Of a stretch of 64,000 nucleotides of DNA, positions 1 through 64,000 are shown piece by piece. The notes below the pieces were generated by a model. That model was not told the origin of the DNA. It ran no database searches and saw nothing but the letters and a program-made list of their open reading frames with translations. The position numbers and the translations under genes are program-made. The DNA comes from Beijerinckiaceae bacterium (GTDB taxonomy: Bacteria > Pseudomonadota > Alphaproteobacteria > Rhizobiales > Beijerinckiaceae): the NCBI GenBank assembly GCA_009773635.1, contig WSYC01000020.1, forward strand, positions 1 through 64,000, given 5' to 3'. Numbering within the stretch: position 1 is the stretch's first letter; every line of letters starts with the position of its first letter.

Positions 1-1182
1 CCATTGAAGCAGGGGGCGCGAAGGCTGCCAGCCCTGCATCCCGCCCAAGGGTTGGGCGGTCGCGAGGTCAAGCCTGAGCAGGCTGCCGCCATTCTCCGCG
101 AAAGCCCGCATCAGGAGGGTTTCGGTTTCCAGCGTCACCGCATTCGCGACCAGCCGCCCGCCCGGACGAAGCGCGGCAAGCGCGATTTCCAGCAAGGCGG
201 CATCCGCCCCGCCACCGATGAAAATCGCATCCGGCAGAGCAAGCCCCGCCAGAGCCTCCGGCGCGCGTCCCTCGACAACGCCGAGGCGATGCGCCAGCCC
301 GAAGCGCGCCGCATTGGCGCGGATATTTCCCGCCCTGTCCGCCCGCGTCTCGATCGCGATGGCCACGCCCCCCGCAAGGCACCACTCGACCGAAATCGAC
401 CCCGATCCCGCGCCGATATCCCACAGCCGTTCGCCGATGCACGGGGCCAGCGCAGCAATCGTCAGGGCACGGATGGGGGATTTCGTGATCTGCCCGTCAT
501 GCGTGAAGAGAGCATCCGGTAGGCCGGGAGTGCGCGGCAGGGCGGGCCCGCCCTCTGCCTGAAATGCGACCATCACCGGCACCGCGATATCCTCGATCGC
601 AAAAGCATCAGCTCGCGCTGTCCTGATCCGCTCATGCGGTCCGCCGAGCGCTTCAAGCACGATCACACGGCTGTCGCCAAAACCGGTATCGGAGAGATAG
701 GCGGCGAGGCGTGCCGGAGCGGCGGCATCGGCCACAAGGCACAGGAGCCGCGAGCCGGGCTGAAGGTGGGGCCGCAGGGTCTCGAAAGGCGCGGCGTGCA
801 GCCCGAGGCAGGTCGCCTCCTCCAGCGGCCAGCCGAGGCGGGACGCCGCCAGCGAAAAGCAGGAGGGCGCGGGAAAGGCACGCCATTCCTCGCGCGCGAG
901 CTGTTTCGCGAGGCTGCTGCCCGCGCCGAACCAGAACGGATCGCCCGAGACCAGCGCCGCGACGCGCTTGCCACGCAGCGCCAGAAGCGGTTCTGTCGAA
1001 AACGGGATCGGCCATGCCGAGCCTCGCGCCTCAACTTTTCCAAGCTTCAGGTGACGATCGCCGCCAAACACGATATCGGCTTCATCGAGTGCTGCACGGG
1101 CGCCGGACGTGAGGCCATCCAGCCCATCCTCGCCGATGCCGACGATGGAAAGCCAGGGACGGGGAGGGACGGGATCAGCCAT
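1..1182 (-). CDS. cobL: Precorrin-6Y C5,15-methyltransferase (decarboxylating), 3' end cut by window edge
   Basis: CobL methylates precorrin-6B at C5 and C15 and decarboxylates it in aerobic corrin synthesis. The frame is open from an ATG at 1182 to base 1 (394 codons), so only the last few residues should be missing; the ORF track lacks it because no stop lies in the window. Residues 1-200 form a tetrapyrrole methylase (GIGEDGLDGL, VSGDPFWFG). Residues 220-394 form a Rossmann methylase with motif I DIGAGSGSISVEW and a later IGGGAD. Its ATG shares the palindrome CATG with the divergent cobK start. Family assignment is firm; the exact C-terminus is not visible. Confidence 0.93.
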   Translation of the reverse strand, partial: MADPVPPRPWLSIVGIGEDGLDGLTSGARAALDEADIVFGGDRHLKLGKVEARGSAWPIPFSTEPLLALRGKRVAALVSGDPFWFGAGSSLAKQLAREEWRAFPAPSCFSLAASRLGWPLEEATCLGLHAAPFETLRPHLQPGSRLLCLVADAAAPARLAAYLSDTGFGDSRVIVLEALGGPHERIRTARADAFAIEDIAVPVMVAFQAEGGPALPRTPGLPDALFTHDGQITKSPIRALTIAALAPCIGERLWDIGAGSGSISVEWCLAGGVAIAIETRADRAGNIRANAARFGLAHRLGVVEGRAPEALAGLALPDAIFIGGGADAALLEIALAALRPGGRLVANAVTLETETLLMRAFAENGGSLLRLDLATAQPLGGMQGWQPSRPLLQW

Positions 1183-1957
1183 GACACGCACCCCGTTGTC
1201 CGGAATCCTGCATCCGAAAATCCTGCTGCTTGGCGGCACGGCGGACGCCACCCGCCTCGCGCAATTGCTGGCGGAGGCCGGCTGCGACGCCATTTTCTCC
1301 TACGCAGGACGCACGCAAACGCCAACGCCCCAGCCCTTGCCGACGCGCATTGGCGGGTTCGGCGGGGTGGAAGGCCTGGCGGATTATCTTCGCGCCGAGA
1401 AGATCACGCATCTCATCGATGCCACGCATCCTTTCGCGGCGGGCATGAGCCGCAACGCCGTGGCGGCTGCGGCGCGCAGCAGCACCCGCCTCATCGCGCT
1501 CGAACGGGCGCCCTGGCAGGCCCGGCCCGGCGACCGCTGGCACGAGGTCGCGGATACCGCCGGGGCTGTGGCGGCCTTGCCGGCGCTGCCCGCACGGATT
1601 TTTCTGGCCATCGGACGGCAGACGGTCGATGCTTTCGCCGCGCGCCCCGAGCACTTCTATCTGCTGCGCTTCATCGAGGCTCCCGAGAGCATTCCCCTGC
1701 CGGATCACGTCGCGCTCGCGATGCGCGGCCCCTTCACCGAAGCCGGGGATCGCGCGCTGCTGGCGCATCATGGCATTACCCATATCGTCGCCAAGAACTC
1801 TGGCGGCGAGGCGACCCGCGCCAAGATCGACGCCGCGCGGGCGCTTTCCCTGCCAGTTATCCTGATCAACCGGCCCGCGGTTCCCGACCAGCTCTGCTTC
1901 GAAACGGCGGATGCCGTGATGGCCCATCTCGCTCATGAGGCCGACCTCGGCGTATAG
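1181..1957 (+). CDS. cobK: Precorrin-6A reductase
   Basis: CobK reduces precorrin-6A to dihydro-precorrin-6B with NADPH. The 258-residue product has the family N-terminal nucleotide loop (LLLGGTADATRLA near residue 17), then DATHPFA, IGRQ and VAKNSGG motifs, and normal length. I chose the ATG at 1181, preceded by GGGAGG inside cobL, over the upstream in-frame ATG at 1109 because it gives the normal length; a TTG at 1196 is also possible. It is divergent from cobL with overlapping start codons, and its last 25 bases overlap the 3' end of convergent cobJ. Confidence 0.92.
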   Translation: MTRTPLSGILHPKILLLGGTADATRLAQLLAEAGCDAIFSYAGRTQTPTPQPLPTRIGGFGGVEGLADYLRAEKITHLIDATHPFAAGMSRNAVAAAARSSTRLIALERAPWQARPGDRWHEVADTAGAVAALPALPARIFLAIGRQTVDAFAARPEHFYLLRFIEAPESIPLPDHVALAMRGPFTEAGDRALLAHHGITHIVAKNSGGEATRAKIDAARALSLPVILINRPAVPDQLCFETADAVMAHLAHEADLGV

Positions 1958-2667
1958 ACGAAGCGCCCGACGCGCCGCGTCGCGGCATTGCCGACCAGCA
2001 CCAGCGTTCGCATATCCGCCATTTCCGGCCGGGCTTCCCCGAGGGGCAGGGTTTCGAGCCGTTCTTCCGGCGTCGAGACGGCCCGCGCAAAGCTGATGAG
2101 CCGCTCCGGCCCGCAGGCCTCCAGAAGGATATCCAGCACGCGCGCGAATTGATCCGGGCGGGACATCGAGCGCGGATTATAGAAGGCCATGGCGAAATCC
2201 GCCTCCGCCGCCAGCCGGACACGGCGCTCCACCAGCGCAAAGGGCTTCAGGTTATCCGAGAGGTTGATGGCACAGAAATCATGCCCCAGCGGCGCGCCGA
2301 GTCGTCCGCTCGCCGCCAGCATCGCCGTGATTCCCGGCAGCACGCGAATATCGAGTTCGTGATGTCCGGGCATGCCTTCCAGCGCCTCGAAAACAGCCGC
2401 CGCCATCGCGAAAACACCGGGATCACCCGAGGATACCACCACGACACGGCGGCCGCTGGCCGCCATGGCGAGGGCGTGGCGTGCCCGCTCCAGCTCCTGC
2501 CGGTTATCGGTCGCGTGCAGCGTCAACCCCTCACGAGCGGGGATGCGGGCAACATAAGGCCCGTAGCCTACGATATCCGTCGCCTCGGCAAGCGCGGCGG
2601 AAACCTCCGGCGTCACGAGGCTTTCCGCGCCCGGCCCCAGACCGGCGATGACAAGCGAGCCGCTCAT
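1933..2667 (-). CDS. cobJ: Precorrin-3B C17-methyltransferase
   Basis: CobJ performs SAM-dependent C17 methylation and ring contraction of precorrin-3B. The 244-residue product is a single tetrapyrrole methylase domain: GLGPGAESLVTPEV at residue 8, SSGDPGVFAMAAAVFE near 80, a PGITAMLAAS loop near 110 and the family motif NLSDNLKPF. The ORF track extends it upstream to 3144, but that extension reads cobI out of frame. The real ATG at 2667 overlaps the cobI stop as ATGA. It is the last gene of the seven-gene cob operon and runs 25 bp into the end of cobK on the other strand. Confidence 0.95.
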   Translation of the reverse strand: MSGSLVIAGLGPGAESLVTPEVSAALAEATDIVGYGPYVARIPAREGLTLHATDNRQELERARHALAMAASGRRVVVVSSGDPGVFAMAAAVFEALEGMPGHHELDIRVLPGITAMLAASGRLGAPLGHDFCAINLSDNLKPFALVERRVRLAAEADFAMAFYNPRSMSRPDQFARVLDILLEACGPERLISFARAVSTPEERLETLPLGEARPEMADMRTLVLVGNAATRRVGRFVYTPRSAS

Positions 2668-3440
2668 GCCTCGCTCCGCTCGGGGCGCCGGCCCTGCCCA
2701 TGCACCAGCAGGATCGAGAAATACGGCAGCTCGATCGCGCCGGCCTCGCTGAGTTTCACGATTTTCTCGCCCGGCATCGTGCCGCGTTCGACCAGCCAGG
2801 CGGCATCGCTGCGCCCGGCCAGTTCCAGCGCGCGGCGCACTCTGGGGAGGTTGCGGCCGAGCTTCATCACCACGAAGCCATCCGCAGCCTTCATGTGCCG
2901 GGCCAGCACCTCCTCCGGCATCGTGCCGGAGAGCACGCTCATCACGTCGTCGCCCCAGGTCATGGGAATGCCCGTCGCGGTCCAGCAGCCGGACATGCCG
3001 GTGATGCCGGGAATGACCTCCAGCACCGCGCGCCCCTGAAGCCGGACAAAGAGATGCATGAACGAGCCGTAGAAGAACGGATCGCCTTCGCAGAGCACCA
3101 CGATCTCCTCGGTTTGCGCGAGGGTGGCGAGTTTTTCGGTCCATTCGTCATAGAAGGCTGCGAGCGCCGCGTTATATTCGGCGCTGTCGAATGCGATCTC
3201 GGTGGTAACGGGGTATTCCATGGCGTATTCGACGGCGCCCGGAGCCAGCATGCCCTCGACGATGCGTCGGGCCTGACCAGCGCGGCCTTTCTTGCGGAAA
3301 TAGGCGATATGCCCGGCAGAACGGATCGCGCGATCAGCCTTCACGCTCATCAGGTCCGGATCGCCCGGACCAAGACCGGCGCAGATGATTTTCCCTGCGC
3401 CAATCGTTTTTTGACTCGCCCGCGTGTCCGTCATCGTCAT
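2664..3440 (-). CDS. cobI: Precorrin-2 C20-methyltransferase
   Basis: CobI converts precorrin-2 to precorrin-3A by SAM-dependent C20 methylation. The 258-residue protein shows CAGLGPGDPDLMSVKA at the N-terminus, CEGDPFFYGSFMHLF mid-protein and VIPGITGMSG, all typical of the CobI/CbiL branch of tetrapyrrole methylases. Two in-frame ATGs (3440 and 3434) are close together; the first forms an ATGA overlap with the cobH stop and is preferred. Its own stop overlaps the cobJ start, so it is translationally coupled on both sides. Confidence 0.95.
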   Translation of the reverse strand: MTMTDTRASQKTIGAGKIICAGLGPGDPDLMSVKADRAIRSAGHIAYFRKKGRAGQARRIVEGMLAPGAVEYAMEYPVTTEIAFDSAEYNAALAAFYDEWTEKLATLAQTEEIVVLCEGDPFFYGSFMHLFVRLQGRAVLEVIPGITGMSGCWTATGIPMTWGDDVMSVLSGTMPEEVLARHMKAADGFVVMKLGRNLPRVRRALELAGRSDAAWLVERGTMPGEKIVKLSEAGAIELPYFSILLVHGQGRRPERSEA

Positions 3441-4066
3441 TCCTTCGCCGAGGCAAGCGCGTTGATCGCCGCCACCGTGACCGCCGAGCCGCCGAGCCGG
3501 CCCATCACGCTCATCGCGGGGACGGGCGGGGCGGCCATCAGGGCTTCCTTCGATTCCGCCGCGCCGACAAAGCCGATTGGGCAGCCTATGATCGCCGCCG
3601 GACGCGGGCAATCGGGGTCTTCCAGCATGTTCAGCAGGTGGAAAAGCGCCGTCGGAGCATTGCCGATAGCGACGAGCGCTCCAGCCAGATGCGGCCGCCA
3701 CAATTCCAGCGCCGCGGCGGAACGGGTGTTGCCCATGCGAAGCGCCATTTCCGGCACGGCGGGGTCCTGCAGCGTGCACAGGATCGGGTTGTTCGCCGGC
3801 AGGCGGGGCCGCGTGATGCCCTCGCTGACCATGCGTGCATCGCACAGGATCGGCGCACCCGCTTCGAGCGCCGCGCGGGCCACGCGGGCCATGCCGGGGG
3901 TGAAGCGGACATGCGCGGTCAGCCCCACCATCCCGGAGGCATGGATCATGCGCACCACGACCGGCTCCTCCTCCGCCGAAAAACCCGCGAGGTTTGCCTC
4001 GGCCCGGATGATGCCGAAGGATTGGCGGTAGATCGTCGCGCCGTCTTTTTCATAAGGATGCGGCAT
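3437..4066 (-). CDS. cobH: Precorrin-8X methylmutase
   Basis: CobH moves the methyl group from C11 to C12 to form hydrogenobyrinic acid. The 209-residue product has the family landmarks RMIHASGMVGL near residue 45 (with the catalytic His), CDARMVSEGI, GNAPTALFHLL and IIGCPIGFVGAAESKEAL. Length is normal. The ATG at 4066 shares one base with the cobG stop (TGATG), so the longer ORF beginning at 4306 is rejected as read-through of cobG in another frame. The stop overlaps the cobI start. Confidence 0.95.
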   Translation of the reverse strand: MPHPYEKDGATIYRQSFGIIRAEANLAGFSAEEEPVVVRMIHASGMVGLTAHVRFTPGMARVARAALEAGAPILCDARMVSEGITRPRLPANNPILCTLQDPAVPEMALRMGNTRSAAALELWRPHLAGALVAIGNAPTALFHLLNMLEDPDCPRPAAIIGCPIGFVGAAESKEALMAAPPVPAMSVMGRLGGSAVTVAAINALASAKE

Positions 4067-5214
4067 CAGAACAATCCGGCAAGCGAGGCCGCTTCGGCCC
4101 GAAGGCCGGTCACGACAGGGAATGCGGCGGCGTTGCCGTCGCGGATGAAACCAAATCCTGCCGCCGTTCCCACGAGGGTGAATGGCGCGGCAGCGGGGTG
4201 CGCACAGCCTTTGACGCAGCCAGCGACATGAAGCAAGCCGGCTTCCGGGATATGCGGTGCCAGCATGCGCGCGAGATCGCGCGTCGGCTGAAGCGCCTGA
4301 AGGCATCCCGGTGCGCCCGTGCAGGCAATGACCCGCAGCAGGGGATCATCACCCCGCGTGATCAGGCCGGGGATTTCGGGGAGCGTTGCCGCCCCTTCGA
4401 TCATCATCATCCGCCAGGGCGTCATGCGCAGCGGGCCGAGTTCCGCGAGAGAGGCAAGGGTTTCAGCGCGCAATTGCCCGAAGGCAAAGCCGACCAGTGC
4501 GCCTTGGTCGAAAAGCCCCGGCTTCGGCGTGCCGGATGCGGCCTTGCGGGCTTGCGTCGCCAGAAAGGCAGGCGGGAGGCTGGCCCCGGAAGCCAGATGT
4601 CGCTTCATTCGCCCCCGGCCTTCCGGTGCGCCGCCCGAGCCAAGAAACCAGCGCGCGAGATCCAGCATGGCGGGAATGGCATCGTCTTCCGCCACGATCA
4701 TGCCGGTCTCCGCGCCGTCCGCGCGGCAGAGGAGGGCGCCCCCAAGGCCCTGCTCCAGACGGATATCGGCTGAAATCGCGCTCAGAACCGGCGCCGGGCC
4801 GCAATCAATCGCGAAGCCGAATTTCGCCGGCAGGGCCGGTGCATCCGGCGTTCCAAGCGCGGTTTCCAACGCTGAGGCGAGGCGCGGAATGGCCTCGCCC
4901 ATCCGCCAGAAAGGCGTGAGAACGAGATTGCGGCGCGCTTCGAGCACGGGATCGGTATCGACAAGCCCGAGTGCATCGAGATCTTCGATCAACGCCGGAT
5001 GAGCCTCCTCCCGGATGCCCCGCAACTGGATATTCCCGCGCGCGGTGAGGTCGATCAGGCCATTGCCATGCCTCAAGGCCAGCACGGCGATTCCTCGAAC
5101 CTGATCGGGGGTGAGTCGCCCGAGCCATGGACGAAGCCGCACCACGAGGCCATCGCCCGAGAGCATTGGCTTGAGCGCGCCGGGGCACCAGCCTTTCACC
5201 CGCCCGCCCGTCAT
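4066..5214 (-). CDS. cobG: Precorrin-3B synthase
   Basis: CobG is the oxygen-dependent monooxygenase that makes precorrin-3B, the marker of the aerobic B12 pathway. The 382-residue protein resembles a shortened nitrite/sulfite reductase. The N-terminal half carries KGWCPGALKPM and LTARGNIQLRGI; the C-terminal half has CTGAPGCLQAL and the [4Fe-4S]-type cysteine cluster CVKGCAH. The start at 5214 forms ATGA with the cobN stop, so I do not use the ORF-track start at 5496. Being oxygen dependent, it indicates an organism that makes B12 under aerobic conditions. Confidence 0.93.
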   Translation of the reverse strand: MTGGRVKGWCPGALKPMLSGDGLVVRLRPWLGRLTPDQVRGIAVLALRHGNGLIDLTARGNIQLRGIREEAHPALIEDLDALGLVDTDPVLEARRNLVLTPFWRMGEAIPRLASALETALGTPDAPALPAKFGFAIDCGPAPVLSAISADIRLEQGLGGALLCRADGAETGMIVAEDDAIPAMLDLARWFLGSGGAPEGRGRMKRHLASGASLPPAFLATQARKAASGTPKPGLFDQGALVGFAFGQLRAETLASLAELGPLRMTPWRMMMIEGAATLPEIPGLITRGDDPLLRVIACTGAPGCLQALQPTRDLARMLAPHIPEAGLLHVAGCVKGCAHPAAAPFTLVGTAAGFGFIRDGNAAAFPVVTGLRAEAASLAGLF

Positions 5215-8200
5215 GCTCCGCCCTCCAGCGCCGCACGAATGGTGTTGCGCCGCGTCTGCCACAGGCCCGATGCCGCCAGCGCCGCAAAAGTGCCGCGCAT
5301 CGCGGCGAGAGCACCGGGATTTTCGCGCGTCATGAAGGCCACGATGTCCTCGCGGCCAAGTGTCGCCTCGAAATAGAGATCGAGGAGATGGTCCGGCACG
5401 GCATGTGTGAGGTGGGCGAAGGCCGCAAGATGATCGAGCGTGCCGGCGATTTCCGCCGCGCCACGAAATCCGTGCCGCATCATGCCGTCGAGCCATTCCG
5501 GCGCGGTGGCGCGCGCGCGGGTCACGCGGGCGATTTCCTCGGTGAGATCGCGCGCCCGAGGCGTTTCCGGGCGGGTGGAATCGAGGTGGTAAAGCGTGGG
5601 AGCGGCTCCCCCCAGCCGCGCCACGGCTGCGGCGAACCCACCTTCATGCGCGGCATAATCCATGGCAAGCAGGAGGTCCGTCTCCGGCAGGTCCTGCACA
5701 TGCACGAAGACATCCGAGCCGAGCACCCGCGCTTCCAGTGCCGCGCGCGCCGGGCTGCTGCGCCCCTCTGCGTCGATCGCGAAGCTCGATGCCCTGAGCC
5801 AGGCCTCGCCGGCGGCATGCCGGGCCGCCGCGCTGAAATCGCCGGAAAGATCGCCCATATCGAGGCCATATCGCCCCGGTTCCGGGCCAAAAACGCGCGG
5901 GCCGCGTGTGATATAGGGGTTCTCCGCGCCTTCCTCCTGACGTCTGGCCAGAGCCACGCTCGCCGCCTCGAACATCCGGGCCAGATCCGGAAAGACATCG
6001 CGGAACAGGCCGGAAACCCGCAGGGTGACATCAATGCGCGGCCGGTCGAGCAGGGCCGGCGGCAGGATTTCAAACCCGGAAACCCGCGCTGAGCCGGAAT
6101 CCCACAGCGGCGCGAGACCCGCCAGATGCAGCGCCATCGCGAATTCCTCGCCGGCGCTGCGCATGGTTGCCGAACCCCAGAGATCCACGACCAGCGCGCG
6201 GGGCCAATCGCCGTGATCCTGCAAATGCCGGCGCAGGAGTTCTTCGGCCAGCTTCACGCCTTGCGCATGGGCCGCATGCGAGGGGACGGCGCGCGGATCA
6301 ACGGAGAAGAGGTTGCGCCCGGTCGGCAGGATGTCCTCGCGCACACGATTCGGCGAACCCGAGGGACCAGCCGGCACGCGCCGGCCTGCCAGCGCGAGGT
6401 TGAGGCCCGCCTGTTCCTCTGCTCCGCAAGCACCACGCCCGAAGATATGCAGCCCGTCACCGAAGCGGCTTTCCTTGATGTCGCAGACGAAGCGGTCGAT
6501 GCGCACCAGCGCTTCCGCCGCACTTGCACCCGGCGGAATTCCGAGATCCGCCTCGACGCCGCGTGCGCTGGCTTCGCTACGGATATCCGCGACAAGCCGG
6601 TCACGGCGTGCGGGAGAAAGCCCATCGGCGGTGGAATATTCGTCCAGGAGGATTTCGAGCCGGGACAGCGCTTCCGGCACGCTGGCGTCGATAAGCGGCG
6701 GCGGCAGGTGGCCAAGCGTGACCGCGCCGATGCGCCGCTTCGCCTGCGCCGCCTCACCGGGATCGTTGACGATAAAGGGGTAGAGAACCGGCATCGCCCC
6801 CGTCAATGCTTCCGGCCAGCAGGTGCCGGAAAGCGCGACCGCCTTGCCCGGCAGCCATTCGAGCGTGCCATGCGCGCCGATATGCACGAGGGCGTCGATC
6901 TCCAGCGTATTCAGCCACAGGTAGAAGGCGACATAGGCGTGGCGGGGCACGCGGGCGGTATCGTGGTAATCATCCTCCCGAAGCGCCCGCTCGCCCCGCT
7001 CCGGTTGAAGCGCGACCAATGCGTTCCCCTGCCAGAGCGCGGGAAAACGGAAAGCCCCTGCCACGACCTGCGGGTCCGCCTCGGCTTCACCCCAGGATTT
7101 GCCGAGCTTTTCGCGGAGATCGACGGGCAGGGTGGCCAAAGCAGCGTGATAGGCTTCCAGCGGAAAATCGAGGGTTTCGTACTGGAGAGCGGCCGCGAAC
7201 CCCTGTTCGGGCGGCCGAGGTTCCACAGCATGGCCGGTTGCCGCGAGATCCGCCAGCATCGCTTCCAGTGAGGCGAGCGGGTCCAGCCCCACCGCATGTG
7301 CCATCTGATGATTCTTGCCCGGGTAGGTGGAAAGAACCATCACGATCCGTTTCGCTTCTGGCGAACGTTGCGCAAGCTTGCGCCACGCGCTCACACGGTC
7401 GGCAATCGCGGCGATGCGCTCCGGCTCGGCCTGATGCGAGAACAGCGCGCACTGAAGATCGGGATCGCGCGGCTGCATCGTCTTGAAGCTGGCGACCCCG
7501 GCGAAGATCCGGCCATCGACCTCGGGCAATACCACATGCATCGCGAGATCCGTCGGCGGCAACCCACGCTCGTCGCCGCTCCAGTCGTCACGCCGGATGG
7601 TAGCCAGCGCCACCTGAAACACCGGACATCCCGCCGCATCGAGCGGCGAGACGCCCTCCGGTCCCTTCGCGGAAAAGGCGGTCGCGTTAATGAGTGCGAC
7701 AGGCTCTAGCCGCGCCAGCTCCCGCATGATGGTCGCGGCGCTTTCGCCCTTCAGTGACGGCGCGAACAGGCCGAGAGCTGTAAATCCACGAGCGCGCAAT
7801 GCCGTGATCAGGGCATCGACCGGGCCGGTATCGGCCGCCGTGAGATAGCTGCGGTAGAAGACGACGACAGCCAGTTCCGCGCAAGGAGCGGGCGGCGGAA
7901 TGACACCGGCCTCCGGCGAATACCAACCGCAGGCCGGGATCTGCGTCGCAAAGCCTGTGGGGGCCGGGCCTATTCCGGCGGCATGAGCGAGTTCGGCCAG
8001 CGCGATTTCCGCCGCGCGCGCACCTCCGGCATCGCAGAGCATGGACAGCCGGGAGAGGACCGCCTCCGGCAGGGTAGAAAACGCCGAGAGCCTTGCATCC
8101 GGCCGGCCGTCGGCGGGCAGCACGGCCAGCGCGATGCCTTTAGCTTGTGCCAAAGCATGCACCTCGGCGAGGCCATAGGGCCAGTAACTCTCGCCACCGA

Positions 8201-8459
8201 TGAGGCGGATCAGCACGCCTTTCGCACGGGAAAGCGTCTGTTCGAGGTAGGTATCGACCGAAAGCGGATGCCTGAGTGCGATGAGATTGGCGAGGCGCAG
8301 CGAAGGAAGGTGCGCCCGCCCGCTCCTCCAGCCAGCGGCGAAAGCGGAAAGATCGCTGTCCGAGAAAGACAGCACGACGAGATCGGCCGGGTCCTGACCC
8401 AGATCGACCGGTGTTTCCGCCTCGTCTAGCCCATGCTTTTCCCGGAAAACGACGTGCAT
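5211..8459 (-). CDS. cobN: Cobaltochelatase large subunit CobN
   Basis: CobN is the large tetrapyrrole-binding subunit of the ATP-dependent CobNST chelatase that inserts cobalt into hydrogenobyrinic acid a,c-diamide. The 1082-residue protein has family motifs including STYPGKNHQMAHAVGLD, HIGAHGTLEWLPGKAVALS near residue 510, GRNLFSVDPRAVP and a C-terminal RHGFRGAAEI segment. It is shorter than the roughly 1270-residue CobN of Pseudomonas denitrificans but continuous, without frameshift. The ATG at 8459 overlaps the cobW stop as TGATG. CobS and CobT, the AAA+ partners, are not in this window. Confidence 0.95.
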   Translation of the reverse strand: MHVVFREKHGLDEAETPVDLGQDPADLVVLSFSDSDLSAFAAGWRSGRAHLPSLRLANLIALRHPLSVDTYLEQTLSRAKGVLIRLIGGESYWPYGLAEVHALAQAKGIALAVLPADGRPDARLSAFSTLPEAVLSRLSMLCDAGGARAAEIALAELAHAAGIGPAPTGFATQIPACGWYSPEAGVIPPPAPCAELAVVVFYRSYLTAADTGPVDALITALRARGFTALGLFAPSLKGESAATIMRELARLEPVALINATAFSAKGPEGVSPLDAAGCPVFQVALATIRRDDWSGDERGLPPTDLAMHVVLPEVDGRIFAGVASFKTMQPRDPDLQCALFSHQAEPERIAAIADRVSAWRKLAQRSPEAKRIVMVLSTYPGKNHQMAHAVGLDPLASLEAMLADLAATGHAVEPRPPEQGFAAALQYETLDFPLEAYHAALATLPVDLREKLGKSWGEAEADPQVVAGAFRFPALWQGNALVALQPERGERALREDDYHDTARVPRHAYVAFYLWLNTLEIDALVHIGAHGTLEWLPGKAVALSGTCWPEALTGAMPVLYPFIVNDPGEAAQAKRRIGAVTLGHLPPPLIDASVPEALSRLEILLDEYSTADGLSPARRDRLVADIRSEASARGVEADLGIPPGASAAEALVRIDRFVCDIKESRFGDGLHIFGRGACGAEEQAGLNLALAGRRVPAGPSGSPNRVREDILPTGRNLFSVDPRAVPSHAAHAQGVKLAEELLRRHLQDHGDWPRALVVDLWGSATMRSAGEEFAMALHLAGLAPLWDSGSARVSGFEILPPALLDRPRIDVTLRVSGLFRDVFPDLARMFEAASVALARRQEEGAENPYITRGPRVFGPEPGRYGLDMGDLSGDFSAAARHAAGEAWLRASSFAIDAEGRSSPARAALEARVLGSDVFVHVQDLPETDLLLAMDYAAHEGGFAAAVARLGGAAPTLYHLDSTRPETPRARDLTEEIARVTRARATAPEWLDGMMRHGFRGAAEIAGTLDHLAAFAHLTHAVPDHLLDLYFEATLGREDIVAFMTRENPGALAAMRGTFAALAASGLWQTRRNTIRAALEGGA

Positions 8460-9484
8460 CAGCCCTCCAGCACGGCCCGGATGGCGGCTTCGTCGATGTG
8501 ATCATGCTCCGCGATCACCACAAGACGGGAGAGGCGGGGCGCGCTGCCCCAGGGGCTGTCGAACTGCGTCGAGACGCGCGCGCCAACCGCCTGCACCAGA
8601 AGCCGCATCGGCTTGCCGGCAACCGCGACATAGCCCTTGACCCGCAGGATCTTCTGCTCGTGCGCAAGGCGGATGATCGCGGCTTTCAGCGCCTCGGGAT
8701 CGGTGATTTCCGGCAGGGCAATGGTCGCGGAGTCGAAATCCTCATGCTCATGCTCCTCCTCACCATCGTGGTGGGAAGGGCGGGCATCAAGACCATCCTC
8801 GGCGGCGGCATTCAGCCCGAGGATGACGCGAGGGTCGATGACGCCGCCGGTGATCTCCAGGATCGGCAGCGCGCGCGGCAGTTCCGGCACGATGGCGGCG
8901 CGGGCGGCGGCTAGCCCTTCCGGCCCGGCGAGATCGGCCTTGGTCAGCAGCACGATATCGGCGCAGGAAATCTGGTCCTCGAACACTTCCGAAAGCGGCG
9001 TTTCATGCTCGTGTGCGCTGGCATTCAACGATGCCGGGTGATCTTCGGGCGCGAAGGTGCCGGCGGCCACCGCCTCGGCATCCGCCAGCGTGATGACGCC
9101 GTCCACCGTGATCTTCGAGCGGATCGCCGGCCAGTCGAAAGCTTTGAGCAGCGGCTTGGGCAAGGCAAGGCCCGAGGTTTCGATCAGGATGTGATCGGGC
9201 TTCGTCGGCAGGGCGAGCAGAGCCTCGATGGTGGGGATGAAATCCTCAGCCACCGTGCAGCAGATGCAGCCATTGGCCAGTTCGACGATGTTTTCCGCCG
9301 GGCAATTCGCGTCGGCGCAGGATTTGAGGATCGCGCCATCGACGCCGAGCGTGCCGAATTCATTGACGAGAACCGCGAGGCGCTTGCCCTGCGGATTGGC
9401 CATCAGATGGCGGATGAGCGTCGTTTTTCCCGCACCGAGAAAGCCGGTGACGATGGTGACGGGAATTTTGGCAAGCTGGGACAT
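8459..9484 (-). CDS. cobW: CobW-family GTPase in cobalamin operon
   Basis: CobW is a COG0523 metallochaperone GTPase thought to supply Co(II) to CobN. The 341-residue protein has the P-loop GFLGAGKTT at residue 13, the metal-site motif CICC near 74, the G-domain motif TKAD, and a His/Glu-rich stretch (HHDGEEEHEHE) near residue 240 before the CobW C-terminal domain. It starts 4 bases after the DUF1636 stop and overlaps cobN by one base. Position directly before cobN under the B12 riboswitch separates it from the second COG0523 gene at 19823, which is Zur-type. Confidence 0.95.
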   Translation of the reverse strand: MSQLAKIPVTIVTGFLGAGKTTLIRHLMANPQGKRLAVLVNEFGTLGVDGAILKSCADANCPAENIVELANGCICCTVAEDFIPTIEALLALPTKPDHILIETSGLALPKPLLKAFDWPAIRSKITVDGVITLADAEAVAAGTFAPEDHPASLNASAHEHETPLSEVFEDQISCADIVLLTKADLAGPEGLAAARAAIVPELPRALPILEITGGVIDPRVILGLNAAAEDGLDARPSHHDGEEEHEHEDFDSATIALPEITDPEALKAAIIRLAHEQKILRVKGYVAVAGKPMRLLVQAVGARVSTQFDSPWGSAPRLSRLVVIAEHDHIDEAAIRAVLEG

Positions 9485-9488
9485 CAGA

Positions 9489-9917
9489 TCAATCCTGAAC
9501 CGGTGATTTCAAAGGCGGGGTGAGGGCAGAGGCCGCGGGCAATTCCGAAATGGGCGAGCTGGATGCTGGCATGGGCGGAATCCGGGCAATCGATTGCTTG
9601 CGGAAGATTTCAGGCCGCTGCCGCCACGGCACGATGCCGTCCTCGCTCTGGGCATAGAGCGCCGCGCCCTCGATGATCGCCAGGGCATGCAGAACGGGGT
9701 CGAGATTGCCGTAAACATACGACCATTTGCCCGGCGCGGCCAGCGCCACGGAGCAGCCATTGTTGCACGCCGAGAGGCACTCGGCGCCGATGATCGTGAC
9801 ACCCGCCGGGGTCTCCTGCGCCTCGATCAGCCGCAACAGTTCAGCGCCGGGGCGTGGTGCATCAGGCGCATCGGCCCGGCGGCAGGTGGTGCAGACGTAA
9901 AGCGTGGCCGTGGCCAT
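9489..9917 (-). CDS. DUF1636 small metal/ferredoxin-like protein, first gene of cob operon
   Basis: This 142-residue DUF1636 protein has a thioredoxin-like [2Fe-2S] cysteine pattern: CTTC near residue 9, then CLSACNNGC near residue 50. Sequence context suggests a redox or metal role in corrin synthesis, for example in keeping cobalt or the corrinoid reduced, but no activity is established. I chose the ATG at 9917, preceded by a GGGG stretch, over the ORF-track start at 10079, because the longer version would lie inside the B12 riboswitch. It is the first gene after that riboswitch and is followed 4 bases later by cobW. Confidence 0.85.
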   Translation of the reverse strand: MATATLYVCTTCRRADAPDAPRPGAELLRLIEAQETPAGVTIIGAECLSACNNGCSVALAAPGKWSYVYGNLDPVLHALAIIEGAALYAQSEDGIVPWRQRPEIFRKQSIARIPPMPASSSPISELPAASALTPPLKSPVQD

Positions 9918-9942
9918 GAAACCCCTTTCACCAGCAGGCAAA

Positions 9943-9994
9943 GGGTGTCCCAGAGGGGCTGCGCAAAGCAGACCCTGCCGGCTACGGAACACCC
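9943..9994 (-). promoter_or_regulatory. Candidate expression-platform hairpin of the cob riboswitch
   Basis: On the minus strand, GGGTGTTCC and GGGACACCC can pair (9 pairs with one G-U) between the riboswitch aptamer and the DUF1636 start codon. The downstream arm is about 25 nt before the ATG and close to the ribosome-binding region. It could be an intrinsic stop or a ribosome-site sequester; there is no long U-run, so translational control seems more likely. This is an inference from base pairing only. Confidence 0.4.
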
Positions 9995-10014
9995 CGTCCG
10001 TCCGAAAATCGCGT

Positions 10015-10205
10015 GTGCTGGCAGGTCTCCCGGCTTGCGGATCACGGGTCGGGGGAAAACCCCAAACCCAGCGGCTCACTACCTTCCCAGCCCGAAAGCC
10101 AGTGGATTAGTGCGCCTTTCCGGTCACGGTCGCGGGGGCGGCTGCGCTTCGGGTCTCCCCTATCGCATTCCCTCTTCGCCTGTCATAGACAGGAACCAAC
10201 ACAGA
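10015..10205 (-). promoter_or_regulatory. Cobalamin riboswitch controlling the cob operon
   Basis: Read on the minus strand, the leader contains the ordered cobalamin-riboswitch blocks: a GGTTCCTGT/GACAGG stem, GAGGGAA, a GCCGCCCCCGCGACCGTGA core, a CCACTGG segment, and the terminal B12 box AAGCCGGGAGACCTGCC at about 10018-10034. It lies 100 nt upstream of DUF1636-cobW-cobN-cobGHIJ and should shut them off when adenosylcobalamin is abundant. The divergent cobO gene starts 58 bp beyond its 5' end and is not downstream of it. Confidence 0.93.
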
Positions 10206-10263
10206 GCAACCGAAGCGGCAAGCCCGCCGCTTTGTCAAGCCGGACCCGGAGCTGATCTCCACA

Positions 10264-10887
10264 ATGCTGCCCAGCGATCAAGACGCCGACAACAGCCGCC
10301 ATGCCGAGAAAATGGCCAAGAAAAAAGCCGCGCGCGACCGGATCATGGCGCGGAAGGTGGATGGCAAGGGGCTGGTCATCGTCCATACGGGCGCCGGCAA
10401 GGGCAAGTCCTCCTCTGGCTTCGGGATGGTGCTGCGCTGCATTGCCCATGAGATGCCTTGCGCCGTCGTGCAGTTCATCAAGGGCGCCTGGGATACCGGC
10501 GAGCGCCGGCTGATCGAGCAGAATTTCAGCCATCTGTGCCAGTTTCATGCGATGGGCGAGGGGTTTACCTGGGAAACGCAGGACAAGACCCGCGATATCG
10601 CCGCCGCCGCGGCTGGCTGGGAGAAGGCCAAGGCGCTGATCAGGGACCCTGCGATCCAGTTCGTCCTGCTCGATGAGATCAACATCGCGCTGCGCTACGA
10701 GTATCTCGATATCGCCGAGGTCGTCGCCTTCCTGCGCGACGAGAAGCCGCCGCTGACTCATGTCGTGCTCACGGGGCGCAACGCCAAGGAGGAGCTGATC
10801 GAACTGGCGGATCTCGTCACCGAGATGACCCTAGTGAAGCATCCGTTCCGTTCAGGCATCAAGGCCCAGAAGGGTGTGGAGTTCTGA
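10264..10887 (+). CDS. cobO: Cob(I)yrinic acid a,c-diamide adenosyltransferase
   Basis: CobO (BtuR/CobA type) adds the 5'-deoxyadenosyl ligand to reduced cobalt of cobyrinic acid a,c-diamide. The 207-residue protein has a His/Lys-rich N-terminal arm, the P-loop [11 protein letters not shown] near residue 40, [10 protein letters not shown] and [14 protein letters not shown]. Length is standard. The ATG at 10264 lacks a strong Shine-Dalgarno; a second in-frame ATG at 10315 is possible, but the family normally has the extra arm. The stop overlaps the cobQ start (TGATG), so cobO and cobQ form a rightward pair. Confidence 0.95.
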
Positions 10888-12332
10888 TGAAGGCCTTGAT
10901 GATTCAGGGCACCGGGTCGAATGTGGGCAAGTCCTTACTCGTGGCCGGATTGTGCCGCGCGGCACGGGCCCGAGGCATAAAGGTCCTTCCCTTCAAACCT
11001 CAAAATATGTCCAACAACGCTTTCGCAACCAGAGACGGCGGTGAGATTGGCCGGGCACAGGCGCTTCAGGCGCTGGCATGTGGTGTCGAAGCGCGAACGG
11101 ATATGAACCCGGTGCTGCTCAAACCGGAGACCGAAACTGGTGCGCAGGTGATTGTGCAAGGCCGTCGCATCGCCACGGTGAAGGCACGCGATTATGCGGC
11201 GATGAAACCTTCGCTGTTGGCGCCAGTGCTGGAAAGTTTTCGTAAACTGAAGGCTGAAGCTGACCTGGTGATTGTCGAAGGGGCGGGTAGTCCGGCTGAA
11301 GTCAATCTGCGCAGTGGCGACATTGCCAATATGGGCTTCGCTCACGCCGCCGATGTGCCAGTGGTGCTGGTCGGCGATATCGATCGCGGCGGAGTGATCG
11401 CCCAGATTGTCGGAACGCGAACCGTCATGGAGGCTGAGGATGTGGCGCAGGTCGCCGGCTTCATCATCAACAAGTTTCGGGGCGACCTGACCCTTTTCGA
11501 CGATGGTTACCGGCTTATCGAGGATCGAACCGGCTGGCGCGGGTATGGCACTCTGCCCTATTTTTCTGACGCTTCTCGTCTGCCGGCGGAAGATGCCTTG
11601 GACTTGCCGCACTCAAGCGGTGATGGTCCTTTGCATATCGCCTGCCTTGCCTTCTCGCGCATAGCCAATTTCGATGATCTTGATCCTCTAGTGCAGACGC
11701 CGGGCGTGCGCTTCACAATGGTTCGCGCTGGAGAAACCATTCCCGGCGATTGCACATTGGTGATCCTGCCGGGCAGCAAATCGACGCGAGGCGACCTTGC
11801 CTTTCTCAGGAAGCAGGGGTGGGATATCGACCTTGCCACCCATATCCGTCGCGGTGGGCATGTCCTGGGGATATGCGGCGGCTATCAGATGCTTGGGCGT
11901 GTCATTGCCGATCCGAACGGGCTGGAAGGCCCTGCAGGCGTCACACCCGGGCTTGGCCATCTTGATGTCGAGACGCAAATGAGCGCCGACAAGCGACTGA
12001 CGCGGCAGGTTGGCACCCATTGCGCCACTGGCCAGCACTTCGAGGGGTACGAAATCCATATCGGACGAACCACAGGTGCTGATTGCATTCGTCCCTTTGC
12101 CCGGATGGAAGATGGACCAGATGGAGCTGTGGCGTCAGGTGGCCGGATTGCCGGGAGCTATCTTCATGGCATGTTCACGAATGACGCTTTTCGCGACGCT
12201 TATCTTGGCGGTTTTGGCGCACAAACCCGAACACTGTTCTACGCAGCAGGGGTGGAAGCGACGCTAGATGCGCTCGCTGCGCACATTGAGCATCATCTCG
12301 ATGTGACCGCGCTACTGGCGCTCGCCAGATAA
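10887..12332 (+). CDS. cobQ: Cobyric acid synthase
   Basis: CobQ amidates four carboxyl groups of adenosylcobyrinic a,c-diamide. The 481-residue protein has an N-terminal ATPase domain ([50 protein letters not shown]) and a C-terminal type-1 glutamine amidotransferase domain ([18 protein letters not shown] with the catalytic Cys, and GSYLHGMF). It starts one base into the cobO stop. Its codons look less GC-rich than its neighbours, roughly 50 percent GC in a sampled 60-bp stretch, which may indicate a separate history. It converges on bluB with one base between the two stops. Confidence 0.96.
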
Positions 12333-12333
12333 T

Positions 12334-12957
12334 TTATCGCTCTTCCCACACCGTCGGGGTGTTCTCCTGCCAGCCTGTCCGGTGCAGAAGCGGCGTATCG
12401 TCGTGGGTTTCTGGCCAGCCTAGGCAAAGGTAGGCCGAGAAGCGCCAGCCTTCCGGCACCTGGAGAAGGTGTTCCATGTGGCGCGGATCGAGAATCGAGA
12501 CCATCCCGAGGCCGAGGTTTTCTGCCCGTGCCGCAAGCCAGAGCGTATGGATCGCCATCGCGGTGGATTGATGCAGGGTTTCCGGCATGGTGCATCGCCC
12601 AAGCCGATGGCCAGCTTCAGGATCTTCCAGCATGAAAATGGCGAGTTGCTCCGGTGCGCGGTCCAGCCCCGCAAGTTTGAGGCGGGCATAGACCTCAGCA
12701 TGTTCTGGATCATATCCAGCGGCTGCGACCCGGTTTTCCTGTTCGAAAAGCGCGCGGACCGCTGCGCGCAGAGTGGCGGATTTCACCGAGAGAACGCGCC
12801 ATGGCCGGGCATTGCCGACCGAAGGCGCAAGGGCCATCATGGTCCGCAATCGCACCAGAAGGGCCTCGGGTACTGGATCAGGGCGGAAATGACGGACATC
12901 CCGCCGCCAGCGCAGCAGGGTTTCAAGTCGCGCGGCATCCTCCGGGGAAAAATTCAC
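12334..12957 (-). CDS. bluB: 5,6-dimethylbenzimidazole synthase
   Basis: BluB fragments FMNH2 with oxygen to make 5,6-dimethylbenzimidazole, the lower ligand of B12. The product is a 207-residue flavin-destructase/nitroreductase-fold protein with RRDVRHFRPDPVP near residue 15, APSVGNARPWR, and the C-terminal YLCLGWP segment. I prefer a GTG start at 12957, forming a GTGA overlap with the cobC stop and giving the usual family N-terminus, over the ATG at 13011, which would overlap cobC by 58 bases. It ends the leftward cobD-cobC-bluB group. Confidence 0.93.
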   Translation of the reverse strand: MNFSPEDAARLETLLRWRRDVRHFRPDPVPEALLVRLRTMMALAPSVGNARPWRVLSVKSATLRAAVRALFEQENRVAAAGYDPEHAEVYARLKLAGLDRAPEQLAIFMLEDPEAGHRLGRCTMPETLHQSTAMAIHTLWLAARAENLGLGMVSILDPRHMEHLLQVPEGWRFSAYLCLGWPETHDDTPLLHRTGWQENTPTVWEER

Positions 12958-13940
12958 GATTCCCCCCGCGGCGGTGAAACCGGTTTCAATGCCTCCGCCA
13001 GGCGTGTCCATTCAGGTGCGCAGCCAGGTATTCCAAGGCGTATCCAGTGCCGGGAAAAGGGGAAAATCCGGCTCCAGATATGATGTCGGGCCAGCGCCTC
13101 CTGCGCGGTGATCGCATCGGGCACGGCAAAAAGCCTGAACAAGGATGTCCCGCCGACGCATTGCCAGCCTGCTGCTAGGGCCAGTGCATCGAGCAGATCC
13201 GCTTCCAGTGCAAGGCGCGCGCGGGTGGCTTCCTGCCAGTTGGTATCGCTGAGGGCCGCGGTCCCGATCTCGATCGCCGGCCCGGACACTGGCCAGGGGC
13301 CAGCAAGCTCGCGGAGCGAAGCGATGATCTCCGGCGAGCCGAGCGCGAAGCCAAGTCGAAGCCCGGCCAGACCATAGAATTTGCCGAAAGATCGCAGGAT
13401 GATCAGGTTCTTCCGCCCGGCCTGCGGGGCGAGCGACACCTCCGGCGTTGCATCCGCGAAGCTTTCATCCACGATCAGCAGGCCGACATCATGGCTGAGA
13501 TCAAGCAACGTCGGGAGCGAAAGGGTCCGGCCATCGGGATTGTTGGGATTGACGACAACCGCGAGATCAGCCCCGCGCAGTGCTTCAGGCGTTGCGACCG
13601 GTTCAACAGTCCAGCCCGCTGCAGCGAGGCTTGCAGCATGTTCATTGTAGGTCGGCGAGAGAACCCTTGCACATCCCGGCAGAATAAGGCGTGGCAGGAG
13701 CTGGATGGCGGCCTGCGCTCCCGGCAAGGGCGCGATATCCGCTTCGCTTGCATAGCAGCGCAAGGCAGCAGCCATGAGCCTGCCGATCTCGGTTTGTGTG
13801 GGAAGTCCCGTCCAAGTAGTCGAGGAAATCGCTGGCACGGGATAGGGGATTGGGTTGATCCCGGTCGAAAGATCGATCCAGGAACCGGCACCAAATCGCG
13901 CAACGGCCATGTCGAGGTTTCCGCCATGATCGCGCATCAT
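12954..13940 (-). CDS. cobC: Threonine-phosphate decarboxylase / CobC aminotransferase-fold protein
   Basis: CobC is a PLP-dependent class I/II aminotransferase-fold enzyme that makes the (R)-1-amino-2-propanol phosphate linker (CobD in Salmonella). The 328-residue protein shows the substrate loop DLSTGINPIPYP, NPNNPDGR, DESFAD, the Schiff-base lysine context LRSFGKFYGLAGLRLGF and the C-terminal WIRLGIPG. An ATGATG pair at the start overlaps the cobD stop; either ATG could be used. Its stop overlaps the bluB GTG. Confidence 0.93.
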   Translation of the reverse strand: MMRDHGGNLDMAVARFGAGSWIDLSTGINPIPYPVPAISSTTWTGLPTQTEIGRLMAAALRCYASEADIAPLPGAQAAIQLLPRLILPGCARVLSPTYNEHAASLAAAGWTVEPVATPEALRGADLAVVVNPNNPDGRTLSLPTLLDLSHDVGLLIVDESFADATPEVSLAPQAGRKNLIILRSFGKFYGLAGLRLGFALGSPEIIASLRELAGPWPVSGPAIEIGTAALSDTNWQEATRARLALEADLLDALALAAGWQCVGGTSLFRLFAVPDAITAQEALARHHIWSRIFPFSRHWIRLGIPGCAPEWTRLAEALKPVSPPRGES

Positions 13941-14884
13941 TGCACCGCGAACGCCAAAGTGCCGAGGGCGACCGCGAGGAGCAGGATCACCCGGCGATAG
14001 AGGGCAAGACCGGCAAGGATATCAGCGGCTGCCGGGTCGCGCTTGCAGGCATTGACCCACGGCTCGTCCGACACCGCACCCTCGTAGGCGCGCGGGCCGG
14101 AAAGCCGCACCCCTAGAGCGCCTGCCATCGCCGCTTCCGGCCAGCCAGCATTCGGGGAGCGATGATGGTCGGCATCGCGCCAAGCCGTTGCGATTGCCGC
14201 GACCGGGCGCGAAGAGGCGAGGGCGAAGAGAAGAGCAGTCAATCGCGCTGGAACGAGGTTGACGAGATCATCGAACCGGGCCGAGGCCCAGCCGAACGCC
14301 GAGAATCGCTCCGTGCGATGGCCGATCATGGAATCGAGCGTGTTGATCGCCTTGTAGGCGGCCAGCCCCGGCAACCCGAGCAGCGCGCCCCAGAACAGCG
14401 GGGCGACGATCCCGTCCGAGGTGTTTTCCGCGAGGCTCTCGATGGCTGCGCGGCTCACGCCTGCTGCATCCAGAAGATCCGGATCGCGCCCGACGATCTT
14501 GGAAACCTCGATCCGTGCACCGGCCAGATCACCCGCGTCCAGCGGCACCGCGATCGCCCTGACATGCTGATGCAGGGATCGCGCGGCAATGAGCGGCCAG
14601 CCCGTGATCCCTGCGATGAGCATCGCGGGAGTGCCGGCCGGAAGGCTCCGCTCCAGCATGAGTGCGAGGAGGGCGGCAGTGCCCGCCACGAGGACCAGCA
14701 CGAGAACCCCGGCGAGGCGACGCTTGAGCGCCGGCCATGTACCCCGGTTGAGTTTTCCCTCCAGAAACAGGATCTGGCGCCCGATCCACGTCACGGGGTG
14801 CCCGATGCGCCGGAACAGGCCGTCCGGCCAGCCGACAGCAAGATCAATTCCCAGAGCGACGAGCATGACAACCGGCAAATTCAT
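13937..14884 (-). CDS. cobD: Adenosylcobinamide-phosphate synthase (CbiB/CobD), membrane protein
   Basis: CobD (CbiB) condenses adenosylcobyric acid with the aminopropanol phosphate arm at the inner membrane. The 315-residue protein has the hallmarks IDLAVGWPD(G), HPVTWIGR near residue 29, ESLAENTSDGIVAPLFW and a hydrophobic C-terminus consistent with several membrane spans. It is the first gene of the cobD-cobC-bluB group; a 128-bp gap separates it from the fusion gene upstream on the same strand, so it may be read from that operon or from its own promoter. Confidence 0.94.
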   Translation of the reverse strand: MNLPVVMLVALGIDLAVGWPDGLFRRIGHPVTWIGRQILFLEGKLNRGTWPALKRRLAGVLVLVLVAGTAALLALMLERSLPAGTPAMLIAGITGWPLIAARSLHQHVRAIAVPLDAGDLAGARIEVSKIVGRDPDLLDAAGVSRAAIESLAENTSDGIVAPLFWGALLGLPGLAAYKAINTLDSMIGHRTERFSAFGWASARFDDLVNLVPARLTALLFALASSRPVAAIATAWRDADHHRSPNAGWPEAAMAGALGVRLSGPRAYEGAVSDEPWVNACKRDPAAADILAGLALYRRVILLLAVALGTLAFAVQ

Positions 14885-15012
14885 GGCACCCCTATGCCCC
14901 AGTAGAACTGCGAGGGAAAGGAGGGAAAGAGCCTGACTTAATGTTGATGCGCTTCAGGTCGGATGTTTCTTCCTCTCACAAGTCCGCGCATCTTCGGGGT
15001 TCATGCTGTCAA

Positions 15013-16230
15013 TCAGGATGGCGCATGGACATGGCATGTCATGGGCATGCTTCCGGCGTGCCGGAATGTCAGCACCAGATCGACCGTGCTTCCGGGATCG
15101 GGCACATCGGGGATATCGAGCAGCATCAGATGCAGACGGCCGGGCTGGAGGCGAATGGTGCTTCCCGCCGCGAGAGGCAGGGGCAGGCCCTCGCCTGCAA
15201 GAATATCGTCATGGCCTCCGGCGGCGTGGATGGCGATGCGCGCCGAGAAGCAGCACTCGATCGCCAACAGCATGTCGTCGAACGTGCCAAGATTAGTAAT
15301 CTCCATGAACCCGGCCAGTGCATTGTCTTCCACCATCGCCTTGCGGACGAAAGCCTGCCGGATGCGGATCGCGCCGGCTTCCGCCGCTGCTAACGGCAGA
15401 TCGGGCTCGACAAGCGCACCATCTGTCTTCTTCAGCCGCTCGCCGGGCTGGAAAGCCCAGGGCGAGACGGGTTCTCCGCCCTGTGCGAGATGCCTGTCAG
15501 CGATGCCTTCGAGGGCTTCCGGCGTCAGGTTTCCATACCAGATGTTATCGGGCTGGATGCCGACGAGCGGCGCGAAATTGCACGGTCCCTGACAGTTGGT
15601 GGTGAGACAGAGAACCTCGTTCTCTTGGAGATCATCGGGTTTATGCGGGCCGAAACGCCGGCGGAGCTGGTCATAGATCACGGCAGCGCCGGCTTGCGCG
15701 CAGCGCGGCCCGAGGCAGACCAGCGCCACACGCGAGACATCGGGAATGCGCGAGGCGCCGGCCTTTATCTTCAGCGGCTTGATCGCCTCGCGGACATCGG
15801 TGCCAAGCCGGGCGCGCTCGATCACGGCACGCACCGGGGAAAGCTGGTCTGCTATCCCGTCGAGCGGATCGGCGAGAACGACACGCATTGCGCCAGCTTC
15901 CTCCGCGCTCCAGCGGCTGAGCCAGCGCCCGATCCAGCCCTTGAGATTACGGTCGAACGGAATGATCACGGGGACGACGACAACAGAGCGCACGCCCTCA
16001 TCGCGCAGGTGGAGCAGCACCACTGAAAGCGCGGGATCGGAGAGTTCCGCGAAGGCGATTTCACTCCGTTCCGCGAGGCCCTCATTGACAAGCGCTACCC
16101 CAATCTCGTCAAGCGTCCGCCGCTGTTCGCCGAGCGGCATGCCCCGCCCCAGCAGGACGGCAACCTCGAAAGCGGGCGATGGCGGCGCGGTATTAGCCAT
16201 TTCTCCCGGAGTGATCTCGTTCATGCTCAT
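15013..16230 (-). CDS. Three-domain fusion: CbiX-like domain, [2Fe-2S] thioredoxin-fold domain, PCuAC-like domain
   Basis: This 405-residue protein joins three domains. Residues 20-110 resemble CbiX-type chelatases (AELSDPALSVVLLHLRDEGV), but the usual GHGS reads GRGM and the later HVKRDIP-like His segment reads RNLKGWI, so both typical active-site His are absent. Residues 165-250 form a thioredoxin-like [2Fe-2S] domain (C172-x4-C177, C213-x3-C217). Residues 285-400 resemble a PCuAC copper chaperone (AGFMEITNLG, LHLMLLDI), with H335, H367 and M369 in metal-ligand positions but two ligand Mets missing. It is the last gene of a riboswitch-led ABC-importer operon, overlapping the ATPase stop (ATGA). 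Cobalt reception or redox handling is inferred, not shown. Confidence 0.8.
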   Translation of the reverse strand: MSMNEITPGEMANTAPPSPAFEVAVLLGRGMPLGEQRRTLDEIGVALVNEGLAERSEIAFAELSDPALSVVLLHLRDEGVRSVVVVPVIIPFDRNLKGWIGRWLSRWSAEEAGAMRVVLADPLDGIADQLSPVRAVIERARLGTDVREAIKPLKIKAGASRIPDVSRVALVCLGPRCAQAGAAVIYDQLRRRFGPHKPDDLQENEVLCLTTNCQGPCNFAPLVGIQPDNIWYGNLTPEALEGIADRHLAQGGEPVSPWAFQPGERLKKTDGALVEPDLPLAAAEAGAIRIRQAFVRKAMVEDNALAGFMEITNLGTFDDMLLAIECCFSARIAIHAAGGHDDILAGEGLPLPLAAGSTIRLQPGRLHLMLLDIPDVPDPGSTVDLVLTFRHAGSMPMTCHVHAPS

Positions 16231-17009
16231 CGCTTCTCTCCGGAGTGTCGGGCATGCATCGGCACGATGACCGGCATCGCCTGTCCCTGTTGATCGGGAA
16301 TCGCGAACTGGCGCATCGCAACCCCGTAGAGCCGCGTGAGGTTCGCCTCGCTCATGATGGTGTCGACCGGACCGGAAAGCGCCGCCTCGTTCTTCATCAT
16401 CAGCAACGCATCATCGGCGGCGGCCAGCGCGTGATTGGGGTCGTGCGTGGTGAAGAGGATCGTCATTTCGCGCGCCTGCCGGAGATCATTCAGGAGGTAG
16501 AGGAGCCGGCCCTGATTGCCAAGATCAAGCGCCGAGGCCGGCTCATCGAGCACCAGCACGTCCGATCCGGTTGCGAGCGCACGGGCGATCAACCCCATCT
16601 GCCGCTCGCCGCCCGAAAGCCGCGCAAAGGGTTCACCGGCCAGATGGCGGATCCCGACGCGCTCGATCGCGGCATCGGCGGCGCGGTAATCCTCCGGTGA
16701 GGGCTGGCCGAAAAGGCCGACCCGGGCGCAGCGCCCCATCACCACCATCTCGCGCAGGGCGTGGGGCGCGGGGATCGTGAGGAGTTGCGGCACGTATCCG
16801 AGTCGGTTCGGGGCTGTCCGCTCTCCCTCAGTGAGGGGAAGAAATCCGAGGATCGCATGGAGGGCTGTCGTCTTGCCGCGCCCGTTCGGGCCGAGAATGG
16901 CAAGCGTCGCGCCATGCTCGACCGCAAGGTCCAATCCGCGGAAAATCCAGCGGGAGCCGAAGCGCATGCCGGCGCGGTTAAGGGCGATCTTCATGGGGGT
17001 GATCTTCAT
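16227..17009 (-). CDS. FecE/BtuD-type ABC transporter ATPase
   Basis: This is the ATP-binding subunit of a FecCD-family importer for a metal chelate or corrinoid. The 260-residue protein has Walker A GPNGRGKTT (the residue before the Lys is Gly, as usual), a Q-loop YVPQ, signature LSGGERQ, Walker B VLVLDEP and the switch His in FTTHDPNHAL. It overlaps the permease stop by ATGA upstream and the fusion gene start by ATGA downstream, so stoichiometric co-translation is likely. The C-terminal 40 residues are Met- and His-containing (QAMPVIVPMHARH). Confidence 0.92.
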   Translation of the reverse strand: MKITPMKIALNRAGMRFGSRWIFRGLDLAVEHGATLAILGPNGRGKTTALHAILGFLPLTEGERTAPNRLGYVPQLLTIPAPHALREMVVMGRCARVGLFGQPSPEDYRAADAAIERVGIRHLAGEPFARLSGGERQMGLIARALATGSDVLVLDEPASALDLGNQGRLLYLLNDLRQAREMTILFTTHDPNHALAAADDALLMMKNEAALSGPVDTIMSEANLTRLYGVAMRQFAIPDQQGQAMPVIVPMHARHSGEKR

Positions 17010-18052
17010 GCCTCGCGCTCCCGGAAATGCCGGCGCAGCAACAGCGCAAAGATCGGTGCGCCGACAATCGCCGTCAGCACGCCGAGCGGGATTTCCGCCG
17101 TTGTCGCGGTGCGAGCGATGGTGTCGGTCACCACCAGGAAGCTCGCGCCGATAAGTGCGGTGACGGGCAGCGCGACGCGCTGGTCCGGTCCGACGATGAG
17201 GCGGCTGATATGCGGGATGATCAGCCCGACCCAGCCGATGATGCCGCTGACCGCGACACTCGACGCCACCACGATTGCTACGAGGCCGAAGACGAGCCAG
17301 CGTTCCCGTTCGGGGTGCGCGCCAAGGCTGCGGGCCTCGTTCTCGTCAAGCGAGAGGATATTGAGGCGAAAGCGCAGGGCCAGCAGCACCGACGAGCCGG
17401 TGACAAGGCCCGGCGCGGCAAGCCCTGCCTGCTCCCAGGTGGCGCTGGCGAAACTGCCCATCAGCCAGTAGACGATCGCGGGCAGCGAGCCGTTGGGATC
17501 AGCAACGAACTGGATCAGCGAGACCAGCGCGGAAAACAGCGACCCGACAACAAGCCCGCCGAGCAGGACGGTGACGGTCTCCGTCCGGCCGTCAATCCGC
17601 GCAATCCAGCCGACCAGCACGAGCGCACCAAGACCGCAGGCGAAGGAAAGGCCGAGTAGCCCCACGCCTGATATCCCGAGGAAAATCGCCAGCGCCCCGC
17701 CAAAGGCGGCGCCGGGAGAAATCCCGAGAATCTGCGGCGCCACGAGCGGATTACGGAATACGCATTGCAGCGCCCCGCCACAAATCGCCAGCCCCGCGCC
17801 CGCAAGGATCGCCAGCACAAGGCGCGGCAGACGTACCAGCAGCAGGATACGCGCATCCACAGCCAGCGGCGCGGCGGGATCGGTGATGGCCTGGCCGAGA
17901 ATGGCGATCACGCGCGAGGGAGCAATCGGGAATTGCCCGACGCCGAGCCCGACAAGGCTCGCGGCCACCAGGAAGGCGACGAGAAGCGTGGTCGTCGCGA
18001 CACGCCGGGATTGCCGGCTTCCTGCCGCGACGAGGGCATCAGCGAGAGCCAT
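17006..18052 (-). CDS. FecCD-family ABC transporter permease
   Basis: This 348-residue polytopic inner-membrane permease belongs to the FecCD/BtuC family that imports iron-siderophores, haem and cobalamin. It shows VRLPRLVLAILAGAGLAICGGALQ near residue 80, RNPLVAPQILGISPGAAFGG and the coupling segment GIIGWVGLIIPHISR, about ten hydrophobic segments in all. I start it at the ATG at 18052, one base after the binding-protein stop, instead of the ORF-track start at 18118, which lies inside that gene. Substrate cannot be read from the sequence; the upstream riboswitch points to corrinoid or cobalt-related cargo. Confidence 0.93.
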   Translation of the reverse strand: MALADALVAAGSRQSRRVATTTLLVAFLVAASLVGLGVGQFPIAPSRVIAILGQAITDPAAPLAVDARILLLVRLPRLVLAILAGAGLAICGGALQCVFRNPLVAPQILGISPGAAFGGALAIFLGISGVGLLGLSFACGLGALVLVGWIARIDGRTETVTVLLGGLVVGSLFSALVSLIQFVADPNGSLPAIVYWLMGSFASATWEQAGLAAPGLVTGSSVLLALRFRLNILSLDENEARSLGAHPERERWLVFGLVAIVVASSVAVSGIIGWVGLIIPHISRLIVGPDQRVALPVTALIGASFLVVTDTIARTATTAEIPLGVLTAIVGAPIFALLLRRHFREREA

Positions 18053-18053
18053 C

Positions 18054-19166
18054 CTAGCGGCTCCGCAGCGCGTCGTATCCGGCAGCGGAAGCGTGGATCG
18101 GCAAGCGCAGGATGCCATCGATCTCCGTGTCCTTCAGCTCATAGGCGTAAAGTTCCCGGAATCGCATCCGGATCTCCCCGCGCAGGTCGAAGGCGAAAAC
18201 CTTCGGATGAAGCAGGTTCGCGAGCCACATCCAGGTCAGCGGTGATTCCTGGTTGGGCGGGTCCCAGCGATAGCCGCCAAGCGGATATTTGTAGACGCGT
18301 TTCGTGCGCGCCGCCGCCGTCTGCGACAGGATGGGGTCCTTGTAGATAAACTCCGGGGTCAATTCCTCCTCAAAACCGTTGAGGAAAATCACCTCCGGGT
18401 CCCAGGCCGCGATCCGCTCGCGGTTCACCGGCATGACATCGTTGAGCGCGGCGGCGACATTCTCGCCACCGGCCAGCGTGATCGAGGCATCCTCATAGCT
18501 GCCGCGCCCGGAGGCCGCCATCGCCGTCATCGCGCGCGAAAGATGCAGCACGCGCGGTTTTTGCGCGGGTGGAATGGCCCGCACCTTGGCACCGATCTCG
18601 GCCTCGACGCTTCTGCGCCACGCGATATTGGCAGCCGCGCGTTCGGGTTTGCCGATGGCGGTCGCGGCCAGCGTGATGTAGCGGCGCGCGTAATCCTCGG
18701 TACCATAGAGGATCAGCATGGTGTTCAACCCGGCATTGGTCAGCGGCTTGACGATATCGTCGCCGCGCCCGCCCCACTGGATGACGAGATCGGGCCGCGC
18801 GGCAGCCAGCGCCTCGACATTCGGCATGAAGTTCTGGCCCGCGATATCCGCGCGGATATCGGCGGTTTCGGGGAAGATCTTGCCCAGAATGCCCTCAAGC
18901 ATCGCGGTCTTGGCGATCCTGTTCATGCCGGCGAGGCTCTTCGTGCCCTGACCCATCGCAATGAGGATCGAGGCCATCGGGATCGGGATGGCGGCAACGC
19001 GTTCGGCCGGCTTTTCGAGGGTGACGGTGCGCCCTTCAAGGTCGGTCATCACGATCGGCTCGGCCCGCACTAAGGCAAGCGGCACGGTGAGGAGGGCGGC
19101 AAAGGCGAGAAGCGCGGCGCAAGGCCGGATCGCAGGACGGCGAAATATATGGCAACGAAATATCAT
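18054..19166 (-). CDS. Periplasmic substrate-binding protein of riboswitch-controlled ABC importer
   Basis: The 370-residue class III (FepB/BtuF-like) binding protein has an N-terminal signal peptide (hydrophobic CAALLAFAALLTVPLALV, cleavage after VRA) and a typical core: MTDLEGRTVTLEKPAERV, ARPDLVIQWGG, VIFLNGF. The ATG at 19166 has a GGGAGA ribosome site; the track start at 19202 is rejected. It is the first gene after the second cobalamin riboswitch, followed by permease, ATPase and the CbiX/ferredoxin/PCuAC fusion. No TonB-dependent receptor lies nearby. The ligand could be cobalamin, another corrinoid or a cobalt chelate. Confidence 0.9.
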   Translation of the reverse strand: MIFRCHIFRRPAIRPCAALLAFAALLTVPLALVRAEPIVMTDLEGRTVTLEKPAERVAAIPIPMASILIAMGQGTKSLAGMNRIAKTAMLEGILGKIFPETADIRADIAGQNFMPNVEALAAARPDLVIQWGGRGDDIVKPLTNAGLNTMLILYGTEDYARRYITLAATAIGKPERAAANIAWRRSVEAEIGAKVRAIPPAQKPRVLHLSRAMTAMAASGRGSYEDASITLAGGENVAAALNDVMPVNRERIAAWDPEVIFLNGFEEELTPEFIYKDPILSQTAAARTKRVYKYPLGGYRWDPPNQESPLTWMWLANLLHPKVFAFDLRGEIRMRFRELYAYELKDTEIDGILRLPIHASAAGYDALRSR

Positions 19167-19311
19167 GGGGTTCTCCCGTGGCGGCGCGGTGCGCGATGAC
19201 AATCAACCCCCGGACGCCCCGGTTTCCCGATGCGCCGACGATCATGACAATCACCTCTGCGGACAGCCGCCCCATGACGCGCCCCGCGCCTCGGGTGGGT
19301 GACAGACCACG

Positions 19312-19465
19312 GCAGGTCTCCTGGCTTGCGGGTCGTGGCCTGTGCTCCGCCTTCCCAACACCGGAATAACGGCATCAGTGGCTTGATGGAGGAGGCTCGC
19401 CGCTTACAGTTGCGGGGGCAGCCACAGCATTCACCCGGAACCAGGTGGCACTGCGTTCCCTTTTA
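19312..19465 (-). promoter_or_regulatory. Cobalamin riboswitch controlling the ABC-importer/fusion operon
   Basis: Minus-strand leader with conserved blocks in order: GGGAACGCAGTGCC, GGCTGCCCCCGCAACTGTAA, AAGCCACTGA, TTGGGAAGGCGG and the B12 box GCAAGCCAGGAGACCTGCC at about 19313-19331. It matches the class better than the one before the cob operon. A 145-nt expression platform separates it from the binding-protein ATG at 19166. It ties the whole importer operon to cobalamin supply. Confidence 0.95.
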
Positions 19466-19679
19466 AGTTCATTCGGCCTTGCGACCTCCGGGACACCGTC
19501 GTCGGGGCGATGCTAGGCACTGCCGTGGGGAAAGGCAACGTAGTTCTTTCCCGGTCGGTGAGGGGGATACTGCACTGATGCAGGATCCGGAAGTGAGCAG
19601 CAGCAACCGGGCGGCTCGACGAGCGTTGCCGACGCATGGCGAGGAATCTCGTGATTTTGGTCGAAGCGCTCGCTGTTTT

Positions 19680-19823
19680 CGTTCGCTTTTGGCCGACCAC
19701 GAGCCTGCAATCGTCGGAGCCTGCCCCGATCATGAGCGAGACATCACCCCGCCCACAGTCGAGATCAAGCACGCGCATCCCCTCGGTGATATCCATTGAG
19801 CGCGGGGCAAATTCCGACGCCAT
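19680..19823 (-). pseudogene. Remnant of a SAM-dependent methyltransferase behind the ZigA-like gene
   Basis: Right after the ZigA-like stop, a TGATG overlap opens a frame reading [18 protein letters not shown], then LDLDCGRGDVSLM, a clear motif I of a class I SAM methyltransferase, followed by a decayed Gly-Val stretch. After about 45 codons homology to the fold is lost and the frame runs into the riboswitch region. I read it as the surviving 5' end of a gene once co-translated with the GTPase. The remaining interval 19466-19680 shows no gene. Confidence 0.6.
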
Positions 19824-21052
19824 CACGCCGCTTCGGCCCTGCGCCAGACCGGAAACGGGTCGGCCAGGGTGCGGTACTTCTCGGGGTTGAATTTCAACGG
19901 CATGGACTCGCCCAGAAGGCACTGATCAAGCGCCGAGCGGATCGCCATTTCATCCAGCCCAATGCCGATGAAGACCAACTCCTGCCGCCGGTCCCCCCAG
20001 ACGGAATGCCAGTGGCGATTGAGAATCTGCCGCCATTCCTCGGATTTCGGCCAGCGATCACGCGGCACATTTGCCCACCAGAACCCCATGGCTTCCGTGC
20101 GGCAGACAGCGCCGGCAATCGAGAGTTCGCCCACCCACTCCGGCCGTGTCGCCAGCCAGAAATGCCCCTTTGCACGCACGAGACCGGGACAGGACTGCTT
20201 GAGAAAAGCCGAGAATTTCTCCGGGTGGAAGGGGCGGCGTGCCCGGTAAACGAAGGAAGAAATGCCGTATTCCACGGTCTCCGACACATGGTCCGCGAAA
20301 CCGTAAAGTTCCTTTGCCCAGAGCGGATGCCCTTGCGCCTTCTCGTAGTCGAAGAGGCCGGTATCCATGATCGCATCAAGCGGAGCCTTGCCGAAATCAG
20401 TTTCAACAAGGCGGGCATCGGGATTAAGGGAGCGCACCACCTTGCGCACGAGTTCGCGCTGCTCGGCTGAGACGTCCGAGATCTTGTTGATCACCACGAC
20501 ATCGGCAAACTCAATCTGGTCAGTCAAGAGATCAACAAGGCTGCGCTCATCGGCAGCTCCTGCCGTTTCACCGCGATCCCTGAGGAAATCGGTCGAGCCG
20601 AAATCCTTCATGAGATTAACGGCGTCGACCACCGTAACCATCGTATCAAGCCGCGCGACGTCGGAGAGCGAGAGGTCATTCTCGTCGCGAAAATCGAAGG
20701 TCGCGGCAATCGGCAGCGGCTCGGCAATCCCGGTGCCCTCGATCAACAGATAGTCAAAGCGCCCGTCCGCAGCGAGCCTTCGCACCTCGGCGAGAAGATC
20801 ATCCCGCAGGGTGCAGCAGATGCAGCCATTAGACATTTCAACGAGTTTTTCTTCGGTGCGGGACAAGCCGCCGCCCTCGCGTACCAGATCGGCGTCAATG
20901 TTCACCTCGCTCATATCGTTGACGATCACAGCGACGCGCTTACCCTCACGGTTGTTCAGGATATGATTGAGCAGCGTCGTCTTGCCCGCGCCAAGGAAGC
21001 CGGAGAGGACAGTAACGGGCAGGCGGGCATCGGCATTTGACGGTTCAGGCAT
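19823..21052 (-). CDS. zigA: ZigA/COG0523-family zinc-regulated GTP-binding metallochaperone
   Basis: This 409-residue COG0523 GTPase has P-loop [13 protein letters not shown] near residue 20, switch motif [16 protein letters not shown] near residue 80, NKISD and a CobW C-terminal domain with [25 protein letters not shown]. Proteins of this branch are made under zinc limitation and help deliver zinc. The ATG at 21052 (GAGAG upstream) is preferred over 21094 because a Zur-box palindrome overlaps the longer version. It is divergent from a zur-like gene. It differs from the cobW at 8459 in subfamily and regulation. Confidence 0.88.
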
Positions 21053-21084
21053 CGGTAAAATTCTCTCGTTGCGAAAATTCAAGA

Positions 21085-21103
21085 TATGTAACAATATAAC
21101 ATA
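21085..21103. promoter_or_regulatory. Zur-box-like palindrome between zigA and zur
   Basis: TATGTAACAATATAACATA is an AT-rich inverted repeat (six of eight arm bases match) of the form seen in alphaproteobacterial Zur sites. It lies 33 bp before both the divergent zigA and zur starts, so it could control zigA and autoregulate zur. The regulator assignment is inference from motif and context. Confidence 0.65.
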
Positions 21104-21135
21104 CCATCTTAAGTCAAGAGTGATGGGAGATTTTC

Positions 21136-21621
21136 TTGGCGATCACACTTCAGGACAAACCCACGGGTGAGGAAATCGATATCCCGATTGTTGGGCCCGC
21201 TATTCGCCCTGCGCATGAGCGCGGCGAGAGCGCGACAAAGCTGCGCCAGAAAGTTCTGGAAACTCTCTGCGGATCAGCCATCCCGCTCTCGGCCTACGAT
21301 ATTCTTAGCCAGATCCAGGGCGAGAAGCGCATCGCACCTACACAGGTTTATCGTGCACTCGATAGCCTTCAGGAAGCGGGCGCCATTTACAAATTGGCCT
21401 CCCGCCCAGCCTTCGTGTTGCGTGCTTCCGCGCCGGATACCGGTCGGAGCGTCGTGTTCATGGTGTGCAGAGAATGCGACCGCGTGCAGGAAAGCGCGGT
21501 TTCGAGCTCGGTTCAGCACCTGCAGGTAACTGCCGCCAAAGCAGGTTTCCGCGCCAGCAATCCGATCGTGGAAATCGTAGGTGAATGCGCGGATTGTGGG
21601 AGTGAAGGGCGCACCATCTGA
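21136..21621 (+). CDS. zur: Fur-family zinc uptake regulator
   Basis: This 161-residue Fur-superfamily protein has a winged-helix domain ([38 protein letters not shown], residues 50-90) and a dimerisation domain with two zinc-type Cys pairs, CRECD and CADCG, placed as in Zur. It should repress zinc-acquisition genes such as the divergent zigA when zinc is plentiful. The start is a TTG at 21136 with a GGGAGA site upstream; the N-terminal 30 residues are poorly conserved, so a later start is possible. Confidence 0.87.
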
Positions 21622-21678
21622 TATCTGTGCAGAATGCCGAGAGTTCTTACATGGCCTTGAGCCCGGAATGGTCGCGCT

Positions 21679-22104
21679 TTAACAGCGCTTGCGGCAATAG
21701 AGTTCGAGCTTGTGGCGCACGATGTCGTAGCCCAGCCTGGCGGCGATTTCGGTCTGCAATTTTTCGATCTCCTCTGATCTGAACTCGATCACCATGCTGG
21801 TATCAAGGTCGATCAGATGATCGTGGTGCTCGGCATCGGTATTTTCAAAACGGGCACGCCCTTCGTCGAAAGCGTGCCGCTGGATGGCGCCTTTCTCCTC
21901 CAGCAGCCGCAGGGTGCGATACACCGTCGAGAGCGAGACGGTACCGTCGATGGCATAGGCACGATGATAAAGCTCGTTCGCATCCGGATGATCGCTCGCC
22001 TCCGCGAGGACCCGCAGGATGACCTTGCGTTGCTCTGTCATGCGCAGTCCGACAGTCTTGATATCGGCGCAGAATCGTTCGTAGCGATCATCCGATTTTG
22101 TCAT
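21679..22104 (-). CDS. Fur/Mur-family manganese or iron regulator
   Basis: The 141-residue Fur-family repressor has a winged helix (GLRMTEQRKVILRVLAEA, VSLSTVYRTLRLLEEKG) and the regulatory metal-site region AEHHDHLIDLDTSMVIEF. It lacks the paired CxxC structural zinc motifs of classical Fur, as is common in alphaproteobacterial Mur. It is divergent from an outer-membrane protein plus sitABCD operon, with Fur/Mur-type boxes in the 122-bp gap. Mur is my preferred reading because SitABCD is a Mn/Fe importer; iron-sensing Fur is the alternative. Confidence 0.85.
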   Translation of the reverse strand: MTKSDDRYERFCADIKTVGLRMTEQRKVILRVLAEASDHPDANELYHRAYAIDGTVSLSTVYRTLRLLEEKGAIQRHAFDEGRARFENTDAEHHDHLIDLDTSMVIEFRSEEIEKLQTEIAARLGYDIVRHKLELYCRKRC

Positions 22105-22169
22105 AATGAGAATCTACCCCTTTTGCGAAGCAAGTGCAAAAACAATTTGCAAATAATTCCTAATTGCCG

Positions 22170-22192
22170 TTGACAGATGCAAATCGTTCGCA
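22170..22192 (+). promoter_or_regulatory. Promoter element and Fur/Mur-type operator upstream of OMP-sitABCD
   Basis: A TTGACA -35 hexamer at 22170-22175 is followed by TGCAAATCGTTCGCA (22178-22192), an inverted repeat of TGC-AA arms like alphaproteobacterial Fur/Mur boxes. A further half site, TTTGCAAATAATT, lies at about 22146. Repressor bound here would cover the spacer of the promoter reading toward the OMP-sit operon. A -10 box is not clear. Confidence 0.6.
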
Positions 22193-22226
22193 TTAGCGTT
22201 TCTACTGATCAACAAGGAGATGTGGC

Positions 22227-23219
22227 GTGACAACAGACGGACGACGGCAGCGACGAGCGGGCCCTATTTCTGTGATGACATCGGCCTTGGCCGCACTGGC
22301 GGTGAACGTGTCTGCGCAGGCGGCGGATCTTCGCAAAAAGCCGACAGAGTCACCAGCGCCGGCGGCACAAGCGTGCAAGGAAACGGCCGGGCTTTCGCCC
22401 GATATTTTCGGTTTCGCGGCGGGATCGGATGTCGCCGATCTCGGATCGTGGAGTGCCGGAGCGGAATATGGCGGTGCTTTCGGAACGCGATTTGGCAGCC
22501 TTCAAAGCCATGGCCTGAAGCTCCAAGCATCGACGTCACCTTTTCCCTGTCTTGAGGTTGGTCCATCGCTCACGTTTGGCGCCGGGCGCAGCAACGAGCG
22601 AATCGGCCAGACCTCCACAATCAGCAATGCAATCGGCGGCGGTATCGAATTCAAATACAAGCTCCTCGGGCGCTCGATCCATGGCATCGGGCTGACCTTG
22701 GTTGTGGAGCCGACCCTGGCGCGCGGTTATTCCCGCCTCAACGATCCCTTTGCGTCGCCGGCCATCTCGGGTACCGGCCTGCTGGCGGGCAATACGCTCA
22801 AGATTCTTATCGATTCTGAGTTGGTGGAGGATCGGCTCTATGGTGCATTCAACGTCGAGCACGGCTTGGGCTTGACCCGGAGTGACGTCAACGGTTGTAC
22901 GACAAACAGCGGCTCGGGCTATTGCCGGGCCTCCAATCTGAACCTGCGCGCGGCGCTCTCCCTCAAGGTGGCCGATAATTTCTATTTCGGCGGTGAGGTC
23001 TCGCATCAGCGAGCCTATGACGGGGCATTCCTGAACCGCGGACTTGGCCATGCCTGGTTCGCCGGCCCCAACTTCCTCTGGCAGATCAACGAGAAACTCT
23101 CGATGAATGGGGCCTGGGCGTCCCAGATCGCCGGCAAGTCGAACGGCCAGACCAATTCCCTCAACCTCGAGCAGTTCAATCGCCATCTGGCGAAGGTGAA
23201 GCTCGGCTATGCTTTTTGA
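22227..23219 (+). CDS. Outer-membrane beta-barrel protein leading the sit operon
   Basis: The 330-residue product has a signal peptide ending NVSAQA-AD and a C-terminal strand ending in Phe (VKLGYAF), the classic signal for BAM-dependent outer-membrane insertion. Alternating Gly/aromatic strands (GGGIEFKYKLLG, FYFGGEVSHQRAYD) support a barrel. GTG at 22227 has AAGGAG eight bases upstream; an ATG at 22220 in another frame is too close to that site. It sits between the Fur/Mur-type operator and sitA, so it may be a manganese or iron channel, comparable in context to MnoP of Bradyrhizobium, though I see no clear homology. Confidence 0.75.
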   Translation: MTTDGRRQRRAGPISVMTSALAALAVNVSAQAADLRKKPTESPAPAAQACKETAGLSPDIFGFAAGSDVADLGSWSAGAEYGGAFGTRFGSLQSHGLKLQASTSPFPCLEVGPSLTFGAGRSNERIGQTSTISNAIGGGIEFKYKLLGRSIHGIGLTLVVEPTLARGYSRLNDPFASPAISGTGLLAGNTLKILIDSELVEDRLYGAFNVEHGLGLTRSDVNGCTTNSGSGYCRASNLNLRAALSLKVADNFYFGGEVSHQRAYDGAFLNRGLGHAWFAGPNFLWQINEKLSMNGAWASQIAGKSNGQTNSLNLEQFNRHLAKVKLGYAF

Positions 23220-23238
23220 ACAACAAGGAACCGATCTC

Positions 23239-24186
23239 ATGTCGCATCGTGCTTTTTCACCGTTCCGGCGGCGACTTTTCAGCCTGGCATCCTTTTCGAT
23301 CGCGGTTGCAATCACCGCCTTTGCCTTCGGCGGGGCGTCCCAGGCCCAGACCCCGAGGGCGCCTGGAAAGCCGTTGCGGGTGGTGACCACCTTCACCATC
23401 CTTCAGGACATCGCGCAGAATGTCGCGGGAACGGCAGCCATCGTCGAATCCATCACCAAGCCCGGCGCCGAGATTCACGATTATCAACCGACGCCGCTGG
23501 ACGTGGTGAAAGCGCAATCCGCCGATCTCGTGCTGTGGAACGGGATGAACCTGGAACGCTGGTTCGAGAAGTTCTTCGAGAACGTCCGAAACGTGCCGAG
23601 CGCCGTTCTGACCGATGGCATCGAGCCGATGGGCATCAAGGAAGGGCCCTACGAGGGCAAGCCAAACCCCCATGCCTGGATGTCCACCCAGAGCGCGCTG
23701 ATCTATGTCGAGAACGTCAGGAAGGCGCTCGCCAAGGCCGATCCGGCCAATGCGGCTGTTTATGCGCAGAATGCAGCGGCGTATTCCGCCGAAATCAAGG
23801 CTATGGATGCGCCGCTCCGTGAGCGGCTGGCGAAAGTGCCGGAAAAGCAGCGCACCCTCGTCAGCAGCGAGGGCGCCTTCAGCTACCTCACTCGCGATTT
23901 CGGCTGGAAGGAAGCCTATCTCTGGCCCATCAACGCGGATGAGCAGGGCACCCCGCAGCAGGTGCGGCGCCTGATCGATCTCGTCCGCAAGAACAAGATT
24001 CCCGTCGTCTTCAGCGAAAGCACGGTTGCCGACAAGGCCGCAAAGCAGGTCGCGCGCGAAACCGGCGCAAAATACGGCGGCGTGCTGTATGTCGACAGTC
24101 TGAGTGCGGCGAATGGACCGGTGCCGACCTATCTGAAACTGCTAGAAGTAACAGTCGAAACCATCGTCAAGGGGTTCGGAAAATGA
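23239..24186 (+). CDS. sitA: Mn/Fe ABC transporter substrate-binding protein
   Basis: SitA captures Mn(II) or Fe(II) in the periplasm. The 315-residue cluster A-I (TroA/ZnuA) protein has a signal peptide ([19 protein letters not shown]), then metal-ligand contexts [11 protein letters not shown] (His), NPHAWMS (His), [14 protein letters not shown] (Glu) and a C-terminal VDSL Asp segment. The acidic ligand and lack of a His-rich loop favour Mn/Fe over zinc. The ATG at 23239 follows AAGGA; the track start at 23209 lies in the previous gene's tail. Confidence 0.93.
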
Positions 24187-24217
24187 CGGGCGGCGAGGCA
24201 ACGAGAGGCCGGACGAC

Positions 24218-25156
24218 ATGAAAAGTCGCGTGCTTGAAATCCATTCAGAAACACCGGCGCGGAGCTTATCCGCGCCGTCTGGCCGCTTGATGCCCTCCAT
24301 CCAGGTCAACAACATTACCGTCAGCTATACCAATGGCGTGGCGGCGGTGCGCAACGCCTCCTTCAAGCTCGGCGCATCCACGATCTGCGCGCTGGTCGGC
24401 GTCAACGGTTCGGGCAAATCGACGCTCTTCAAGACGCTGATGGGGTTCCTGACGCCTTCGAGCGGCGACGTCCGGATTGCGGGGTTGCCCGTCAATACGG
24501 CTCTCAAGCGAGGGCTCGTGGCCTATGTGCCGCAAAGCGAGGATGTCGACTGGAACTTCCCCGTTCTCGTCGAGGATGTGGTGATGATGGGGCGCTATGG
24601 CCACATGAGTTTCCTGCGCATGCCCGCCAAATCGGACCGGCAGGCGGTTGATGAGGCGTTGGAGCGCGTCGGGATGAGCGATTATCGCAAGCGCCAGATC
24701 GGCGAGCTTTCAGGCGGCCAGAAAAAGCGCGTCTTTCTGGCCCGCGCCCTCGCGCAAGGCAGCGAGATCATTCTACTCGACGAACCCTTTACCGGCGTTG
24801 ACGTGAAGACCGAATCCGCGATCATCGATCTCCTGCGCGCCATGCGCGATGACGGGCGGCTGATGTTCGTTTCGACGCATAACCTCGGCAGCGTGCCCGA
24901 CTTCTGCGATCAGGTGGTGCTCTTCAACAAGACTGTTTTGGCCTATGGACCTACGGCAACCACCTTCACAGAGGCCAATCTGGCGGAAGCCTTCGGCGGG
25001 CTGCTCCGCCACGTGCGCCTTGGCGGCTCCGATCTCCACGATGACGCCGACCAGCGGCGCGTGACGGTGCTGACCGACGACGAGCGCCCGCTGGTTCTCT
25101 ATGGCGAGCGCGATCAGGAAAAACACATCAAGCCCGATCGTGGCGGGGCATCATGA
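24218..25156 (+). CDS. sitB: Mn/Fe ABC transporter ATPase
   Basis: The 312-residue ATPase energises Mn/Fe import. It shows Walker [11 protein letters not shown]-loop [14 protein letters not shown] (typical of the Sit/Mnt group), signature LSGGQKKR, Walker B IILLDEP and VSTHNLG. The N-terminal 24 residues before MPSIQVNN look non-conserved, so translation may start at the ATG at 24290; the 24218 ATG has a GAGAGG site. The last 50 residues extend beyond the ATPase core. Its stop overlaps sitC by ATGA. Confidence 0.93.
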
Positions 25157-26091
25157 TGTTGTTCTCCGCAGTGATCGACCTCCTTCTTGAACCCTTCGCC
25201 TATCAGTACATGACCAAGGCGATCTGGGTCAGCGCGCTGGTGGGCGCGGTCTGTGCCTTCCTGTCCTGCTATCTGATCCTGAAAGGCTGGGCCTTGATGG
25301 GCGATGCGCTCGCGCATTCGGTCGTGCCCGGCGTGGCGCTGGCATACCTTATGGGGCTGCCCTATGCGCTGGGGGCCTTCACTTCGGGCATCATCGCCGC
25401 GCTCGGCATCTCGTTTGTCCGGCGGCTCACGATGCTCCGGGAGGATGCCGTCATCGGTCTGGTGTTCACGACCTTCTTCGCCATCGGGCTGCTGATTGTC
25501 TCGATCAACCCGACTTCGGTGAATGTGCAATCCATCGTGCTGGGGAATATTCTCGCGATTTCGGATGAGGATGTCGTGCAGGTCATCATCATCGCTGCGA
25601 TCTCGCTCGCGATCCTCGGGCTCAAGTGGAAAGACCTGATGCTGGCCTTCTTCGACGACAGCCATGCCCGCAGCGTCGGGCTTAACCCCTGGCGTCTGCG
25701 CGTCCTGTTTTTCGTGCTGCTGAGCGCCTGCACGGTTGCTGCGCTCCAAACCGTTGGAGCGGTGCTGGTGATCGCAATGGTCGTGACCCCCGGCGCGACG
25801 GCCTACCTGCTGACGGATCGCTTCGGTGTCATGATCGGTCTGGCCATGATCATCGGCGCCACGACAAGCGCGCTGGGCGCCTACCTCAGCTTTTTCATGG
25901 ATGGCGCGACCGGCGGGCTGATCGTCGTCTTCCAGACGCTGGTGTTTCTCGCAGCCTTTGTCTTCGCCCCCAAACATGGGCGGCTGGCGGCGCGGCGGGC
26001 AGCAAGAGCATTTTCGAGCGAAGTAGATGCCGGTTCGCGTGAAGAAAATGCGGTAAAGCGCTCTGGGCTGGAAGAGGAGACCACAGCATGA
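25153..26091 (+). CDS. sitC: Mn/Fe ABC transporter permease
   Basis: This is an ABC-3 family permease of 312 residues with about eight hydrophobic segments, including [27 protein letters not shown] near residue 40 and [21 protein letters not shown] near 210. It pairs with the related sitD, consistent with the heterodimeric SitCD channel. The start overlaps the sitB stop and the stop overlaps sitD (both ATGA). The C-terminal 40 residues are cytoplasmic and charged. Confidence 0.93.
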
Positions 26092-26963
26092 TCCCGCTCG
26101 ATTTCTCCTCTCTCTTTTCCTGGATCATCGATCCCCTGGCGCACGGTTTCATGCAGCGCGGTCTTGTTGTTGCTGTTCTTGTGGGGGCGATCTGCGCGCT
26201 TTTGTCCTGCTATCTCGTGCTCAAGGGCTGGTCGCTGATGGGGGATGCGGTTTCCCATGCGGTTCTGCCCGGAATCGTTCTGGCGCATGTCATCCAGATA
26301 CCGCTGGCGATCGGGGCATTCGTGGCCGGGCTCGGCTGTGCATTGGCAACGGGATATCTCAAGGCGAACAGCCGGATCAAGGAAGACGCGGTGATGGGCA
26401 TTGTCTTCTCCGGCATGTTCGCGCTCGGGCTGGTGATGTTCGTCAAGGTGGATACCGACCTTCATCTCACCCATATCCTGTTCGGCAACATGCTGGGCGT
26501 GCAATGGCCCGATGTCGTGGAAGCCGCGCTGATTTCGGTCCCCGCGATCCTCATCGTTCTCGCCAAGCGCAAGGACCTGCTGCTCTATTGCTTTGATCCG
26601 GCGCACGCCCGCGCCATCGGGCTGCCCGTCGGCTTGCTGCATTTCGGGCTGCTGACCCTACTGGCCCTGACAATTGTCGCCTCGCTCAAGGCGGTGGGGA
26701 TCATTCTGGTCATTGCCATGCTGATCGCGCCCGGCGCCATCGGATATCTTATGACCAAGCGGTTTGATGTCATGCTGGCCATTGCAGCGGCGGCAGCGAT
26801 CGGGTCGAGCGTGATCGGCACGATCCTGAGCTTCCATATCGACGGGGCGACAGGCCCGACCATTGTCGTGGTGCAATCCGTTGTGTTCGTGCTGGCGCTA
26901 GCGTGGACAAAGCGGCCAGGAAAATCTGGTCTTGCTGAGACAGGGGCTAAATCAAGCGCTTGA
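26088..26963 (+). CDS. sitD: Mn/Fe ABC transporter permease
   Basis: The second ABC-3 permease, 291 residues, is a paralogue of sitC: CALLSCYLVLKGWSLMGDAVSHAVLPG near residue 40 and AVGIILVIAMLIAPGAIGYLM near 210. It completes OMP-sitA-sitB-sitC-sitD. No strong terminator follows; the left end of an IS3-family element begins 71 bp after the stop, so the element may have landed in the operon's 3' flank. Confidence 0.93.
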   Translation: MIPLDFSSLFSWIIDPLAHGFMQRGLVVAVLVGAICALLSCYLVLKGWSLMGDAVSHAVLPGIVLAHVIQIPLAIGAFVAGLGCALATGYLKANSRIKEDAVMGIVFSGMFALGLVMFVKVDTDLHLTHILFGNMLGVQWPDVVEAALISVPAILIVLAKRKDLLLYCFDPAHARAIGLPVGLLHFGLLTLLALTIVASLKAVGIILVIAMLIAPGAIGYLMTKRFDVMLAIAAAAAIGSSVIGTILSFHIDGATGPTIVVVQSVVFVLALAWTKRPGKSGLAETGAKSSA

Positions 26964-27034
26964 CCGGGCTCCGCTGCGAAATTCGGGCGATTATGTCTTT
27001 AAGTGAGCAGGATCGCCAACATCTTGTTGCAAAG

Positions 27035-27060
27035 TGAACCGCTCCGGGTTTGCCGGAGGC
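27035..27060 (+). repeat. IS left terminal inverted repeat
   Basis: This 26-bp sequence is the exact reverse complement of 28331-28356. The preceding G (27034) is also matched at the other end, so the repeat may be 27 bp. Confidence 0.95.
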
Positions 27061-27085
27061 TCCAACTTCCAAATAGGATGGAGCC

Positions 27086-27415
27086 ATGACGAGCAAAACG
27101 ACGAACAAGTTTTCACCCGAGGTCCGCGCCCGAGCCGTGCGGATGGTTATGGATCACGAAGGCGAGCACGCCTCGCGCTGGGCGGCGGTCGCGTCGATAG
27201 CGGCCAAGATAGGCTGTTCGGCGCACACGCTGCTTGACTGGGTGAAGAAGGCCGAGGTCGACAGTGGCAAGCGTGCCGGTGTCCCGACCGATGTTGCCGA
27301 GAAGCTGAAGGCGCTGGAACGCGAGGTGCGCGAACTCCGGCAAGCCAACGAGATTCTTCGGAAGGCGAGCGCTTATTTTGCACAGGCGGAGCTCGACCGC
27401 CCGTTCAAGCGATGA
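27086..27415 (+). CDS. IS3-family transposase OrfA
   Basis: The 109-residue OrfA has a helix-turn-helix ([27 protein letters not shown]) that recognises the IS ends, and a C-terminal leucine-zipper-like helix ([33 protein letters not shown]). The stop overlaps the orfB ATG as ATGA. Expression of OrfB or an OrfAB fusion would normally need frameshifting in this family; here restart at the overlap is also possible. Confidence 0.95.
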
Positions 27416-28317
27416 TCACGTTCATCGACGATCACAAGAGTACGCATGGGGTCGAGCCGATCTGCAAGGTGTTGCCGATTGCCCCGTCGACGTATTTCGA
27501 TCACGTCGCCAAGCGTGCCGATCCCGGGAAGCGATCCTTCCGGGCAAAGCGGGATGCCGTTTTGCAGCCGGAGATCAATCGCGTCTTCAAGGAGAACTTC
27601 CGGGTTTATGGCGTGCGCAAGATCTGGCGGCAACTGCGACGGGAACGTTTCGACGTTGCCCGTTGCACCGTTGCTCGCCTGATGCGGGTGATGGGGCTTG
27701 AGGGCGTCATTCGCGGCAAACCGGTTCGCACCACGTTCAGTGACAAGGCTGCGCCTTGCCCGCTGGATCACGTCAACCGGCAGTTCCACGCGCCAAGGCC
27801 CAACGTGCTCTGGGTCTCGGATTATACCTACGTCAGCACCTGGGCGGGCTTCGTCTACGTGGCCTTCGTCATCGATACCTATGCCCGCAGGATTGTTGGC
27901 TGGCGGGTCAGTCGGACGGCTCATACGGGCTTCGTGCTCGATGCGCTGGAGCAGGCACTCCATGATCGGCGGCCACTTCATCGCGGCGGACTGGTGCATC
28001 ACTCTGACAGGGGATCTCAATACGTCAGCATTCGATACAGCGAGAGGCTGGCGGAGGCCGGGATCGAGCCATCAGTCGGCAGCGTTGGCGACAGCTACGA
28101 CAACGCTCTCGCCGAGACGATCAACGGGCTTTACAAGGCCGAGGTGATCCATCGGCGCGGGCCGTGGCGATCCTTCGAGGCCGTAGAGTTCGCAACCCTC
28201 GAATGGGTGGACTGGTTCAACCATCGACGGCTGCTGGAGCCAATCGGCAACATCCCGCCCGCCGAGGCCGAGGAACGCTACTATGCCATGCTGGACGAGC
28301 CAGCCATGGCCGCATAA
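27412..28317 (+). CDS. IS3-family transposase OrfB (DDE integrase)
   Basis: The 301-residue OrfB carries an N-terminal HTH_21 segment ([16 protein letters not shown]) and an rve integrase core with the DDE triad: LWVSDYTYV (Asp near residue 140), [11 protein letters not shown] (Asp near 203) and [13 protein letters not shown] (Glu near 239). It looks complete and potentially active. Confidence 0.96.
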
Positions 28318-28330
28318 CTTAAACCAAATT

Positions 28331-28356
28331 GCCTCCGGCAAACCCGGAGCGGTTCA
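28331..28356 (-). repeat. IS right terminal inverted repeat
   Basis: Perfect 26-bp inverted copy of 27035-27060. The 277 bp from here to the tautomerase stop at 28634 hold no gene I can support; the 75-aa ORF at 28517 has no recognisable features. Confidence 0.95.
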
Positions 28357-28633
28357 CCACCGTTAGATACAGCCTACCTTAGACCGATCTCTACGTCCGC
28401 CCCTGAAGTACCAATTCCTCCAGTGCATCACTGGCAAGGTCTTTCGGGACGCAGCGATGTCGATCTCTACGGCCGACATCAGGCGCTCAATTGCCCCCTA
28501 ATCCTAGAATTCCGGAATGGCGAGAACGGGGAAGCATGTTGCTGACAAGACGTATATGAGAAAAGCTTGCACAGAGGACGGCCATCCCATTCGCGAAAGA
28601 CCAACTTTCATTTTCCGGGTGAAGCCGAATTCA

Positions 28634-29041
28634 TCAGCTGTCGGCCCCGCGCTGCTGCGTCAAAGTCATGGCAAATACACCGTTTCCAACCGACCAATCA
28701 GAATAATCATTCTCATGGAGGAGGATAAAGACGTCTTTCGGTGAAACCTCCGCTCGTGAAGCAAGGTTCGCTGTGATTGCCGCGTAGAGCGCCTTCTTCA
28801 TCGCATCGCTACGTCCGCGGCGCATCGTAATTTCGACAGCGATCAGGAATTCAGATCGTGCAATGCCATTGAAAGTACGGCTGTAAAAGAAATCAGCAGG
28901 ATCATATTCGCTGACGATATTGAAAAGCTCGTCCTCCGGCATGCTGATCGCGGAAACGAGCGCATCATGGATGCATTCAACGATCTCTTTCTTTTTGATG
29001 CCGTCGGTCCCCTGGCGGACTGCGGTTCTGACGAAAGGCAT
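28634..29041 (-). CDS. Tautomerase-superfamily protein (MSAD-like)
   Basis: The 135-residue protein begins MPFVRTAVRQG; removal of Met exposes the catalytic Pro1 of the tautomerase superfamily. A beta-alpha-beta repeat is visible (AISMPEDELFNIVSEY, then KKALYAAITANLASRAEVSPKDVFILLHE), as is SDWSVGNG near the C-terminus. It shares the ALYAAI and W-S-x-GNG segments with the protein at 36305 and is likely its paralogue. The ATG at 29041 places Pro at position 2, so the track start at 29095 is rejected. It is divergent from a LysR gene. The substrate is unknown. Confidence 0.85.
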   Translation of the reverse strand: MPFVRTAVRQGTDGIKKKEIVECIHDALVSAISMPEDELFNIVSEYDPADFFYSRTFNGIARSEFLIAVEITMRRGRSDAMKKALYAAITANLASRAEVSPKDVFILLHENDYSDWSVGNGVFAMTLTQQRGADS

Positions 29042-29128
29042 AGTTTCTCCCGATGGTTGGCAACACGTTTCGAAGCCCTTTCTACGGCGGGACAAATCGC
29101 CCAGATAACGATGTTTCCGGAGATTAAT

Positions 29129-29145
29129 TGTGATAAAATATCACA
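29129..29145. promoter_or_regulatory. Perfect palindrome abutting the LysR start codon
   Basis: TGTGATAAAATATCACA has 7-bp perfect arms and a 3-bp centre and fits the LysR T-N11-A form. It ends one base before the lysR ATG (29147) and 88 bp from the divergent tautomerase. Bound regulator would block lysR initiation, suggesting autoregulation. Confidence 0.5.
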
Positions 29146-29146
29146 T

Positions 29147-30040
29147 ATGAAACGAAAGAATGTTCCTCTGAACGCCTTACGCGCCTTCGAGGCAGCGGCA
29201 CGCCTTGGTCGTCAGCTCAATGCTGCGGAAGAGTTGGGTGTCACTCATGGTGCGATCAGCCGGCAGGTTCGGCAGCTTGAAGACTATCTGGGTGTCCCTC
29301 TTTTTCAGGGTACCCGGCACAGCCCGGTCCTTACCGAAGCAGGCAAGTCACTCGCTCCCGCATTGAGTGATGCCTTCAATGAGATCGAGGCAGCAGTCCG
29401 GGCCATTACCGAAACGGAGGCTAGCGTTCTGGATGTTGCGTGTCTTAGTACCTTCGCCATGCGATGGCTCATTCCTCGGTTGCACCATTTTTATGCGGCA
29501 AATCCCGATACCGATGTTCGGCTGAGTACCAAAGATCCGAAAATCAATGTCCCGCGAGGGCGTCTCGATCTATCGATCCTCGTCATCGATAGTGCAACCA
29601 GACCAAACGCCGAGGATGTCGTTCTGTTTTCTGAACAATTGGGCGTCGTGCTGGCACCCAGACTCATTCAGGAAAAGGGCATTGCCGAAATTGCTGATCT
29701 TGGTCAGGTGAACCAACTGATGACAAGAACCCGCCCGAATGCATGGTCGAATTGGCTTGAAGGAATTGGCATTGTTCCGTCGGCAGGCGACATGGGAAAT
29801 GCGAGCGAATACGATCACTATTATTTTGCGATTGAAGCCGCCGCCAGCGGTCTCGGCGCCTGTGCAGTACCCTATCATCTTGTTCTCGATGATCTTGCAA
29901 CAGGACGCCTTATTGCGCCGTTCGGATTCGTCGAGACAGGCTATCGTTACATTGCTCGCCGGCATCGCCGTGACAATAAGCTGGCGATCCAGTTTTGTGC
30001 TTGGTTGAAAAACGAGGCGCGAGGTTTGCAGTACCCCTAG
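29147..30040 (+). CDS. LysR-family regulator, GcvA-like
   Basis: The 297-residue protein has an N-terminal winged helix (LNALRAFEAAARLGRQLNAAEELGVTHGAISRQVRQLEDYLGVPLF) typical of the GcvA branch and a periplasmic-binding-like effector domain (residues 95-290). The ATG at 29147 gives the normal LysR N-terminus; the track ORF adds 60 residues from the opposite-strand tautomerase. It is divergent from that tautomerase, which is its likely target. Confidence 0.9.
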   Translation: MKRKNVPLNALRAFEAAARLGRQLNAAEELGVTHGAISRQVRQLEDYLGVPLFQGTRHSPVLTEAGKSLAPALSDAFNEIEAAVRAITETEASVLDVACLSTFAMRWLIPRLHHFYAANPDTDVRLSTKDPKINVPRGRLDLSILVIDSATRPNAEDVVLFSEQLGVVLAPRLIQEKGIAEIADLGQVNQLMTRTRPNAWSNWLEGIGIVPSAGDMGNASEYDHYYFAIEAAASGLGACAVPYHLVLDDLATGRLIAPFGFVETGYRYIARRHRRDNKLAIQFCAWLKNEARGLQYP

Positions 30041-30222
30041 CTGTTTAGAGGCATTGGCATGTCTGGTTGCGGGCTTACGCAACAAAGCACTAATGACCGC
30101 AATGGGGCGCAGAGCTGTAAGGCTGGATCCGATATCCGGTTCATTTTTTCTGGCTTGGCCAATCTCCAATGAAATTTAAGCACTTTCTGCTAGCAAGCCG
30201 GAAATGCTTTGAGGATATTTCC

Positions 30223-32421
30223 ATGATGACAGCTGTCAGGTCGCTTTCACTCCGCGCAACGATGTTGCTCCTTGGGTTCGTTTCTGGCGGCATCGCTCTG
30301 ATGGCGGCACTGAGCTATGAGGATCTGAAGAAGTACACGGTCGAAAATTCACTGATGCGAATCGAGCGGGCGGCAAAGGCTGCCGCAAGCCTCACGGAAG
30401 CTCATTTCCCGGAAAGCTTCCTTGTTGAACGCAAGGAAAAGGACCTGCCAACACTCATTCGTCTCAAAGGTGCTGAATCGCTGGTGTCTCGCGCCGAACC
30501 TTCGGCCCTTGATAGGCTCGTCAAAGAGATCGGCCGGATCAACAACGGTGCGGCGAATGTCTTTGCTTGGAACGCAGCGACCCAGGCGTTCGACCGTTTT
30601 GCAACCACCTTCCGCCGGCCTGACGGATCGATGCCTCCTGCCTTTTCAATCGGAGCCGGGCATCCCGCCTATGAATCGATCCGCGACTCCAAGGTCTTCA
30701 TGGGCGATGTCCCCGTCATGGGACGGATGCGATATGCTTATCTGACCCCAATCGTGTTTTCCGGGGGTGAGCTAGCGGGCGTACTTGCCATTGACGTGGG
30801 GTGGAGTGATGACCTTGTCACTGGTCAGGAACGACTGAAAGAGCGAATCTTCTTGGCCAGTCTGCTGATCGTTGCCATCACAATAACAATCGGCGGCTTG
30901 CTCCATTGGCGCATGCTCGCACCGATCCCAGCACTGGCGCGGGTTGCCCATCGTATAGGTGCTGGCGAACAGGGTGTCTCTGTCCCGGGCCGCGGGCGGG
31001 GGGATGAAGTCGGGCATCTTGCAGAGGGTCTAGAGCGCACGAACCAGCTTTATCAGGAACTTGAGATCCTCGCTTTTTCGGATCCGCTGACCGGACTGGG
31101 CAATCGTGCGCATTTACGCCGCGAGCTGAAGCGCACCTTTGCACGAGAATCGTGGACACAAGTGAGCGCTCTGATCCTCATCAACATCGATCAATTTCGG
31201 GGCATTAATGAAGGTTTTGGTGCCTCCATCGGGGACCGTCTCCTGATCGAGATCGGCGATCGGCTGAAGGCGTTTTCCGGCTCATACAATCCGCCCCCCG
31301 CCCGGACCGGGAGTGATGAATTCGCACTGATACTACGAGATTGCCCGCCGGAGCGGCTCAATTATGCACTCGATGGCCTATGGGATATGCTGTCTCGCCC
31401 GTTGGCCTTCGACGGTACCATTGTCGAGTTCACGGTCGGCCTCGGCGTGGTTTCACTCCCCGTACATGCCTCTAGTGCCGACGATGCCGAGAGAAACGTA
31501 CAGCTTGCGCTGAAGGCCGCTAAGGCTAAAGGCAAAGGGAACATTGCGGTTTTCGACCCAGCGCTGGACGCGCGGGCAAGGCGTGAACACGATCTTTCGA
31601 TTGCCCTTCGCGAAGCCCTTCAACGGAACGAACTGGCCGTTCATTTCCAGCTTCAGGCATCAACAAAGACGCGCGACATCTTTGGTCTCGAAGCGTTGGT
31701 CCGCTGGCCCCAAGGGAATGGTCCGATGATCTCACCCGGAGAGTTCATCCCCATCGCAGAAGCCAACGGCCTTATTGTCGAACTCGGCTCGTGGGTTCTC
31801 GATGAGACCTGCCGTATCATGCGCCAATGGCTCGATGCGGCGATCCTCGTTCCCCATGTCTCGATCAATGTATCTCCAGCCCAACTCTGGCAGCCGGACT
31901 TCGTCGAGACTGTCCAGGAAACGCTCGAACGGCATCGGATTCCGCCACGAATGATCTATCTCGAAGTGACGGAAGGCCTGTTTGTGAATTTCTCCGAAGA
32001 CCGGATTCAATCAATTTTTGCCGGTCTGCGTGCTGTTGGTGTCAAGATTGCCCTTGACGATTTCGGGACCGGCTATTCATCCCTCGGCTATCTTCACAGG
32101 GTTCATCTCGACCAGATCAAGATCGACCGGACCTTTGCTGTAGACATTGATAGGGATCGAAGCAAGCAACGGCTTCTGAAGGGGATCACGGCTCTTGCCG
32201 CAGGCCTCAAGCTGGAAGTGATCGTCGAGGGCGCAGAGACCGAGGCGGAAACACGCTTTCTGATGCGGACAGGCTGCGATGCCATTCAGGGCTATTTCTT
32301 CGCGCGCCCCTGTTCCGCGCTATTGGTGCCTCAGGAGATTGAGAATGTTCGCCGGATGCTCAGCTTGCTGAATCCCGAGGTTGAAGCTCCGATAACCAAA
32401 GCAAAGCGATCCTCAGGCTGA
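30223..32421 (+). CDS. GGDEF-EAL membrane protein, likely c-di-GMP phosphodiesterase
   Basis: The 732-residue protein has a TM helix at residues 8-30, a periplasmic sensor of about 180 residues, a second TM (IFLASLLIVAITITIGGLL), a HAMP-like linker, then GGDEF and EAL domains. The GGDEF site reads GSDEF (about residue 362) and the domain has sparse catalytic features, while the EAL site is intact (LEALVRW near 489, LDDFGTGYSS, EGAETEAE), suggesting c-di-GMP hydrolysis. I prefer the ATG at 30223 (GAGG upstream) over 30169, which has no ribosome site. It stands alone between LysR and a toxin-antitoxin pair. Confidence 0.88.
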   Translation: MMTAVRSLSLRATMLLLGFVSGGIALMAALSYEDLKKYTVENSLMRIERAAKAAASLTEAHFPESFLVERKEKDLPTLIRLKGAESLVSRAEPSALDRLVKEIGRINNGAANVFAWNAATQAFDRFATTFRRPDGSMPPAFSIGAGHPAYESIRDSKVFMGDVPVMGRMRYAYLTPIVFSGGELAGVLAIDVGWSDDLVTGQERLKERIFLASLLIVAITITIGGLLHWRMLAPIPALARVAHRIGAGEQGVSVPGRGRGDEVGHLAEGLERTNQLYQELEILAFSDPLTGLGNRAHLRRELKRTFARESWTQVSALILINIDQFRGINEGFGASIGDRLLIEIGDRLKAFSGSYNPPPARTGSDEFALILRDCPPERLNYALDGLWDMLSRPLAFDGTIVEFTVGLGVVSLPVHASSADDAERNVQLALKAAKAKGKGNIAVFDPALDARARREHDLSIALREALQRNELAVHFQLQASTKTRDIFGLEALVRWPQGNGPMISPGEFIPIAEANGLIVELGSWVLDETCRIMRQWLDAAILVPHVSINVSPAQLWQPDFVETVQETLERHRIPPRMIYLEVTEGLFVNFSEDRIQSIFAGLRAVGVKIALDDFGTGYSSLGYLHRVHLDQIKIDRTFAVDIDRDRSKQRLLKGITALAAGLKLEVIVEGAETEAETRFLMRTGCDAIQGYFFARPCSALLVPQEIENVRRMLSLLNPEVEAPITKAKRSSG

Positions 32422-32657
32422 AGACTGCCTGCGTCTCAGCATTGACAGTGATCCTGAGTGGCGCCTCGGCTTCGGGGCAATAAACAAATGACCGCTTTTG
32501 AGGAAAGACACCATTGATCTGAACGGCCGAAATGGGGCGCGAAGCGGATCATCCGTTTTCGCTTCCAGAATCTGTAAGTCCGAGCGGGCAGGGAAGTGGA
32601 TCGCCATACTGAAGCGCCCCGCTTCAAAAGCCGGGTAATTCCGTGTATCGACGTAGG

Positions 32658-32954
32658 ATGAAACGGGATGCTGCGATCAACGAGCTGGTTCGACATGCTG
32701 ACGCCATGCGGGCGCGCGGCGTTGCATCGGCTTATCTGTTCGGCTCGACCACGCGCAATGAGGCACGGCAGGACAGCGATCTCGACGTTTTCATCGACGT
32801 GGTGCCTGATCGAAAGTTCTCGCTCATCGATCTCATCGGCGTTCGCCGCTTTCTGGAATCCGAGCTTGGAATTTCTGTCGATCTGACGACGCGAGGTTCG
32901 CTCCATCCGAAGTTGCGCAGTAGCATCGAGCGAGAAGCGATCCAGGCTTTCTGA
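32658..32954 (+). CDS. mntA: MntA-like minimal nucleotidyltransferase antitoxin
   Basis: This 98-residue protein is a minimal nucleotidyltransferase with the GSX10DXD active site (GSTTRNEARQDSDLD) near residue 30. MntA antitoxins AMPylate and silence HepT RNases. The start could be the ATG at 32658 or the GTG at 32643; neither has a clear ribosome site. The stop overlaps the downstream HepT-like gene (TGATG). In the Shewanella system hepT comes first; here the antitoxin precedes it. Confidence 0.85.
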   Translation: MKRDAAINELVRHADAMRARGVASAYLFGSTTRNEARQDSDLDVFIDVVPDRKFSLIDLIGVRRFLESELGISVDLTTRGSLHPKLRSSIEREAIQAF

Positions 32955-33307
32955 TGGCCCGTCGCGTCGACGTTGTTCTCGAGGAAATTCTCGAAACCAT
33001 TTCGGGAATAGAGAATGCCGTCGGCATCCGGTCCTTCGAGGCGTTCCGTCAGGATTGGCTGTTACAGCGCGGCATTGAGCGTGCACTTGAAATTGTGTCC
33101 GAAACTGTACGTCATGTCCCGGACGATATGCTCGGCACGCGGCCGGAGATTCCCTGGTCAGAGATCAAGGCCATCGGCAATGTGATCCGCCACGAATATC
33201 ATCGAGTTGAGCCTGCGATCATCTGGTCTGTGGCGGCGGATGATTTCCCGTCACTGAAGGCGGCAATCTTGGCGATTGTTTCCAATCAAGAATCTAAAAA
33301 TAATTAA
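32954..33307 (+). CDS. hepT: HepT-like (DUF86) toxin
   Basis: This 117-residue all-helical DUF86 protein belongs with HepT ribonucleases. The usual R-x4-H-x-Y catalytic motif appears as GNVIRHEY: His and Tyr are kept but Gly stands where the motif Arg should be, with an Arg one residue before the His. Whether it is an active RNase is therefore uncertain. It is translationally coupled to the MntA-like gene. Confidence 0.83.
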   Translation: MARRVDVVLEEILETISGIENAVGIRSFEAFRQDWLLQRGIERALEIVSETVRHVPDDMLGTRPEIPWSEIKAIGNVIRHEYHRVEPAIIWSVAADDFPSLKAAILAIVSNQESKNN

Positions 33308-33477
33308 CAATATCAAATACTTAGTTCCATAATGTTCGTTATGCGAATCATATCTGTAGCCACAAAGTTGAGATTGTGCGCTTCTCACGTCACGGCGAGA
33401 GCTCAGCCGTCTGGAACGATTCCCACGTCTTGTCGGCTTTGGTGCCTAACCCGCCGTTGAAATAAGACAGATCGATT

Positions 33478-33813
33478 TTATCCGGCGAGGCGATCGGGCT
33501 CGACCTTGAAATGGATTGCCTCCCTGCGGCTGAGCTCTCGCAGGACGGTCGACAGGTTCGTCAGTCGTGGATTGCCGCGCGGCCCGAACATGCGCATCAG
33601 GTTTTTTGGATCGATGTCTACTGCCTCGCCGAGTTGCTCGAACCCGACGGTCGCATTGATGTAGTCGCGCATCAGCGCCTTGCCAATGGGCGCGTCGCCC
33701 GCGGCGAATGCCTCGACTGCCTCACCGAGAAGCGCAACGCGGTATTCAGGATCGCGCTCTGCACGAGCCTTCACTGTTTCCTTGAAGCTTCGGGACAATG
33801 CCATCGTTTTCAT
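33478..33813 (-). CDS. higA: HigA-type antitoxin
   Basis: The 111-residue protein is a COG3636-type addiction-module antidote with a lambda-repressor-like HTH (NATVGFEQLGEAVDIDPKNLMRMFGPRGNPRLTNLSTVLREL). Its ATG overlaps the end of the toxin frame (ATGA), so toxin comes first as in HigBA systems. The antitoxin is intact although the toxin gene carries a nonsense codon. Confidence 0.85.
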   Translation of the reverse strand: MKTMALSRSFKETVKARAERDPEYRVALLGEAVEAFAAGDAPIGKALMRDYINATVGFEQLGEAVDIDPKNLMRMFGPRGNPRLTNLSTVLRELSRREAIHFKVEPDRLAG

Positions 33814-34142
33814 TCTTTCTCGGCTTTGCGGCGCTTGTAGTCGTTCCAGCGCAATTGTGCTTCCGCGATATCATTCTGCTGCCGGGTCTTTGTTCCTCCG
33901 CCGAGCAGGATCACAAGTCTGGTCCCGTCGAAGGCTGGGTAGAGTCGCATTCCCGGGCCCCAGTCGATATTCCATTCCGAAACCCCTGCCCCGACGGATT
34001 TCAGGCCAGAGCGCGCCCCGGTTCCAATGCGCACCAAAGCCGTCGTGACCTTTGCAGCATGGGTCGCTGGGAGATCATCGAACTACTTCTCGAATGGCCG
34101 AATTCCCGATGCGTCTTCGTAGACGTCAATTTCAATACTCAT
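33810..34142 (-). pseudogene. higB: HigB/RelE-like toxin gene with one in-frame nonsense codon
   Basis: Reading from the ATG at 34142 the frame gives MSIEIDVYEDASGIRPFEK, then TAG (34085-34083), then FDDLPATHAAKVTTALVRIG and on to the stop at 33810, 110 codons in all. The toxin family has Trp at the stop position (TGG to TAG, one base). The rest, including the RLYPAFDGTRLVILLGGGTKTRQQNDI core, is intact. The ORF track shows only the 75-residue piece after an internal start. Toxin is probably lost unless the stop is read through. Confidence 0.85.
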
Positions 34143-34215
34143 AGTGTCATATACGATACAATCATGATTGAAGCAATCTGATGTACCTCGATCTCACGAT
34201 GGAGCCTTGGATTCA

Positions 34216-34809
34216 TCAACGCAGCGCAGCCGCCTGAAGTAGCTTCCCTGCCGCCGGTGAGGTCCAGTCCACCAGTCCGGTAAAATATCCGAGATTGCGC
34301 ATGTCGCGAGACAGGACATAGCTCATCGGCAGTCCGAACAATCGGAAAGGATCGTCGGGGCGGGCCTCGTCCGCCCGGCGTCCCATCCTGAAGGTGGGGT
34401 CGAGAAACACCGGCAGGTGTTTCACGTTCAGCGAAGCCAGGAATGGTGAGGCTGTCCTTGCTCCTTCGGCGTCAATCGCCACCGCGATCGCGCGGGCTGG
34501 CATGTCGCCTCCCATGCCGGCAAGCTTCTCCAGAAGCGGGATCTCCGTACGACATGGCGGGCACCAGGACGCCCAGAAATTGACGATCAGGACCTTACCG
34601 CGGAATTCGTGGAGCGACTGTCTCTTCCCGTCGAGCCGCGTGAGCCGAAAATCCGGCACTGGCATCGCTGGCTCGAACTCGACGAATTGCGAGCGCCCGG
34701 ATCGCAAGGTGGGCAAAGCCTCCCTGCCCTGGCTCCGGCCCGGCACCGTGGCTGCCATCAACGCCATGCCGGAAACGATGTTGCGTCGGGTGAATGGGCT
34801 GAACTGCAT
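34216..34809 (-). CDS. TlpA/ResA-like thioredoxin-fold protein
   Basis: The 197-residue protein has an N-terminal twin-arginine-like signal (FTRRNIVSGMALMAATVPG) and an extracytoplasmic thioredoxin domain with active site FWASWCPPCRTEIP near residue 85. The membrane-distal reductant is unknown. The ATG at 34809 places the signal at the N-terminus; upstream in-frame starts (34911, 34881) lack ribosome sites. It follows a TetR gene on the same strand at 120 bp. Confidence 0.85.
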   Translation of the reverse strand: MQFSPFTRRNIVSGMALMAATVPGRSQGREALPTLRSGRSQFVEFEPAMPVPDFRLTRLDGKRQSLHEFRGKVLIVNFWASWCPPCRTEIPLLEKLAGMGGDMPARAIAVAIDAEGARTASPFLASLNVKHLPVFLDPTFRMGRRADEARPDDPFRLFGLPMSYVLSRDMRNLGYFTGLVDWTSPAAGKLLQAAALR

Positions 34810-34929
34810 CGGCGAAAGGTATCGCGATGCGGCCTCTAAGGGGCAAGAGCGAATGCTGCCGTCTCTGTTCACCTTCCCGTGCATCTGCGTCGCGCCGACA
34901 CCAACCCGCACAACCGAAGCCTGGCACGA

Positions 34930-35505
34930 TCAGCCGGCAAGCTTGGATATCGTAGCCATAACGCCTTCCGCGATTGCTTCCCCGGTGGCAGGGTCGGACA
35001 TGCTGCGCGCGAGGGTGACGCCGCCAGATAGCATCGCGAGAATGGCCCAGGCGCGCCGCTCGCGATCTGCGGGTTCTGTGCCTTCCAGCCCCTCCGCAAC
35101 CGCCTGCACCACCTCCCTCACCTCAGCAGCGAAGGTGCCGCGGATCTCCGGACTTGCCCGCTGGACATCCGGCGTAAGGCTTTGGAGAGCGCAGCTCTCG
35201 GCGAGATCACACGTGCGGCGATCGGTCATGTAGAGACGAGCGTAAACCGATAGCCAGTCCGCGCCATGTTCAGCCCGATGCGCCAGAATGCTGTCCCGCA
35301 GCTTGCGGATGCCCACCTGGATCACGGCCTCAAACGCAGCATCCTTTGATTTGAAATGGCCGTAGAAGGCACCCGAGGTGACGGAGGCCTCTTTTGCGAG
35401 GCCATCCACCCCGATGCCACCGAAGCCTTGACGGCGGAAGCCCCGCCCTGCCGCCTCGATAATGCGCGCCCGTGCTTCCTCCTTGTGTCCCGGTCCGTAA
35501 CGCAT
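34930..35505 (-). CDS. TetR-family repressor
   Basis: The 191-residue protein has a TetR helix-turn-helix (RIIEAAGRGFRRQGFGGIGVDGLAKEASVTSGAFYGHFKSKDAAF) at residues 13-58 and a variable helical ligand domain with TDRRTCDLAESCALQSL. It is divergent from the tautomerase at 35647, and a perfect palindrome lies between them, so it is the likely repressor of the tautomerase-small ORF group. Confidence 0.92.
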   Translation of the reverse strand: MRYGPGHKEEARARIIEAAGRGFRRQGFGGIGVDGLAKEASVTSGAFYGHFKSKDAAFEAVIQVGIRKLRDSILAHRAEHGADWLSVYARLYMTDRRTCDLAESCALQSLTPDVQRASPEIRGTFAAEVREVVQAVAEGLEGTEPADRERRAWAILAMLSGGVTLARSMSDPATGEAIAEGVMATISKLAG

Positions 35506-35540
35506 CTCGACTCCATAGAATATCGGTCGTTATTTTATGA

Positions 35541-35588
35541 TTGACAGCTGCTGACGCTTCGTCATATCCATCAATGTAACGATCGTTA
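35541..35588 (+). promoter_or_regulatory. Promoter and TetR operator upstream of tautomerase
   Basis: TTGACA at 35541-35546 and CATATC at 35563-35568 (16-bp spacing) form a weak sigma-70 promoter. The 12-bp perfect palindrome TAACGATCGTTA lies at 35577-35588, over the expected start of transcription; a partial copy, CGGTCGTTAT, is at 35524. This arrangement fits repression by the divergent TetR. Confidence 0.55.
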
Positions 35589-35646
35589 TTTCATTGCGGC
35601 ACGACTTGCAAGCGTGCCCAGGCAAACTCGCACTCAAGGAGCTACA

Positions 35647-36063
35647 ATGCCGCTCACGCTCACCCTTACCGAAGGCGTCCTGCCAAAGGGGCAGGAAAAA
35701 CTCGCCTTTTCGCGCCTCTCCGAGGCCATGCTGAAATGGCATGGCCTCACCGGCAACAAGGCGATAACGCCCAATATCACCGGCACGCTGCATGTCCTGC
35801 CCAAAGGCGCGACCTTCTCTGGCATGCAGGAGATCGATGCCGTCTTCATCGAATGGAAGGTGCCGTCCTTTGCTTTCACCAAGCGCGAGGTTCAGGTCGG
35901 CTATTTCGATGAAGCGACCACCATCATCCACGAAATGTCCGGGCGAAAGCAGCCGAAGGACCGCATTTTTATCAATGTCGTCCATGCGGTCGACGGTGCC
36001 TGGAATTTCGGTGGCAAGGCACTCACCAATGCCGAAATCGGCGCCACTGTCGCGAAGGGGTAA
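35647..36063 (+). CDS. Tautomerase-family protein (Tautomerase_3-like)
   Basis: The 138-residue product starts MPLTLTLTEGVLPKGQEKLAFSRL with Pro1 exposed after Met removal, then GNKAITPNITGTLHVLP and RIFINVVHAVDGAWNFGGKALTN. The pattern resembles cis-CaaD/Cg10062-like tautomerases. AAGGAG seven bases before the ATG at 35647 supports the start over 35614. It is divergent from TetR and followed at 4 bp by a 59-residue ORF. Substrate is unknown. Confidence 0.83.
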   Translation: MPLTLTLTEGVLPKGQEKLAFSRLSEAMLKWHGLTGNKAITPNITGTLHVLPKGATFSGMQEIDAVFIEWKVPSFAFTKREVQVGYFDEATTIIHEMSGRKQPKDRIFINVVHAVDGAWNFGGKALTNAEIGATVAKG

Positions 36064-36067
36064 GGCC

Positions 36068-36247
36068 ATGTCCGGCCAACCTGCTTCTTCCTTGCCAGGG
36101 CGCGAACTCCAGCGTCGCGAGACCCTCGCTATGCTGGCGGTCATGGCGATTTCCTGTGGTGCTCCGGTTTCGGCGATTGCCCTCCCCACAACTCCGGTGA
36201 TCGCCGCGCCAGAAGTCGTTCCCGCACCGCTTCTGCTTTCGCTTTGA
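36068..36247 (+). CDS. Small exported or membrane-anchored protein (59 aa), hypothetical
   Basis: This short ORF starts 4 bp after the tautomerase stop. It reads MSGQPASSLPGRELQRRE and then a hydrophobic segment (TLAMLAVMAISCGAPVSAIA). Twin arginines before the hydrophobic stretch and an ALP-like end resemble an export signal, and little remains after it. It is hidden inside a longer track ORF (35792-36247) that starts in the wrong place. Position and spacing suggest co-expression with the tautomerase; no family is recognised. Confidence 0.5.
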   Translation: MSGQPASSLPGRELQRRETLAMLAVMAISCGAPVSAIALPTTPVIAAPEVVPAPLLLSL

Positions 36248-36253
36248 CCTTCC

Positions 36254-36282
36254 GGCCGCGCGGGATCCTTCGCGCGGCCTTT
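36254..36282 (+). terminator. Rho-independent-like hairpin between the small ORF and second tautomerase
   Basis: GGCCGCGCG and CGCGCGGCC form a perfect 9-bp stem around an 8-nt loop, followed by TTT. It lies 6 bp after the small ORF stop and 22 bp before the tautomerase start. The short T-run makes it a weak terminator or attenuator. Confidence 0.6.
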
Positions 36283-36304
36283 CATCATGAAAGGAACAGA
36301 GTCC

Positions 36305-36691
36305 ATGCCTCTCGTCAGGATTTCCCATCTCTCGGCCAAGCCGGCCGGGTTCTCGAAGACCGTGTCGCAGGCTGTGCACACGGCTCTCATCGCAGCCTTT
36401 GGCATCCCAGCCGACGATCTCTTCCAGATCATTACCGAGCACGTCGCCGGTGACGGACTCATCGGTCCCGAGTCCTTCCTCGGAATCGATCACAGCAAGG
36501 ATCTCGTCTTCGTGCAGATCACCTGCGCGGAGGGACGTTCCGTCGAGCAGAAGAAGGCGCTCTATGCCGCAATTGTCGAGAACATTGCCCGCGAAACACC
36601 GATCCGCCGGGAGGATGTGATCATCAACCTCATCGAGACGAAGCGCGAGAACTGGTCCTTCGGTAATGGGATCGCCCCGTTTGCTGCGTGA
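36305..36691 (+). CDS. Tautomerase-superfamily protein (MSAD-like)
   Basis: This 128-residue protein begins MPLVRISHLSAKPAGF with Pro1, followed by IAAFGIPADDLFQIITEH, QKKALYAAIVENIARETPIRREDVIINLIE and ENWSFGNG. It shares the C-terminal block with the 28634 gene, so the two are likely paralogues on either side of the accessory region. AAAGGAACAG supports the ATG at 36305. It may be co-transcribed with the upstream tautomerase, if the hairpin between them is leaky. Confidence 0.85.
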   Translation: MPLVRISHLSAKPAGFSKTVSQAVHTALIAAFGIPADDLFQIITEHVAGDGLIGPESFLGIDHSKDLVFVQITCAEGRSVEQKKALYAAIVENIARETPIRREDVIINLIETKRENWSFGNGIAPFAA

Positions 36692-37006
36692 GAATATCGG
36701 GCGAGATTCACCTCAAAGCTGACGGTGCCAAGAAACTCAGGGCTCTTCATGCAAGGCAGCCTAGCTCTTATCAAGGCGCAGTCCGTAACGTTCCTTATGC
36801 GAACGGTGTTTGAGCAAGCCGCGCACAACGAGCGGCTGCCATGATATGCCCTTTCAATTAGTTGATCCGAACTGTCCCCGAGTTCGACCGTCTCGACGTG
36901 TGGGCACGGCACCGATGAGAGCAACGGTGCATCTGACCATTCGTTGCACCGCTCCTGGTAATTCCCTTTAGGATTTTGTCTCCAATCAGGCTGGTCTGCC
37001 ACTGCC
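36692..37006. other. 315-bp stretch without a supported gene
   Basis: Between the tautomerase stop and the LysR stop I see no gene. A minus-strand ORF (36562-37002) overlaps the tautomerase and has no recognisable domain. Base composition is mixed and there is no clear terminator. It may be a decayed junction between two accessory modules. Confidence 0.5.
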
Positions 37007-37897
37007 TCAACTGAAGCTGCTTGCCCCAGAAATTCCAGCCCAACTCGCGGATGCCGCGAGCAGAGTCATGGCCGGAGCGGATGCAGGCAAAGCTTCGGGG
37101 ACGATCAGTTTGATTTCCTTGGCCAGATCGATGCCCTCGATTTGAAGCGCGACTAAGTGGCCGGATTCAACCTCGTCGGCAACCGACGATTCCATGACAA
37201 TCGATGCGCCGCGACCGGCTCGGACGGCGCGCTTGACCGCCTCTGTGCTGCCAAAGCCGTCAAGGATGACGAGAGAATCTGCGAGGGGTCCAAGCTTCTG
37301 GCGCAGGAGATATCCAGTCCCGGTGCCGGCTTCGCCGCCGAGCAGCGGCTCGGTTTGCAACTCAGCCACCGATATGACGCCAAGCCTCGCCCAACGGTGC
37401 GATGGCCGGACAATGACGACGAGACGCTCACGCATCCAGGTCTGCGCGATGAAGCCCGGCCTGGCGTCCCACCATTCCATTGCCGCAAGGTCCGCCTCGC
37501 CCTGCTCTAGCCGGGCGATTACTTCCGGGTTCGAACCGATCCATTGTTCCACCTGCAAGCCGGATTTGAGCTGAAAATCCGCGAGGTAGGGTTGCAGCAG
37601 ATAGGTGCCGACATTGTTAGATGCGGCGATTCGCAACCCCGGGAGGTGGACAAGATTGCGCACCCGCCCGGCCGTATTGATAAGCGCGCGCGCCAGCGGC
37701 AGGAAGCGCCCACCCTGGTCAGTCAGTCTGGCGCCGCCCAGCCGCCGCACGAACAGAGGCGCCGCGAGATGCTCCTCAAGCTGCCGGAGATGATCCGCGA
37801 CGGTGGATGGCGAGAGTTCGAGCTGTCGCGCCGCTGCCCGCACCCCTTGGGTCGTGGTCACAGTCAGAAACGTTCGAACGTGGATGAGATTCAACAT
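37007..37897 (-). CDS. ptxE: LysR-family regulator in the ptxE position
   Basis: The 296-residue protein has a LysR winged helix (LIHVRTFLTVTTTQGVRAAARQLELSPSTVADHLRQLEEHLAAPLFVR) and an effector domain with VVIVRPSHRWA. It starts 5 bp after the ptxD stop on the same strand, exactly where ptxE lies in the Pseudomonas stutzeri ptxABCDE operon, and probably regulates phosphite genes. The symbol rests on position and family. Confidence 0.75.
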   Translation of the reverse strand: MLNLIHVRTFLTVTTTQGVRAAARQLELSPSTVADHLRQLEEHLAAPLFVRRLGGARLTDQGGRFLPLARALINTAGRVRNLVHLPGLRIAASNNVGTYLLQPYLADFQLKSGLQVEQWIGSNPEVIARLEQGEADLAAMEWWDARPGFIAQTWMRERLVVIVRPSHRWARLGVISVAELQTEPLLGGEAGTGTGYLLRQKLGPLADSLVILDGFGSTEAVKRAVRAGRGASIVMESSVADEVESGHLVALQIEGIDLAKEIKLIVPEALPASAPAMTLLAASASWAGISGASSFS

Positions 37898-37902
37898 TGT
37901 AT

Positions 37903-38916
37903 TCAGGCGCTGCCGGCGTTTCTGGGGGTATGGGACGGGGTGTTGACGGCTCCGGCGGGCTCTTTACCTGCCAGAGCATCGAGGATGCTGGTCGCAGCGG
38001 ATAATTCGATCTGCCGTCGCACCGATCCCACGGCCGATCCGATATGGGGGGTCAGCACCGTTCGAGCGCCCGGGGCAGTCAATCTGGCATCAATCGTCTT
38101 CGCCCGGTGGGGCAGCGCCCAATCCTCGAACTCGAAAACATCGGCGGCGTATCCCGCGAGATGGCCGCTTTCAAGCGCATCGGCCACCGCGGCCTCATCG
38201 ACAAGCGAGCCGCGCGCCGGGTTGATGAGTAAGGCTCCACGCCGCATCCGGCCAATCGCTTCGGCGTTGATCAGGCCGGCTGTAGCGCTGGTCAGGGGCA
38301 CACCCAGCACCACGATATCGGCGCGTTCCAGCACGTCCCCGAAGGCCATCGCCTCGACATCGGCGCAGGCGTCGAATGGCCTGGGGTCAAAGGCGACGAT
38401 CCGGCAATTGAAGCCGGACAGGCGCCGCGCGATGGCCCGACCAACCTGGCCAAACCCGATGATCCCGACCGTCGAGCCGCTGAGCCCGGTTCCGTACAGG
38501 CGAGGTCGCCATCCCTGGAACCCGGACGTGCGGATTCCGGTATCGCCGAGAAGAATATTGCGACTAAGCGCGATCATCAGACCGATCGCCAGCTCTGCCG
38601 TCGGCTCGGTGAGGAGGTCCGGCACGATCGTCACCTGGATGCCGCGTTTGCTGGCGGCCTCGACATCGATATTGTCATAGCCCTTCAGCGCGGCGCCGAT
38701 GACCTTCAGATTGGGACAACGCTCGAGAAAGGCATGATCGATGCGATCGGTCATGAACGCCATAAGTCCGGCAGCATCTCGGCAGCGCTCGGCGACCTCG
38801 TCATAGCTCCAGGGCTCTGAGCGCTCGTTTGAAACGATACGGGCGATGCCGTCGAACGCGGCCTGCGTTTCGGGGAAAACCCGGTTCGTCAGAATAATAA
38901 GCGGCAATTCTGCCAT
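37903..38916 (-). CDS. ptxD: Phosphite dehydrogenase
   Basis: PtxD oxidises phosphite to phosphate with NAD+. The 337-residue D-2-hydroxyacid dehydrogenase-fold protein keeps the PtxD-specific residues: K78 (AALKGYDN), W136 and Y141 (GWRPRLYGTGL), the GIIGFGQVG dinucleotide loop, D177 after beta-2 (NAD preference), R235 (NPARGS), E264 (FEFEDWA), H291 and S294 (TPHIGSA). The length is within one residue of the P. stutzeri enzyme. The ATG at 38916 gives the family N-terminus. It follows ptxC by 10 bp. Confidence 0.93.
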   Translation of the reverse strand: MAELPLIILTNRVFPETQAAFDGIARIVSNERSEPWSYDEVAERCRDAAGLMAFMTDRIDHAFLERCPNLKVIGAALKGYDNIDVEAASKRGIQVTIVPDLLTEPTAELAIGLMIALSRNILLGDTGIRTSGFQGWRPRLYGTGLSGSTVGIIGFGQVGRAIARRLSGFNCRIVAFDPRPFDACADVEAMAFGDVLERADIVVLGVPLTSATAGLINAEAIGRMRRGALLINPARGSLVDEAAVADALESGHLAGYAADVFEFEDWALPHRAKTIDARLTAPGARTVLTPHIGSAVGSVRRQIELSAATSILDALAGKEPAGAVNTPSHTPRNAGSA

Positions 38917-38926
38917 TGGGGTACCG

Positions 38927-39730
38927 TTACTTGAGTGATTTCCGCAGATAAGCGCCGACACTATCAACCATCACGACACAGGCGAGGATTGAGAGCAGGA
39001 TAGCGGATACCTGATCGTAGTTCAGGAGCCGGAGCGCCGCGATCAGCTCGAAACCGATGCCGCCCGCGCCGACGATGCCGAGCACGGCCGAAGCCCTGAA
39101 ATGATATTCCCACCGATAGATCGTGACATCGGTGAGTTGCGGCAGCACCTGCGGCAACACGGCATGCACGATAACCTGGATCGGTGTGGCGCCGGCGGCA
39201 CGCGCCGCTTCGAGCGGCTTGGGATCGACGTGCTCGATGGCCTCGGCATAGAATTTTCCGACCATGCCGATGGAATGCAGCGCCAGCGCAAGAACGCCCG
39301 GCAATGCGCCAAAACCGACCGCCGCGACAAACAGAACGCCGAGAATGATCTCCGGCACCGACCGCAGGAAGGCGAGCAGGGTTCGCACCATCCAATATAC
39401 GCCTGGATGCGGGCTGGTGTTGGGGGCAGCCAGCAGGGCAAGCGGCAAGGAAAAGATCACGGCGAGCGCGGTCCCCGCGATCGACATGGCCAGCGTATCC
39501 AGAAGCGGCCGCAGCCATGTCCGCCAGCGCGTGAAATCGGGCGGCACCATTTCGGAGGCCAGCGTGCTGATCGCGGGCCCGCTCTCCAGAAACCGTTTTG
39601 CATCGAAGAAGCCGGTGGCCGCCAGGGCGGCAACACACACCAAGACGATCAGGCCGACAAGTCCCGCCCCACGCAAGGCGGAACGGCTCTGGGCGGCAAG
39701 AATGGCGTCGTATGATCGAGTTCCGGCCAT
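38927..39730 (-). CDS. ptxC: Phosphite ABC transporter permease
   Basis: The 267-residue PhnE-type permease has about six hydrophobic segments and the coupling region EAARAAGATPIQVIVHAVLPQVLPQLTD, then RASAVLGIVGAGGIGFEL. I use the ATG at 39730, preceded by GAGAGAAA; a GTG at 39742 that overlaps the ptxB stop is the alternative. It forms the membrane channel with PtxA and PtxB. Confidence 0.88.
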   Translation of the reverse strand: MAGTRSYDAILAAQSRSALRGAGLVGLIVLVCVAALAATGFFDAKRFLESGPAISTLASEMVPPDFTRWRTWLRPLLDTLAMSIAGTALAVIFSLPLALLAAPNTSPHPGVYWMVRTLLAFLRSVPEIILGVLFVAAVGFGALPGVLALALHSIGMVGKFYAEAIEHVDPKPLEAARAAGATPIQVIVHAVLPQVLPQLTDVTIYRWEYHFRASAVLGIVGAGGIGFELIAALRLLNYDQVSAILLSILACVVMVDSVGAYLRKSLK

Positions 39731-39738
39731 TTTTTCTC

Positions 39739-40611
39739 TCACAGTTTGGCGATGTCGAGGTCGAGGACCTTCGCCATGTCACGCAGCACGTCATAGTCCT
39801 TGTCCGTGGCCGCCACGATGCCTTCAACACGGAAAAGCTTGAGGATGACCGGATCCTTCAACTCCAGGAACGCCCGCTTGATCGCATCCTTGAGCTCGGG
39901 CTTCAGGTAGCCCTGCATCGTCATCGGGTAGTTCGGGATGGGTTCGGATAGCGCGAGCTGCCGGAGTTTCGTCGGATCGATTCTCTTGGTCTCAACCAGA
40001 ACGCGATAGATGGATTCGGACAGCGCGCCGGCAGGCACCTGCCCAGCGGCGACGGCGCGGGCCACCGCATCGTGCTGGCCAAGATGAACTACCTTGTAAT
40101 CGGTATCGCCGATAAGGCCCCGGTTGGCGAGCAAGGCGCGCGGCGCCAGGTGGCTCGAGGTCGAGGCCCGGTCGCCGAAGGCGAACGGCTTGCCTTTGAC
40201 GTCCATCAGCTCCTTCACCGGGCCGTCAGCGGTAGCGATGAGGATCGACTGGTAGTTAGGTTTGCCTTTTTCGACACCCACACCGAACGGTTCGATCTGC
40301 GGCGCTTTCGACTTGGCCAGCACGTAGGAGAACGGCCCGAAATACCCGACCTCGATCCGTCCGAAGCGCATCGCCTCGATCATCGAGGAATAATCGGTGG
40401 TGACGATGACTTCGACCGGCTTCTTGAGCACCCCCTCAAGATACACTCGGAGCGGCTGGGCGTTCTGAATGATCGTCGCGGCATTCTCATCCGGAAGCAG
40501 TGCGATACGCAGCTTCTCAGGGTCCGTCTTATCGGCGCCAAGCACCGGAGCGGCGAAGGTGTAGAGACCGGTCGCGACCGACGCGACGAGGAAATTGCGA
40601 CGTTGCATCAT
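39739..40611 (-). CDS. ptxB: Phosphite ABC transporter binding protein
   Basis: PtxB binds phosphite in the periplasm. The 290-residue PhnD-family protein has an N-terminal RRNFLVASVATG signal (Tat-like), then LRIALLPDENAATI near residue 35, MRFGRIEVGYFGPFSYVLA, AFGDRASTSSHLAPRALL and GALSESIYR, the anion-binding loops of the family. Two ATGs (40611, 40608) are adjacent. It lies between ptxA and ptxC. Confidence 0.9.
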   Translation of the reverse strand: MMQRRNFLVASVATGLYTFAAPVLGADKTDPEKLRIALLPDENAATIIQNAQPLRVYLEGVLKKPVEVIVTTDYSSMIEAMRFGRIEVGYFGPFSYVLAKSKAPQIEPFGVGVEKGKPNYQSILIATADGPVKELMDVKGKPFAFGDRASTSSHLAPRALLANRGLIGDTDYKVVHLGQHDAVARAVAAGQVPAGALSESIYRVLVETKRIDPTKLRQLALSEPIPNYPMTMQGYLKPELKDAIKRAFLELKDPVILKLFRVEGIVAATDKDYDVLRDMAKVLDLDIAKL

Positions 40612-40654
40612 TCATTTTCTCCAACTTGACTGGAATTTGCCGGAAGAATCCGGA

Positions 40655-41413
40655 TCAGGCGGCCTTCGCCAAACTCTGGCGTTCCACTGCGTAAATCTGA
40701 TCGAGCGTGACCGACGCGAGCCGATCCGGCGTGCCTTCGAAGACAATGCGTCCTTGCGAAAGGCCGATGATGTGATCGGCGAATTGTCGCGCGAGATCGA
40801 CTTGATGCAGGCTGACAATTGCAGTGATCCCGTCCTCGCGGCAAATCCGGTGCAGATCTTCAAGAACCTTGATCGACGTCGCAGGATCGAGGCTGGCGAC
40901 CGGCTCATCGGCGAGCATGATCTCCGGCTTCTGGGCCATGGCCCGCGCGATGCCAACGCGTTGCTGTTGACCGCCTGAAAGCTGGTCGGCACGATCGAGC
41001 GCCCTGTCGGCAAGACCCACCCGGTCGAGCGCCTCAAGCGCGAGCAGACGGTCGGCACGCGGCAGCGGCAGCAGGGTGCGCAATGTGCTATGCGCGGCAA
41101 GCCGTCCAGTCAGCACATTGTCGAGCGCAGTGAGGCGGCCGATCAGGTGATGTTGCTGAAAGACCATGCCAGTGCTGCGGCGATGCGCCCTCAACTGCGC
41201 GCGGTCGGCAAAAATCGATCCGCGACCCTCTACGGCAATATCGCCTGATGTCGGCCGCACAAGCCCGTTGATACTGCGCAGCAAAGTCGACTTTCCCGCG
41301 CCGGATGTCCCCAGCAGTACGATGAACTTCCCGCGCTGGAAGGAGGCGCTCGTCGGATGCAACGCGATGACGCCATTGGGATAGGTTACGGTCACATCAT
41401 GGAGCGATATCAT
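40655..41413 (-). CDS. ptxA: Phosphite ABC transporter ATPase
   Basis: The 252-residue PhnC-like ATPase has Walker A GTSGAGKST, Q-loop VFQQHHLIGRLTALDNVL, signature LSGGQQQRVGIARA, Walker B IMLADEPVASLDP and VSLHQVDLA. The ATG at 41413 has a GGAGG ribosome site; the track start at 41527 is rejected. It heads ptxA-B-C-D-lysR. The 132 bp before it contain several GTTCG/CGAAC half-sites that may bind the LysR regulator; no Pho box was recognised. Confidence 0.92.
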   Translation of the reverse strand: MISLHDVTVTYPNGVIALHPTSASFQRGKFIVLLGTSGAGKSTLLRSINGLVRPTSGDIAVEGRGSIFADRAQLRAHRRSTGMVFQQHHLIGRLTALDNVLTGRLAAHSTLRTLLPLPRADRLLALEALDRVGLADRALDRADQLSGGQQQRVGIARAMAQKPEIMLADEPVASLDPATSIKVLEDLHRICREDGITAIVSLHQVDLARQFADHIIGLSQGRIVFEGTPDRLASVTLDQIYAVERQSLAKAA

Positions 41414-41545
41414 GCCGCGCCTCCAGTCGAACGATGTTCGGATTATCCAAACGATCACATTGATTGTTCGATTTTCGATACGAGGGGACTTTCGAACGAC
41501 CTCGGCAGCCTGCTCTACGGAAGTCACTAGCCGATGCGATGGGGC

Positions 41546-42250
41546 TCAGGCCTGCCCGACCTCAACCCCCATCCCCGCCGCCCGCCATTCGGGGAAACCG
41601 TCTTCCAGCCGGCGAACGGGCAATCCGCGCGCTCGGAGCAGTGCCACAGCCTCGAACGAGAGGACGCAATACGGCCCGCGGCAATAGGCGATGACCTCGT
41701 GCCCTTCCGGCAGATCCGCGAGGCGGGCCTCGAGCTGGTCGAGCGGAATGTTGAGCGCGCCGGGGAGATGCCCGAGCACGAACTCATCCTCGGGGCGAAG
41801 GTCGAGCAAAGTCACACTTTCCGTCCGGAGACGCGCGGCGAGTTCCTCCCGACGGATGGGCTCCATGCTGTCCTTGCCGGCAAAATATGCCCCCACGACT
41901 TCACGCACCTCCGCGAGATTGGCCTCGGCCAATTTCTGCAAGCCCGCGACGGCTTCGAGCACCGGCCCGTCGGCCAGCCGATAGATCACCCGCTTGCCAT
42001 CTCGCCGCGTCGCCACCAGCCCGGCGCGCCGCATCTGCTGGAGGTGCTGCGAGGTGTTGGCGACGCTCTGCCCGATCTTGCCCGCCAGCGCTTCGACTGA
42101 GCGCTCGCCTTGTGCAAGCTGCTCGATCAGCTCCAGCCGATGCGCATGGCCCAGCGCGCGGGCGAGATCGGCGAACTGCTCGAACAGTTGGCGCTTGGGG
42201 CCAGGGCCAGGGATGGGGGCAGGACCCAGCGTGGGAGAAAGGCTTGACAT
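41546..42250 (-). CDS. ArsR-family regulator fused to a rhodanese domain
   Basis: The 234-residue protein has an ArsR winged helix (ADLARALGHAHRLELIEQLAQGERSVEALAGKIGQSVANTSQHLQQMRRAGLV, residues 27-80) and a C-terminal rhodanese domain with active-site loop YCRGPYC near residue 197. The domain pair suggests sensing of reactive sulfur. The ATG at 42250 leaves a palindrome upstream in the divergent promoter; an ATG at 42301 would place it inside the gene. It is divergent from DsrE, MFS, thioredoxin and CcdA genes. Confidence 0.88.
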   Translation of the reverse strand: MSSLSPTLGPAPIPGPGPKRQLFEQFADLARALGHAHRLELIEQLAQGERSVEALAGKIGQSVANTSQHLQQMRRAGLVATRRDGKRVIYRLADGPVLEAVAGLQKLAEANLAEVREVVGAYFAGKDSMEPIRREELAARLRTESVTLLDLRPEDEFVLGHLPGALNIPLDQLEARLADLPEGHEVIAYCRGPYCVLSFEAVALLRARGLPVRRLEDGFPEWRAAGMGVEVGQA

Positions 42251-42268
42251 CGGCGGCTCTATGTCTTC

Positions 42269-42291
42269 ATTCAATAATTCATTTGAATAAT
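42269..42291. promoter_or_regulatory. ArsR-type operator between the ArsR-rhodanese and DsrE genes
   Basis: ATTCA-TT-TGAAT (42277-42288) is a perfect inverted repeat with a third ATTCA at 42269 and AAT flanks, in an AT-rich stretch unlike the GC-rich surroundings. ATTC/GAAT arms are like those reported for SqrR-type ArsR repressors. It lies 37 bp before the DsrE gene. Confidence 0.55.
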
Positions 42292-42327
42292 AACATATCA
42301 TGTTCCGGGATCAAGCGGGAGGCCAAA

Positions 42328-42681
42328 ATGCAGTTCGTGCTGATTTTCAATGATCCGCCCTATGGCTCCGAGCGCGTCTACAACGGGTTGCGCCTCGCCC
42401 ATGCCTTGGCACGCAAAAACCCCGAGACGAAAATCACGGTATTCCTGATGGCAGATGCCGTGCTCGCCGCGCGCGCCCGACAGCAGACCCCGGAAGGGTT
42501 CTACAACATCGAACTCATGCTCAAGCGCGTGGTTTCCGCCGGTGGCACGGTGCTGCTGTGCGGCACTTGCATGGATGCCCGCGGCTTGCCGGAAAGCGGC
42601 ATGATCAAGGGTGCGGCGGGCAGCACCATGGAGGCGCTCGCCGAAGCGACGCTTGCCGCGACCCATATTCTCACCTTCTGA
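42328..42681 (+). CDS. DsrE-family protein
   Basis: The 117-residue product has a DsrE-like fold (FVLIFNDPPYGSERVYNGLRLAHALA, KITVFLMADAVLAA) and a Cys motif CGTCMDARG near residue 75 that could carry persulfide sulfur. GGGAGG before the ATG at 42328 supports the start; the long track ORF 41887-42681 reads through the ArsR gene on the other strand and is wrong. It precedes an MFS transporter by 11 bp. Confidence 0.88.
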   Translation: MQFVLIFNDPPYGSERVYNGLRLAHALARKNPETKITVFLMADAVLAARARQQTPEGFYNIELMLKRVVSAGGTVLLCGTCMDARGLPESGMIKGAAGSTMEALAEATLAATHILTF

Positions 42682-42692
42682 TCGGACCTGAC

Positions 42693-43883
42693 ATGGCTTT
42701 CTTTCCCGTGGTTTTCTCGCCCATGCATCGGCAGGTCGTCCTGCTGTCCGCCGCTCAGGCGCTGTTCCAGACCGTCTCGGTGCTGGTGATGACCGTGGGT
42801 GGGCTTGCAGGCGGGCTGGTCTCATCCGATCCACGGCTTGCGACCGCGCCGATCGCGGCGATGTTCCTTGGCACGGCGCTCGGTACCATGCCCGCCTCGA
42901 ACTGGATGGCGCGCGTCGGGCGGCGAACGGGGTTTCTCGCCGGTGCGGGGCTGGGAGTAATGGGCGGCCTCATCGGCGCAGCAGGGCTTTATCTCGGCTC
43001 CCTGACGATCCTCTGCCTCGGCACGCTGCTGGTTGGCGTCTATCAGGGCTTCGCACAGTTCTATCGTTTCGCAGCCTCGGAAGTGGCGAATGATGCCTTC
43101 CGCCCGCGCGCGATCTCGCTGGTACTCGCCGGCGGCATCGTCGCAGCGCTGATGGGACCGCTGCTCGGGCGCTTGGGCGGCGGACTTCTCCCCGCGCAAT
43201 ATGCCGGCTCGTTCTTGCTGCTGGCCGTGGTTTCCGTGCTCGCCTTTGCCGTGCTGCTCGGCGTGAAGGTGCCGCAGCCAGCCGCTTCGGTTGTCGGCGA
43301 AGGCCGGTCTCTCCGCGCGATCCTCGCGCAGACGCCCTATCTCGTCGCGCTCTTCGGCGCTGCGACCGGCTACGGCGTGATGATCCTGGCGATGACCGCT
43401 ACCCCGCTTGCGATGACGCACCACCACCATGCGCTGGAGGATGCCGCCACGGTCATCCAGCTTCACGTGCTCGGCATGTTTCTGCCGTCCTTCTTCACCG
43501 GCAGCCTGATCGCCCGGTTCGGCGTTCTCAAGGTCATGCTGGCGGGTGTAGCCCTGCTCTCGGTCCATGTGCTGACCACCCTCACCGGGCATGGGTTCTC
43601 GAATTTCGCGACCGCGCTCGTCTTTCTCGGCGTGGGCTGGAACTTCCTCTATGTCGGCGGCACCGCGCTACTGACCACCACCTACACCCCCGCCGAGCGC
43701 GGCCGGGCGCAGGCCTTCAATGACATGATGATTTTCGTGACCGGCCTCGCCGCTTCGCTCGGCGCAGGGCTGATGTTGCGCGCGCTTGGCTGGCAGAGCC
43801 TCAACCTCGTGCTCCTGCCATGGCTCGCGCTCGCGGGGGTGGCGATCGTGTGGCTCGCGATCCGGCGGCATCGGAAAAGCTGA
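42693..43883 (+). CDS. MFS transporter in sulfur-responsive cluster
   Basis: The 396-residue major facilitator has about 12 hydrophobic segments and a loop 2-3 motif (NWMARVGRRTGFLAGAGLG) and a His cluster in the centre (MTHHHHALEDA, residues 240-250). It follows the DsrE gene and the ArsR-rhodanese operator, so sulfite, thiosulfate or organosulfur export or import is possible; substrate is not determinable from sequence. Confidence 0.85.
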   Translation: MAFFPVVFSPMHRQVVLLSAAQALFQTVSVLVMTVGGLAGGLVSSDPRLATAPIAAMFLGTALGTMPASNWMARVGRRTGFLAGAGLGVMGGLIGAAGLYLGSLTILCLGTLLVGVYQGFAQFYRFAASEVANDAFRPRAISLVLAGGIVAALMGPLLGRLGGGLLPAQYAGSFLLLAVVSVLAFAVLLGVKVPQPAASVVGEGRSLRAILAQTPYLVALFGAATGYGVMILAMTATPLAMTHHHHALEDAATVIQLHVLGMFLPSFFTGSLIARFGVLKVMLAGVALLSVHVLTTLTGHGFSNFATALVFLGVGWNFLYVGGTALLTTTYTPAERGRAQAFNDMMIFVTGLAASLGAGLMLRALGWQSLNLVLLPWLALAGVAIVWLAIRRHRKS

Positions 43884-44015
43884 TCGACCACTACCGTGAA
43901 TGAAGGCCGCGCGGGATCCTCACAAACGCGTGAGCGCTGACGAAAGGGGATGCAACTTCCTCCGACACAGTTTAAACATTCAAGAAATAGAATATATTGG
44001 AGAGAGACATTCAAA

Positions 44016-44309
44016 ATGCATGCTGAAGCCCAGCAGGCCGGAAAATCAATCCTTGTCGATATTCGTGCAAGCTGGTGCTCCACCTGCAAGACGCAAGCCC
44101 ACATCATTGACAAGATTTTCGCTGAACCAAAATACAAGGATATCGTGATCTTCGATGTCGATTTCGACAGCCAGAAGGACGTGGTTCGGTCACTGCGCGC
44201 GCAAACCCAGAGCACATTGATCGGCTTCAAGGGCGCGACGGAAACAGGGCGCTCAGTTGGTGACACCGACCCGCTCGCAATTGAAGACCTGATTGAAAAA
44301 GCCCTTTAA
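44016..44309 (+). CDS. Thioredoxin-like protein with WCSTC active site
   Basis: The 97-residue protein starts MHAEAQQAGKSILVDIRASWCSTCK, with the active Cys pair near residue 22, and continues as a shortened thioredoxin fold. I choose the ATG at 44016 (GGAGAG upstream). It has no obvious export signal. It is 17 bp before ccdA, so the two likely form a thiol relay. Confidence 0.82.
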   Translation: MHAEAQQAGKSILVDIRASWCSTCKTQAHIIDKIFAEPKYKDIVIFDVDFDSQKDVVRSLRAQTQSTLIGFKGATETGRSVGDTDPLAIEDLIEKAL

Positions 44310-44326
44310 CCCACGAGCCTGACACA

Positions 44327-45049
44327 ATGGATTTCGGCACGTTGAGTCTTGCTTTTGGCGCTGGTGTTCTCTCGATCCTCTCGCCATGCGTCCTGCCCTT
44401 GCTCCCGATCGTGTTGGGAACGGCATCGGCAGAGCATCGCGCCGGTCCACTTGTTCTGGCTGCGGGCTTGGCGGCCTCGTTCGTAGCAATCGGCGTTTTT
44501 GTGGCCACCATCGGCTTTTCGATCGGTCTTGATACCGACGTGTTTCGTTTGATCGCCGCGATCCTGCTGATTGGCTTTAGCTTCATGCTAGCCATTCCCA
44601 GCCTTCAGCAGCGGTTCGCGCTGGCTGCCGGGCCAATCGGAAGCTGGGTAGAGACCCGGTTCGGCGGCTTCTCAATATCCGGACTGAAGGGGCAATTTGG
44701 TGTTGGGCTGTTGCTGGGTGCCGTCTGGACACCGTGCGTCGGCCCAACCCTTGGTGCCGCGATGGTCCTGGCCTCGCAAGGCAAGAGCCTTTGCGCTGTC
44801 ACACTGACCATGATTGCCTTCGGGATAGGCTCAGCTCTTCCTCTTATCCTGCTGGGCATGCTCTCGCGCAGCGCGCTCCAGACGTGGCGCGGCCGCCTGA
44901 TGGGTGCCGGTTCTGGCATCAAGCTCGCCTTTGCTGCCCTGCTGTTCATCGTCGGCATGTTGATCCTCACCGGTTATGACAAGCGGATCGAGACCACGCT
45001 GATCCAGGCATCGCCGGATTGGCTGACAAACCTCACGACCCGTTTTTGA
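44327..45049 (+). CDS. ccdA: CcdA/DsbD-type thiol:disulfide transporter
   Basis: The 240-residue polytopic protein has the two redox Cys in LSPCVLPLLPIVLG near residue 21 and VWTPCVGPTLGAAM near residue 135, each in a membrane segment, as in CcdA. It moves electrons from cytoplasmic thioredoxin to extracytoplasmic thiol proteins. With the upstream thioredoxin-like gene it resembles SoxV/SoxW-type pairs. It is the last gene of the cluster. Confidence 0.9.
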   Translation: MDFGTLSLAFGAGVLSILSPCVLPLLPIVLGTASAEHRAGPLVLAAGLAASFVAIGVFVATIGFSIGLDTDVFRLIAAILLIGFSFMLAIPSLQQRFALAAGPIGSWVETRFGGFSISGLKGQFGVGLLLGAVWTPCVGPTLGAAMVLASQGKSLCAVTLTMIAFGIGSALPLILLGMLSRSALQTWRGRLMGAGSGIKLAFAALLFIVGMLILTGYDKRIETTLIQASPDWLTNLTTRF

Positions 45050-45173
45050 TCGACGAGCCACTTCATTGATCTGGCTGCACGTTGTTGCTCGAGATAAGGG
45101 CCTGTGAAGAATGCTCGTCTAAAAGGACTTGGCAGAAGAACTCTGAACCACGCCAATCCAGGAGTGATAGCCA

Positions 45174-46313
45174 ATGCAGGAGCCCATTCCCCACCGCTTT
45201 GTTGCACTCGATGCATGGCGCGGTGTCGCGGCCCTGCTCGTCGCTCTCTACCGGCTGGAGGCTGACGGATGGCTGCATGGTCTGCCGTTCATCCAGAATG
45301 CATGGCTTTTCGTCGATTTCTTCTTCGTTTTGTCCGGATTCGTGATTGCCTACGCCTATCTCGGAAGGCTGGGGACATCGCGCGAGACGTTTGTTTTCGT
45401 CATGCGGCGCGTTGGTCGTGTCTGGCCGCTGCATGTGGTCCTGCTCGGCATTTTCGTGGCCTTCGAGCTTGTGCGCGGTCTAGCTGGTTTCGTCAAATCG
45501 TCGCCGGCCAGCGTTTTTGTTGATCAGCGGGCACCAATTACCATCCTGTGGGATTTTCTTCTGGTTCAGGCGCTCGGCTTTACCGGTCTCACGCTCTGGA
45601 ACACGCCGGCATGGTCGATCTCGACCGAGTTCTGGACCTATATCGTCTTCGCCCTGCTGTGTTTTGGCGGGCGGCGCTTTGTCGCTTTTGCCGCCGCGAC
45701 ACTGATCCTGGGTGGACTTGTGGTGGTAGGCGCCTTCTCGCCGAAGGGGATGGATACGACATTCGATTTCGGCTTCGCACGATGTCTGGCGGGTTTCTTC
45801 TCCGGCGTTCTCGCTTATTTGGTCTGGCAGACTTGGCTCAGAACCAGAACCATCCCCTTGAAATTCGCGACATTGCTGGAAACCGGAGCCATCGTGGCAG
45901 CTCTCCTGTTCGTCTCATGGGCCGGGCGAACGCAGGCCTCGCTTGCTGCGCCGTTCGTTTTCGCGGGCCTTATTCTCGTTTTCGCATTCCAGAGCGGCCG
46001 GATATCTGCCGTCCTTTCCGGCAAGGCGGGGCACGTACTGGGAGACCTCTCCTACTCCATCTACATGACGGCTCTGCTTGTCAGCTTGCCCTTCAATCGT
46101 GCGCCGGTGCTTGCCGCGAACAGAGCCGGCGTCGAGATCACCCGTGAGCACATCGGGGCTGGCAATCCGCATATGAACTATGATTTCGGGCATTTTCTGC
46201 TGAACGATCTCTACACTCTCCTCTATCTGCTGGCGGTTGTTGCGGTTTCATGGGTGACCTTCCGGTTCATCGAAAAGCCCGGCCGGGCCTGGTTCAACGG
46301 AAAGGTCAGATAG
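45174..46313 (+). CDS. Acyltransferase 3 family membrane protein
   Basis: The 379-residue polytopic protein has the acyltransferase_3 opening FVALDAWRGVAALLVALYR, then LFVDFFFVLSGFVIAYAY, MRRVGRVWPLHVV and PAWSISTEFWTYIVF. Members O-acylate exopolysaccharide, LPS or peptidoglycan. The usual catalytic His in RGIA-H is not seen here; the position reads LVALYRL, so activity is uncertain. An AGGAG site supports the start. Not obviously linked to its metal-related neighbours. Confidence 0.85.
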   Translation: MQEPIPHRFVALDAWRGVAALLVALYRLEADGWLHGLPFIQNAWLFVDFFFVLSGFVIAYAYLGRLGTSRETFVFVMRRVGRVWPLHVVLLGIFVAFELVRGLAGFVKSSPASVFVDQRAPITILWDFLLVQALGFTGLTLWNTPAWSISTEFWTYIVFALLCFGGRRFVAFAAATLILGGLVVVGAFSPKGMDTTFDFGFARCLAGFFSGVLAYLVWQTWLRTRTIPLKFATLLETGAIVAALLFVSWAGRTQASLAAPFVFAGLILVFAFQSGRISAVLSGKAGHVLGDLSYSIYMTALLVSLPFNRAPVLAANRAGVEITREHIGAGNPHMNYDFGHFLLNDLYTLLYLLAVVAVSWVTFRFIEKPGRAWFNGKVR

Positions 46314-46359
46314 GTCACATCAAGTGTCTGGCTGGCGAGCAGACAGCGGCACACCAACC

Positions 46360-46614
46360 TCACGGCGAAATGCGCGATGACTCACCGTCGAGCAAGCACG
46401 TAGCAGGCTTGTTCCTGTGCCTCAGCCAGAGCAACAGACCGGTCGCGGCGGCGGCAATTCCCGCGATGCAGAGGATTTCGGCGAGGTTCCGGCTCAGGAA
46501 CGTGCCTAACCCTGCGCCACCAAGCCCTGCACCGACGATGAACGGCCAGATGAGTGGCGCGCAGCAGGCCGCGCAGGCGAAGCCGCCGGTAAGGATGATT
46601 GAACGATTCTTCAC
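46360..46614 (-). CDS. MerF/MerT-like small metal membrane protein
   Basis: The 84-residue protein has two membrane spans and the Cys motif CAACCAPLIWP in the first, plus one Cys near the C-terminus (ATCLL), as in small mercuric transporters MerF/MerT. A GTG start at 46614 has AAGGAGA upstream; the track start at 46755 overlaps the divergent merR and is rejected. No merA or merP is present, so cargo could be another soft metal. Confidence 0.65.
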   Translation of the reverse strand: MKNRSIILTGGFACAACCAPLIWPFIVGAGLGGAGLGTFLSRNLAEILCIAGIAAAATGLLLWLRHRNKPATCLLDGESSRISP

Positions 46615-46646
46615 GGATTGTCTCCTTGATCGTGATCTGGAGACAG

Positions 46647-46677
46647 GCTCTACATCCTCAAGCAACTTGAGGAGCAA
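46647..46677 (-). promoter_or_regulatory. MerR-type promoter/operator between the MerF-like gene and merR
   Basis: Minus-strand TTGCTC (46677-46672) and TAGAGC (46652-46647) are separated by 19 bp containing the palindrome CCTCAAG-CAA-CTTGAGG (46656-46672). The overlong spacer with a central dyad is the signature of MerR-activated promoters. It should drive the MerF-like gene under metal stress. Confidence 0.7.
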
Positions 46678-46699
46678 GCGGTGTGATGGGCATGAACGC

Positions 46700-47107
46700 A
46701 TGAGCATGACGATCGGCTTTGTTGCGGAGAAAACCTGCTGTTCGGTCGCGACCATCCGCTATTATGAGGAAAAAGGTCTTCTTGGCCGGATCGGCAGGGC
46801 CGCGAATGGCCGCCGGGCCTATGGTTGGCCGGATATCGGCAGGCTGCGGCTGATCCGCCGTCTGCGCGATCTCGGCTTCGGGATCGATGCCGTCCGGACG
46901 TTGATCGAGGCGATGCATTCGCCTGACAGCGCTGCCTGCCTTGACGTCCGCGATCTCGCTTTGAGCCATATCGATGTCATCCGCGCGAAGCGGGCCGAAC
47001 TTGATGCGCTGGAAGCGATCCTCACCGATCTTGCGGCAAGCTGTTCGGATGCCTGTCGAAACGGCCACTCGCCGGATTGCACGATCATCGAGGCGATCCG
47101 TGCCTGA
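46700..47107 (+). CDS. MerR-family metal-responsive regulator
   Basis: The 135-residue regulator has a MerR HTH (IGFVAEKTCCSVATIRYYEEKGLLGRI), the RLIRRLRDLGFGIDAVRTLIEAM helix and a C-terminal metal-binding Cys set (CSDACRNGHSPDC). ATG at 46700 (or 46706) is preferred; the track ORF is far too long. It is divergent from the MerF-like gene with a MerR-type operator between them. Confidence 0.85.
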   Translation: MSMTIGFVAEKTCCSVATIRYYEEKGLLGRIGRAANGRRAYGWPDIGRLRLIRRLRDLGFGIDAVRTLIEAMHSPDSAACLDVRDLALSHIDVIRAKRAELDALEAILTDLAASCSDACRNGHSPDCTIIEAIRA

Positions 47108-47110
47108 ACG

Positions 47111-47437
47111 CTAAGCCGCACGTGGCCCGAGCAGGATCACCGCTGCCCCAAGGATGCAGATCGCCGCGCCGCTTAGGTCCCAGCGATCCGGCACCACGCC
47201 CTCGACGAAGCGGAGCCAGAGCAGCGACGCCGCGACATAGATGCCGCCATACGCCGCATAGGCGCGCCCGGCGGCCTCGATCGGCACCAATGTCAGCAGC
47301 CAGGCGAAGGTGACAAGGGCCAACACGCCCGGTGTAACCCAGAGCATGGATCGGCCGTTGCGCAGCCAGACCCAGAACGCGAAACACCCGGCAAGTTCGG
47401 TAAAGGCTGCTGCGACGTAGATGATCCAGATTCTCAT
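47111..47437 (-). CDS. YnfA/UPF0060 family membrane protein
   Basis: The 108-residue protein has four membrane spans and the family motif [28 protein letters not shown]. Normal length for UPF0060. The ATG at 47437 is preferred over the track start at 47566. It converges on merR with a 3-bp gap. Function is unknown; small-multidrug-resistance-like topology is often noted. Confidence 0.88.
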
Positions 47438-47531
47438 GCCCTGAGCATGGCAGGGAAGGCGTAAGGTTCCAAGTATGGTACGCCCATCAGGGTGCGGGCG
47501 AGGCACATAGCCCCGCCCTCCCCGAACTTCC

Positions 47532-48191
47532 TCAGACCATCCGCTTGATCTCGGAATAGTCGCCATTGGTTTTCAGGATGATGGTGACGGTGCCCGGCGA
47601 GCGGTTGCGCCAGAACCAGCCGTGGCTGCCGTCGAAGGCAGCTTCGAGAACGCCTTCTTCAGTCGCGACGCCGCGGCCCTTGTTGTAGCTGGTTTCCTTG
47701 GCTCCGGTGCCTGGCGTGCCATGCATGTCGTAGTTCACAGTGCCGCCTTCAGCACGCCAGACAAACTTGACCTTGGCGCCCTTTTTCATCGTCAGCTTGT
47801 ATTCGACGCCTTCGCCTGGCTTCACCGTGATGACGGTCTCGTCGGTGCGGGAGGCTTGCGCAATTTCGCGCCTCTCCTGCGCCGCTGCCGGGCCGATCAG
47901 GAGATTGCCGAGCATAGTGCCAAGGCTTGACCGCTTTTCAGCCGGCGTGGACTCGCCCGCCTTGGTCTTCTGCCGGTCGGCTTCCGCCTCGGCCGCGAGC
48001 TGCTTCTTGATCTCACCCATTTCGGTGAGCTTGAGCACCCGGCCGATCCCGGTGGGGTCGATGGCGTATTCTGCCGGCAGCACCACGGCGACGAGGATGA
48101 AAGCTGCGGCAATCAGCGCCAGGATCGTCGATTTGAGGAGTTGGGCCGATGTCGGAAGTTCGGCGCGGGTCGGCGTGTCGGAATTGTACAT
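47532..48191 (-). CDS. Transmembrane-anchored protein, HupE partner
   Basis: The 219-residue protein has one N-terminal membrane anchor ([23 protein letters not shown], residues 20-42), a charged helical linker, then a periplasmic beta-rich domain ([52 protein letters not shown]). It contains His residues and Trp pairs that could be metal ligands. It starts 10 bp after hupE; this pairing is common, and a role in HupE-mediated Ni/Co handling is inferred. Confidence 0.75.
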
Positions 48192-48201
48192 GGGGTGATC
48201 C

Positions 48202-48951
48202 TTATTTCGATGTCACAAAATAGCCGGTGAGCTGCATGCCGATCAGAACGAAGCCGGCGCTCATCATCACGACATTGGCGGTGTAGGCATGACGCCAGAA
48301 ACTGTCTGTGCGACGCCAGTAGCTGATGGCGATGAGAATGGCGGCAAGCGCGAGCAACTGCCCGATCTCGACCCCGACATTGAAAGCCAGAAGGTTTGCT
48401 AGCAGACCATCCGGCGCGATCTGGTATTCCTGAAGCTTGGTAGCCAACCCGAAGCCGTGGAACAGCCCGAAGATCAGGGTGGCAGCTCTGGTGTCCGGCT
48501 GAAATCCGAACCAGCGCTGGAAGGCGCCGAGATTGTCCAGTGCCTTGTAGACGATGGAAAACCCGATGATCGCATCGATCAGATAGGCACTGACGCCAAT
48601 ATTGAAATAGACCCCGAGGATCATCGTTGTCGAATGACCGAGCGCAAACAACGAGACATACAGCGCGATATGCTTCAGCCGGTAGAGAAAGAATATCACG
48701 CCCGCAAGAAACAGCAGGTGATCATAGCCGGTGACCATGTGTTTCGCCCCGAGATAGGCGAAGGGCAGCAAATTGATGCCGGTGATCTCCTGGATATAGC
48801 CCTTGTCACCCTCGGCGACGGCATGGGCAAAAACAGGCGAGGCCAGTAGGGCCGACGCGGCAAAGGCAGCAAACGCCGCGATAGCCGGAAGAACCGGGGA
48901 GATCGACGCAAAACCGCATCGCTTTCGTTCCCGTTTGGACAGTGGATGCAT
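48202..48951 (-). CDS. hupE: HupE/UreJ-family nickel/cobalt permease
   Basis: The 249-residue membrane protein has a signal-like first segment and the HupE/UreJ_2 motifs VTGYDHLLFLAGVIFFLYRLKHIALYVSLFALGHSTTMI and FGLFHGFGLATKLQE, with the His residues that bind Ni(II). HupE proteins mediate nickel entry for hydrogenases or urease; none is in the window. It is upstream of the membrane-anchored partner and 57 bp downstream of the His-rich gene. Confidence 0.88.
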   Translation of the reverse strand: MHPLSKRERKRCGFASISPVLPAIAAFAAFAASALLASPVFAHAVAEGDKGYIQEITGINLLPFAYLGAKHMVTGYDHLLFLAGVIFFLYRLKHIALYVSLFALGHSTTMILGVYFNIGVSAYLIDAIIGFSIVYKALDNLGAFQRWFGFQPDTRAATLIFGLFHGFGLATKLQEYQIAPDGLLANLLAFNVGVEIGQLLALAAILIAISYWRRTDSFWRHAYTANVVMMSAGFVLIGMQLTGYFVTSK

Positions 48952-49008
48952 GGAAAACTCCTGATTAATCGTTGAAAAGCGCAGCTGGAAGCCACGCGGT
49001 TTCTCGCA

Positions 49009-49431
49009 TCAGGAGTGGCGAGGTGGCCTTTCAGGTGGCCAAAGCCGCTCTGGAAGTTTCACCCAAACCGATCCGATAACCGTCCTTTGTGTGAGCCTCA
49101 CAGGGGACGGCGGGTGGAAGAATGTCAGAATGCCGGCTTCATGCGTGTGATCTACCGCACTGTGCCCGAGATGCCTTTCATGCCGATCCGGCCCGCTAAC
49201 GGCATTGCGGGCGTCAAAATCATCATGGGAATGCTTGTGGGCGCTCTTCGCCGAGTGCATGTCTGCGTGTCGTTCGATGCCGGCCTCAGCCGTGTGAACC
49301 GGACTATGCGCGAGGATATTCATCGGTTGATCGAGAATGAGAACCATCGCTAGGGCCACTGCGATGATAACACGAATGGCCGCGATTATTTTCCATATGA
49401 GCACGATAAACAGACCGAACGTGAGAGTCAT
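49009..49431 (-). CDS. His-rich membrane-anchored protein
   Basis: The 140-residue protein has a hydrophobic N-terminal segment (FGLFIVLIWKIIAAIRVIIAVALAMVLIL) and then a His-rich region (HSPVHTAEAGIERHADMHSAKSAHKHSHDD, HERHLGHSAVDHTHEAG), likely metal binding in the periplasm. It is divergent from the InrS-like sensor with the CsoR-type operator between them and precedes hupE. No family is recognised. Confidence 0.65.
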   Translation of the reverse strand: MTLTFGLFIVLIWKIIAAIRVIIAVALAMVLILDQPMNILAHSPVHTAEAGIERHADMHSAKSAHKHSHDDFDARNAVSGPDRHERHLGHSAVDHTHEAGILTFFHPPSPVRLTQRTVIGSVWVKLPERLWPPERPPRHS

Positions 49432-49471
49432 ACCGGGGATTTAGCTTGTTCGAATCAAGCCGGAATACTTG

Positions 49472-49496
49472 ACTATATCCTCTCCAGGGGGATAGT
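49472..49496. promoter_or_regulatory. CsoR/RcnR-type operator between the His-rich gene and the sensor
   Basis: ACTATATCC and GGGGGATAGT (49472-49496) form an inverted repeat around a short centre, with ACTAT/ATAGT ends and a G-tract, the layout of CsoR/RcnR/InrS operators. It lies 7 bp before the sensor ATG and 40 bp before the His-rich gene. Confidence 0.6.
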
Positions 49497-49503
49497 AAAA
49501 TCC

Positions 49504-49782
49504 ATGAGCGAGCCACATCAGCATACGACCCATCCGGAAATCATCCTGCGTCTCAAGCGCGCCGATGGTCACCTGCGCGGTATTGTCGAAATGATAGAGG
49601 CCGGGCGCTCTTGCCTCGATATTGCGCAGCAGCTTCACGCCGTTGAGAAGGCGATCAGTGAGGCCAAGAAAACGCTGATCCGTGACCATCTTGATCATTG
49701 TCTTGAAGACGCTGTTGGCCCCCTCGCCCGTGAGCAACGCAGCGTCATCGACGAATTCAAGACCATCACCAAATATCTGTGA
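49504..49782 (+). CDS. CsoR/RcnR-family metal sensor, InrS-like fingerprint
   Basis: The 92-residue all-helical DUF156 repressor shows His5, Cys37, His62 and Cys66, at the same spacings as the nickel sensor InrS (H-C-H-C), rather than RcnR's H-C-H-H. Motifs: HPEIILRLKRADGHLRGIVEMIEAGRSCLDIAQQL and RDHLDHCLED. It is followed 6 bp later by an MFS exporter with a His-rich tail, so it probably derepresses metal efflux. Ni or Co specificity is inference. Confidence 0.88.
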   Translation: MSEPHQHTTHPEIILRLKRADGHLRGIVEMIEAGRSCLDIAQQLHAVEKAISEAKKTLIRDHLDHCLEDAVGPLAREQRSVIDEFKTITKYL

Positions 49783-49788
49783 TTCCCA

Positions 49789-51108
49789 ATGCTGGATGTT
49801 CTCTCTCATCGCACCTATCGGCACCTGTTTCTGGCACAGGTGATCGCGCTCATCGGCACAGGACTGGCCACGGTGGCACTCGGCCTGCTCGCCTATGAGC
49901 TGGCCGTCGAACAGGCCGGTGCAGTTCTGGGCACGGCGCTCGCCATCAAGATGATCGCTTATGTCGGGATTGCGCCAATCGCAGCGGCCTTTGCCGAGCG
50001 TATGCCGCGCCGGGCCATGCTGGTGTCGCTGGATCTGGTGCGGGCGGCGGTCGCGCTGTGTCTGCCTTTCGTGAGCGAGATCTGGCAGGTATATGTCCTG
50101 ATCTTCGTCCTGCAATCAGCTTCTGCGGCTTTCACGCCGACGTTTCAGGCGACCATTCCCGATGTTCTGCCGGATGAGAAGGATTACACCCGGGCGCTCT
50201 CGCTCTCGCGCCTCGCCTATGATCTCGAAAGCCTGCTCAGCCCGATGCTGGCGGCACTCCTCCTGACCGTGATCAGTTTTCACAACCTCTTCGGCGGCAC
50301 GGTTATCGGGTTTCTGGCCTCTGCGGTGCTTGTTCTTTCGGTGAGCGTGCCCAGCCCTAAGCCGACGGCACCGCGCGGCATCTACGACCGCACGACGCGC
50401 GGGCTTCGCATCTATCTGGCAACGCCGAGGCTGCGCGGGCTTCTTGCAATCAGCCTGGCTGTGGCGGCCGGCGGGGCATTGGTGATCGTGAACACGGTAG
50501 TCTTCGTTCAAGGGCGGTTCGGGCTTGCTCAACCGGATACGGCTTTGGCGCTTGCCGCCTTCGGTGCGGGATCGATGGTGGTCGCGCTTATTTTGCCGCG
50601 TCTGCTGGAGCGCCTGTCCGATCGCCCGGTGATGCTCGTCGGGGCTGGCGTGCTGATCGCGGGAACTTTCTTATCCGCGCTGATCGACGCCTACCTCTGG
50701 CTTCTGCCGCTGTGGTTCATGATGGGTGCGGGGTATTCCCTTGCCCAGACGCCTTCCGGCCGGCTGCTGCGGCGGTCCGCCTCGCCCGAGGATCGCCCCG
50801 CCCTGTTTGCCGCGCAATTTGCGCTGTCCCATGCCTGCTGGCTTCTGACCTATCCGCTGGCGGGTTGGGCAAGTGCCACCTTCGGCTTGCCGGTGGCATC
50901 CCTGCTTCTGGCGGTTATTGCGGGAGGTGGCGTGCTGGTTGCCCTCCAAGTCTGGCCGGCTATTGACCCGGAAGCAATCGCGCATCGCCATTCAGATTTG
51001 CCGGAGGACCATCCGCATCAGATTGCGCATCGTGCCAGCCCGGCTGGTCAACACACGCATGCCTACATCGTCGACGACCTCCACCCAACTTGGCCATCGC
51101 CCCGATAA
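49789..51108 (+). CDS. NreB-like MFS metal exporter with His-rich tail
   Basis: The 439-residue MFS protein has about 12 hydrophobic segments and a C-terminal cytoplasmic tail rich in His (AIAHRHSDLPEDHPHQIAHRASPAGQHTHAYIVDDLHP), as in nickel exporters NreB/CnrT. It lies directly behind the InrS-like sensor. Nickel or cobalt efflux is the likely job. Confidence 0.85.
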   Translation: MLDVLSHRTYRHLFLAQVIALIGTGLATVALGLLAYELAVEQAGAVLGTALAIKMIAYVGIAPIAAAFAERMPRRAMLVSLDLVRAAVALCLPFVSEIWQVYVLIFVLQSASAAFTPTFQATIPDVLPDEKDYTRALSLSRLAYDLESLLSPMLAALLLTVISFHNLFGGTVIGFLASAVLVLSVSVPSPKPTAPRGIYDRTTRGLRIYLATPRLRGLLAISLAVAAGGALVIVNTVVFVQGRFGLAQPDTALALAAFGAGSMVVALILPRLLERLSDRPVMLVGAGVLIAGTFLSALIDAYLWLLPLWFMMGAGYSLAQTPSGRLLRRSASPEDRPALFAAQFALSHACWLLTYPLAGWASATFGLPVASLLLAVIAGGGVLVALQVWPAIDPEAIAHRHSDLPEDHPHQIAHRASPAGQHTHAYIVDDLHPTWPSPR

Positions 51109-51180
51109 AATGGCGAATACACGGATAATCCGAAGCATAAGGCCGGGTATCTCTCTGGCAGAGTTCACCAAGCGCCCGTG

Positions 51181-51618
51181 ATGGTTGATTTCCTTGCCTA
51201 TGCTGGTTTGTTTCTCACTGCCTTCCTCGCAGCCACTATTTTGCCGGCACAATCAGAAGCCGTGCTCGGTGGAATGATCGTCGCGGGATCGCGACCAATC
51301 TGGCTGCTGGTCACGGTTGCCAGCCTTGGAAATATCCTGGGATCGTTGTTGAACTGGATGCTTGGTCGGGGGATCGAGCAGTTTCGGCACCATCGCTGGT
51401 TCCCAGCCTCCGAACGTGATCTCGACAAGGCGCAGGCGTTCTATCGGAAATGGGGGTGCTGGTCGCTGCTGCTGAGCTGGGTCCCAATCATCGGCGATCC
51501 GCTGACCATTGTCGCGGGCATCATGCGCGAGCCATTGATACGTTTTCTTGTGCTGGTCGCCATCGCCAAGATCGGGCGTTATCTGGCTCTGACGGCGCTC
51601 GTTCTTCACTGGCTTTAG
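51181..51618 (+). CDS. YqaA/DedA-like SNARE-associated membrane protein
   Basis: The 145-residue protein has three to four hydrophobic segments and the YqaA signature GNILGSLLNWMLGRGIE and KWGCWSLLLSWVPIIGDPLTIVAG. Its role is unknown; DedA-type proteins are lipid or membrane-potential related. It follows the exporter by 72 bp and converges on sco1 across a terminator hairpin. Confidence 0.85.
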   Translation: MVDFLAYAGLFLTAFLAATILPAQSEAVLGGMIVAGSRPIWLLVTVASLGNILGSLLNWMLGRGIEQFRHHRWFPASERDLDKAQAFYRKWGCWSLLLSWVPIIGDPLTIVAGIMREPLIRFLVLVAIAKIGRYLALTALVLHWL

Positions 51619-51640
51619 ACCAGAAAACGGCAAGATGAGC

Positions 51641-51677
51641 GCGGTCGGGGAGACGCAAAATTGCCTTTCCCGACCGC
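51641..51677. terminator. Bidirectional terminator between yqaA-like and sco1
   Basis: GCGGTCGGG (51641-51649) and CCCGACCGC (51669-51677) form a 9-bp perfect stem between convergent genes, with AAAA/TTT in the loop sides. The loop is long (19 nt), so efficiency is uncertain. Confidence 0.55.
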
Positions 51678-51699
51678 CGATCTTATGTGAACGGCCGGA

Positions 51700-52329
51700 T
51701 CATGGGGCGAGCAGCCGACGCATTTTAGCCAGAGCCGGCGCTTCCTGCTCGTGATAATCGATCAACCCGGAAAATCGGCCATTCCGGTCCATCAGGAAGA
51801 CGGAGGCGGTATGATCCATCGTATAGCCGCCATCCTCGGTCGGACTCTTTTTGGCAAAAGCCTTGTAGGCGAGGATCGCTGCATCGACCTGCTCCCGCGT
51901 GCCTGAAAGTCCGATAATCCTCGGGTCGAAGGATTGGAGATAAAGCGCCATCTGCTCGGGTGTATCGCGTTCAGGATCGGCGGTAATGAAGAGCACCTGA
52001 AGGCGGTCCGCGTCGGCCCCAAGCTTCTGGAACCGGGTCGTGATCTCGAACAGCGTCGTCGGGCACACTTCCGGGCAATGCGTAAAGCCAAAGAACACCA
52101 GCGTCGGCTTGCCAAGAAAATCCTTTTCCGTGACGGTTTTCCCGCGATGGTCAACGAGCGTGAAGGGGCCACCGATCTGCGGCAGCCCCTTGATCTCGAT
52201 GCCGCCACTCGTTTGGGCTCGTCCGGGGCCATCGACCTGCCACCAGCCAAGCGTGAGTGCGGCAGCAACAAAGACGATGACCGCAATAACGGCCCATGCG
52301 CCGTATCGAATGAATTTGAGCGTGTTCAT
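51700..52329 (-). CDS. SCO1/SenC-family copper chaperone
   Basis: The 209-residue protein has an N-terminal membrane anchor (YGAWAVIAVIVFVAAALTLGWW) and a thioredoxin-like SCO domain with the Cu site CPEVC (near residue 78) and the distal His in YTMDHTASVFL. It loads copper on cytochrome oxidase CuA. The ATG at 52329 has a GAGGAG site. It is downstream of PCuAC by 10 bp, its usual partner; no cox genes are nearby. Confidence 0.92.
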   Translation of the reverse strand: MNTLKFIRYGAWAVIAVIVFVAAALTLGWWQVDGPGRAQTSGGIEIKGLPQIGGPFTLVDHRGKTVTEKDFLGKPTLVFFGFTHCPEVCPTTLFEITTRFQKLGADADRLQVLFITADPERDTPEQMALYLQSFDPRIIGLSGTREQVDAAILAYKAFAKKSPTEDGGYTMDHTASVFLMDRNGRFSGLIDYHEQEAPALAKMRRLLAP

Positions 52330-52339
52330 ATGGCGCTCC

Positions 52340-52927
52340 TCAATGCGGATGGCCATCGGGCGCGCCGGGTGAGCCCATGGCATTAACCTGGAATTCGACT
52401 TTTACGGTTCCGGCGCCCTCGAACACCAGCGTGCCCGCGACTTTCTCACCCTGTTTCAACGGGCGCTGCAGATCAAAAAACATGATGTGATAGCCGCCGG
52501 GCTTCATCTCGACGCGCCCTCCGGCGGGTACGACAACCCCGGCCGGCAATTCACGCATCCGCATGATACCGTCGGTCACGGACATTTCATGCAGTTCGAC
52601 TTTGCCGGAAGCTTCCAGGGTTCCGCCGATCAGGCGATCAGGTTTGGCACCGGTGTTCTCGATCGTGATGTACCCACCAGCGACTTTCGCGCCGCCGGGC
52701 GGTGCCCGTGTCCAGGGATGGCCGATTTTGATGTCCCCGATCTTGAAATCGTGGGCGCTGCCCGGGTCGGCGAAAGTGACAATCGTCAACATGGCGAATA
52801 ACGACAAGCTGGCTCGTCTGTTGCGGGACGCGTGTGTCCCCGATGTTGGAGCCGCGACAGAAAACGTCGGGATGCGAGCGTGAAGGCGCAAGGCCAACTG
52901 GCCCGCCTCAAGGGATAGTCTGGTCAT
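52340..52927 (-). CDS. PCuAC-type periplasmic copper chaperone
   Basis: This 195-residue protein has an N-terminal signal region ending GSA-HDF and a PCuAC domain with the Cu(I) ligand motifs VELHEMSVTDGIMRM and GGYHIMFFDL (H, M, H, M), plus a C-terminal His tail. It hands copper to CuA or SCO1. The ATG at 52927 follows AGGA. Its intact site is a useful comparator for the degenerate PCuAC-like domain at 15013. Confidence 0.92.
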   Translation of the reverse strand: MTRLSLEAGQLALRLHARIPTFSVAAPTSGTHASRNRRASLSLFAMLTIVTFADPGSAHDFKIGDIKIGHPWTRAPPGGAKVAGGYITIENTGAKPDRLIGGTLEASGKVELHEMSVTDGIMRMRELPAGVVVPAGGRVEMKPGGYHIMFFDLQRPLKQGEKVAGTLVFEGAGTVKVEFQVNAMGSPGAPDGHPH

Positions 52928-53027
52928 GGGGATATCCTGATCTGGAAATTGCGTTCCGATCCGCGCGCAGCAAATCGCGCGGAACTGGGACCTTTGCGGC
53001 CATGGACCGCGCAGGTATTCTGCTTGT

Positions 53028-53444
53028 TCAGATCAGGGCTGGCGGGGCACGCGGTGCTTGTCGTCGTAGAGCAAGCGGCGTTGGGTGTTCGACTATATCA
53101 TTCCGAGCAAAAGCGATGCTTCGAGCGGGGGCATCATAGGCGCCAGTAAAGGCCGCAACCGGCTGCAACAAATGACAGGCACATTGCGCATCCCTGCCGC
53201 CCCAAGGGCAACATCCGGAGCCGTCCTTGGTATGATGGACTTCTTCAGGAGTCGTTCTATCAGGCGTGCCGCGCCCTTCGGACGCAGAACAGAGAATCCT
53301 GAGCCTGTCGAGGCCTTGAGCCTTATTTGCCGCGTGCGCGGCGCTCGCAGCAGTTCCGAGCACGAGTTGGAACAGCAAGCAAAAGGCAAGTACGGCACCG
53401 ATGAGTGCGCGGCTTGCCTGCCTGACGATTTGCGTGGTGATCAT
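53028..53444 (-). CDS. DUF2946-like exported Cys/His protein
   Basis: The 138-residue protein has a signal segment (SRALIGAVLAFCLLFQLVLGTAASAAHA) and a Cys-rich centre (GSGCCPWGGRDAQCACHLLQP), resembling DUF2946 proteins in copper loci. I start it at 53444. It lies 100 bp upstream of the PCuAC gene on the same strand and probably belongs to that group. The exact role is unknown. Confidence 0.7.
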   Translation of the reverse strand: MITTQIVRQASRALIGAVLAFCLLFQLVLGTAASAAHAANKAQGLDRLRILCSASEGRGTPDRTTPEEVHHTKDGSGCCPWGGRDAQCACHLLQPVAAFTGAYDAPARSIAFARNDIVEHPTPLALRRQAPRAPPALI

Positions 53445-53498
53445 GGACACATCTCTAGCCGGGATGATGGCTGCGGCCAAGCGGCTCCAAGTTCCCGA

Positions 53499-54515
53499 TC
53501 ACTCAAGCGCGTTAAAGGGGTCGAGCAAGGCGGCATCGGGCCGACTGACCTCGACACGCCCCGATGTCATAGCCTGCAGCCGCTCCGGCCCCACCGTCTT
53601 GAGAAGGGAGCGGAAACTCGGGTGCATCCCGCCATCGACATGCGCGAAGCTCATGGCCGGCGCGCCTTTGGCAACAAGATCGGCAAGGCGCTTTTCGTCT
53701 TCGGCCTTCTTGTCCGCGACCGCAGCGACAATCGCTGGATCTTCCTCATAGGCTGGGCACGGTGCGCCGGGCGTGAAGGGCCCCGCCCCTTCCTTGGGAT
53801 CGAAGACATAGCGACGCCCGCACGAGGCAACGCGCGGTGGTTGTCTTGTTGCCTCGAAATGGTCCGAACCTTCCTTGAGGTTGCGCCAGAAGGCGACGTT
53901 CGGATTGTTTCGATGTTTTGCCATGTTCTCCGGTGTCATCCGGAATGGCAGGGCCTGAACTTGGAAATTCTTCTGGCCGCCTGAGAAGGCTTCGCGCGCC
54001 AGCGCGTAGATTTCAGCAACGCCGCCGTCGGTCATCGCAAAACAGCCCGCCGATGTGCAGGCACCATGCACCATGAGCGCCGAGCCGGAATAGCCGAGCG
54101 AGCGCTCCAATGAGTTTGGATAGCCCAGATTGAAGGAGAGGTAGAATTGCGAGCGCGGGTTCATCAGTTCCGGTGCAACGGAATAGAAGCCCTCGGGCGC
54201 CTGCCGGTCGCCCTCGCGTTTTTTTGGCCCGAGTTGCCCGGACCAACGGCACATCGGATAGGTTTTCAGAAGCGCGTATTTGCCGGAATGGTCGCGTTTC
54301 CAGACCTCCAGTTCACTCTCCTTCTTGAAAATGCGAACAAGAATCGGATCGGAGGCGTTCATACCTTTTGCGGACATTTCCGACAGAAGCTGCGGAGGAA
54401 TCGGCTGCAAATGCTTGTTGTCGGTTTCGGTGGTCACGCAACCGGCAAGCAGTAATGCGCCAGCGATGAGAGCCGCGGCAAGACTTTTCCGGCGCTTTAA
54501 AAAACTGAAATTCAT
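53499..54515 (-). CDS. L,D-transpeptidase-family lipoprotein (YafK-like)
   Basis: The 338-residue protein has a lipoprotein signal (LAAALIAGALLLAGC) and a YkuD-type domain with HGACTSAGCFAMTDGGVAEIYALA (catalytic His, Cys near residue 165). YafK-like enzymes cleave or form links between peptidoglycan and Braun-type lipoprotein. The ATG at 54515 is preferred over the TTG at 54533. A Lys-rich C-terminal extension follows the domain. It is divergent from the DsbA-like gene. Confidence 0.88.
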   Translation of the reverse strand: MNFSFLKRRKSLAAALIAGALLLAGCVTTETDNKHLQPIPPQLLSEMSAKGMNASDPILVRIFKKESELEVWKRDHSGKYALLKTYPMCRWSGQLGPKKREGDRQAPEGFYSVAPELMNPRSQFYLSFNLGYPNSLERSLGYSGSALMVHGACTSAGCFAMTDGGVAEIYALAREAFSGGQKNFQVQALPFRMTPENMAKHRNNPNVAFWRNLKEGSDHFEATRQPPRVASCGRRYVFDPKEGAGPFTPGAPCPAYEEDPAIVAAVADKKAEDEKRLADLVAKGAPAMSFAHVDGGMHPSFRSLLKTVGPERLQAMTSGRVEVSRPDAALLDPFNALE

Positions 54516-54718
54516 CGTGGATTCGTAGCTCAACTATGCCTGACAGGCCATGAAGAAAGATACTGAACGAATTTCTAAGACGTGAAGTGACTTCAGGTTC
54601 AAGCCTGAAATCGCCAACTCGCGCTATTTTGATCGCTTGGCAGGAAAGACGCGCAAGCTCCTCTTGAACCTCATGTGGCTACAGCATTTACAAGAGGGTG
54701 AAATGGGAGGGAGAATCC

Positions 54719-55357
54719 ATGAACCGCCGACTTCTTTTGCCGCTGCTTGCGACGGTTTCGTTGCTTGCCTTGCCATCCCTTGCATTTGCTCAGGCAAAGC
54801 CATCCATCGCGGCACGCCTTCTGGAACCGGGCGATCTTCCGGACAAGGTTTTCGGCAATGCCGATGCTCCTGTGACGATCATCGAATACGCCTCGATCAC
54901 ATGCCATCATTGCATGCGATTTCATACCGAGACCTGGCCGACGTTGAAGCAGAAATACGTCGACACCGGCAAGGTTCGTTTCATAATCCGCGAATTCCCG
55001 CTCGATCAACTCGCGACAGCTGGGTTCATGCTGGCGCGGTGTGCGGGCGAACAGCGCTGGTATCCCACGCTTGACCTGCTCTACCGCACCAAGGAAACTT
55101 GGGGGCACTCGGAGAAACCCGCCGAAGCACTGCTCGACGCCGTTCGTTTCGCAGGATTTACCAAAGAGACGTTTGAGGCCTGCCTCAGCGATGAGAAGCT
55201 CTACAAGGGCATTACATCGACGGCTCAGCGCGCCACGAAGGAATTCGGGGTCAATTCGACCCCGACCTTCTTCATCAACGGGGAAAAGCAGACCGGCGCC
55301 CTGACTCTGGAGCAGTTCGACAAGATCCTGGCGCCGCTTCTTGCCCCCAAGCCGTGA
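54719..55357 (+). CDS. DsbA-family thiol oxidoreductase
   Basis: The 212-residue exported protein has a signal peptide (LLLPLLATVSLLALPSLAFA), a DsbA/thioredoxin_4 domain with active site CHHC (YASITCHHCMRFH), and the cis-Pro segment GVNSTPTFFING. ATG at 54719 has GGGAGG upstream. It likely oxidises or isomerises envelope proteins; such proteins accompany periplasmic metal chaperones. Confidence 0.92.
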   Translation: MNRRLLLPLLATVSLLALPSLAFAQAKPSIAARLLEPGDLPDKVFGNADAPVTIIEYASITCHHCMRFHTETWPTLKQKYVDTGKVRFIIREFPLDQLATAGFMLARCAGEQRWYPTLDLLYRTKETWGHSEKPAEALLDAVRFAGFTKETFEACLSDEKLYKGITSTAQRATKEFGVNSTPTFFINGEKQTGALTLEQFDKILAPLLAPKP

Positions 55358-55363
55358 GCGGCG

Positions 55364-55993
55364 TCAGCGAAGTCCGGCGGTCACAATATCCGATCGACCG
55401 AGCTTGCGGCCGAGTTCGACCCAGGTATTCGGATCCGACGGTGACTGCCGTTTGATGAAGGTCAGTTCGCTCTGGGACCACGGCAGAATGAGGTTGGTCT
55501 GGTTGTCGAGGATGAATTCACCGCGATCCGTGATGACGGTCAGGACGGCGTGTCCACCACCTTCCTTGTCGAGCACGACCGTAATCAGCAGCGATGAGAG
55601 CGGCCAACCACGGCGGGCAAGCTCGCGGCGCTTTTCAAGGACATAATCCTCGCAATCCCCCTTCCCCGATTTTGCGTAGGTCCAGTATTCCGGTGTTCCA
55701 TACTGAACCTGATCCGTCACAGGCTCCACCGACTGATTGAAGTGGTGGTTGATCTTCAGCAATTCGCGCCAGAGCTTTTCATTCAGGACGACGGAAGTTG
55801 CGGCTGAGGTGCCCGGCCGGCATTCTGTTTGGTTTTCAGCGCAAAACTGTGTCCATCCCAGTGGCGGTGATGTCCGTTGACCGGAATGCAGGTGTGCCAG
55901 GTCCGTTCGCCCACCGGCTGAGGCTGTTTCGCTGATCGTAGCGAAACCGAAAAAACTTGCAGCGATGAGGATGCTCTTGAAAGAGATACGCAT
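55364..55993 (-). CDS. Transglutaminase-like cysteine protease (BTLCP family)
   Basis: The 209-residue exported protein has a signal peptide (ILIAASFFGFATISETASA) and catalytic Cys (GKGDCEDYVLEKRREL), His (GGGHAVLTV) and Asp (FILDNQTNLI) of bacterial transglutaminase-like proteases, the LapG group. LapG cleaves adhesins in c-di-GMP control; no adhesin is nearby. It converges on the DsbA-like gene with a 6-bp gap. Confidence 0.9.
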   Translation of the reverse strand: MRISFKSILIAASFFGFATISETASAGGRTDLAHLHSGQRTSPPLGWTQFCAENQTECRPGTSAATSVVLNEKLWRELLKINHHFNQSVEPVTDQVQYGTPEYWTYAKSGKGDCEDYVLEKRRELARRGWPLSSLLITVVLDKEGGGHAVLTVITDRGEFILDNQTNLILPWSQSELTFIKRQSPSDPNTWVELGRKLGRSDIVTAGLR

Positions 55994-56154
55994 TGTTTTG
56001 ACGCTCTGTTATTGTCCTGTTGTAAGAGCAACCTACAGGAGACGCGTTCAATTCACGGAAAATCCAACACATTGTTTCTCATGAACAAATCAATGCTTCA
56101 TTTACCTTGAGGTGATCCTGATCATGTGATCGGGATTGAGCTGAGGATTTCTCG

Positions 56155-56394
56155 TTACGGAGGCGTGGCTGGCGGAGTATCGCTTTTCAGATACCCGGCT
56201 GCGGCCAAAAGCCCCGTTGCCGTCGTGATGACGTGAGGAGCCCAGAACGCGGCGTTTTGCACGAATTCGGGCCAGAAACTGATCATCAGGAACGGGCGAA
56301 CAAAGAAATATCCAAACAGAAAACCGAGGATAGCGCCGATCATCGCATAGACGCAGGCCGTTCCAAACCTGCCGACCCATTGCCATTTTGTCAT
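56155..56394 (-). CDS. Small membrane protein downstream of lspA
   Basis: The 79-residue protein has two hydrophobic segments (GTACVYAMIGAILGFLFGYFF, APHVITTATGLLAAAGYL). The start at 56394 overlaps the lspA stop by ATGA, so it is the last gene of the cadA-ICMT-DedA-lspA operon. No family is recognised. Confidence 0.6.
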   Translation of the reverse strand: MTKWQWVGRFGTACVYAMIGAILGFLFGYFFVRPFLMISFWPEFVQNAAFWAPHVITTATGLLAAAGYLKSDTPPATPP

Positions 56395-56927
56395 GGGTCT
56401 CTCGATGGTTGAGGGGCAAGTTTGCCCTGGGTTGTTGATAATCCCTGTGAAGGGATAAAAGCACAAAGCATCATCAGTGCAGCACCAACGACAATCGCGA
56501 CATCAGCCATGTTGAAGGTCGGCCAGTGCCAGTTGGCCCAGTGAAAATCGAGAAAGTCGGTCACGGCTCCCTGCCGCCAGCGATCAATCGCATTCCCGAG
56601 CGCACCACCGGCGATCATTGCTAGACCGATGCGTTCGATCCTGTTGGTGGTCAGCGCGGCCCAGACCACCAGCCCGACAACGATAAGCCCTTTCGCAGCG
56701 GTCATCACGCCGGGCCAATCCGCTAGCGTTTCCTTGAAAAAACCAAAACTGACGCCCGTATTGAAGTTCAGGGTCAGATTAAAAAACGGCGTCACATTGA
56801 TCATGCGCGGCGGCTGCATGACCTGCTCAAGGATGATCCATTTGCTGATTTGGTCGATCAGAAACCAGCTTGCCATGACGGCTGCAATCGACGGGAGCCT
56901 CGCGAATAGTTTTGATCTTGCCGACAT
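56391..56927 (-). CDS. lspA: Signal peptidase II (lipoprotein)
   Basis: The 178-residue polytopic enzyme has the two catalytic Asp motifs: GGALGNAIDRWRQGAVTDFLDF and PTFNMADVAIVVGA, and the FNLTLNFNTGVSFGFF segment. It cleaves prolipoproteins. The ATG at 56927 follows the DedA stop by one base. In lead/zinc loci a signal peptidase II homologue (PbrB/PbrC type) is common; this copy may be dedicated. Confidence 0.92.
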   Translation of the reverse strand: MSARSKLFARLPSIAAVMASWFLIDQISKWIILEQVMQPPRMINVTPFFNLTLNFNTGVSFGFFKETLADWPGVMTAAKGLIVVGLVVWAALTTNRIERIGLAMIAGGALGNAIDRWRQGAVTDFLDFHWANWHWPTFNMADVAIVVGAALMMLCAFIPSQGLSTTQGKLAPQPSRDP

Positions 56928-56928
56928 A

Positions 56929-57510
56929 TCAGACGCTCTCCTTCGGGGCAGCGCTGCGCAGCAGGCGACGCCATGCGAGCAAGGTTGCCGCGACGAACAG
57001 GGCCAGCGCCAGAAAGCTGTAAAAGCCCCAATCAGCCTTGATCGTCTGTTCGATCGTGCTCCCGAAAAGATATCCCGCCCCAACAATCAGCAGGGTCCAC
57101 AAACCAGCCGATGCTGCGTTGAGCACTGTAAAATATCGCCAGCGGATGGTTGTGAAACCCAGCGGCAATGCGCCAATCGTCCGCATGCCTTTCGGGTAGC
57201 GGTAGAGAAAAACATACGCAGTGCCGTATTTATCGAGCAGTGCCTTTCCGGTTTCGACGAGGCTTGCGAGGCGTGGCCGCCCTTCGACAAGACCGTTGCC
57301 ATAGCGCCTGGCAAACCAGAACCGAACTTCGTCCCCGAGATAGCCGCCCATGAACGTGACAATGCCGACAGCGCCGAGATCGAGGCTGCCACTCTGGGCA
57401 GCATAGCCGGCGAAAAGAGGCAAGGTGCCGCTTTTCAGCGCGCAATAGGCGAAGAGAAGTGCATAAATTGCCACGCCGTAATCGCGCAGGAAGGATTGCA
57501 CAATATCCAT
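56929..57510 (-). CDS. DedA-family membrane protein
   Basis: The 193-residue polytopic protein has DedA signatures: GGYLGDEVRFWFARRYGNG and YRYPKGMRTIGALPLGFTTIRWRYF. It may act in lipid or envelope homeostasis under metal stress. The start overlaps the ICMT stop (TGATG) and the stop precedes lspA by one base. Confidence 0.9.
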   Translation of the reverse strand: MDIVQSFLRDYGVAIYALLFAYCALKSGTLPLFAGYAAQSGSLDLGAVGIVTFMGGYLGDEVRFWFARRYGNGLVEGRPRLASLVETGKALLDKYGTAYVFLYRYPKGMRTIGALPLGFTTIRWRYFTVLNAASAGLWTLLIVGAGYLFGSTIEQTIKADWGFYSFLALALFVAATLLAWRRLLRSAAPKESV

Positions 57511-58121
57511 CAGACTTTTCTCGCCCCGAACCAGCGGCCCACCCTGCGGGTATAGGCAAGGTATGGCTCGCCCAGCGAGACGGCGAGGACACGCTCCTCG
57601 ATCTTAACCTGAAGGCGGATCGCGATGACGAGCGCGAGGGTCAGCGCCGCCTGAAGGAGATCGGGGAAGACGAGAAACAACCCGGCGAACAGGATTATCT
57701 GCCCGACGAAGACCGGATTGCGCGAGAGCGCGAACGGCCCGGTGTCGACGATCGAGCCTATCTCGCCTTCGGCAGCACCAATCCGCCATGACGCCCCCAT
57801 ATGCATCTGCGAGGCGGCGGCGATCAGGGCGCCGACAGCCACCAGCAGGTGGCCGATGATATCGCCGGCTGTTCCATCAAGCTCCGCGAAAACCGGGTCA
57901 CGCAGGACGGGGCCACCAAAAACCGCCCGAATGAGCGGCAGGATAGCAGCACCCGCGAAGGCCATCCGGAACAGCCAGGCCGGAAGGGCTTGCGGCTCCG
58001 TGCCCTTGCTGAACAGCCAGACCGAGCGGCCCGCCTCGCGCGCGGCCAAAGCGCTCAGGCCGAAAAAGCTCACGAGATACACGCAGAACAGTAGATAGCT
58101 GACAGCTTCCATCGCGATCAT
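57510..58121 (-). CDS. Isoprenylcysteine/phospholipid methyltransferase family protein
   Basis: The 203-residue membrane protein has the PEMT/ICMT motif SRNPVFVGQIILFAGLFLVFPDLL and EERVLAVSLGEPYLAYTRRVGRWF at the C-terminus, typical of the family. It would use SAM to methylate a lipid, an isoprenyl-Cys or a metal-related substrate; substrate unknown. It follows cadA by 21 bp. Confidence 0.88.
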   Translation of the reverse strand: MIAMEAVSYLLFCVYLVSFFGLSALAAREAGRSVWLFSKGTEPQALPAWLFRMAFAGAAILPLIRAVFGGPVLRDPVFAELDGTAGDIIGHLLVAVGALIAAASQMHMGASWRIGAAEGEIGSIVDTGPFALSRNPVFVGQIILFAGLFLVFPDLLQAALTLALVIAIRLQVKIEERVLAVSLGEPYLAYTRRVGRWFGARKV

Positions 58122-58142
58122 GGTTTAGGCTCCCTCTGACGA

Positions 58143-60479
58143 TCAGCTGCGTGCATCGGGATTGAAGGACAGTAGCCGCAGCGCGTTCAGCGTCACGATC
58201 ACCGTCGCCCCGGTATCGGCGAGGATCGCGATCCACAGGCCGGTGAGGCCAAGCACGCTGGTGACGAGGAACACCGCCTTCAGCCCTAATGCGATGGTAA
58301 TGTTCACGCGGATATTTGCCATCGTGGCCCGCGCCAGCCGGATCAGGCGCGGCACGTCGCTCACGCGGCTGCGCAGCAGCGCCGCATCGGCGGTTTCGAG
58401 CGCGACATCGGTGCCCGAACCCATCGCAACGCCCACCGATGCAGCCGCAAGCGCGGGCGCATCGTTGATGCCGTCGCCGACCATCATCACACCATCCTCT
58501 GCGGCCAGCGATTTGATCGCTTTTACCTTTTCGTCCGGCATGAGTTCGGCCTTGTGTTCCATGCCGAGACTGCCGGCAATAGCCGCGCCGGTGCGCGTAT
58601 TATCGCCGGTCAGCATCACCGAACCGATGCCGAGCGCTTTGAGCTCAGTGATGGCAGTTCGTGCATCCTCGCGCGGCTCATCGCGCAAGGCCATCAGTCC
58701 GATGACGTCACCTGCCCTGAACACGGCGGCGACCGTTTTGCCTTCGGCTTCAAGCGCTTCCGCTGCTGCCTTGACCTCGGCGGACAGGGAGCCGATCTCG
58801 GCTGCAAAACGCGGCGAGCCGACAAAGACGGATTGCCCGTCGATCTTGGCCTCGACGCCTCTTCCGACAATCGCCTTGGCCTCCGTTGCCGGGCGGGCTT
58901 TTACGCCACGCGACTCGGCTATACCCAGAATGGCTTCCGCCAACGGGTGGCTTGATCCGGTCTCGACCCCGGCGGCGAGCGCGAGCAATTCGCTCTCCTC
59001 GACCCCGAAGGCGCGGATATCGGTCACGACAGGCTTGCCGATGGTCAGCGTGCCGGTCTTGTCGAAGGCCACGGTCTTCACGCGGGCAAGATTTTCAATG
59101 ACAACTCCGCCCTTCATCAGAAGGCCGCGCCGGGCACCGGTCGAGAGCGCCGAGGCAATGGAGGCCGGCACCGAGATCACCAGCGCGCAGGGGCAGCCAA
59201 TCAGCAGCAGCGCCAGCGCGCGATAGATCCAGGTGTTCCAGTCCCCGCCGAGCGCGAGTGGTGGCACCAGGGCGACGAGGATCGCGAGGCCGACAATGGC
59301 CGGCATGTAGATGCGGCTGAACCGATCGATGAAGCGCTCGGTTGGCGCGCGGGCCTCCTGCGCCTCCTCGACCAGCCGGATGATGCGGGCGATGGTGTTG
59401 TCCTCCGCCGCCTTGGTCACCTTCACCCGCAGCACTGCCTCGCGGTTGATCGAGCCGGCGAAGACCGGTTCGCCGACGGTCTTCGTTTTTGGCACGGATT
59501 CGCCGGTGACCGGGGATTCGTCGATGCCGGAGGTGCCGTCCGTTATCTCGCCATCGGCGGGGATGCGGTCGCCGGGGCGCACGAGCAGCACCTGCCCAAT
59601 GGCGAGCGTCGCGGCATCGACCTGACGCGTCACCCCGTCCTCCTCGATGATTGCCGTTTTTGGAACGAGATCACCGAGCGCCTTGATGCTGGCCCGGGCG
59701 CGGTTGGCCGCCACGCCTTCGAGCACTTCGCCTACCGCGAACAGGAACACCACCAGCGCCGCTTCCTCCGCCGCGCCAATGACCAGCGCGCCGGCGGCCG
59801 CGATGCTCATCAGCATCTCGATGGTGAAAGGCATCCCTGCGCGCAGGGCGGCGAAAGCCCGCCGCGCAACCGGCGCGACACCGATCAGGCATGCGGCAAT
59901 GAAGGCCCAGTTGGCGATGGCGGGCACGACAAGGTTGGCCCCCCAGGCGGCGGCGAGCAGTGCGCCGGTGCCGAGCACCAGCCTGCCCTTGCCGGTCTGA
60001 TACCAGCTCACGCCAGCCGGCGTGACCTCGTGGATATGGCCGGGCAGGCCATGACCAGTATCTGCTTTTGGGCCTGATGCGGATTTTGCTTCCGTCTTCT
60101 TGCCCTCGCCATGCGCAGGAGCGTGGGTGTGTTTATGAGCATTCCCACCGTCCTTGCCCTCATGCTTGTGACCATCGTCGTGATCGTGGCCACACCCGCA
60201 TGAATCTGGCTTGGCTTCCAGTGAAGGAGCAGCAGGCTTCGCGATGGCCTGCATGGAATAGCCGAGGCTAGAGACCTGCTTCTCGATCGACGCCCGCGAT
60301 GTCCGGCTTTCGTCGAGCAACAGCGTGAGGGTTTCGGTCATCACCGATAGACGAACATCGGAGACGCCAGGCATTCGCCCGACCGCGCTGCGGATTTTCG
60401 CCGCGCAGCCCGCGCAATCCATGCCGCCAACTTTCCAGGATAGCGGGCCGGTGGCGGATTCGGGCGTTGCGACGGACAT
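58143..60479 (-). CDS. zntA: Zn/Cd/Pb-type P-type ATPase (CadA/ZntA/PbrA)
   Basis: The 778-residue PIB-2 ATPase has an N-terminal GMDCAGC HMA domain (C22, C25), a His-rich linker (HDHDDGHKHEGKDGGNAHKH), the metal-transport CPC in GCPCALVISVP, the phosphorylation DKTGT, TGES and GDGIND, and the DTGAT in the last membrane helices. It exports Zn(II), Cd(II) or Pb(II). ATG at 60479 has AAGGGA upstream. It is divergent from a MerR regulator and leads ICMT-DedA-lspA. Confidence 0.92.
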   Translation of the reverse strand: MSVATPESATGPLSWKVGGMDCAGCAAKIRSAVGRMPGVSDVRLSVMTETLTLLLDESRTSRASIEKQVSSLGYSMQAIAKPAAPSLEAKPDSCGCGHDHDDGHKHEGKDGGNAHKHTHAPAHGEGKKTEAKSASGPKADTGHGLPGHIHEVTPAGVSWYQTGKGRLVLGTGALLAAAWGANLVVPAIANWAFIAACLIGVAPVARRAFAALRAGMPFTIEMLMSIAAAGALVIGAAEEAALVVFLFAVGEVLEGVAANRARASIKALGDLVPKTAIIEEDGVTRQVDAATLAIGQVLLVRPGDRIPADGEITDGTSGIDESPVTGESVPKTKTVGEPVFAGSINREAVLRVKVTKAAEDNTIARIIRLVEEAQEARAPTERFIDRFSRIYMPAIVGLAILVALVPPLALGGDWNTWIYRALALLLIGCPCALVISVPASIASALSTGARRGLLMKGGVVIENLARVKTVAFDKTGTLTIGKPVVTDIRAFGVEESELLALAAGVETGSSHPLAEAILGIAESRGVKARPATEAKAIVGRGVEAKIDGQSVFVGSPRFAAEIGSLSAEVKAAAEALEAEGKTVAAVFRAGDVIGLMALRDEPREDARTAITELKALGIGSVMLTGDNTRTGAAIAGSLGMEHKAELMPDEKVKAIKSLAAEDGVMMVGDGINDAPALAAASVGVAMGSGTDVALETADAALLRSRVSDVPRLIRLARATMANIRVNITIALGLKAVFLVTSVLGLTGLWIAILADTGATVIVTLNALRLLSFNPDARS

Positions 60480-60511
60480 GGATTTTCCCTTGATAAAGTT
60501 CTCAAGCTCTC

Positions 60512-60542
60512 TATCTACAAGCTCTAGCAACTACAGCTTCAA
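60512..60542 (-). promoter_or_regulatory. MerR-type promoter/operator of the P-type ATPase operon
   Basis: Minus-strand TTGAAG (60542-60537) and TAGATA (60517-60512) are 19 bp apart with the imperfect dyad CTGTAGTTGCTAGAG between them, the layout of ZntR/CadR/PbrR-activated promoters. It is centred between divergent merR and zntA. Confidence 0.75.
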
Positions 60543-60552
60543 GAGAAAAATC

Positions 60553-61023
60553 ATGCCTGATGCAGGAAAAATCCGAATGCCTGTTGCGGAGCGGGTGATG
60601 CCGATTGGCGCACTCGCGGAGCAAACCGGCGTCAAGGTCGAGACGATCCGGTACTATGAGCAGGTCGGTCTTTTGCCGGAACCGGAGCGATCGGAAGGCA
60701 ATCAGCGGCGCTATGGCCGCCGTCATCGAGAACGACTGGCCTTCATAAAGCATGCGCGCGATCTCGGTTTTACCGTCGAGAGCATCCGGGCGCTCCTCAG
60801 GCTTTCCGACAAGCCGGACATGGCCTGCGACGATGCCCATGCCATCGCCAGCGCGCATCTCGGCGATGTCCGCGACAAGATCGCCCGGTTACGCCTACTC
60901 GAAGGGGAACTCCAGAGGATCGCGACATCCTGCGCCGGCGGTGTCAGCGCCTGCGATTGCGCCATCATCGAGGCCCTCGCCGATCACGGGCAATGTCATC
61001 ACGAGCATGGGCGCGCTGGATAG
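60553..61023 (+). CDS. MerR-family regulator (CadR/PbrR/ZntR-like)
   Basis: The 156-residue regulator has the HTH (IGALAEQTGVKVETIRYYEQVGLLPEPERSEGNQRRYG), FIKHARDLGFTVESIRALLRL and a Cys/His C-terminus (SCAGGVSACDCAII, GQCHHEHG). It should activate the divergent P-type ATPase on Zn/Cd/Pb. ATG at 60553 is preferred over the track start at 60325, which lies inside zntA. It converges on cusA. Confidence 0.9.
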   Translation: MPDAGKIRMPVAERVMPIGALAEQTGVKVETIRYYEQVGLLPEPERSEGNQRRYGRRHRERLAFIKHARDLGFTVESIRALLRLSDKPDMACDDAHAIASAHLGDVRDKIARLRLLEGELQRIATSCAGGVSACDCAIIEALADHGQCHHEHGRAG

Positions 61024-61044
61024 GGATGCCCATCTGCACCCGGG

Positions 61045-64000
61045 CTATTCCAAAGGCTTGCCTGCACCAACCCCAATCCCTTTCACAATCCCATAGATCG
61101 CCGGAATGACGATAAGCGTGAGCAGTGTCGATGAGATCATGCCGCCGATCATCGGCACCGCGATGCGCTGCATGATCTCCGAGCCCGCGCCGGTGCTCCA
61201 GAGGATCGGGATCAGCCCGGCCATGATGGCGATGACCGTCATCATCTTGGGCCGGACGCGCTCAACCGCGCCGATCATGATCGCACGGTGAAGGTCAACG
61301 TGAATGAAAGGTCGACCTTCAGCGATACAAGCCGCCTTTGCCTCCTTCATCGCGTGATCGAGATAGATCAGCATGATGACGCCGGTTTCTGCTGCTACCC
61401 CCGCAAGCGCGATGAAGCCGACAGCCACAGCAACCGACATGTTGAACCCCATCCACCACATCAGCCACAACCCGCCGATGAGTGCGAAGGGCAGCGACAA
61501 CATGACGATGAGGGTTTCGGTGAGTGCCCGGAAATTGAGATAGAGCAGCAGGAAGATGATCATCAGCGTGAACGGCACGACGATCTTGAGCCGCGCCTCC
61601 GCGCGTTCGAGATATTCGAATTGTCCGCTCCATTGCACATAGGTTCCGGGCGAAAACTTCACTTTCCTGGCCACCGCAGCCCGCGCCTCCTCGACATAGC
61701 CACCGAGATCGCGCCCGGCCATATCAACGAAAATATAGACTGCAAGCTGGCCGTTTTCGGTGCGGATTGCGGTCGCTCCGCGTGTGAGCTTCACCTCCGC
61801 CACAGCGCCGAGCGGCACGAAGCCGCCTTTCGGCAGGGGAACCTGAACCTCGGTCGCAATCGCCTGCGGGCTTGAACGCAGATCGCGTGGGTAGCGAATA
61901 TTGATGCTGTAACGCTCGCGACCCTCGATCGTGCTGGTGACACTCTCGCCGCCGAGCGCGGAGGCGATGACATCCTGAACATCGCCGATCGTCAGCCCGT
62001 AGCGCCCGAGCTCGGCGCGATCGGGTACGATATCGAGGTAATAGCCGCCGATGACGCGCTCGGCATAGGCGCTCGATGTGCCGGGAACCGCCTTCACGAC
62101 AGCCTCGACCTGCCGCGAGAGCGCTTCGATCTCCGCAAGATCGGGGCCGAAGACCTTGATGCCGACGGGGGTGCGGATGCCGGTCGCCAGCATGTCGATG
62201 CGGGCGCGGATCGGCATCGTCCAGGCATTGGAAACGCCGGGGAATTGCAATGCCTTGTCCATCTCGGCCCGGAGGCGTTCCGTGGTGAGGCCCGGCCTCC
62301 ATTCGGATTTCGGCTTGAGGTTGATGATCGTTTCGAACATCTCCATCGGTGCAGGATCGGTCGCGGTCAGCGCCCTCCCGGCCTTGCCGAAGACCGATGC
62401 GACCTCGGGGAAGGATTTGATGATCCGGTCCTGCATCTGAAGGAGTTCCGCCGCTTTCGTTACGGAAAGGCCGGGCAAGGTCGTCGGCATATACATCAAG
62501 GTGCCCTCATCGAGGCTGGGCATGAATTCCGAGCCGATCTGCCGGGCCGGCCAAAGGCTGGCACCGAGAATGAGGAGTGCGATGAGGATCGTCAGTGTCT
62601 TGGCCTTGAGCACGCCCGCGATCACCGGGCGGTAAATCCAGATCAGGAAGCGGTTGATCGGGTTCTTGTGCTCGGGGATGATTTTCCCGCGCACGAAGAT
62701 CACCATCAGAGCCGGCACCAGCGTCAACGAAAGGAACGCCGCCGCCGCCATCGCGAAGGTTTTCGTGAAGGCGAGCGGGCTGAAGAGCCGCCCTTCCTGC
62801 GCCTCCAGCGTGAAGATTGGCAGGAAGGAGACGGTGATGATCAGGAGGCTGAAAAAGAGGGCTGGCCCGACTTCGCTCGCGGCTTCGATAAGAATCTCGA
62901 CACGCGATTTGCCCTCTGGCGCGCGCTCAAGGTGCTTGTGCGCATTCTCGATCATCACGATCGCCGCGTCGATCATCGCGCCGATTGCGATGGCGATCCC
63001 GCCAAGGCTCATGATGTTTGAACCAAGACCGATGAACTTCATCGCCGCGAAACTGATGAGGATGCCGACGGGCAGCATCAGGATCGCAACCAGGGCGCTT
63101 CTGAGATGGAGAAGGAACACGACACAAACCAGCGCGACGATGGCCATTTCCTCGATGAGTGTTGTTTTCAGGGTTTCGATGGCGCGGTTGATCAGTTCGG
63201 AGCGATCATAGACAGGGACGATCTCCACGCCCTTCGGCAGGCTCGGCAGGATTTCAGAGAGCCGCGCCTTGGCACTGGCAATCACCGAAAGCGCATTGGC
63301 ACCGAACCGCTGGATGACAATGCCGCTCGCGACCTCGCCCTCGCCGTTGAGTTCGGCAATGCCGCGCCGCTCGTCCGGCCCGAGTTCCACACGGGCGACA
63401 TCGCCAAGGCGCAGCGGCACCCCGGCTTCGCTTTTGAGGGTGATGCTCTCGATATCCGCGATGCTCCGTAGATACCCGCGCCCGCGTACCATGAACTCGA
63501 ATTCGGAGAGTTCGAGGCTACGCCCGCCGATATCGGCATTGCTGGCCCTGAGCACCTCTCGGATGCGGGAAACGGGGATGCCGAGCGCACGAAGCCGGTT
63601 CGGATCGACCACCACATTATACTGTTTCACAAAGCCGCCGACCGCAGCCACTTCGGCAACGCCTTCGGCTTTCGCTGCGGCAAAGCGGAGTTTCCAGTCC
63701 TGCAAGCTGCGGGTTTCGGCAAGGTTCATATCTTTGGCGATAACCGCGTATTGATAGACCCAACCCACGCCGGTCGCATCCGGACCGAGGGTCGGCGTCA
63801 CGCCGGTGGGAAGCCGCCGGGACGCGGCATTGAGGTATTCGAGCACGCGGCTTCGCGCCCAATACGGGTCCGTGCCGTCCTCGAAGATCACATAGACGAA
63901 GGAAACGCCGAAGAACGAGAACCCCCGCACCACCTTCGATTTTGGCACGGTGAGCATGGCGGTGGTGAGCGGATAGGTTACCTGATCCTCAACCACCTGC
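61045..64000 (-). CDS. cusA: CusA-type RND heavy-metal efflux pump, 5' end cut by window edge
   Basis: 985 codons are visible with the start beyond the right edge. It has RND efflux features: many TM segments, AIGAMIDAAIVMIENAHKHLERAPEG and AGVAAETGVIMLIYLDHA typical of the CusA (Cu/Ag) branch, plus NAWTMPIRARIDMLATGIRTPVGIK, with Met residues used for monovalent metal binding. It exports Cu(I)/Ag(I) across the envelope with CusB and CusC. It converges on merR with a 21-bp gap. Confidence 0.92.
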   Translation of the reverse strand, partial: QVVEDQVTYPLTTAMLTVPKSKVVRGFSFFGVSFVYVIFEDGTDPYWARSRVLEYLNAASRRLPTGVTPTLGPDATGVGWVYQYAVIAKDMNLAETRSLQDWKLRFAAAKAEGVAEVAAVGGFVKQYNVVVDPNRLRALGIPVSRIREVLRASNADIGGRSLELSEFEFMVRGRGYLRSIADIESITLKSEAGVPLRLGDVARVELGPDERRGIAELNGEGEVASGIVIQRFGANALSVIASAKARLSEILPSLPKGVEIVPVYDRSELINRAIETLKTTLIEEMAIVALVCVVFLLHLRSALVAILMLPVGILISFAAMKFIGLGSNIMSLGGIAIAIGAMIDAAIVMIENAHKHLERAPEGKSRVEILIEAASEVGPALFFSLLIITVSFLPIFTLEAQEGRLFSPLAFTKTFAMAAAAFLSLTLVPALMVIFVRGKIIPEHKNPINRFLIWIYRPVIAGVLKAKTLTILIALLILGASLWPARQIGSEFMPSLDEGTLMYMPTTLPGLSVTKAAELLQMQDRIIKSFPEVASVFGKAGRALTATDPAPMEMFETIINLKPKSEWRPGLTTERLRAEMDKALQFPGVSNAWTMPIRARIDMLATGIRTPVGIKVFGPDLAEIEALSRQVEAVVKAVPGTSSAYAERVIGGYYLDIVPDRAELGRYGLTIGDVQDVIASALGGESVTSTIEGRERYSINIRYPRDLRSSPQAIATEVQVPLPKGGFVPLGAVAEVKLTRGATAIRTENGQLAVYIFVDMAGRDLGGYVEEARAAVARKVKFSPGTYVQWSGQFEYLERAEARLKIVVPFTLMIIFLLLYLNFRALTETLIVMLSLPFALIGGLWLMWWMGFNMSVAVAVGFIALAGVAAETGVIMLIYLDHAMKEAKAACIAEGRPFIHVDLHRAIMIGAVERVRPKMMTVIAIMAGLIPILWSTGAGSEIMQRIAVPMIGGMISSTLLTLIVIPAIYGIVKGIGVGAGKPLE

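Follow-up and report, generated by a model that had tools for sequence, protein, structure and literature searches.

A cobalamin riboswitch-led FecCD importer operon with a CbiX-like/ferredoxin/PCu(A)C fusion as fourth cistron: a candidate cobalt acquisition system

A four-gene operon behind a cobalamin riboswitch in a Beijerinckiaceae bacterium (contig WSYC01000020.1; "the window" hereafter is the whole stretch of 64,000 nucleotides that was analysed) raises the question of what its ABC importer carries, and of what the metal-handling fusion protein encoded by its last gene does with that cargo.

Operon layout and importer proteins

The preliminary description of this locus as a riboswitch-led FecCD importer with the fusion as fourth cistron was confirmed by the aptamer match, the Pfam domains and the same-strand order: behind the riboswitch, all on the minus strand, come the binding protein, the FecCD permease, the ATPase and the 405-aa fusion (Table 1). 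The B12-type regulation proposed at the same time is borne out by the score of the aptamer, which ends 50 bases past the stretch described earlier (15013-19465), and a B12-box 17-mer lies in the riboswitch region at 19311 with zero mismatches. Between the aptamer and the start codon, a search for expression-platform structure returned a fold no better than shuffles (z 0.37). The ATGA overlaps, which had been taken to join permease, ATPase and fusion, are read directly at two of the three junctions, permease/ATPase (17006-17009) and ATPase/fusion (16227-16230). The binding-protein/permease junction is without one, its stop codon (18054-18056) and the likely ATG (18050-18052) leaving a 1-nt gap, provided that translation does not begin at 18118. 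The binding-protein ORF (18054-19202) opens with TTG; a start at the ATG of 19166 would yield an N-terminus that, by eye, looks like a signal peptide. The same strand continues, after a gap of 128 nt behind the fusion, with cbiB, cobC and bluB, beginning at 14884; no terminator-like site was found between 15013 and 14884, and these three genes are possibly on one transcript with the importer operon.

Table 1. Features of the operon and its surroundings, in window coordinates
Feature	Coordinates	Strand	Evidence and remarks
Cobalamin riboswitch aptamer (RF00174)	19294..19515	-	112.8 bits vs gathering 31.5; full model 1-189
Periplasmic binding protein, first cistron	18054..19166	-	Peripla_BP_2 5.6e-17 (Pfam)
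FecCD-type permease, second cistron	17006..18052	-	FecCD 3.7e-79 (Pfam); ORF opens 18118, likely start 18052
ABC ATPase, third cistron	16227..17009	-	ABC_tran 2e-21 (Pfam); ATGA overlap with permease
Fusion, fourth cistron, 405 aa	15013..16230	-	CbiX-like ~21-143, thioredoxin-like [2Fe-2S] ferredoxin ~165-262, PCu(A)C ~285-400
cbiB, cobC-type decarboxylase, bluB	12334..14884	-	cbiB 13937-14884, cobC 12954-13940, bluB 12334-13011
cobW-type GTPase	8459..9484	-	adjoins cobN (5211-8459); ORFs named by reading
PCu(A)C-Sco pair	51700-52927		ordinary type

Each of the three importer proteins misses the NCBIfam equivalog cut-off of its Btu counterpart (BtuF 32.9 vs 234, BtuC 248.3 vs 461 and BtuD 79.1 vs 281 bits), although the top NCBIfam score of the permease, which is the one strong FecCD permease in the genome, is BtuC. 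The best solved relative of the binding protein is 4ovk (2.9e-53), with BtuF at merely ~6e-6. In a tree, the binding protein falls in an 18-row clade (support 100/99) that excludes both E. coli BtuF and S. meliloti CbtJ, each on a long branch; a firm grouping with BtuF, named earlier as the outcome that would speak for cobalamin, did not occur. The missed cut-off and the tree position together rule out BtuF, and the tree, along with the lack of any phmmer match to CbtJ at 1e-3, rules out a CbtJ orthologue. Close relatives of the binding protein are mostly without riboswitch and CbiX: a riboswitch was present in one of 12 genome relatives (L150, in the order riboswitch-metE-importer) and in none of five plasmid relatives. 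The binding-protein family alone therefore does not point to cobalt, and cobalt as its general cargo is unsupported.

The host carries a de novo aerobic B12 cluster, with cobW and cobN located a few kilobases from the operon; used as CobW and CobN references, these two ORFs gave strong matches in other B12 clusters. Other possible cobalt routes in the genome are a riboswitch-led CbiM without CbiQ and one NicO protein. The TonB plug domain (PF07715) had zero matches in the genome, which is 98.7% complete, with a positive E. coli control.

The three domains of the fusion protein

In the fusion, the Pfam match to CbiX (2.7e-4, 21.6 bits) lies slightly below the 22-bit cut-off, and those to 2Fe-2S_thioredx (2.3e-6, 28 vs 24.8 bits) and PCuAC (1.8e-15, 57.2 vs 29.4 bits) lie above theirs. 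The CbiX-like domain shares the fold of the class II chelatases CbiX, SirB and CbiK (SirB 5zt9, Z 13.6; CbiK 1qgo, Z 13.0) but differs from them at the active site: the catalytic histidines are absent in a residue-level alignment to 6m2a and 3lyh, and 0/39 proteins have one at either column; since both are missing throughout, a working cobaltochelatase is ruled out. The four cysteines of the ferredoxin cluster are present in all 39 proteins. A chelatase-like domain also occurs in the multidomain protein DR2241 of Deinococcus radiodurans (2jh3, Z 11.3), known here from its entry title alone.

The third domain resembles the PCu(A)C copper chaperones (PmoF1/2 domains, DR1885) in its fold, with TM 0.82-0.84 to PmoF1/2, and in keeping the His...HxM motif. 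Of the Cu(I) ligand set, which we take to be H-M-H-M, three of four positions are kept in both known triple fusions, the one in the window and one in Bosea sp. WAO, compared with all four in 12/12 usable stand-alone PCu(A)C rows. Both fusions have lost the middle Met and share an extra His and Cys. They differ from the copper chaperones further in having a cytoplasmic-type partner and in that no signal peptide was seen in either on by-eye inspection; the PCu(A)C domain of the fusion is probably cytoplasmic.

CbiX-ferredoxin relatives and known importer systems

Class and family genome searches used the CbiX-ferredoxin part as query, and the fetched loci were afterwards screened for a PCu(A)C extension. 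Among 38 loci with two-domain CbiX-ferredoxin relatives, RF00174 lies upstream on the same strand in 33, and an ABC importer component lies within 200 bp in 32 (31, plus L085 by Pfam), leaving six without an adjacent importer. These importers belong to two unrelated classes, FecCD type or Opp/Nik type, which suggests that the accessory is tied to the cargo and not to the pump. CbiX-ferredoxin genes are also placed with nrdAB, metE and cob genes, with the order riboswitch-nrdA-nrdB-CbiX-ferredoxin in two genomes besides Bosea sp. WAO; NikR adjoins an Azospirillum operon of this type. Several of the operons also encode a TonB receptor, as would suit a large cargo, and this counts against a small cobalt species.

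Given these 32 importer-adjacent loci, the metal-handling fourth cistron is not itself the peculiarity it had been thought to be. What stands out is the PCu(A)C domain, an addition that is probably cytoplasmic; it was found on CbiX-ferredoxin proteins only in the window and in Bosea sp. WAO. In the latter, the orthologous four genes stand directly after nrdA-nrdB behind one 132-bit riboswitch. A search with a two-sequence alignment (A6), which relies on two exact peptide patterns and could let more distant triple fusions escape, turned up Bosea sp. WAO as its one full-length relative, besides four matches to ferredoxin domains in Gemmatimonadota; with the single window protein as query against genome contigs, no close relative was confirmed. 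Among the papers searched, none joined PCuAC with CbiX or with a cobalt chaperone, and none mentioned a cobaltophore.

Among the closest known systems is S. meliloti CbtJKL, in which a cobalamin riboswitch likewise leads genes for a binding protein, a FecCD permease and an ATPase; riboswitch and genes were re-found in this analysis. Once taken for a B12 importer (PMC7689651), this system is reported to carry Co(II) (PMC7689651; PMC12239276). It differs from the window in the tree position of CbtJ and in its next gene, which encodes a methyltransferase, with no CbiX-ferredoxin. BtuFCD is of the same importer class, but the window departs from it in the missed cut-offs, the exclusion of BtuF from the clade and the TonB receptor not found in the genome. 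The Anabaena riboswitch operon alr4027-btuB2-alr4030-btuFCD, as described in PMC10878165, is switched on when cobalt is short and imports cyanocobalamin; alr4030, between btuB2 and btuFCD, is there said to resemble ferredoxins. It shares with the window a riboswitch, a FecCD importer and a ferredoxin-like gene (likened by description only), and differs in its BtuB-type receptor and reported cyanocobalamin uptake. On that account, ferredoxin-bearing systems may carry corrinoids.

Cargo and a possible release mechanism

We favor reading the operon as a CbtJKL-like importer of cobalt, as ion or small chelate, with an added cytoplasmic release and handover protein, a reading that we hold to be about evenly balanced between right and wrong. 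Cobalt is preferred over a corrinoid because the binding protein lies outside the BtuF group and no TonB receptor was found, and the preliminary suggestion of a cobalt cargo in place of cobalamin is upheld as the likelier case on these grounds, together with the missed Btu cut-offs. Set against the cobalt reading are the six CbiX-ferredoxin loci that lack a neighbouring importer, the other possible cobalt routes in the genome and the lack of a CbiX-ferredoxin gene at S. meliloti cbtJKL. The strongest competitor, which we nonetheless consider rather unlikely, is a BtuFCD-like importer of cobinamide or cobalamin, in which the CbiX-like domain would bind the corrin ring, the ferredoxin would reduce its cobalt for ligand removal or adenosylation, and the downstream cbiB would serve salvage. 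The riboswitch, the reported Anabaena uptake, the TonB receptors of related operons, a chelatase fold that suits a tetrapyrrole and the BtuC score of the permease, though below cut-off, all fit such an importer, but the same accessory stands beside Opp/Nik importers and the host makes B12 de novo, in addition to the genome's lack of TonB plugs and the non-Btu character of the importer proteins.

The Opp/Nik class among the relatives and the NikR gene in Azospirillum would also suit an importer of nickel or another divalent metal captured by a B12 riboswitch, with cobalt merely part of its cargo; the riboswitch upstream of 33/38 loci and the company of nrdAB, metE and cob genes make this improbable. 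Still more doubtful is a copper-linked module, in which the PCu(A)C domain would keep its Cu(I) site and the fusion would guard the B12 pathway from copper or supply copper: the above-cut-off PCuAC match, the fold shared with Cu-bound PCu(A)C and the three retained ligand positions are set against the Met lost in both fusions, the riboswitch control and the ordinary PCu(A)C-Sco pair already in the genome. We regard as equally remote the reading of CbiX-ferredoxin as an electron donor to enzymes that work without B12, for example class I ribonucleotide reductase, with the importer just sharing the switch; nrdA-nrdB adjoin CbiX-ferredoxin in three genomes, but most of the importer-adjacent loci show no nrd genes over the stretch that was fetched.

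Under the favored cobalt reading, low adenosylcobalamin would permit expression of the operon, as expected of this riboswitch class, and the binding protein, permease and ATPase would bring cobalt, as ion or a porin-sized small chelate, into the cytoplasm. There, the chelatase-fold domain, lacking its catalytic histidines, would hold the incoming species or a partner with no metal insertion; the [2Fe-2S] domain could give an electron if Co(III) is the form that enters; and the released metal might be held by the PCu(A)C-type domain and handed over, probably to CobW and CobNST. For the function of CobW we draw on PMC7689651.

A broader and speculative proposal, to which we give a good deal less credence than to the cobalt reading of this operon, is that CbiX-like/[2Fe-2S] proteins serve importers under riboswitch control generally, as the factor that releases cobalt. 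The inactive chelatase fold would bind an imported cobalt chelate, the ferredoxin would reduce inert Co(III), yielding labile Co(II), and in the two-genome variant a cytoplasmic copper-chaperone domain, its Met ligand exchanged for His/Cys, would catch Co(II) for CobW. Siderophore reductases use the same reduce-to-release principle for iron.

How cobalt is released and kept separate from other metals on its way from the membrane to the B12 chelatase is largely an open question, and CbiX-ferredoxin, which accompanies B12 riboswitches beside importers of either of two unrelated classes, offers a concrete candidate for this step. With reductase-like and metal-holding parts in one chain, the triple fusion makes the idea testable with one purified protein, and a cobalt-handling role would alter the annotation of many "(2Fe-2S) ferredoxin domain-containing" proteins.

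Operon structure and B12 gene surroundings

Behind a cobalamin riboswitch (RF00174) on the minus strand lie genes for a binding protein, a FecCD permease, an ATPase and a 405-residue fusion of CbiX-like, thioredoxin-like [2Fe-2S] ferredoxin and PCu(A)C domains, in that order, with ATGA overlaps at the last two junctions and a 1-nt spacing between binding protein and permease if the permease starts at 18052. cbiB, cobC and bluB continue on the same strand 128 nt downstream of the fusion, and no terminator-like site was found in this gap; as many as seven genes may thus be under this one switch. The operon's surroundings are a B12 synthesis cluster, in which cobQ, bluB, cbiB and cobC were identified with family models, and cobO, cobN, cobW, cobG, cobH, cobI, cobJ and cobK were named by reading ORFs, partly backed by matches in other genomes. 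A second riboswitch is followed by a gene for DUF1636, a further small protein without known function under B12 control, and then by cobW-cobN. Adjoining the cluster are a ZigA-type GTPase, two Fur-family genes and a ZnuABC-like importer, probably a zinc-limitation set. An ALIL pseudoknot, which serves programmed frameshifting in IS3-type elements, was also seen at an insertion-sequence transposase.

Positions of the features discussed (window coordinates unless a contig or locus is named)
Feature	Position	Strand	Score
Cobalamin riboswitch, importer operon	19294-19515	minus	112.8 bits
Permease/ATPase ATGA overlap	17006-17009	minus	
ATPase/fusion ATGA overlap	16227-16230	minus	
Second cobalamin riboswitch, DUF1636 region	9489-10215	minus	
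ZigA/Fur/ZnuABC-like group	19823-26963		
ALIL pseudoknot at transposase	27370-28317	plus	
PCu(A)C-Sco pair	51700-52927	minus	
Third cobalamin riboswitch of the genome, CbiM region	switch C31:102130-102358 (contig); region L123 4624-6358	minus	
metE-importer operon	L150 2120-8520		

Domains and ligand residues of the fusion

In Pfam searches the fusion matched PCuAC (57.2 bits) and 2Fe-2S_thioredx (28 bits), with its CbiX match 0.4 bits below cut-off; all three exceed their cut-offs in the Bosea sp. WAO fusion. The predicted whole-fusion structure is confident for domains 1-2 and poor beyond residue 276. Its modelled N-terminal domain resembles SirB (Z 13.6) and CbiK (Z 13.0), and its ferredoxin domain resembles Aquifex ferredoxin (1m2a, Z 14.5). 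A separate prediction of the last domain, made from 7 sequences, reached a mean pLDDT of 87.5, and its fold matches PCu(A)C domains with bound copper (TM 0.82-0.84).

We aligned 39 CbiX-ferredoxin proteins (the window's, 35 from genome loci and 3 from plasmid loci). The four cluster cysteines of the ferredoxin domain are kept in all of them, and none (0/39) has a histidine at either catalytic-histidine column of the CbiX-like domain, the first holding R 19, K 12, S 7 and N 1 and the second S 29, A 7, N 2 and T 1. Both replacements recur when the window's domain is aligned to the solved chelatases 6m2a and 3lyh. Given the catalytic role of these two histidines, as described in excerpts of PMC7689651, a working chelatase was rejected. 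A profile built from the CbiX-ferredoxin proteins weakly matched the heme-binding protein FetB (E 0.0069), which the excerpted text of PMC13402209 describes as a metal-exchanging chelatase; chelatase-fold proteins thus already serve roles beyond metal insertion for synthesis, a precedent for the idea proposed for the fusion.

The PCu(A)C domain retains one His and the HxM motif in both fusions (window and Bosea), but the methionine between them is missing from both and present in 12/12 usable stand-alone PCu(A)C rows, two further rows having been dropped as out of frame. Shared by both fusions in this region are a further His (340) and cysteines at 326 and 399, and the ligand change may favour Co(II) over Cu(I). 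With no signal peptide visible in the fusion sequence, its PCu(A)C domain is probably cytoplasmic. An ordinary PCu(A)C-Sco pair elsewhere in the window has, in contrast to the fused domain, all four copper-ligand positions.

Relatives of the fusion and of its importer

Whole-genome protein searches covered overlapping sets of 397 (order), 298 (family), 385 (class) and 398 (phylum) genomes. We fetched the surroundings of every CbiX-containing match from the order, family and class searches (35 in all) and of a ferredoxin-only fragment (L111); the phylum search gave one CbiX-covering match besides the window's own, left out of the fetched loci, and the plasmid sample was 7 of 14 records with a CbiX-covering match. 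Among 38 tabulated loci, 35 from genomes and 3 from plasmids, RF00174 lies upstream on the same strand in 33, though genes between may not be continuous everywhere, and a FecCD-type or Opp/Nik-type importer component lies on the same strand within 200 bp in 31 (32 including L085, by Pfam). The six loci without an adjacent importer are L079 and L080, where the gene sits within cob clusters, L082 and L084, ordered riboswitch-nrdA-nrdB-CbiX-ferredoxin, and L090 and L103. The gene again adjoins importer genes in the four remaining plasmid records, with an upstream B12-box in two and none in both Rhodococcus records (L164, L167), where it is the last cistron of FecCD importers; one of these operons is next to ArsR and merA genes. 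Among fetched loci, an in-frame PCu(A)C domain occurs only in Bosea sp. WAO, ordered riboswitch-nrdA-nrdB-binding protein-permease-ATPase-fusion.

In a 41-row tree the window's binding protein pairs with the Bosea protein (support 100/100); both fall within a clade of 18 rows (100/99), the rest of which lacks CbiX. The preliminary description had raised a cobalt chelate rather than cobalamin as cargo and proposed a phylogeny against BtuF; the outcome agrees with it in that the clade excludes E. coli BtuF. S. meliloti CbtJ also lies outside, and both are on long branches. The CbiX-ferredoxin label requires at least 3 changes on this tree, with 0/500 shuffles as low, and has thus been paired with importers from separate lineages. 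Close relatives of the binding protein mostly lack a riboswitch, their neighbours being an unnamed pair, an FmdE-like gene and TonB receptors. Several (L035, L141-L149, L151 and others) accompany an unnamed 436-aa protein or two ~205-aa halves, with no Pfam match; an FmdE-like gene and, in many cases, a TonB receptor belong to this unexplained uptake system. Locus L150 places the window's importer family behind B12-independent methionine synthase (riboswitch-metE-binding protein-FecCD-ATPase-FmdE-like gene).

Cargo, origin and proposed role

Were the importer to carry a corrinoid, the TonB receptors within several related operons would fit, but a search of the window's genome turned up no TonB plug domain and cobalamin exceeds the size limit of ordinary porins, which disfavours such a cargo. 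An Anabaena operon, in the excerpted text of PMC10878165, also speaks for a corrinoid. A cobalt species is nonetheless the likely cargo, favoured by the riboswitch together with pairing to the B12-independent enzymes nrdAB and metE, by the same accessory beside Opp/Nik importers, and by the S. meliloti Co(II) importer CbtJKL, a precedent in excerpts of PMC7689651, PMC12239276 and PMC4207669. Also weighed, as other possible cobalt routes, were the genome's CbiM and NicO protein; CbiM follows the third riboswitch, precedes a CobF-like methylase and, with no CbiQ found in the genome, is a solo CbiM.

The CbiX-ferredoxin gene was absent from the 16 other genomes of the genus in the family-level search. 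cobN matched in 4/17 genus genomes. In one of these (G532), whose cob cluster resembles the window's and carries a riboswitch-like box ahead of CbiM, a search at E 1e-50 gave no match to the window-type binding protein. The importer has thus been added to the CbiM route, probably by transfer. The particular role proposed for the fusion is tentative, somewhat short of an even prospect, while we hold as evenly balanced the combined statement that this operon would be a riboswitch-run importer of cobalt, as ion or small chelate, with a cytoplasmic fusion for its release and handover.
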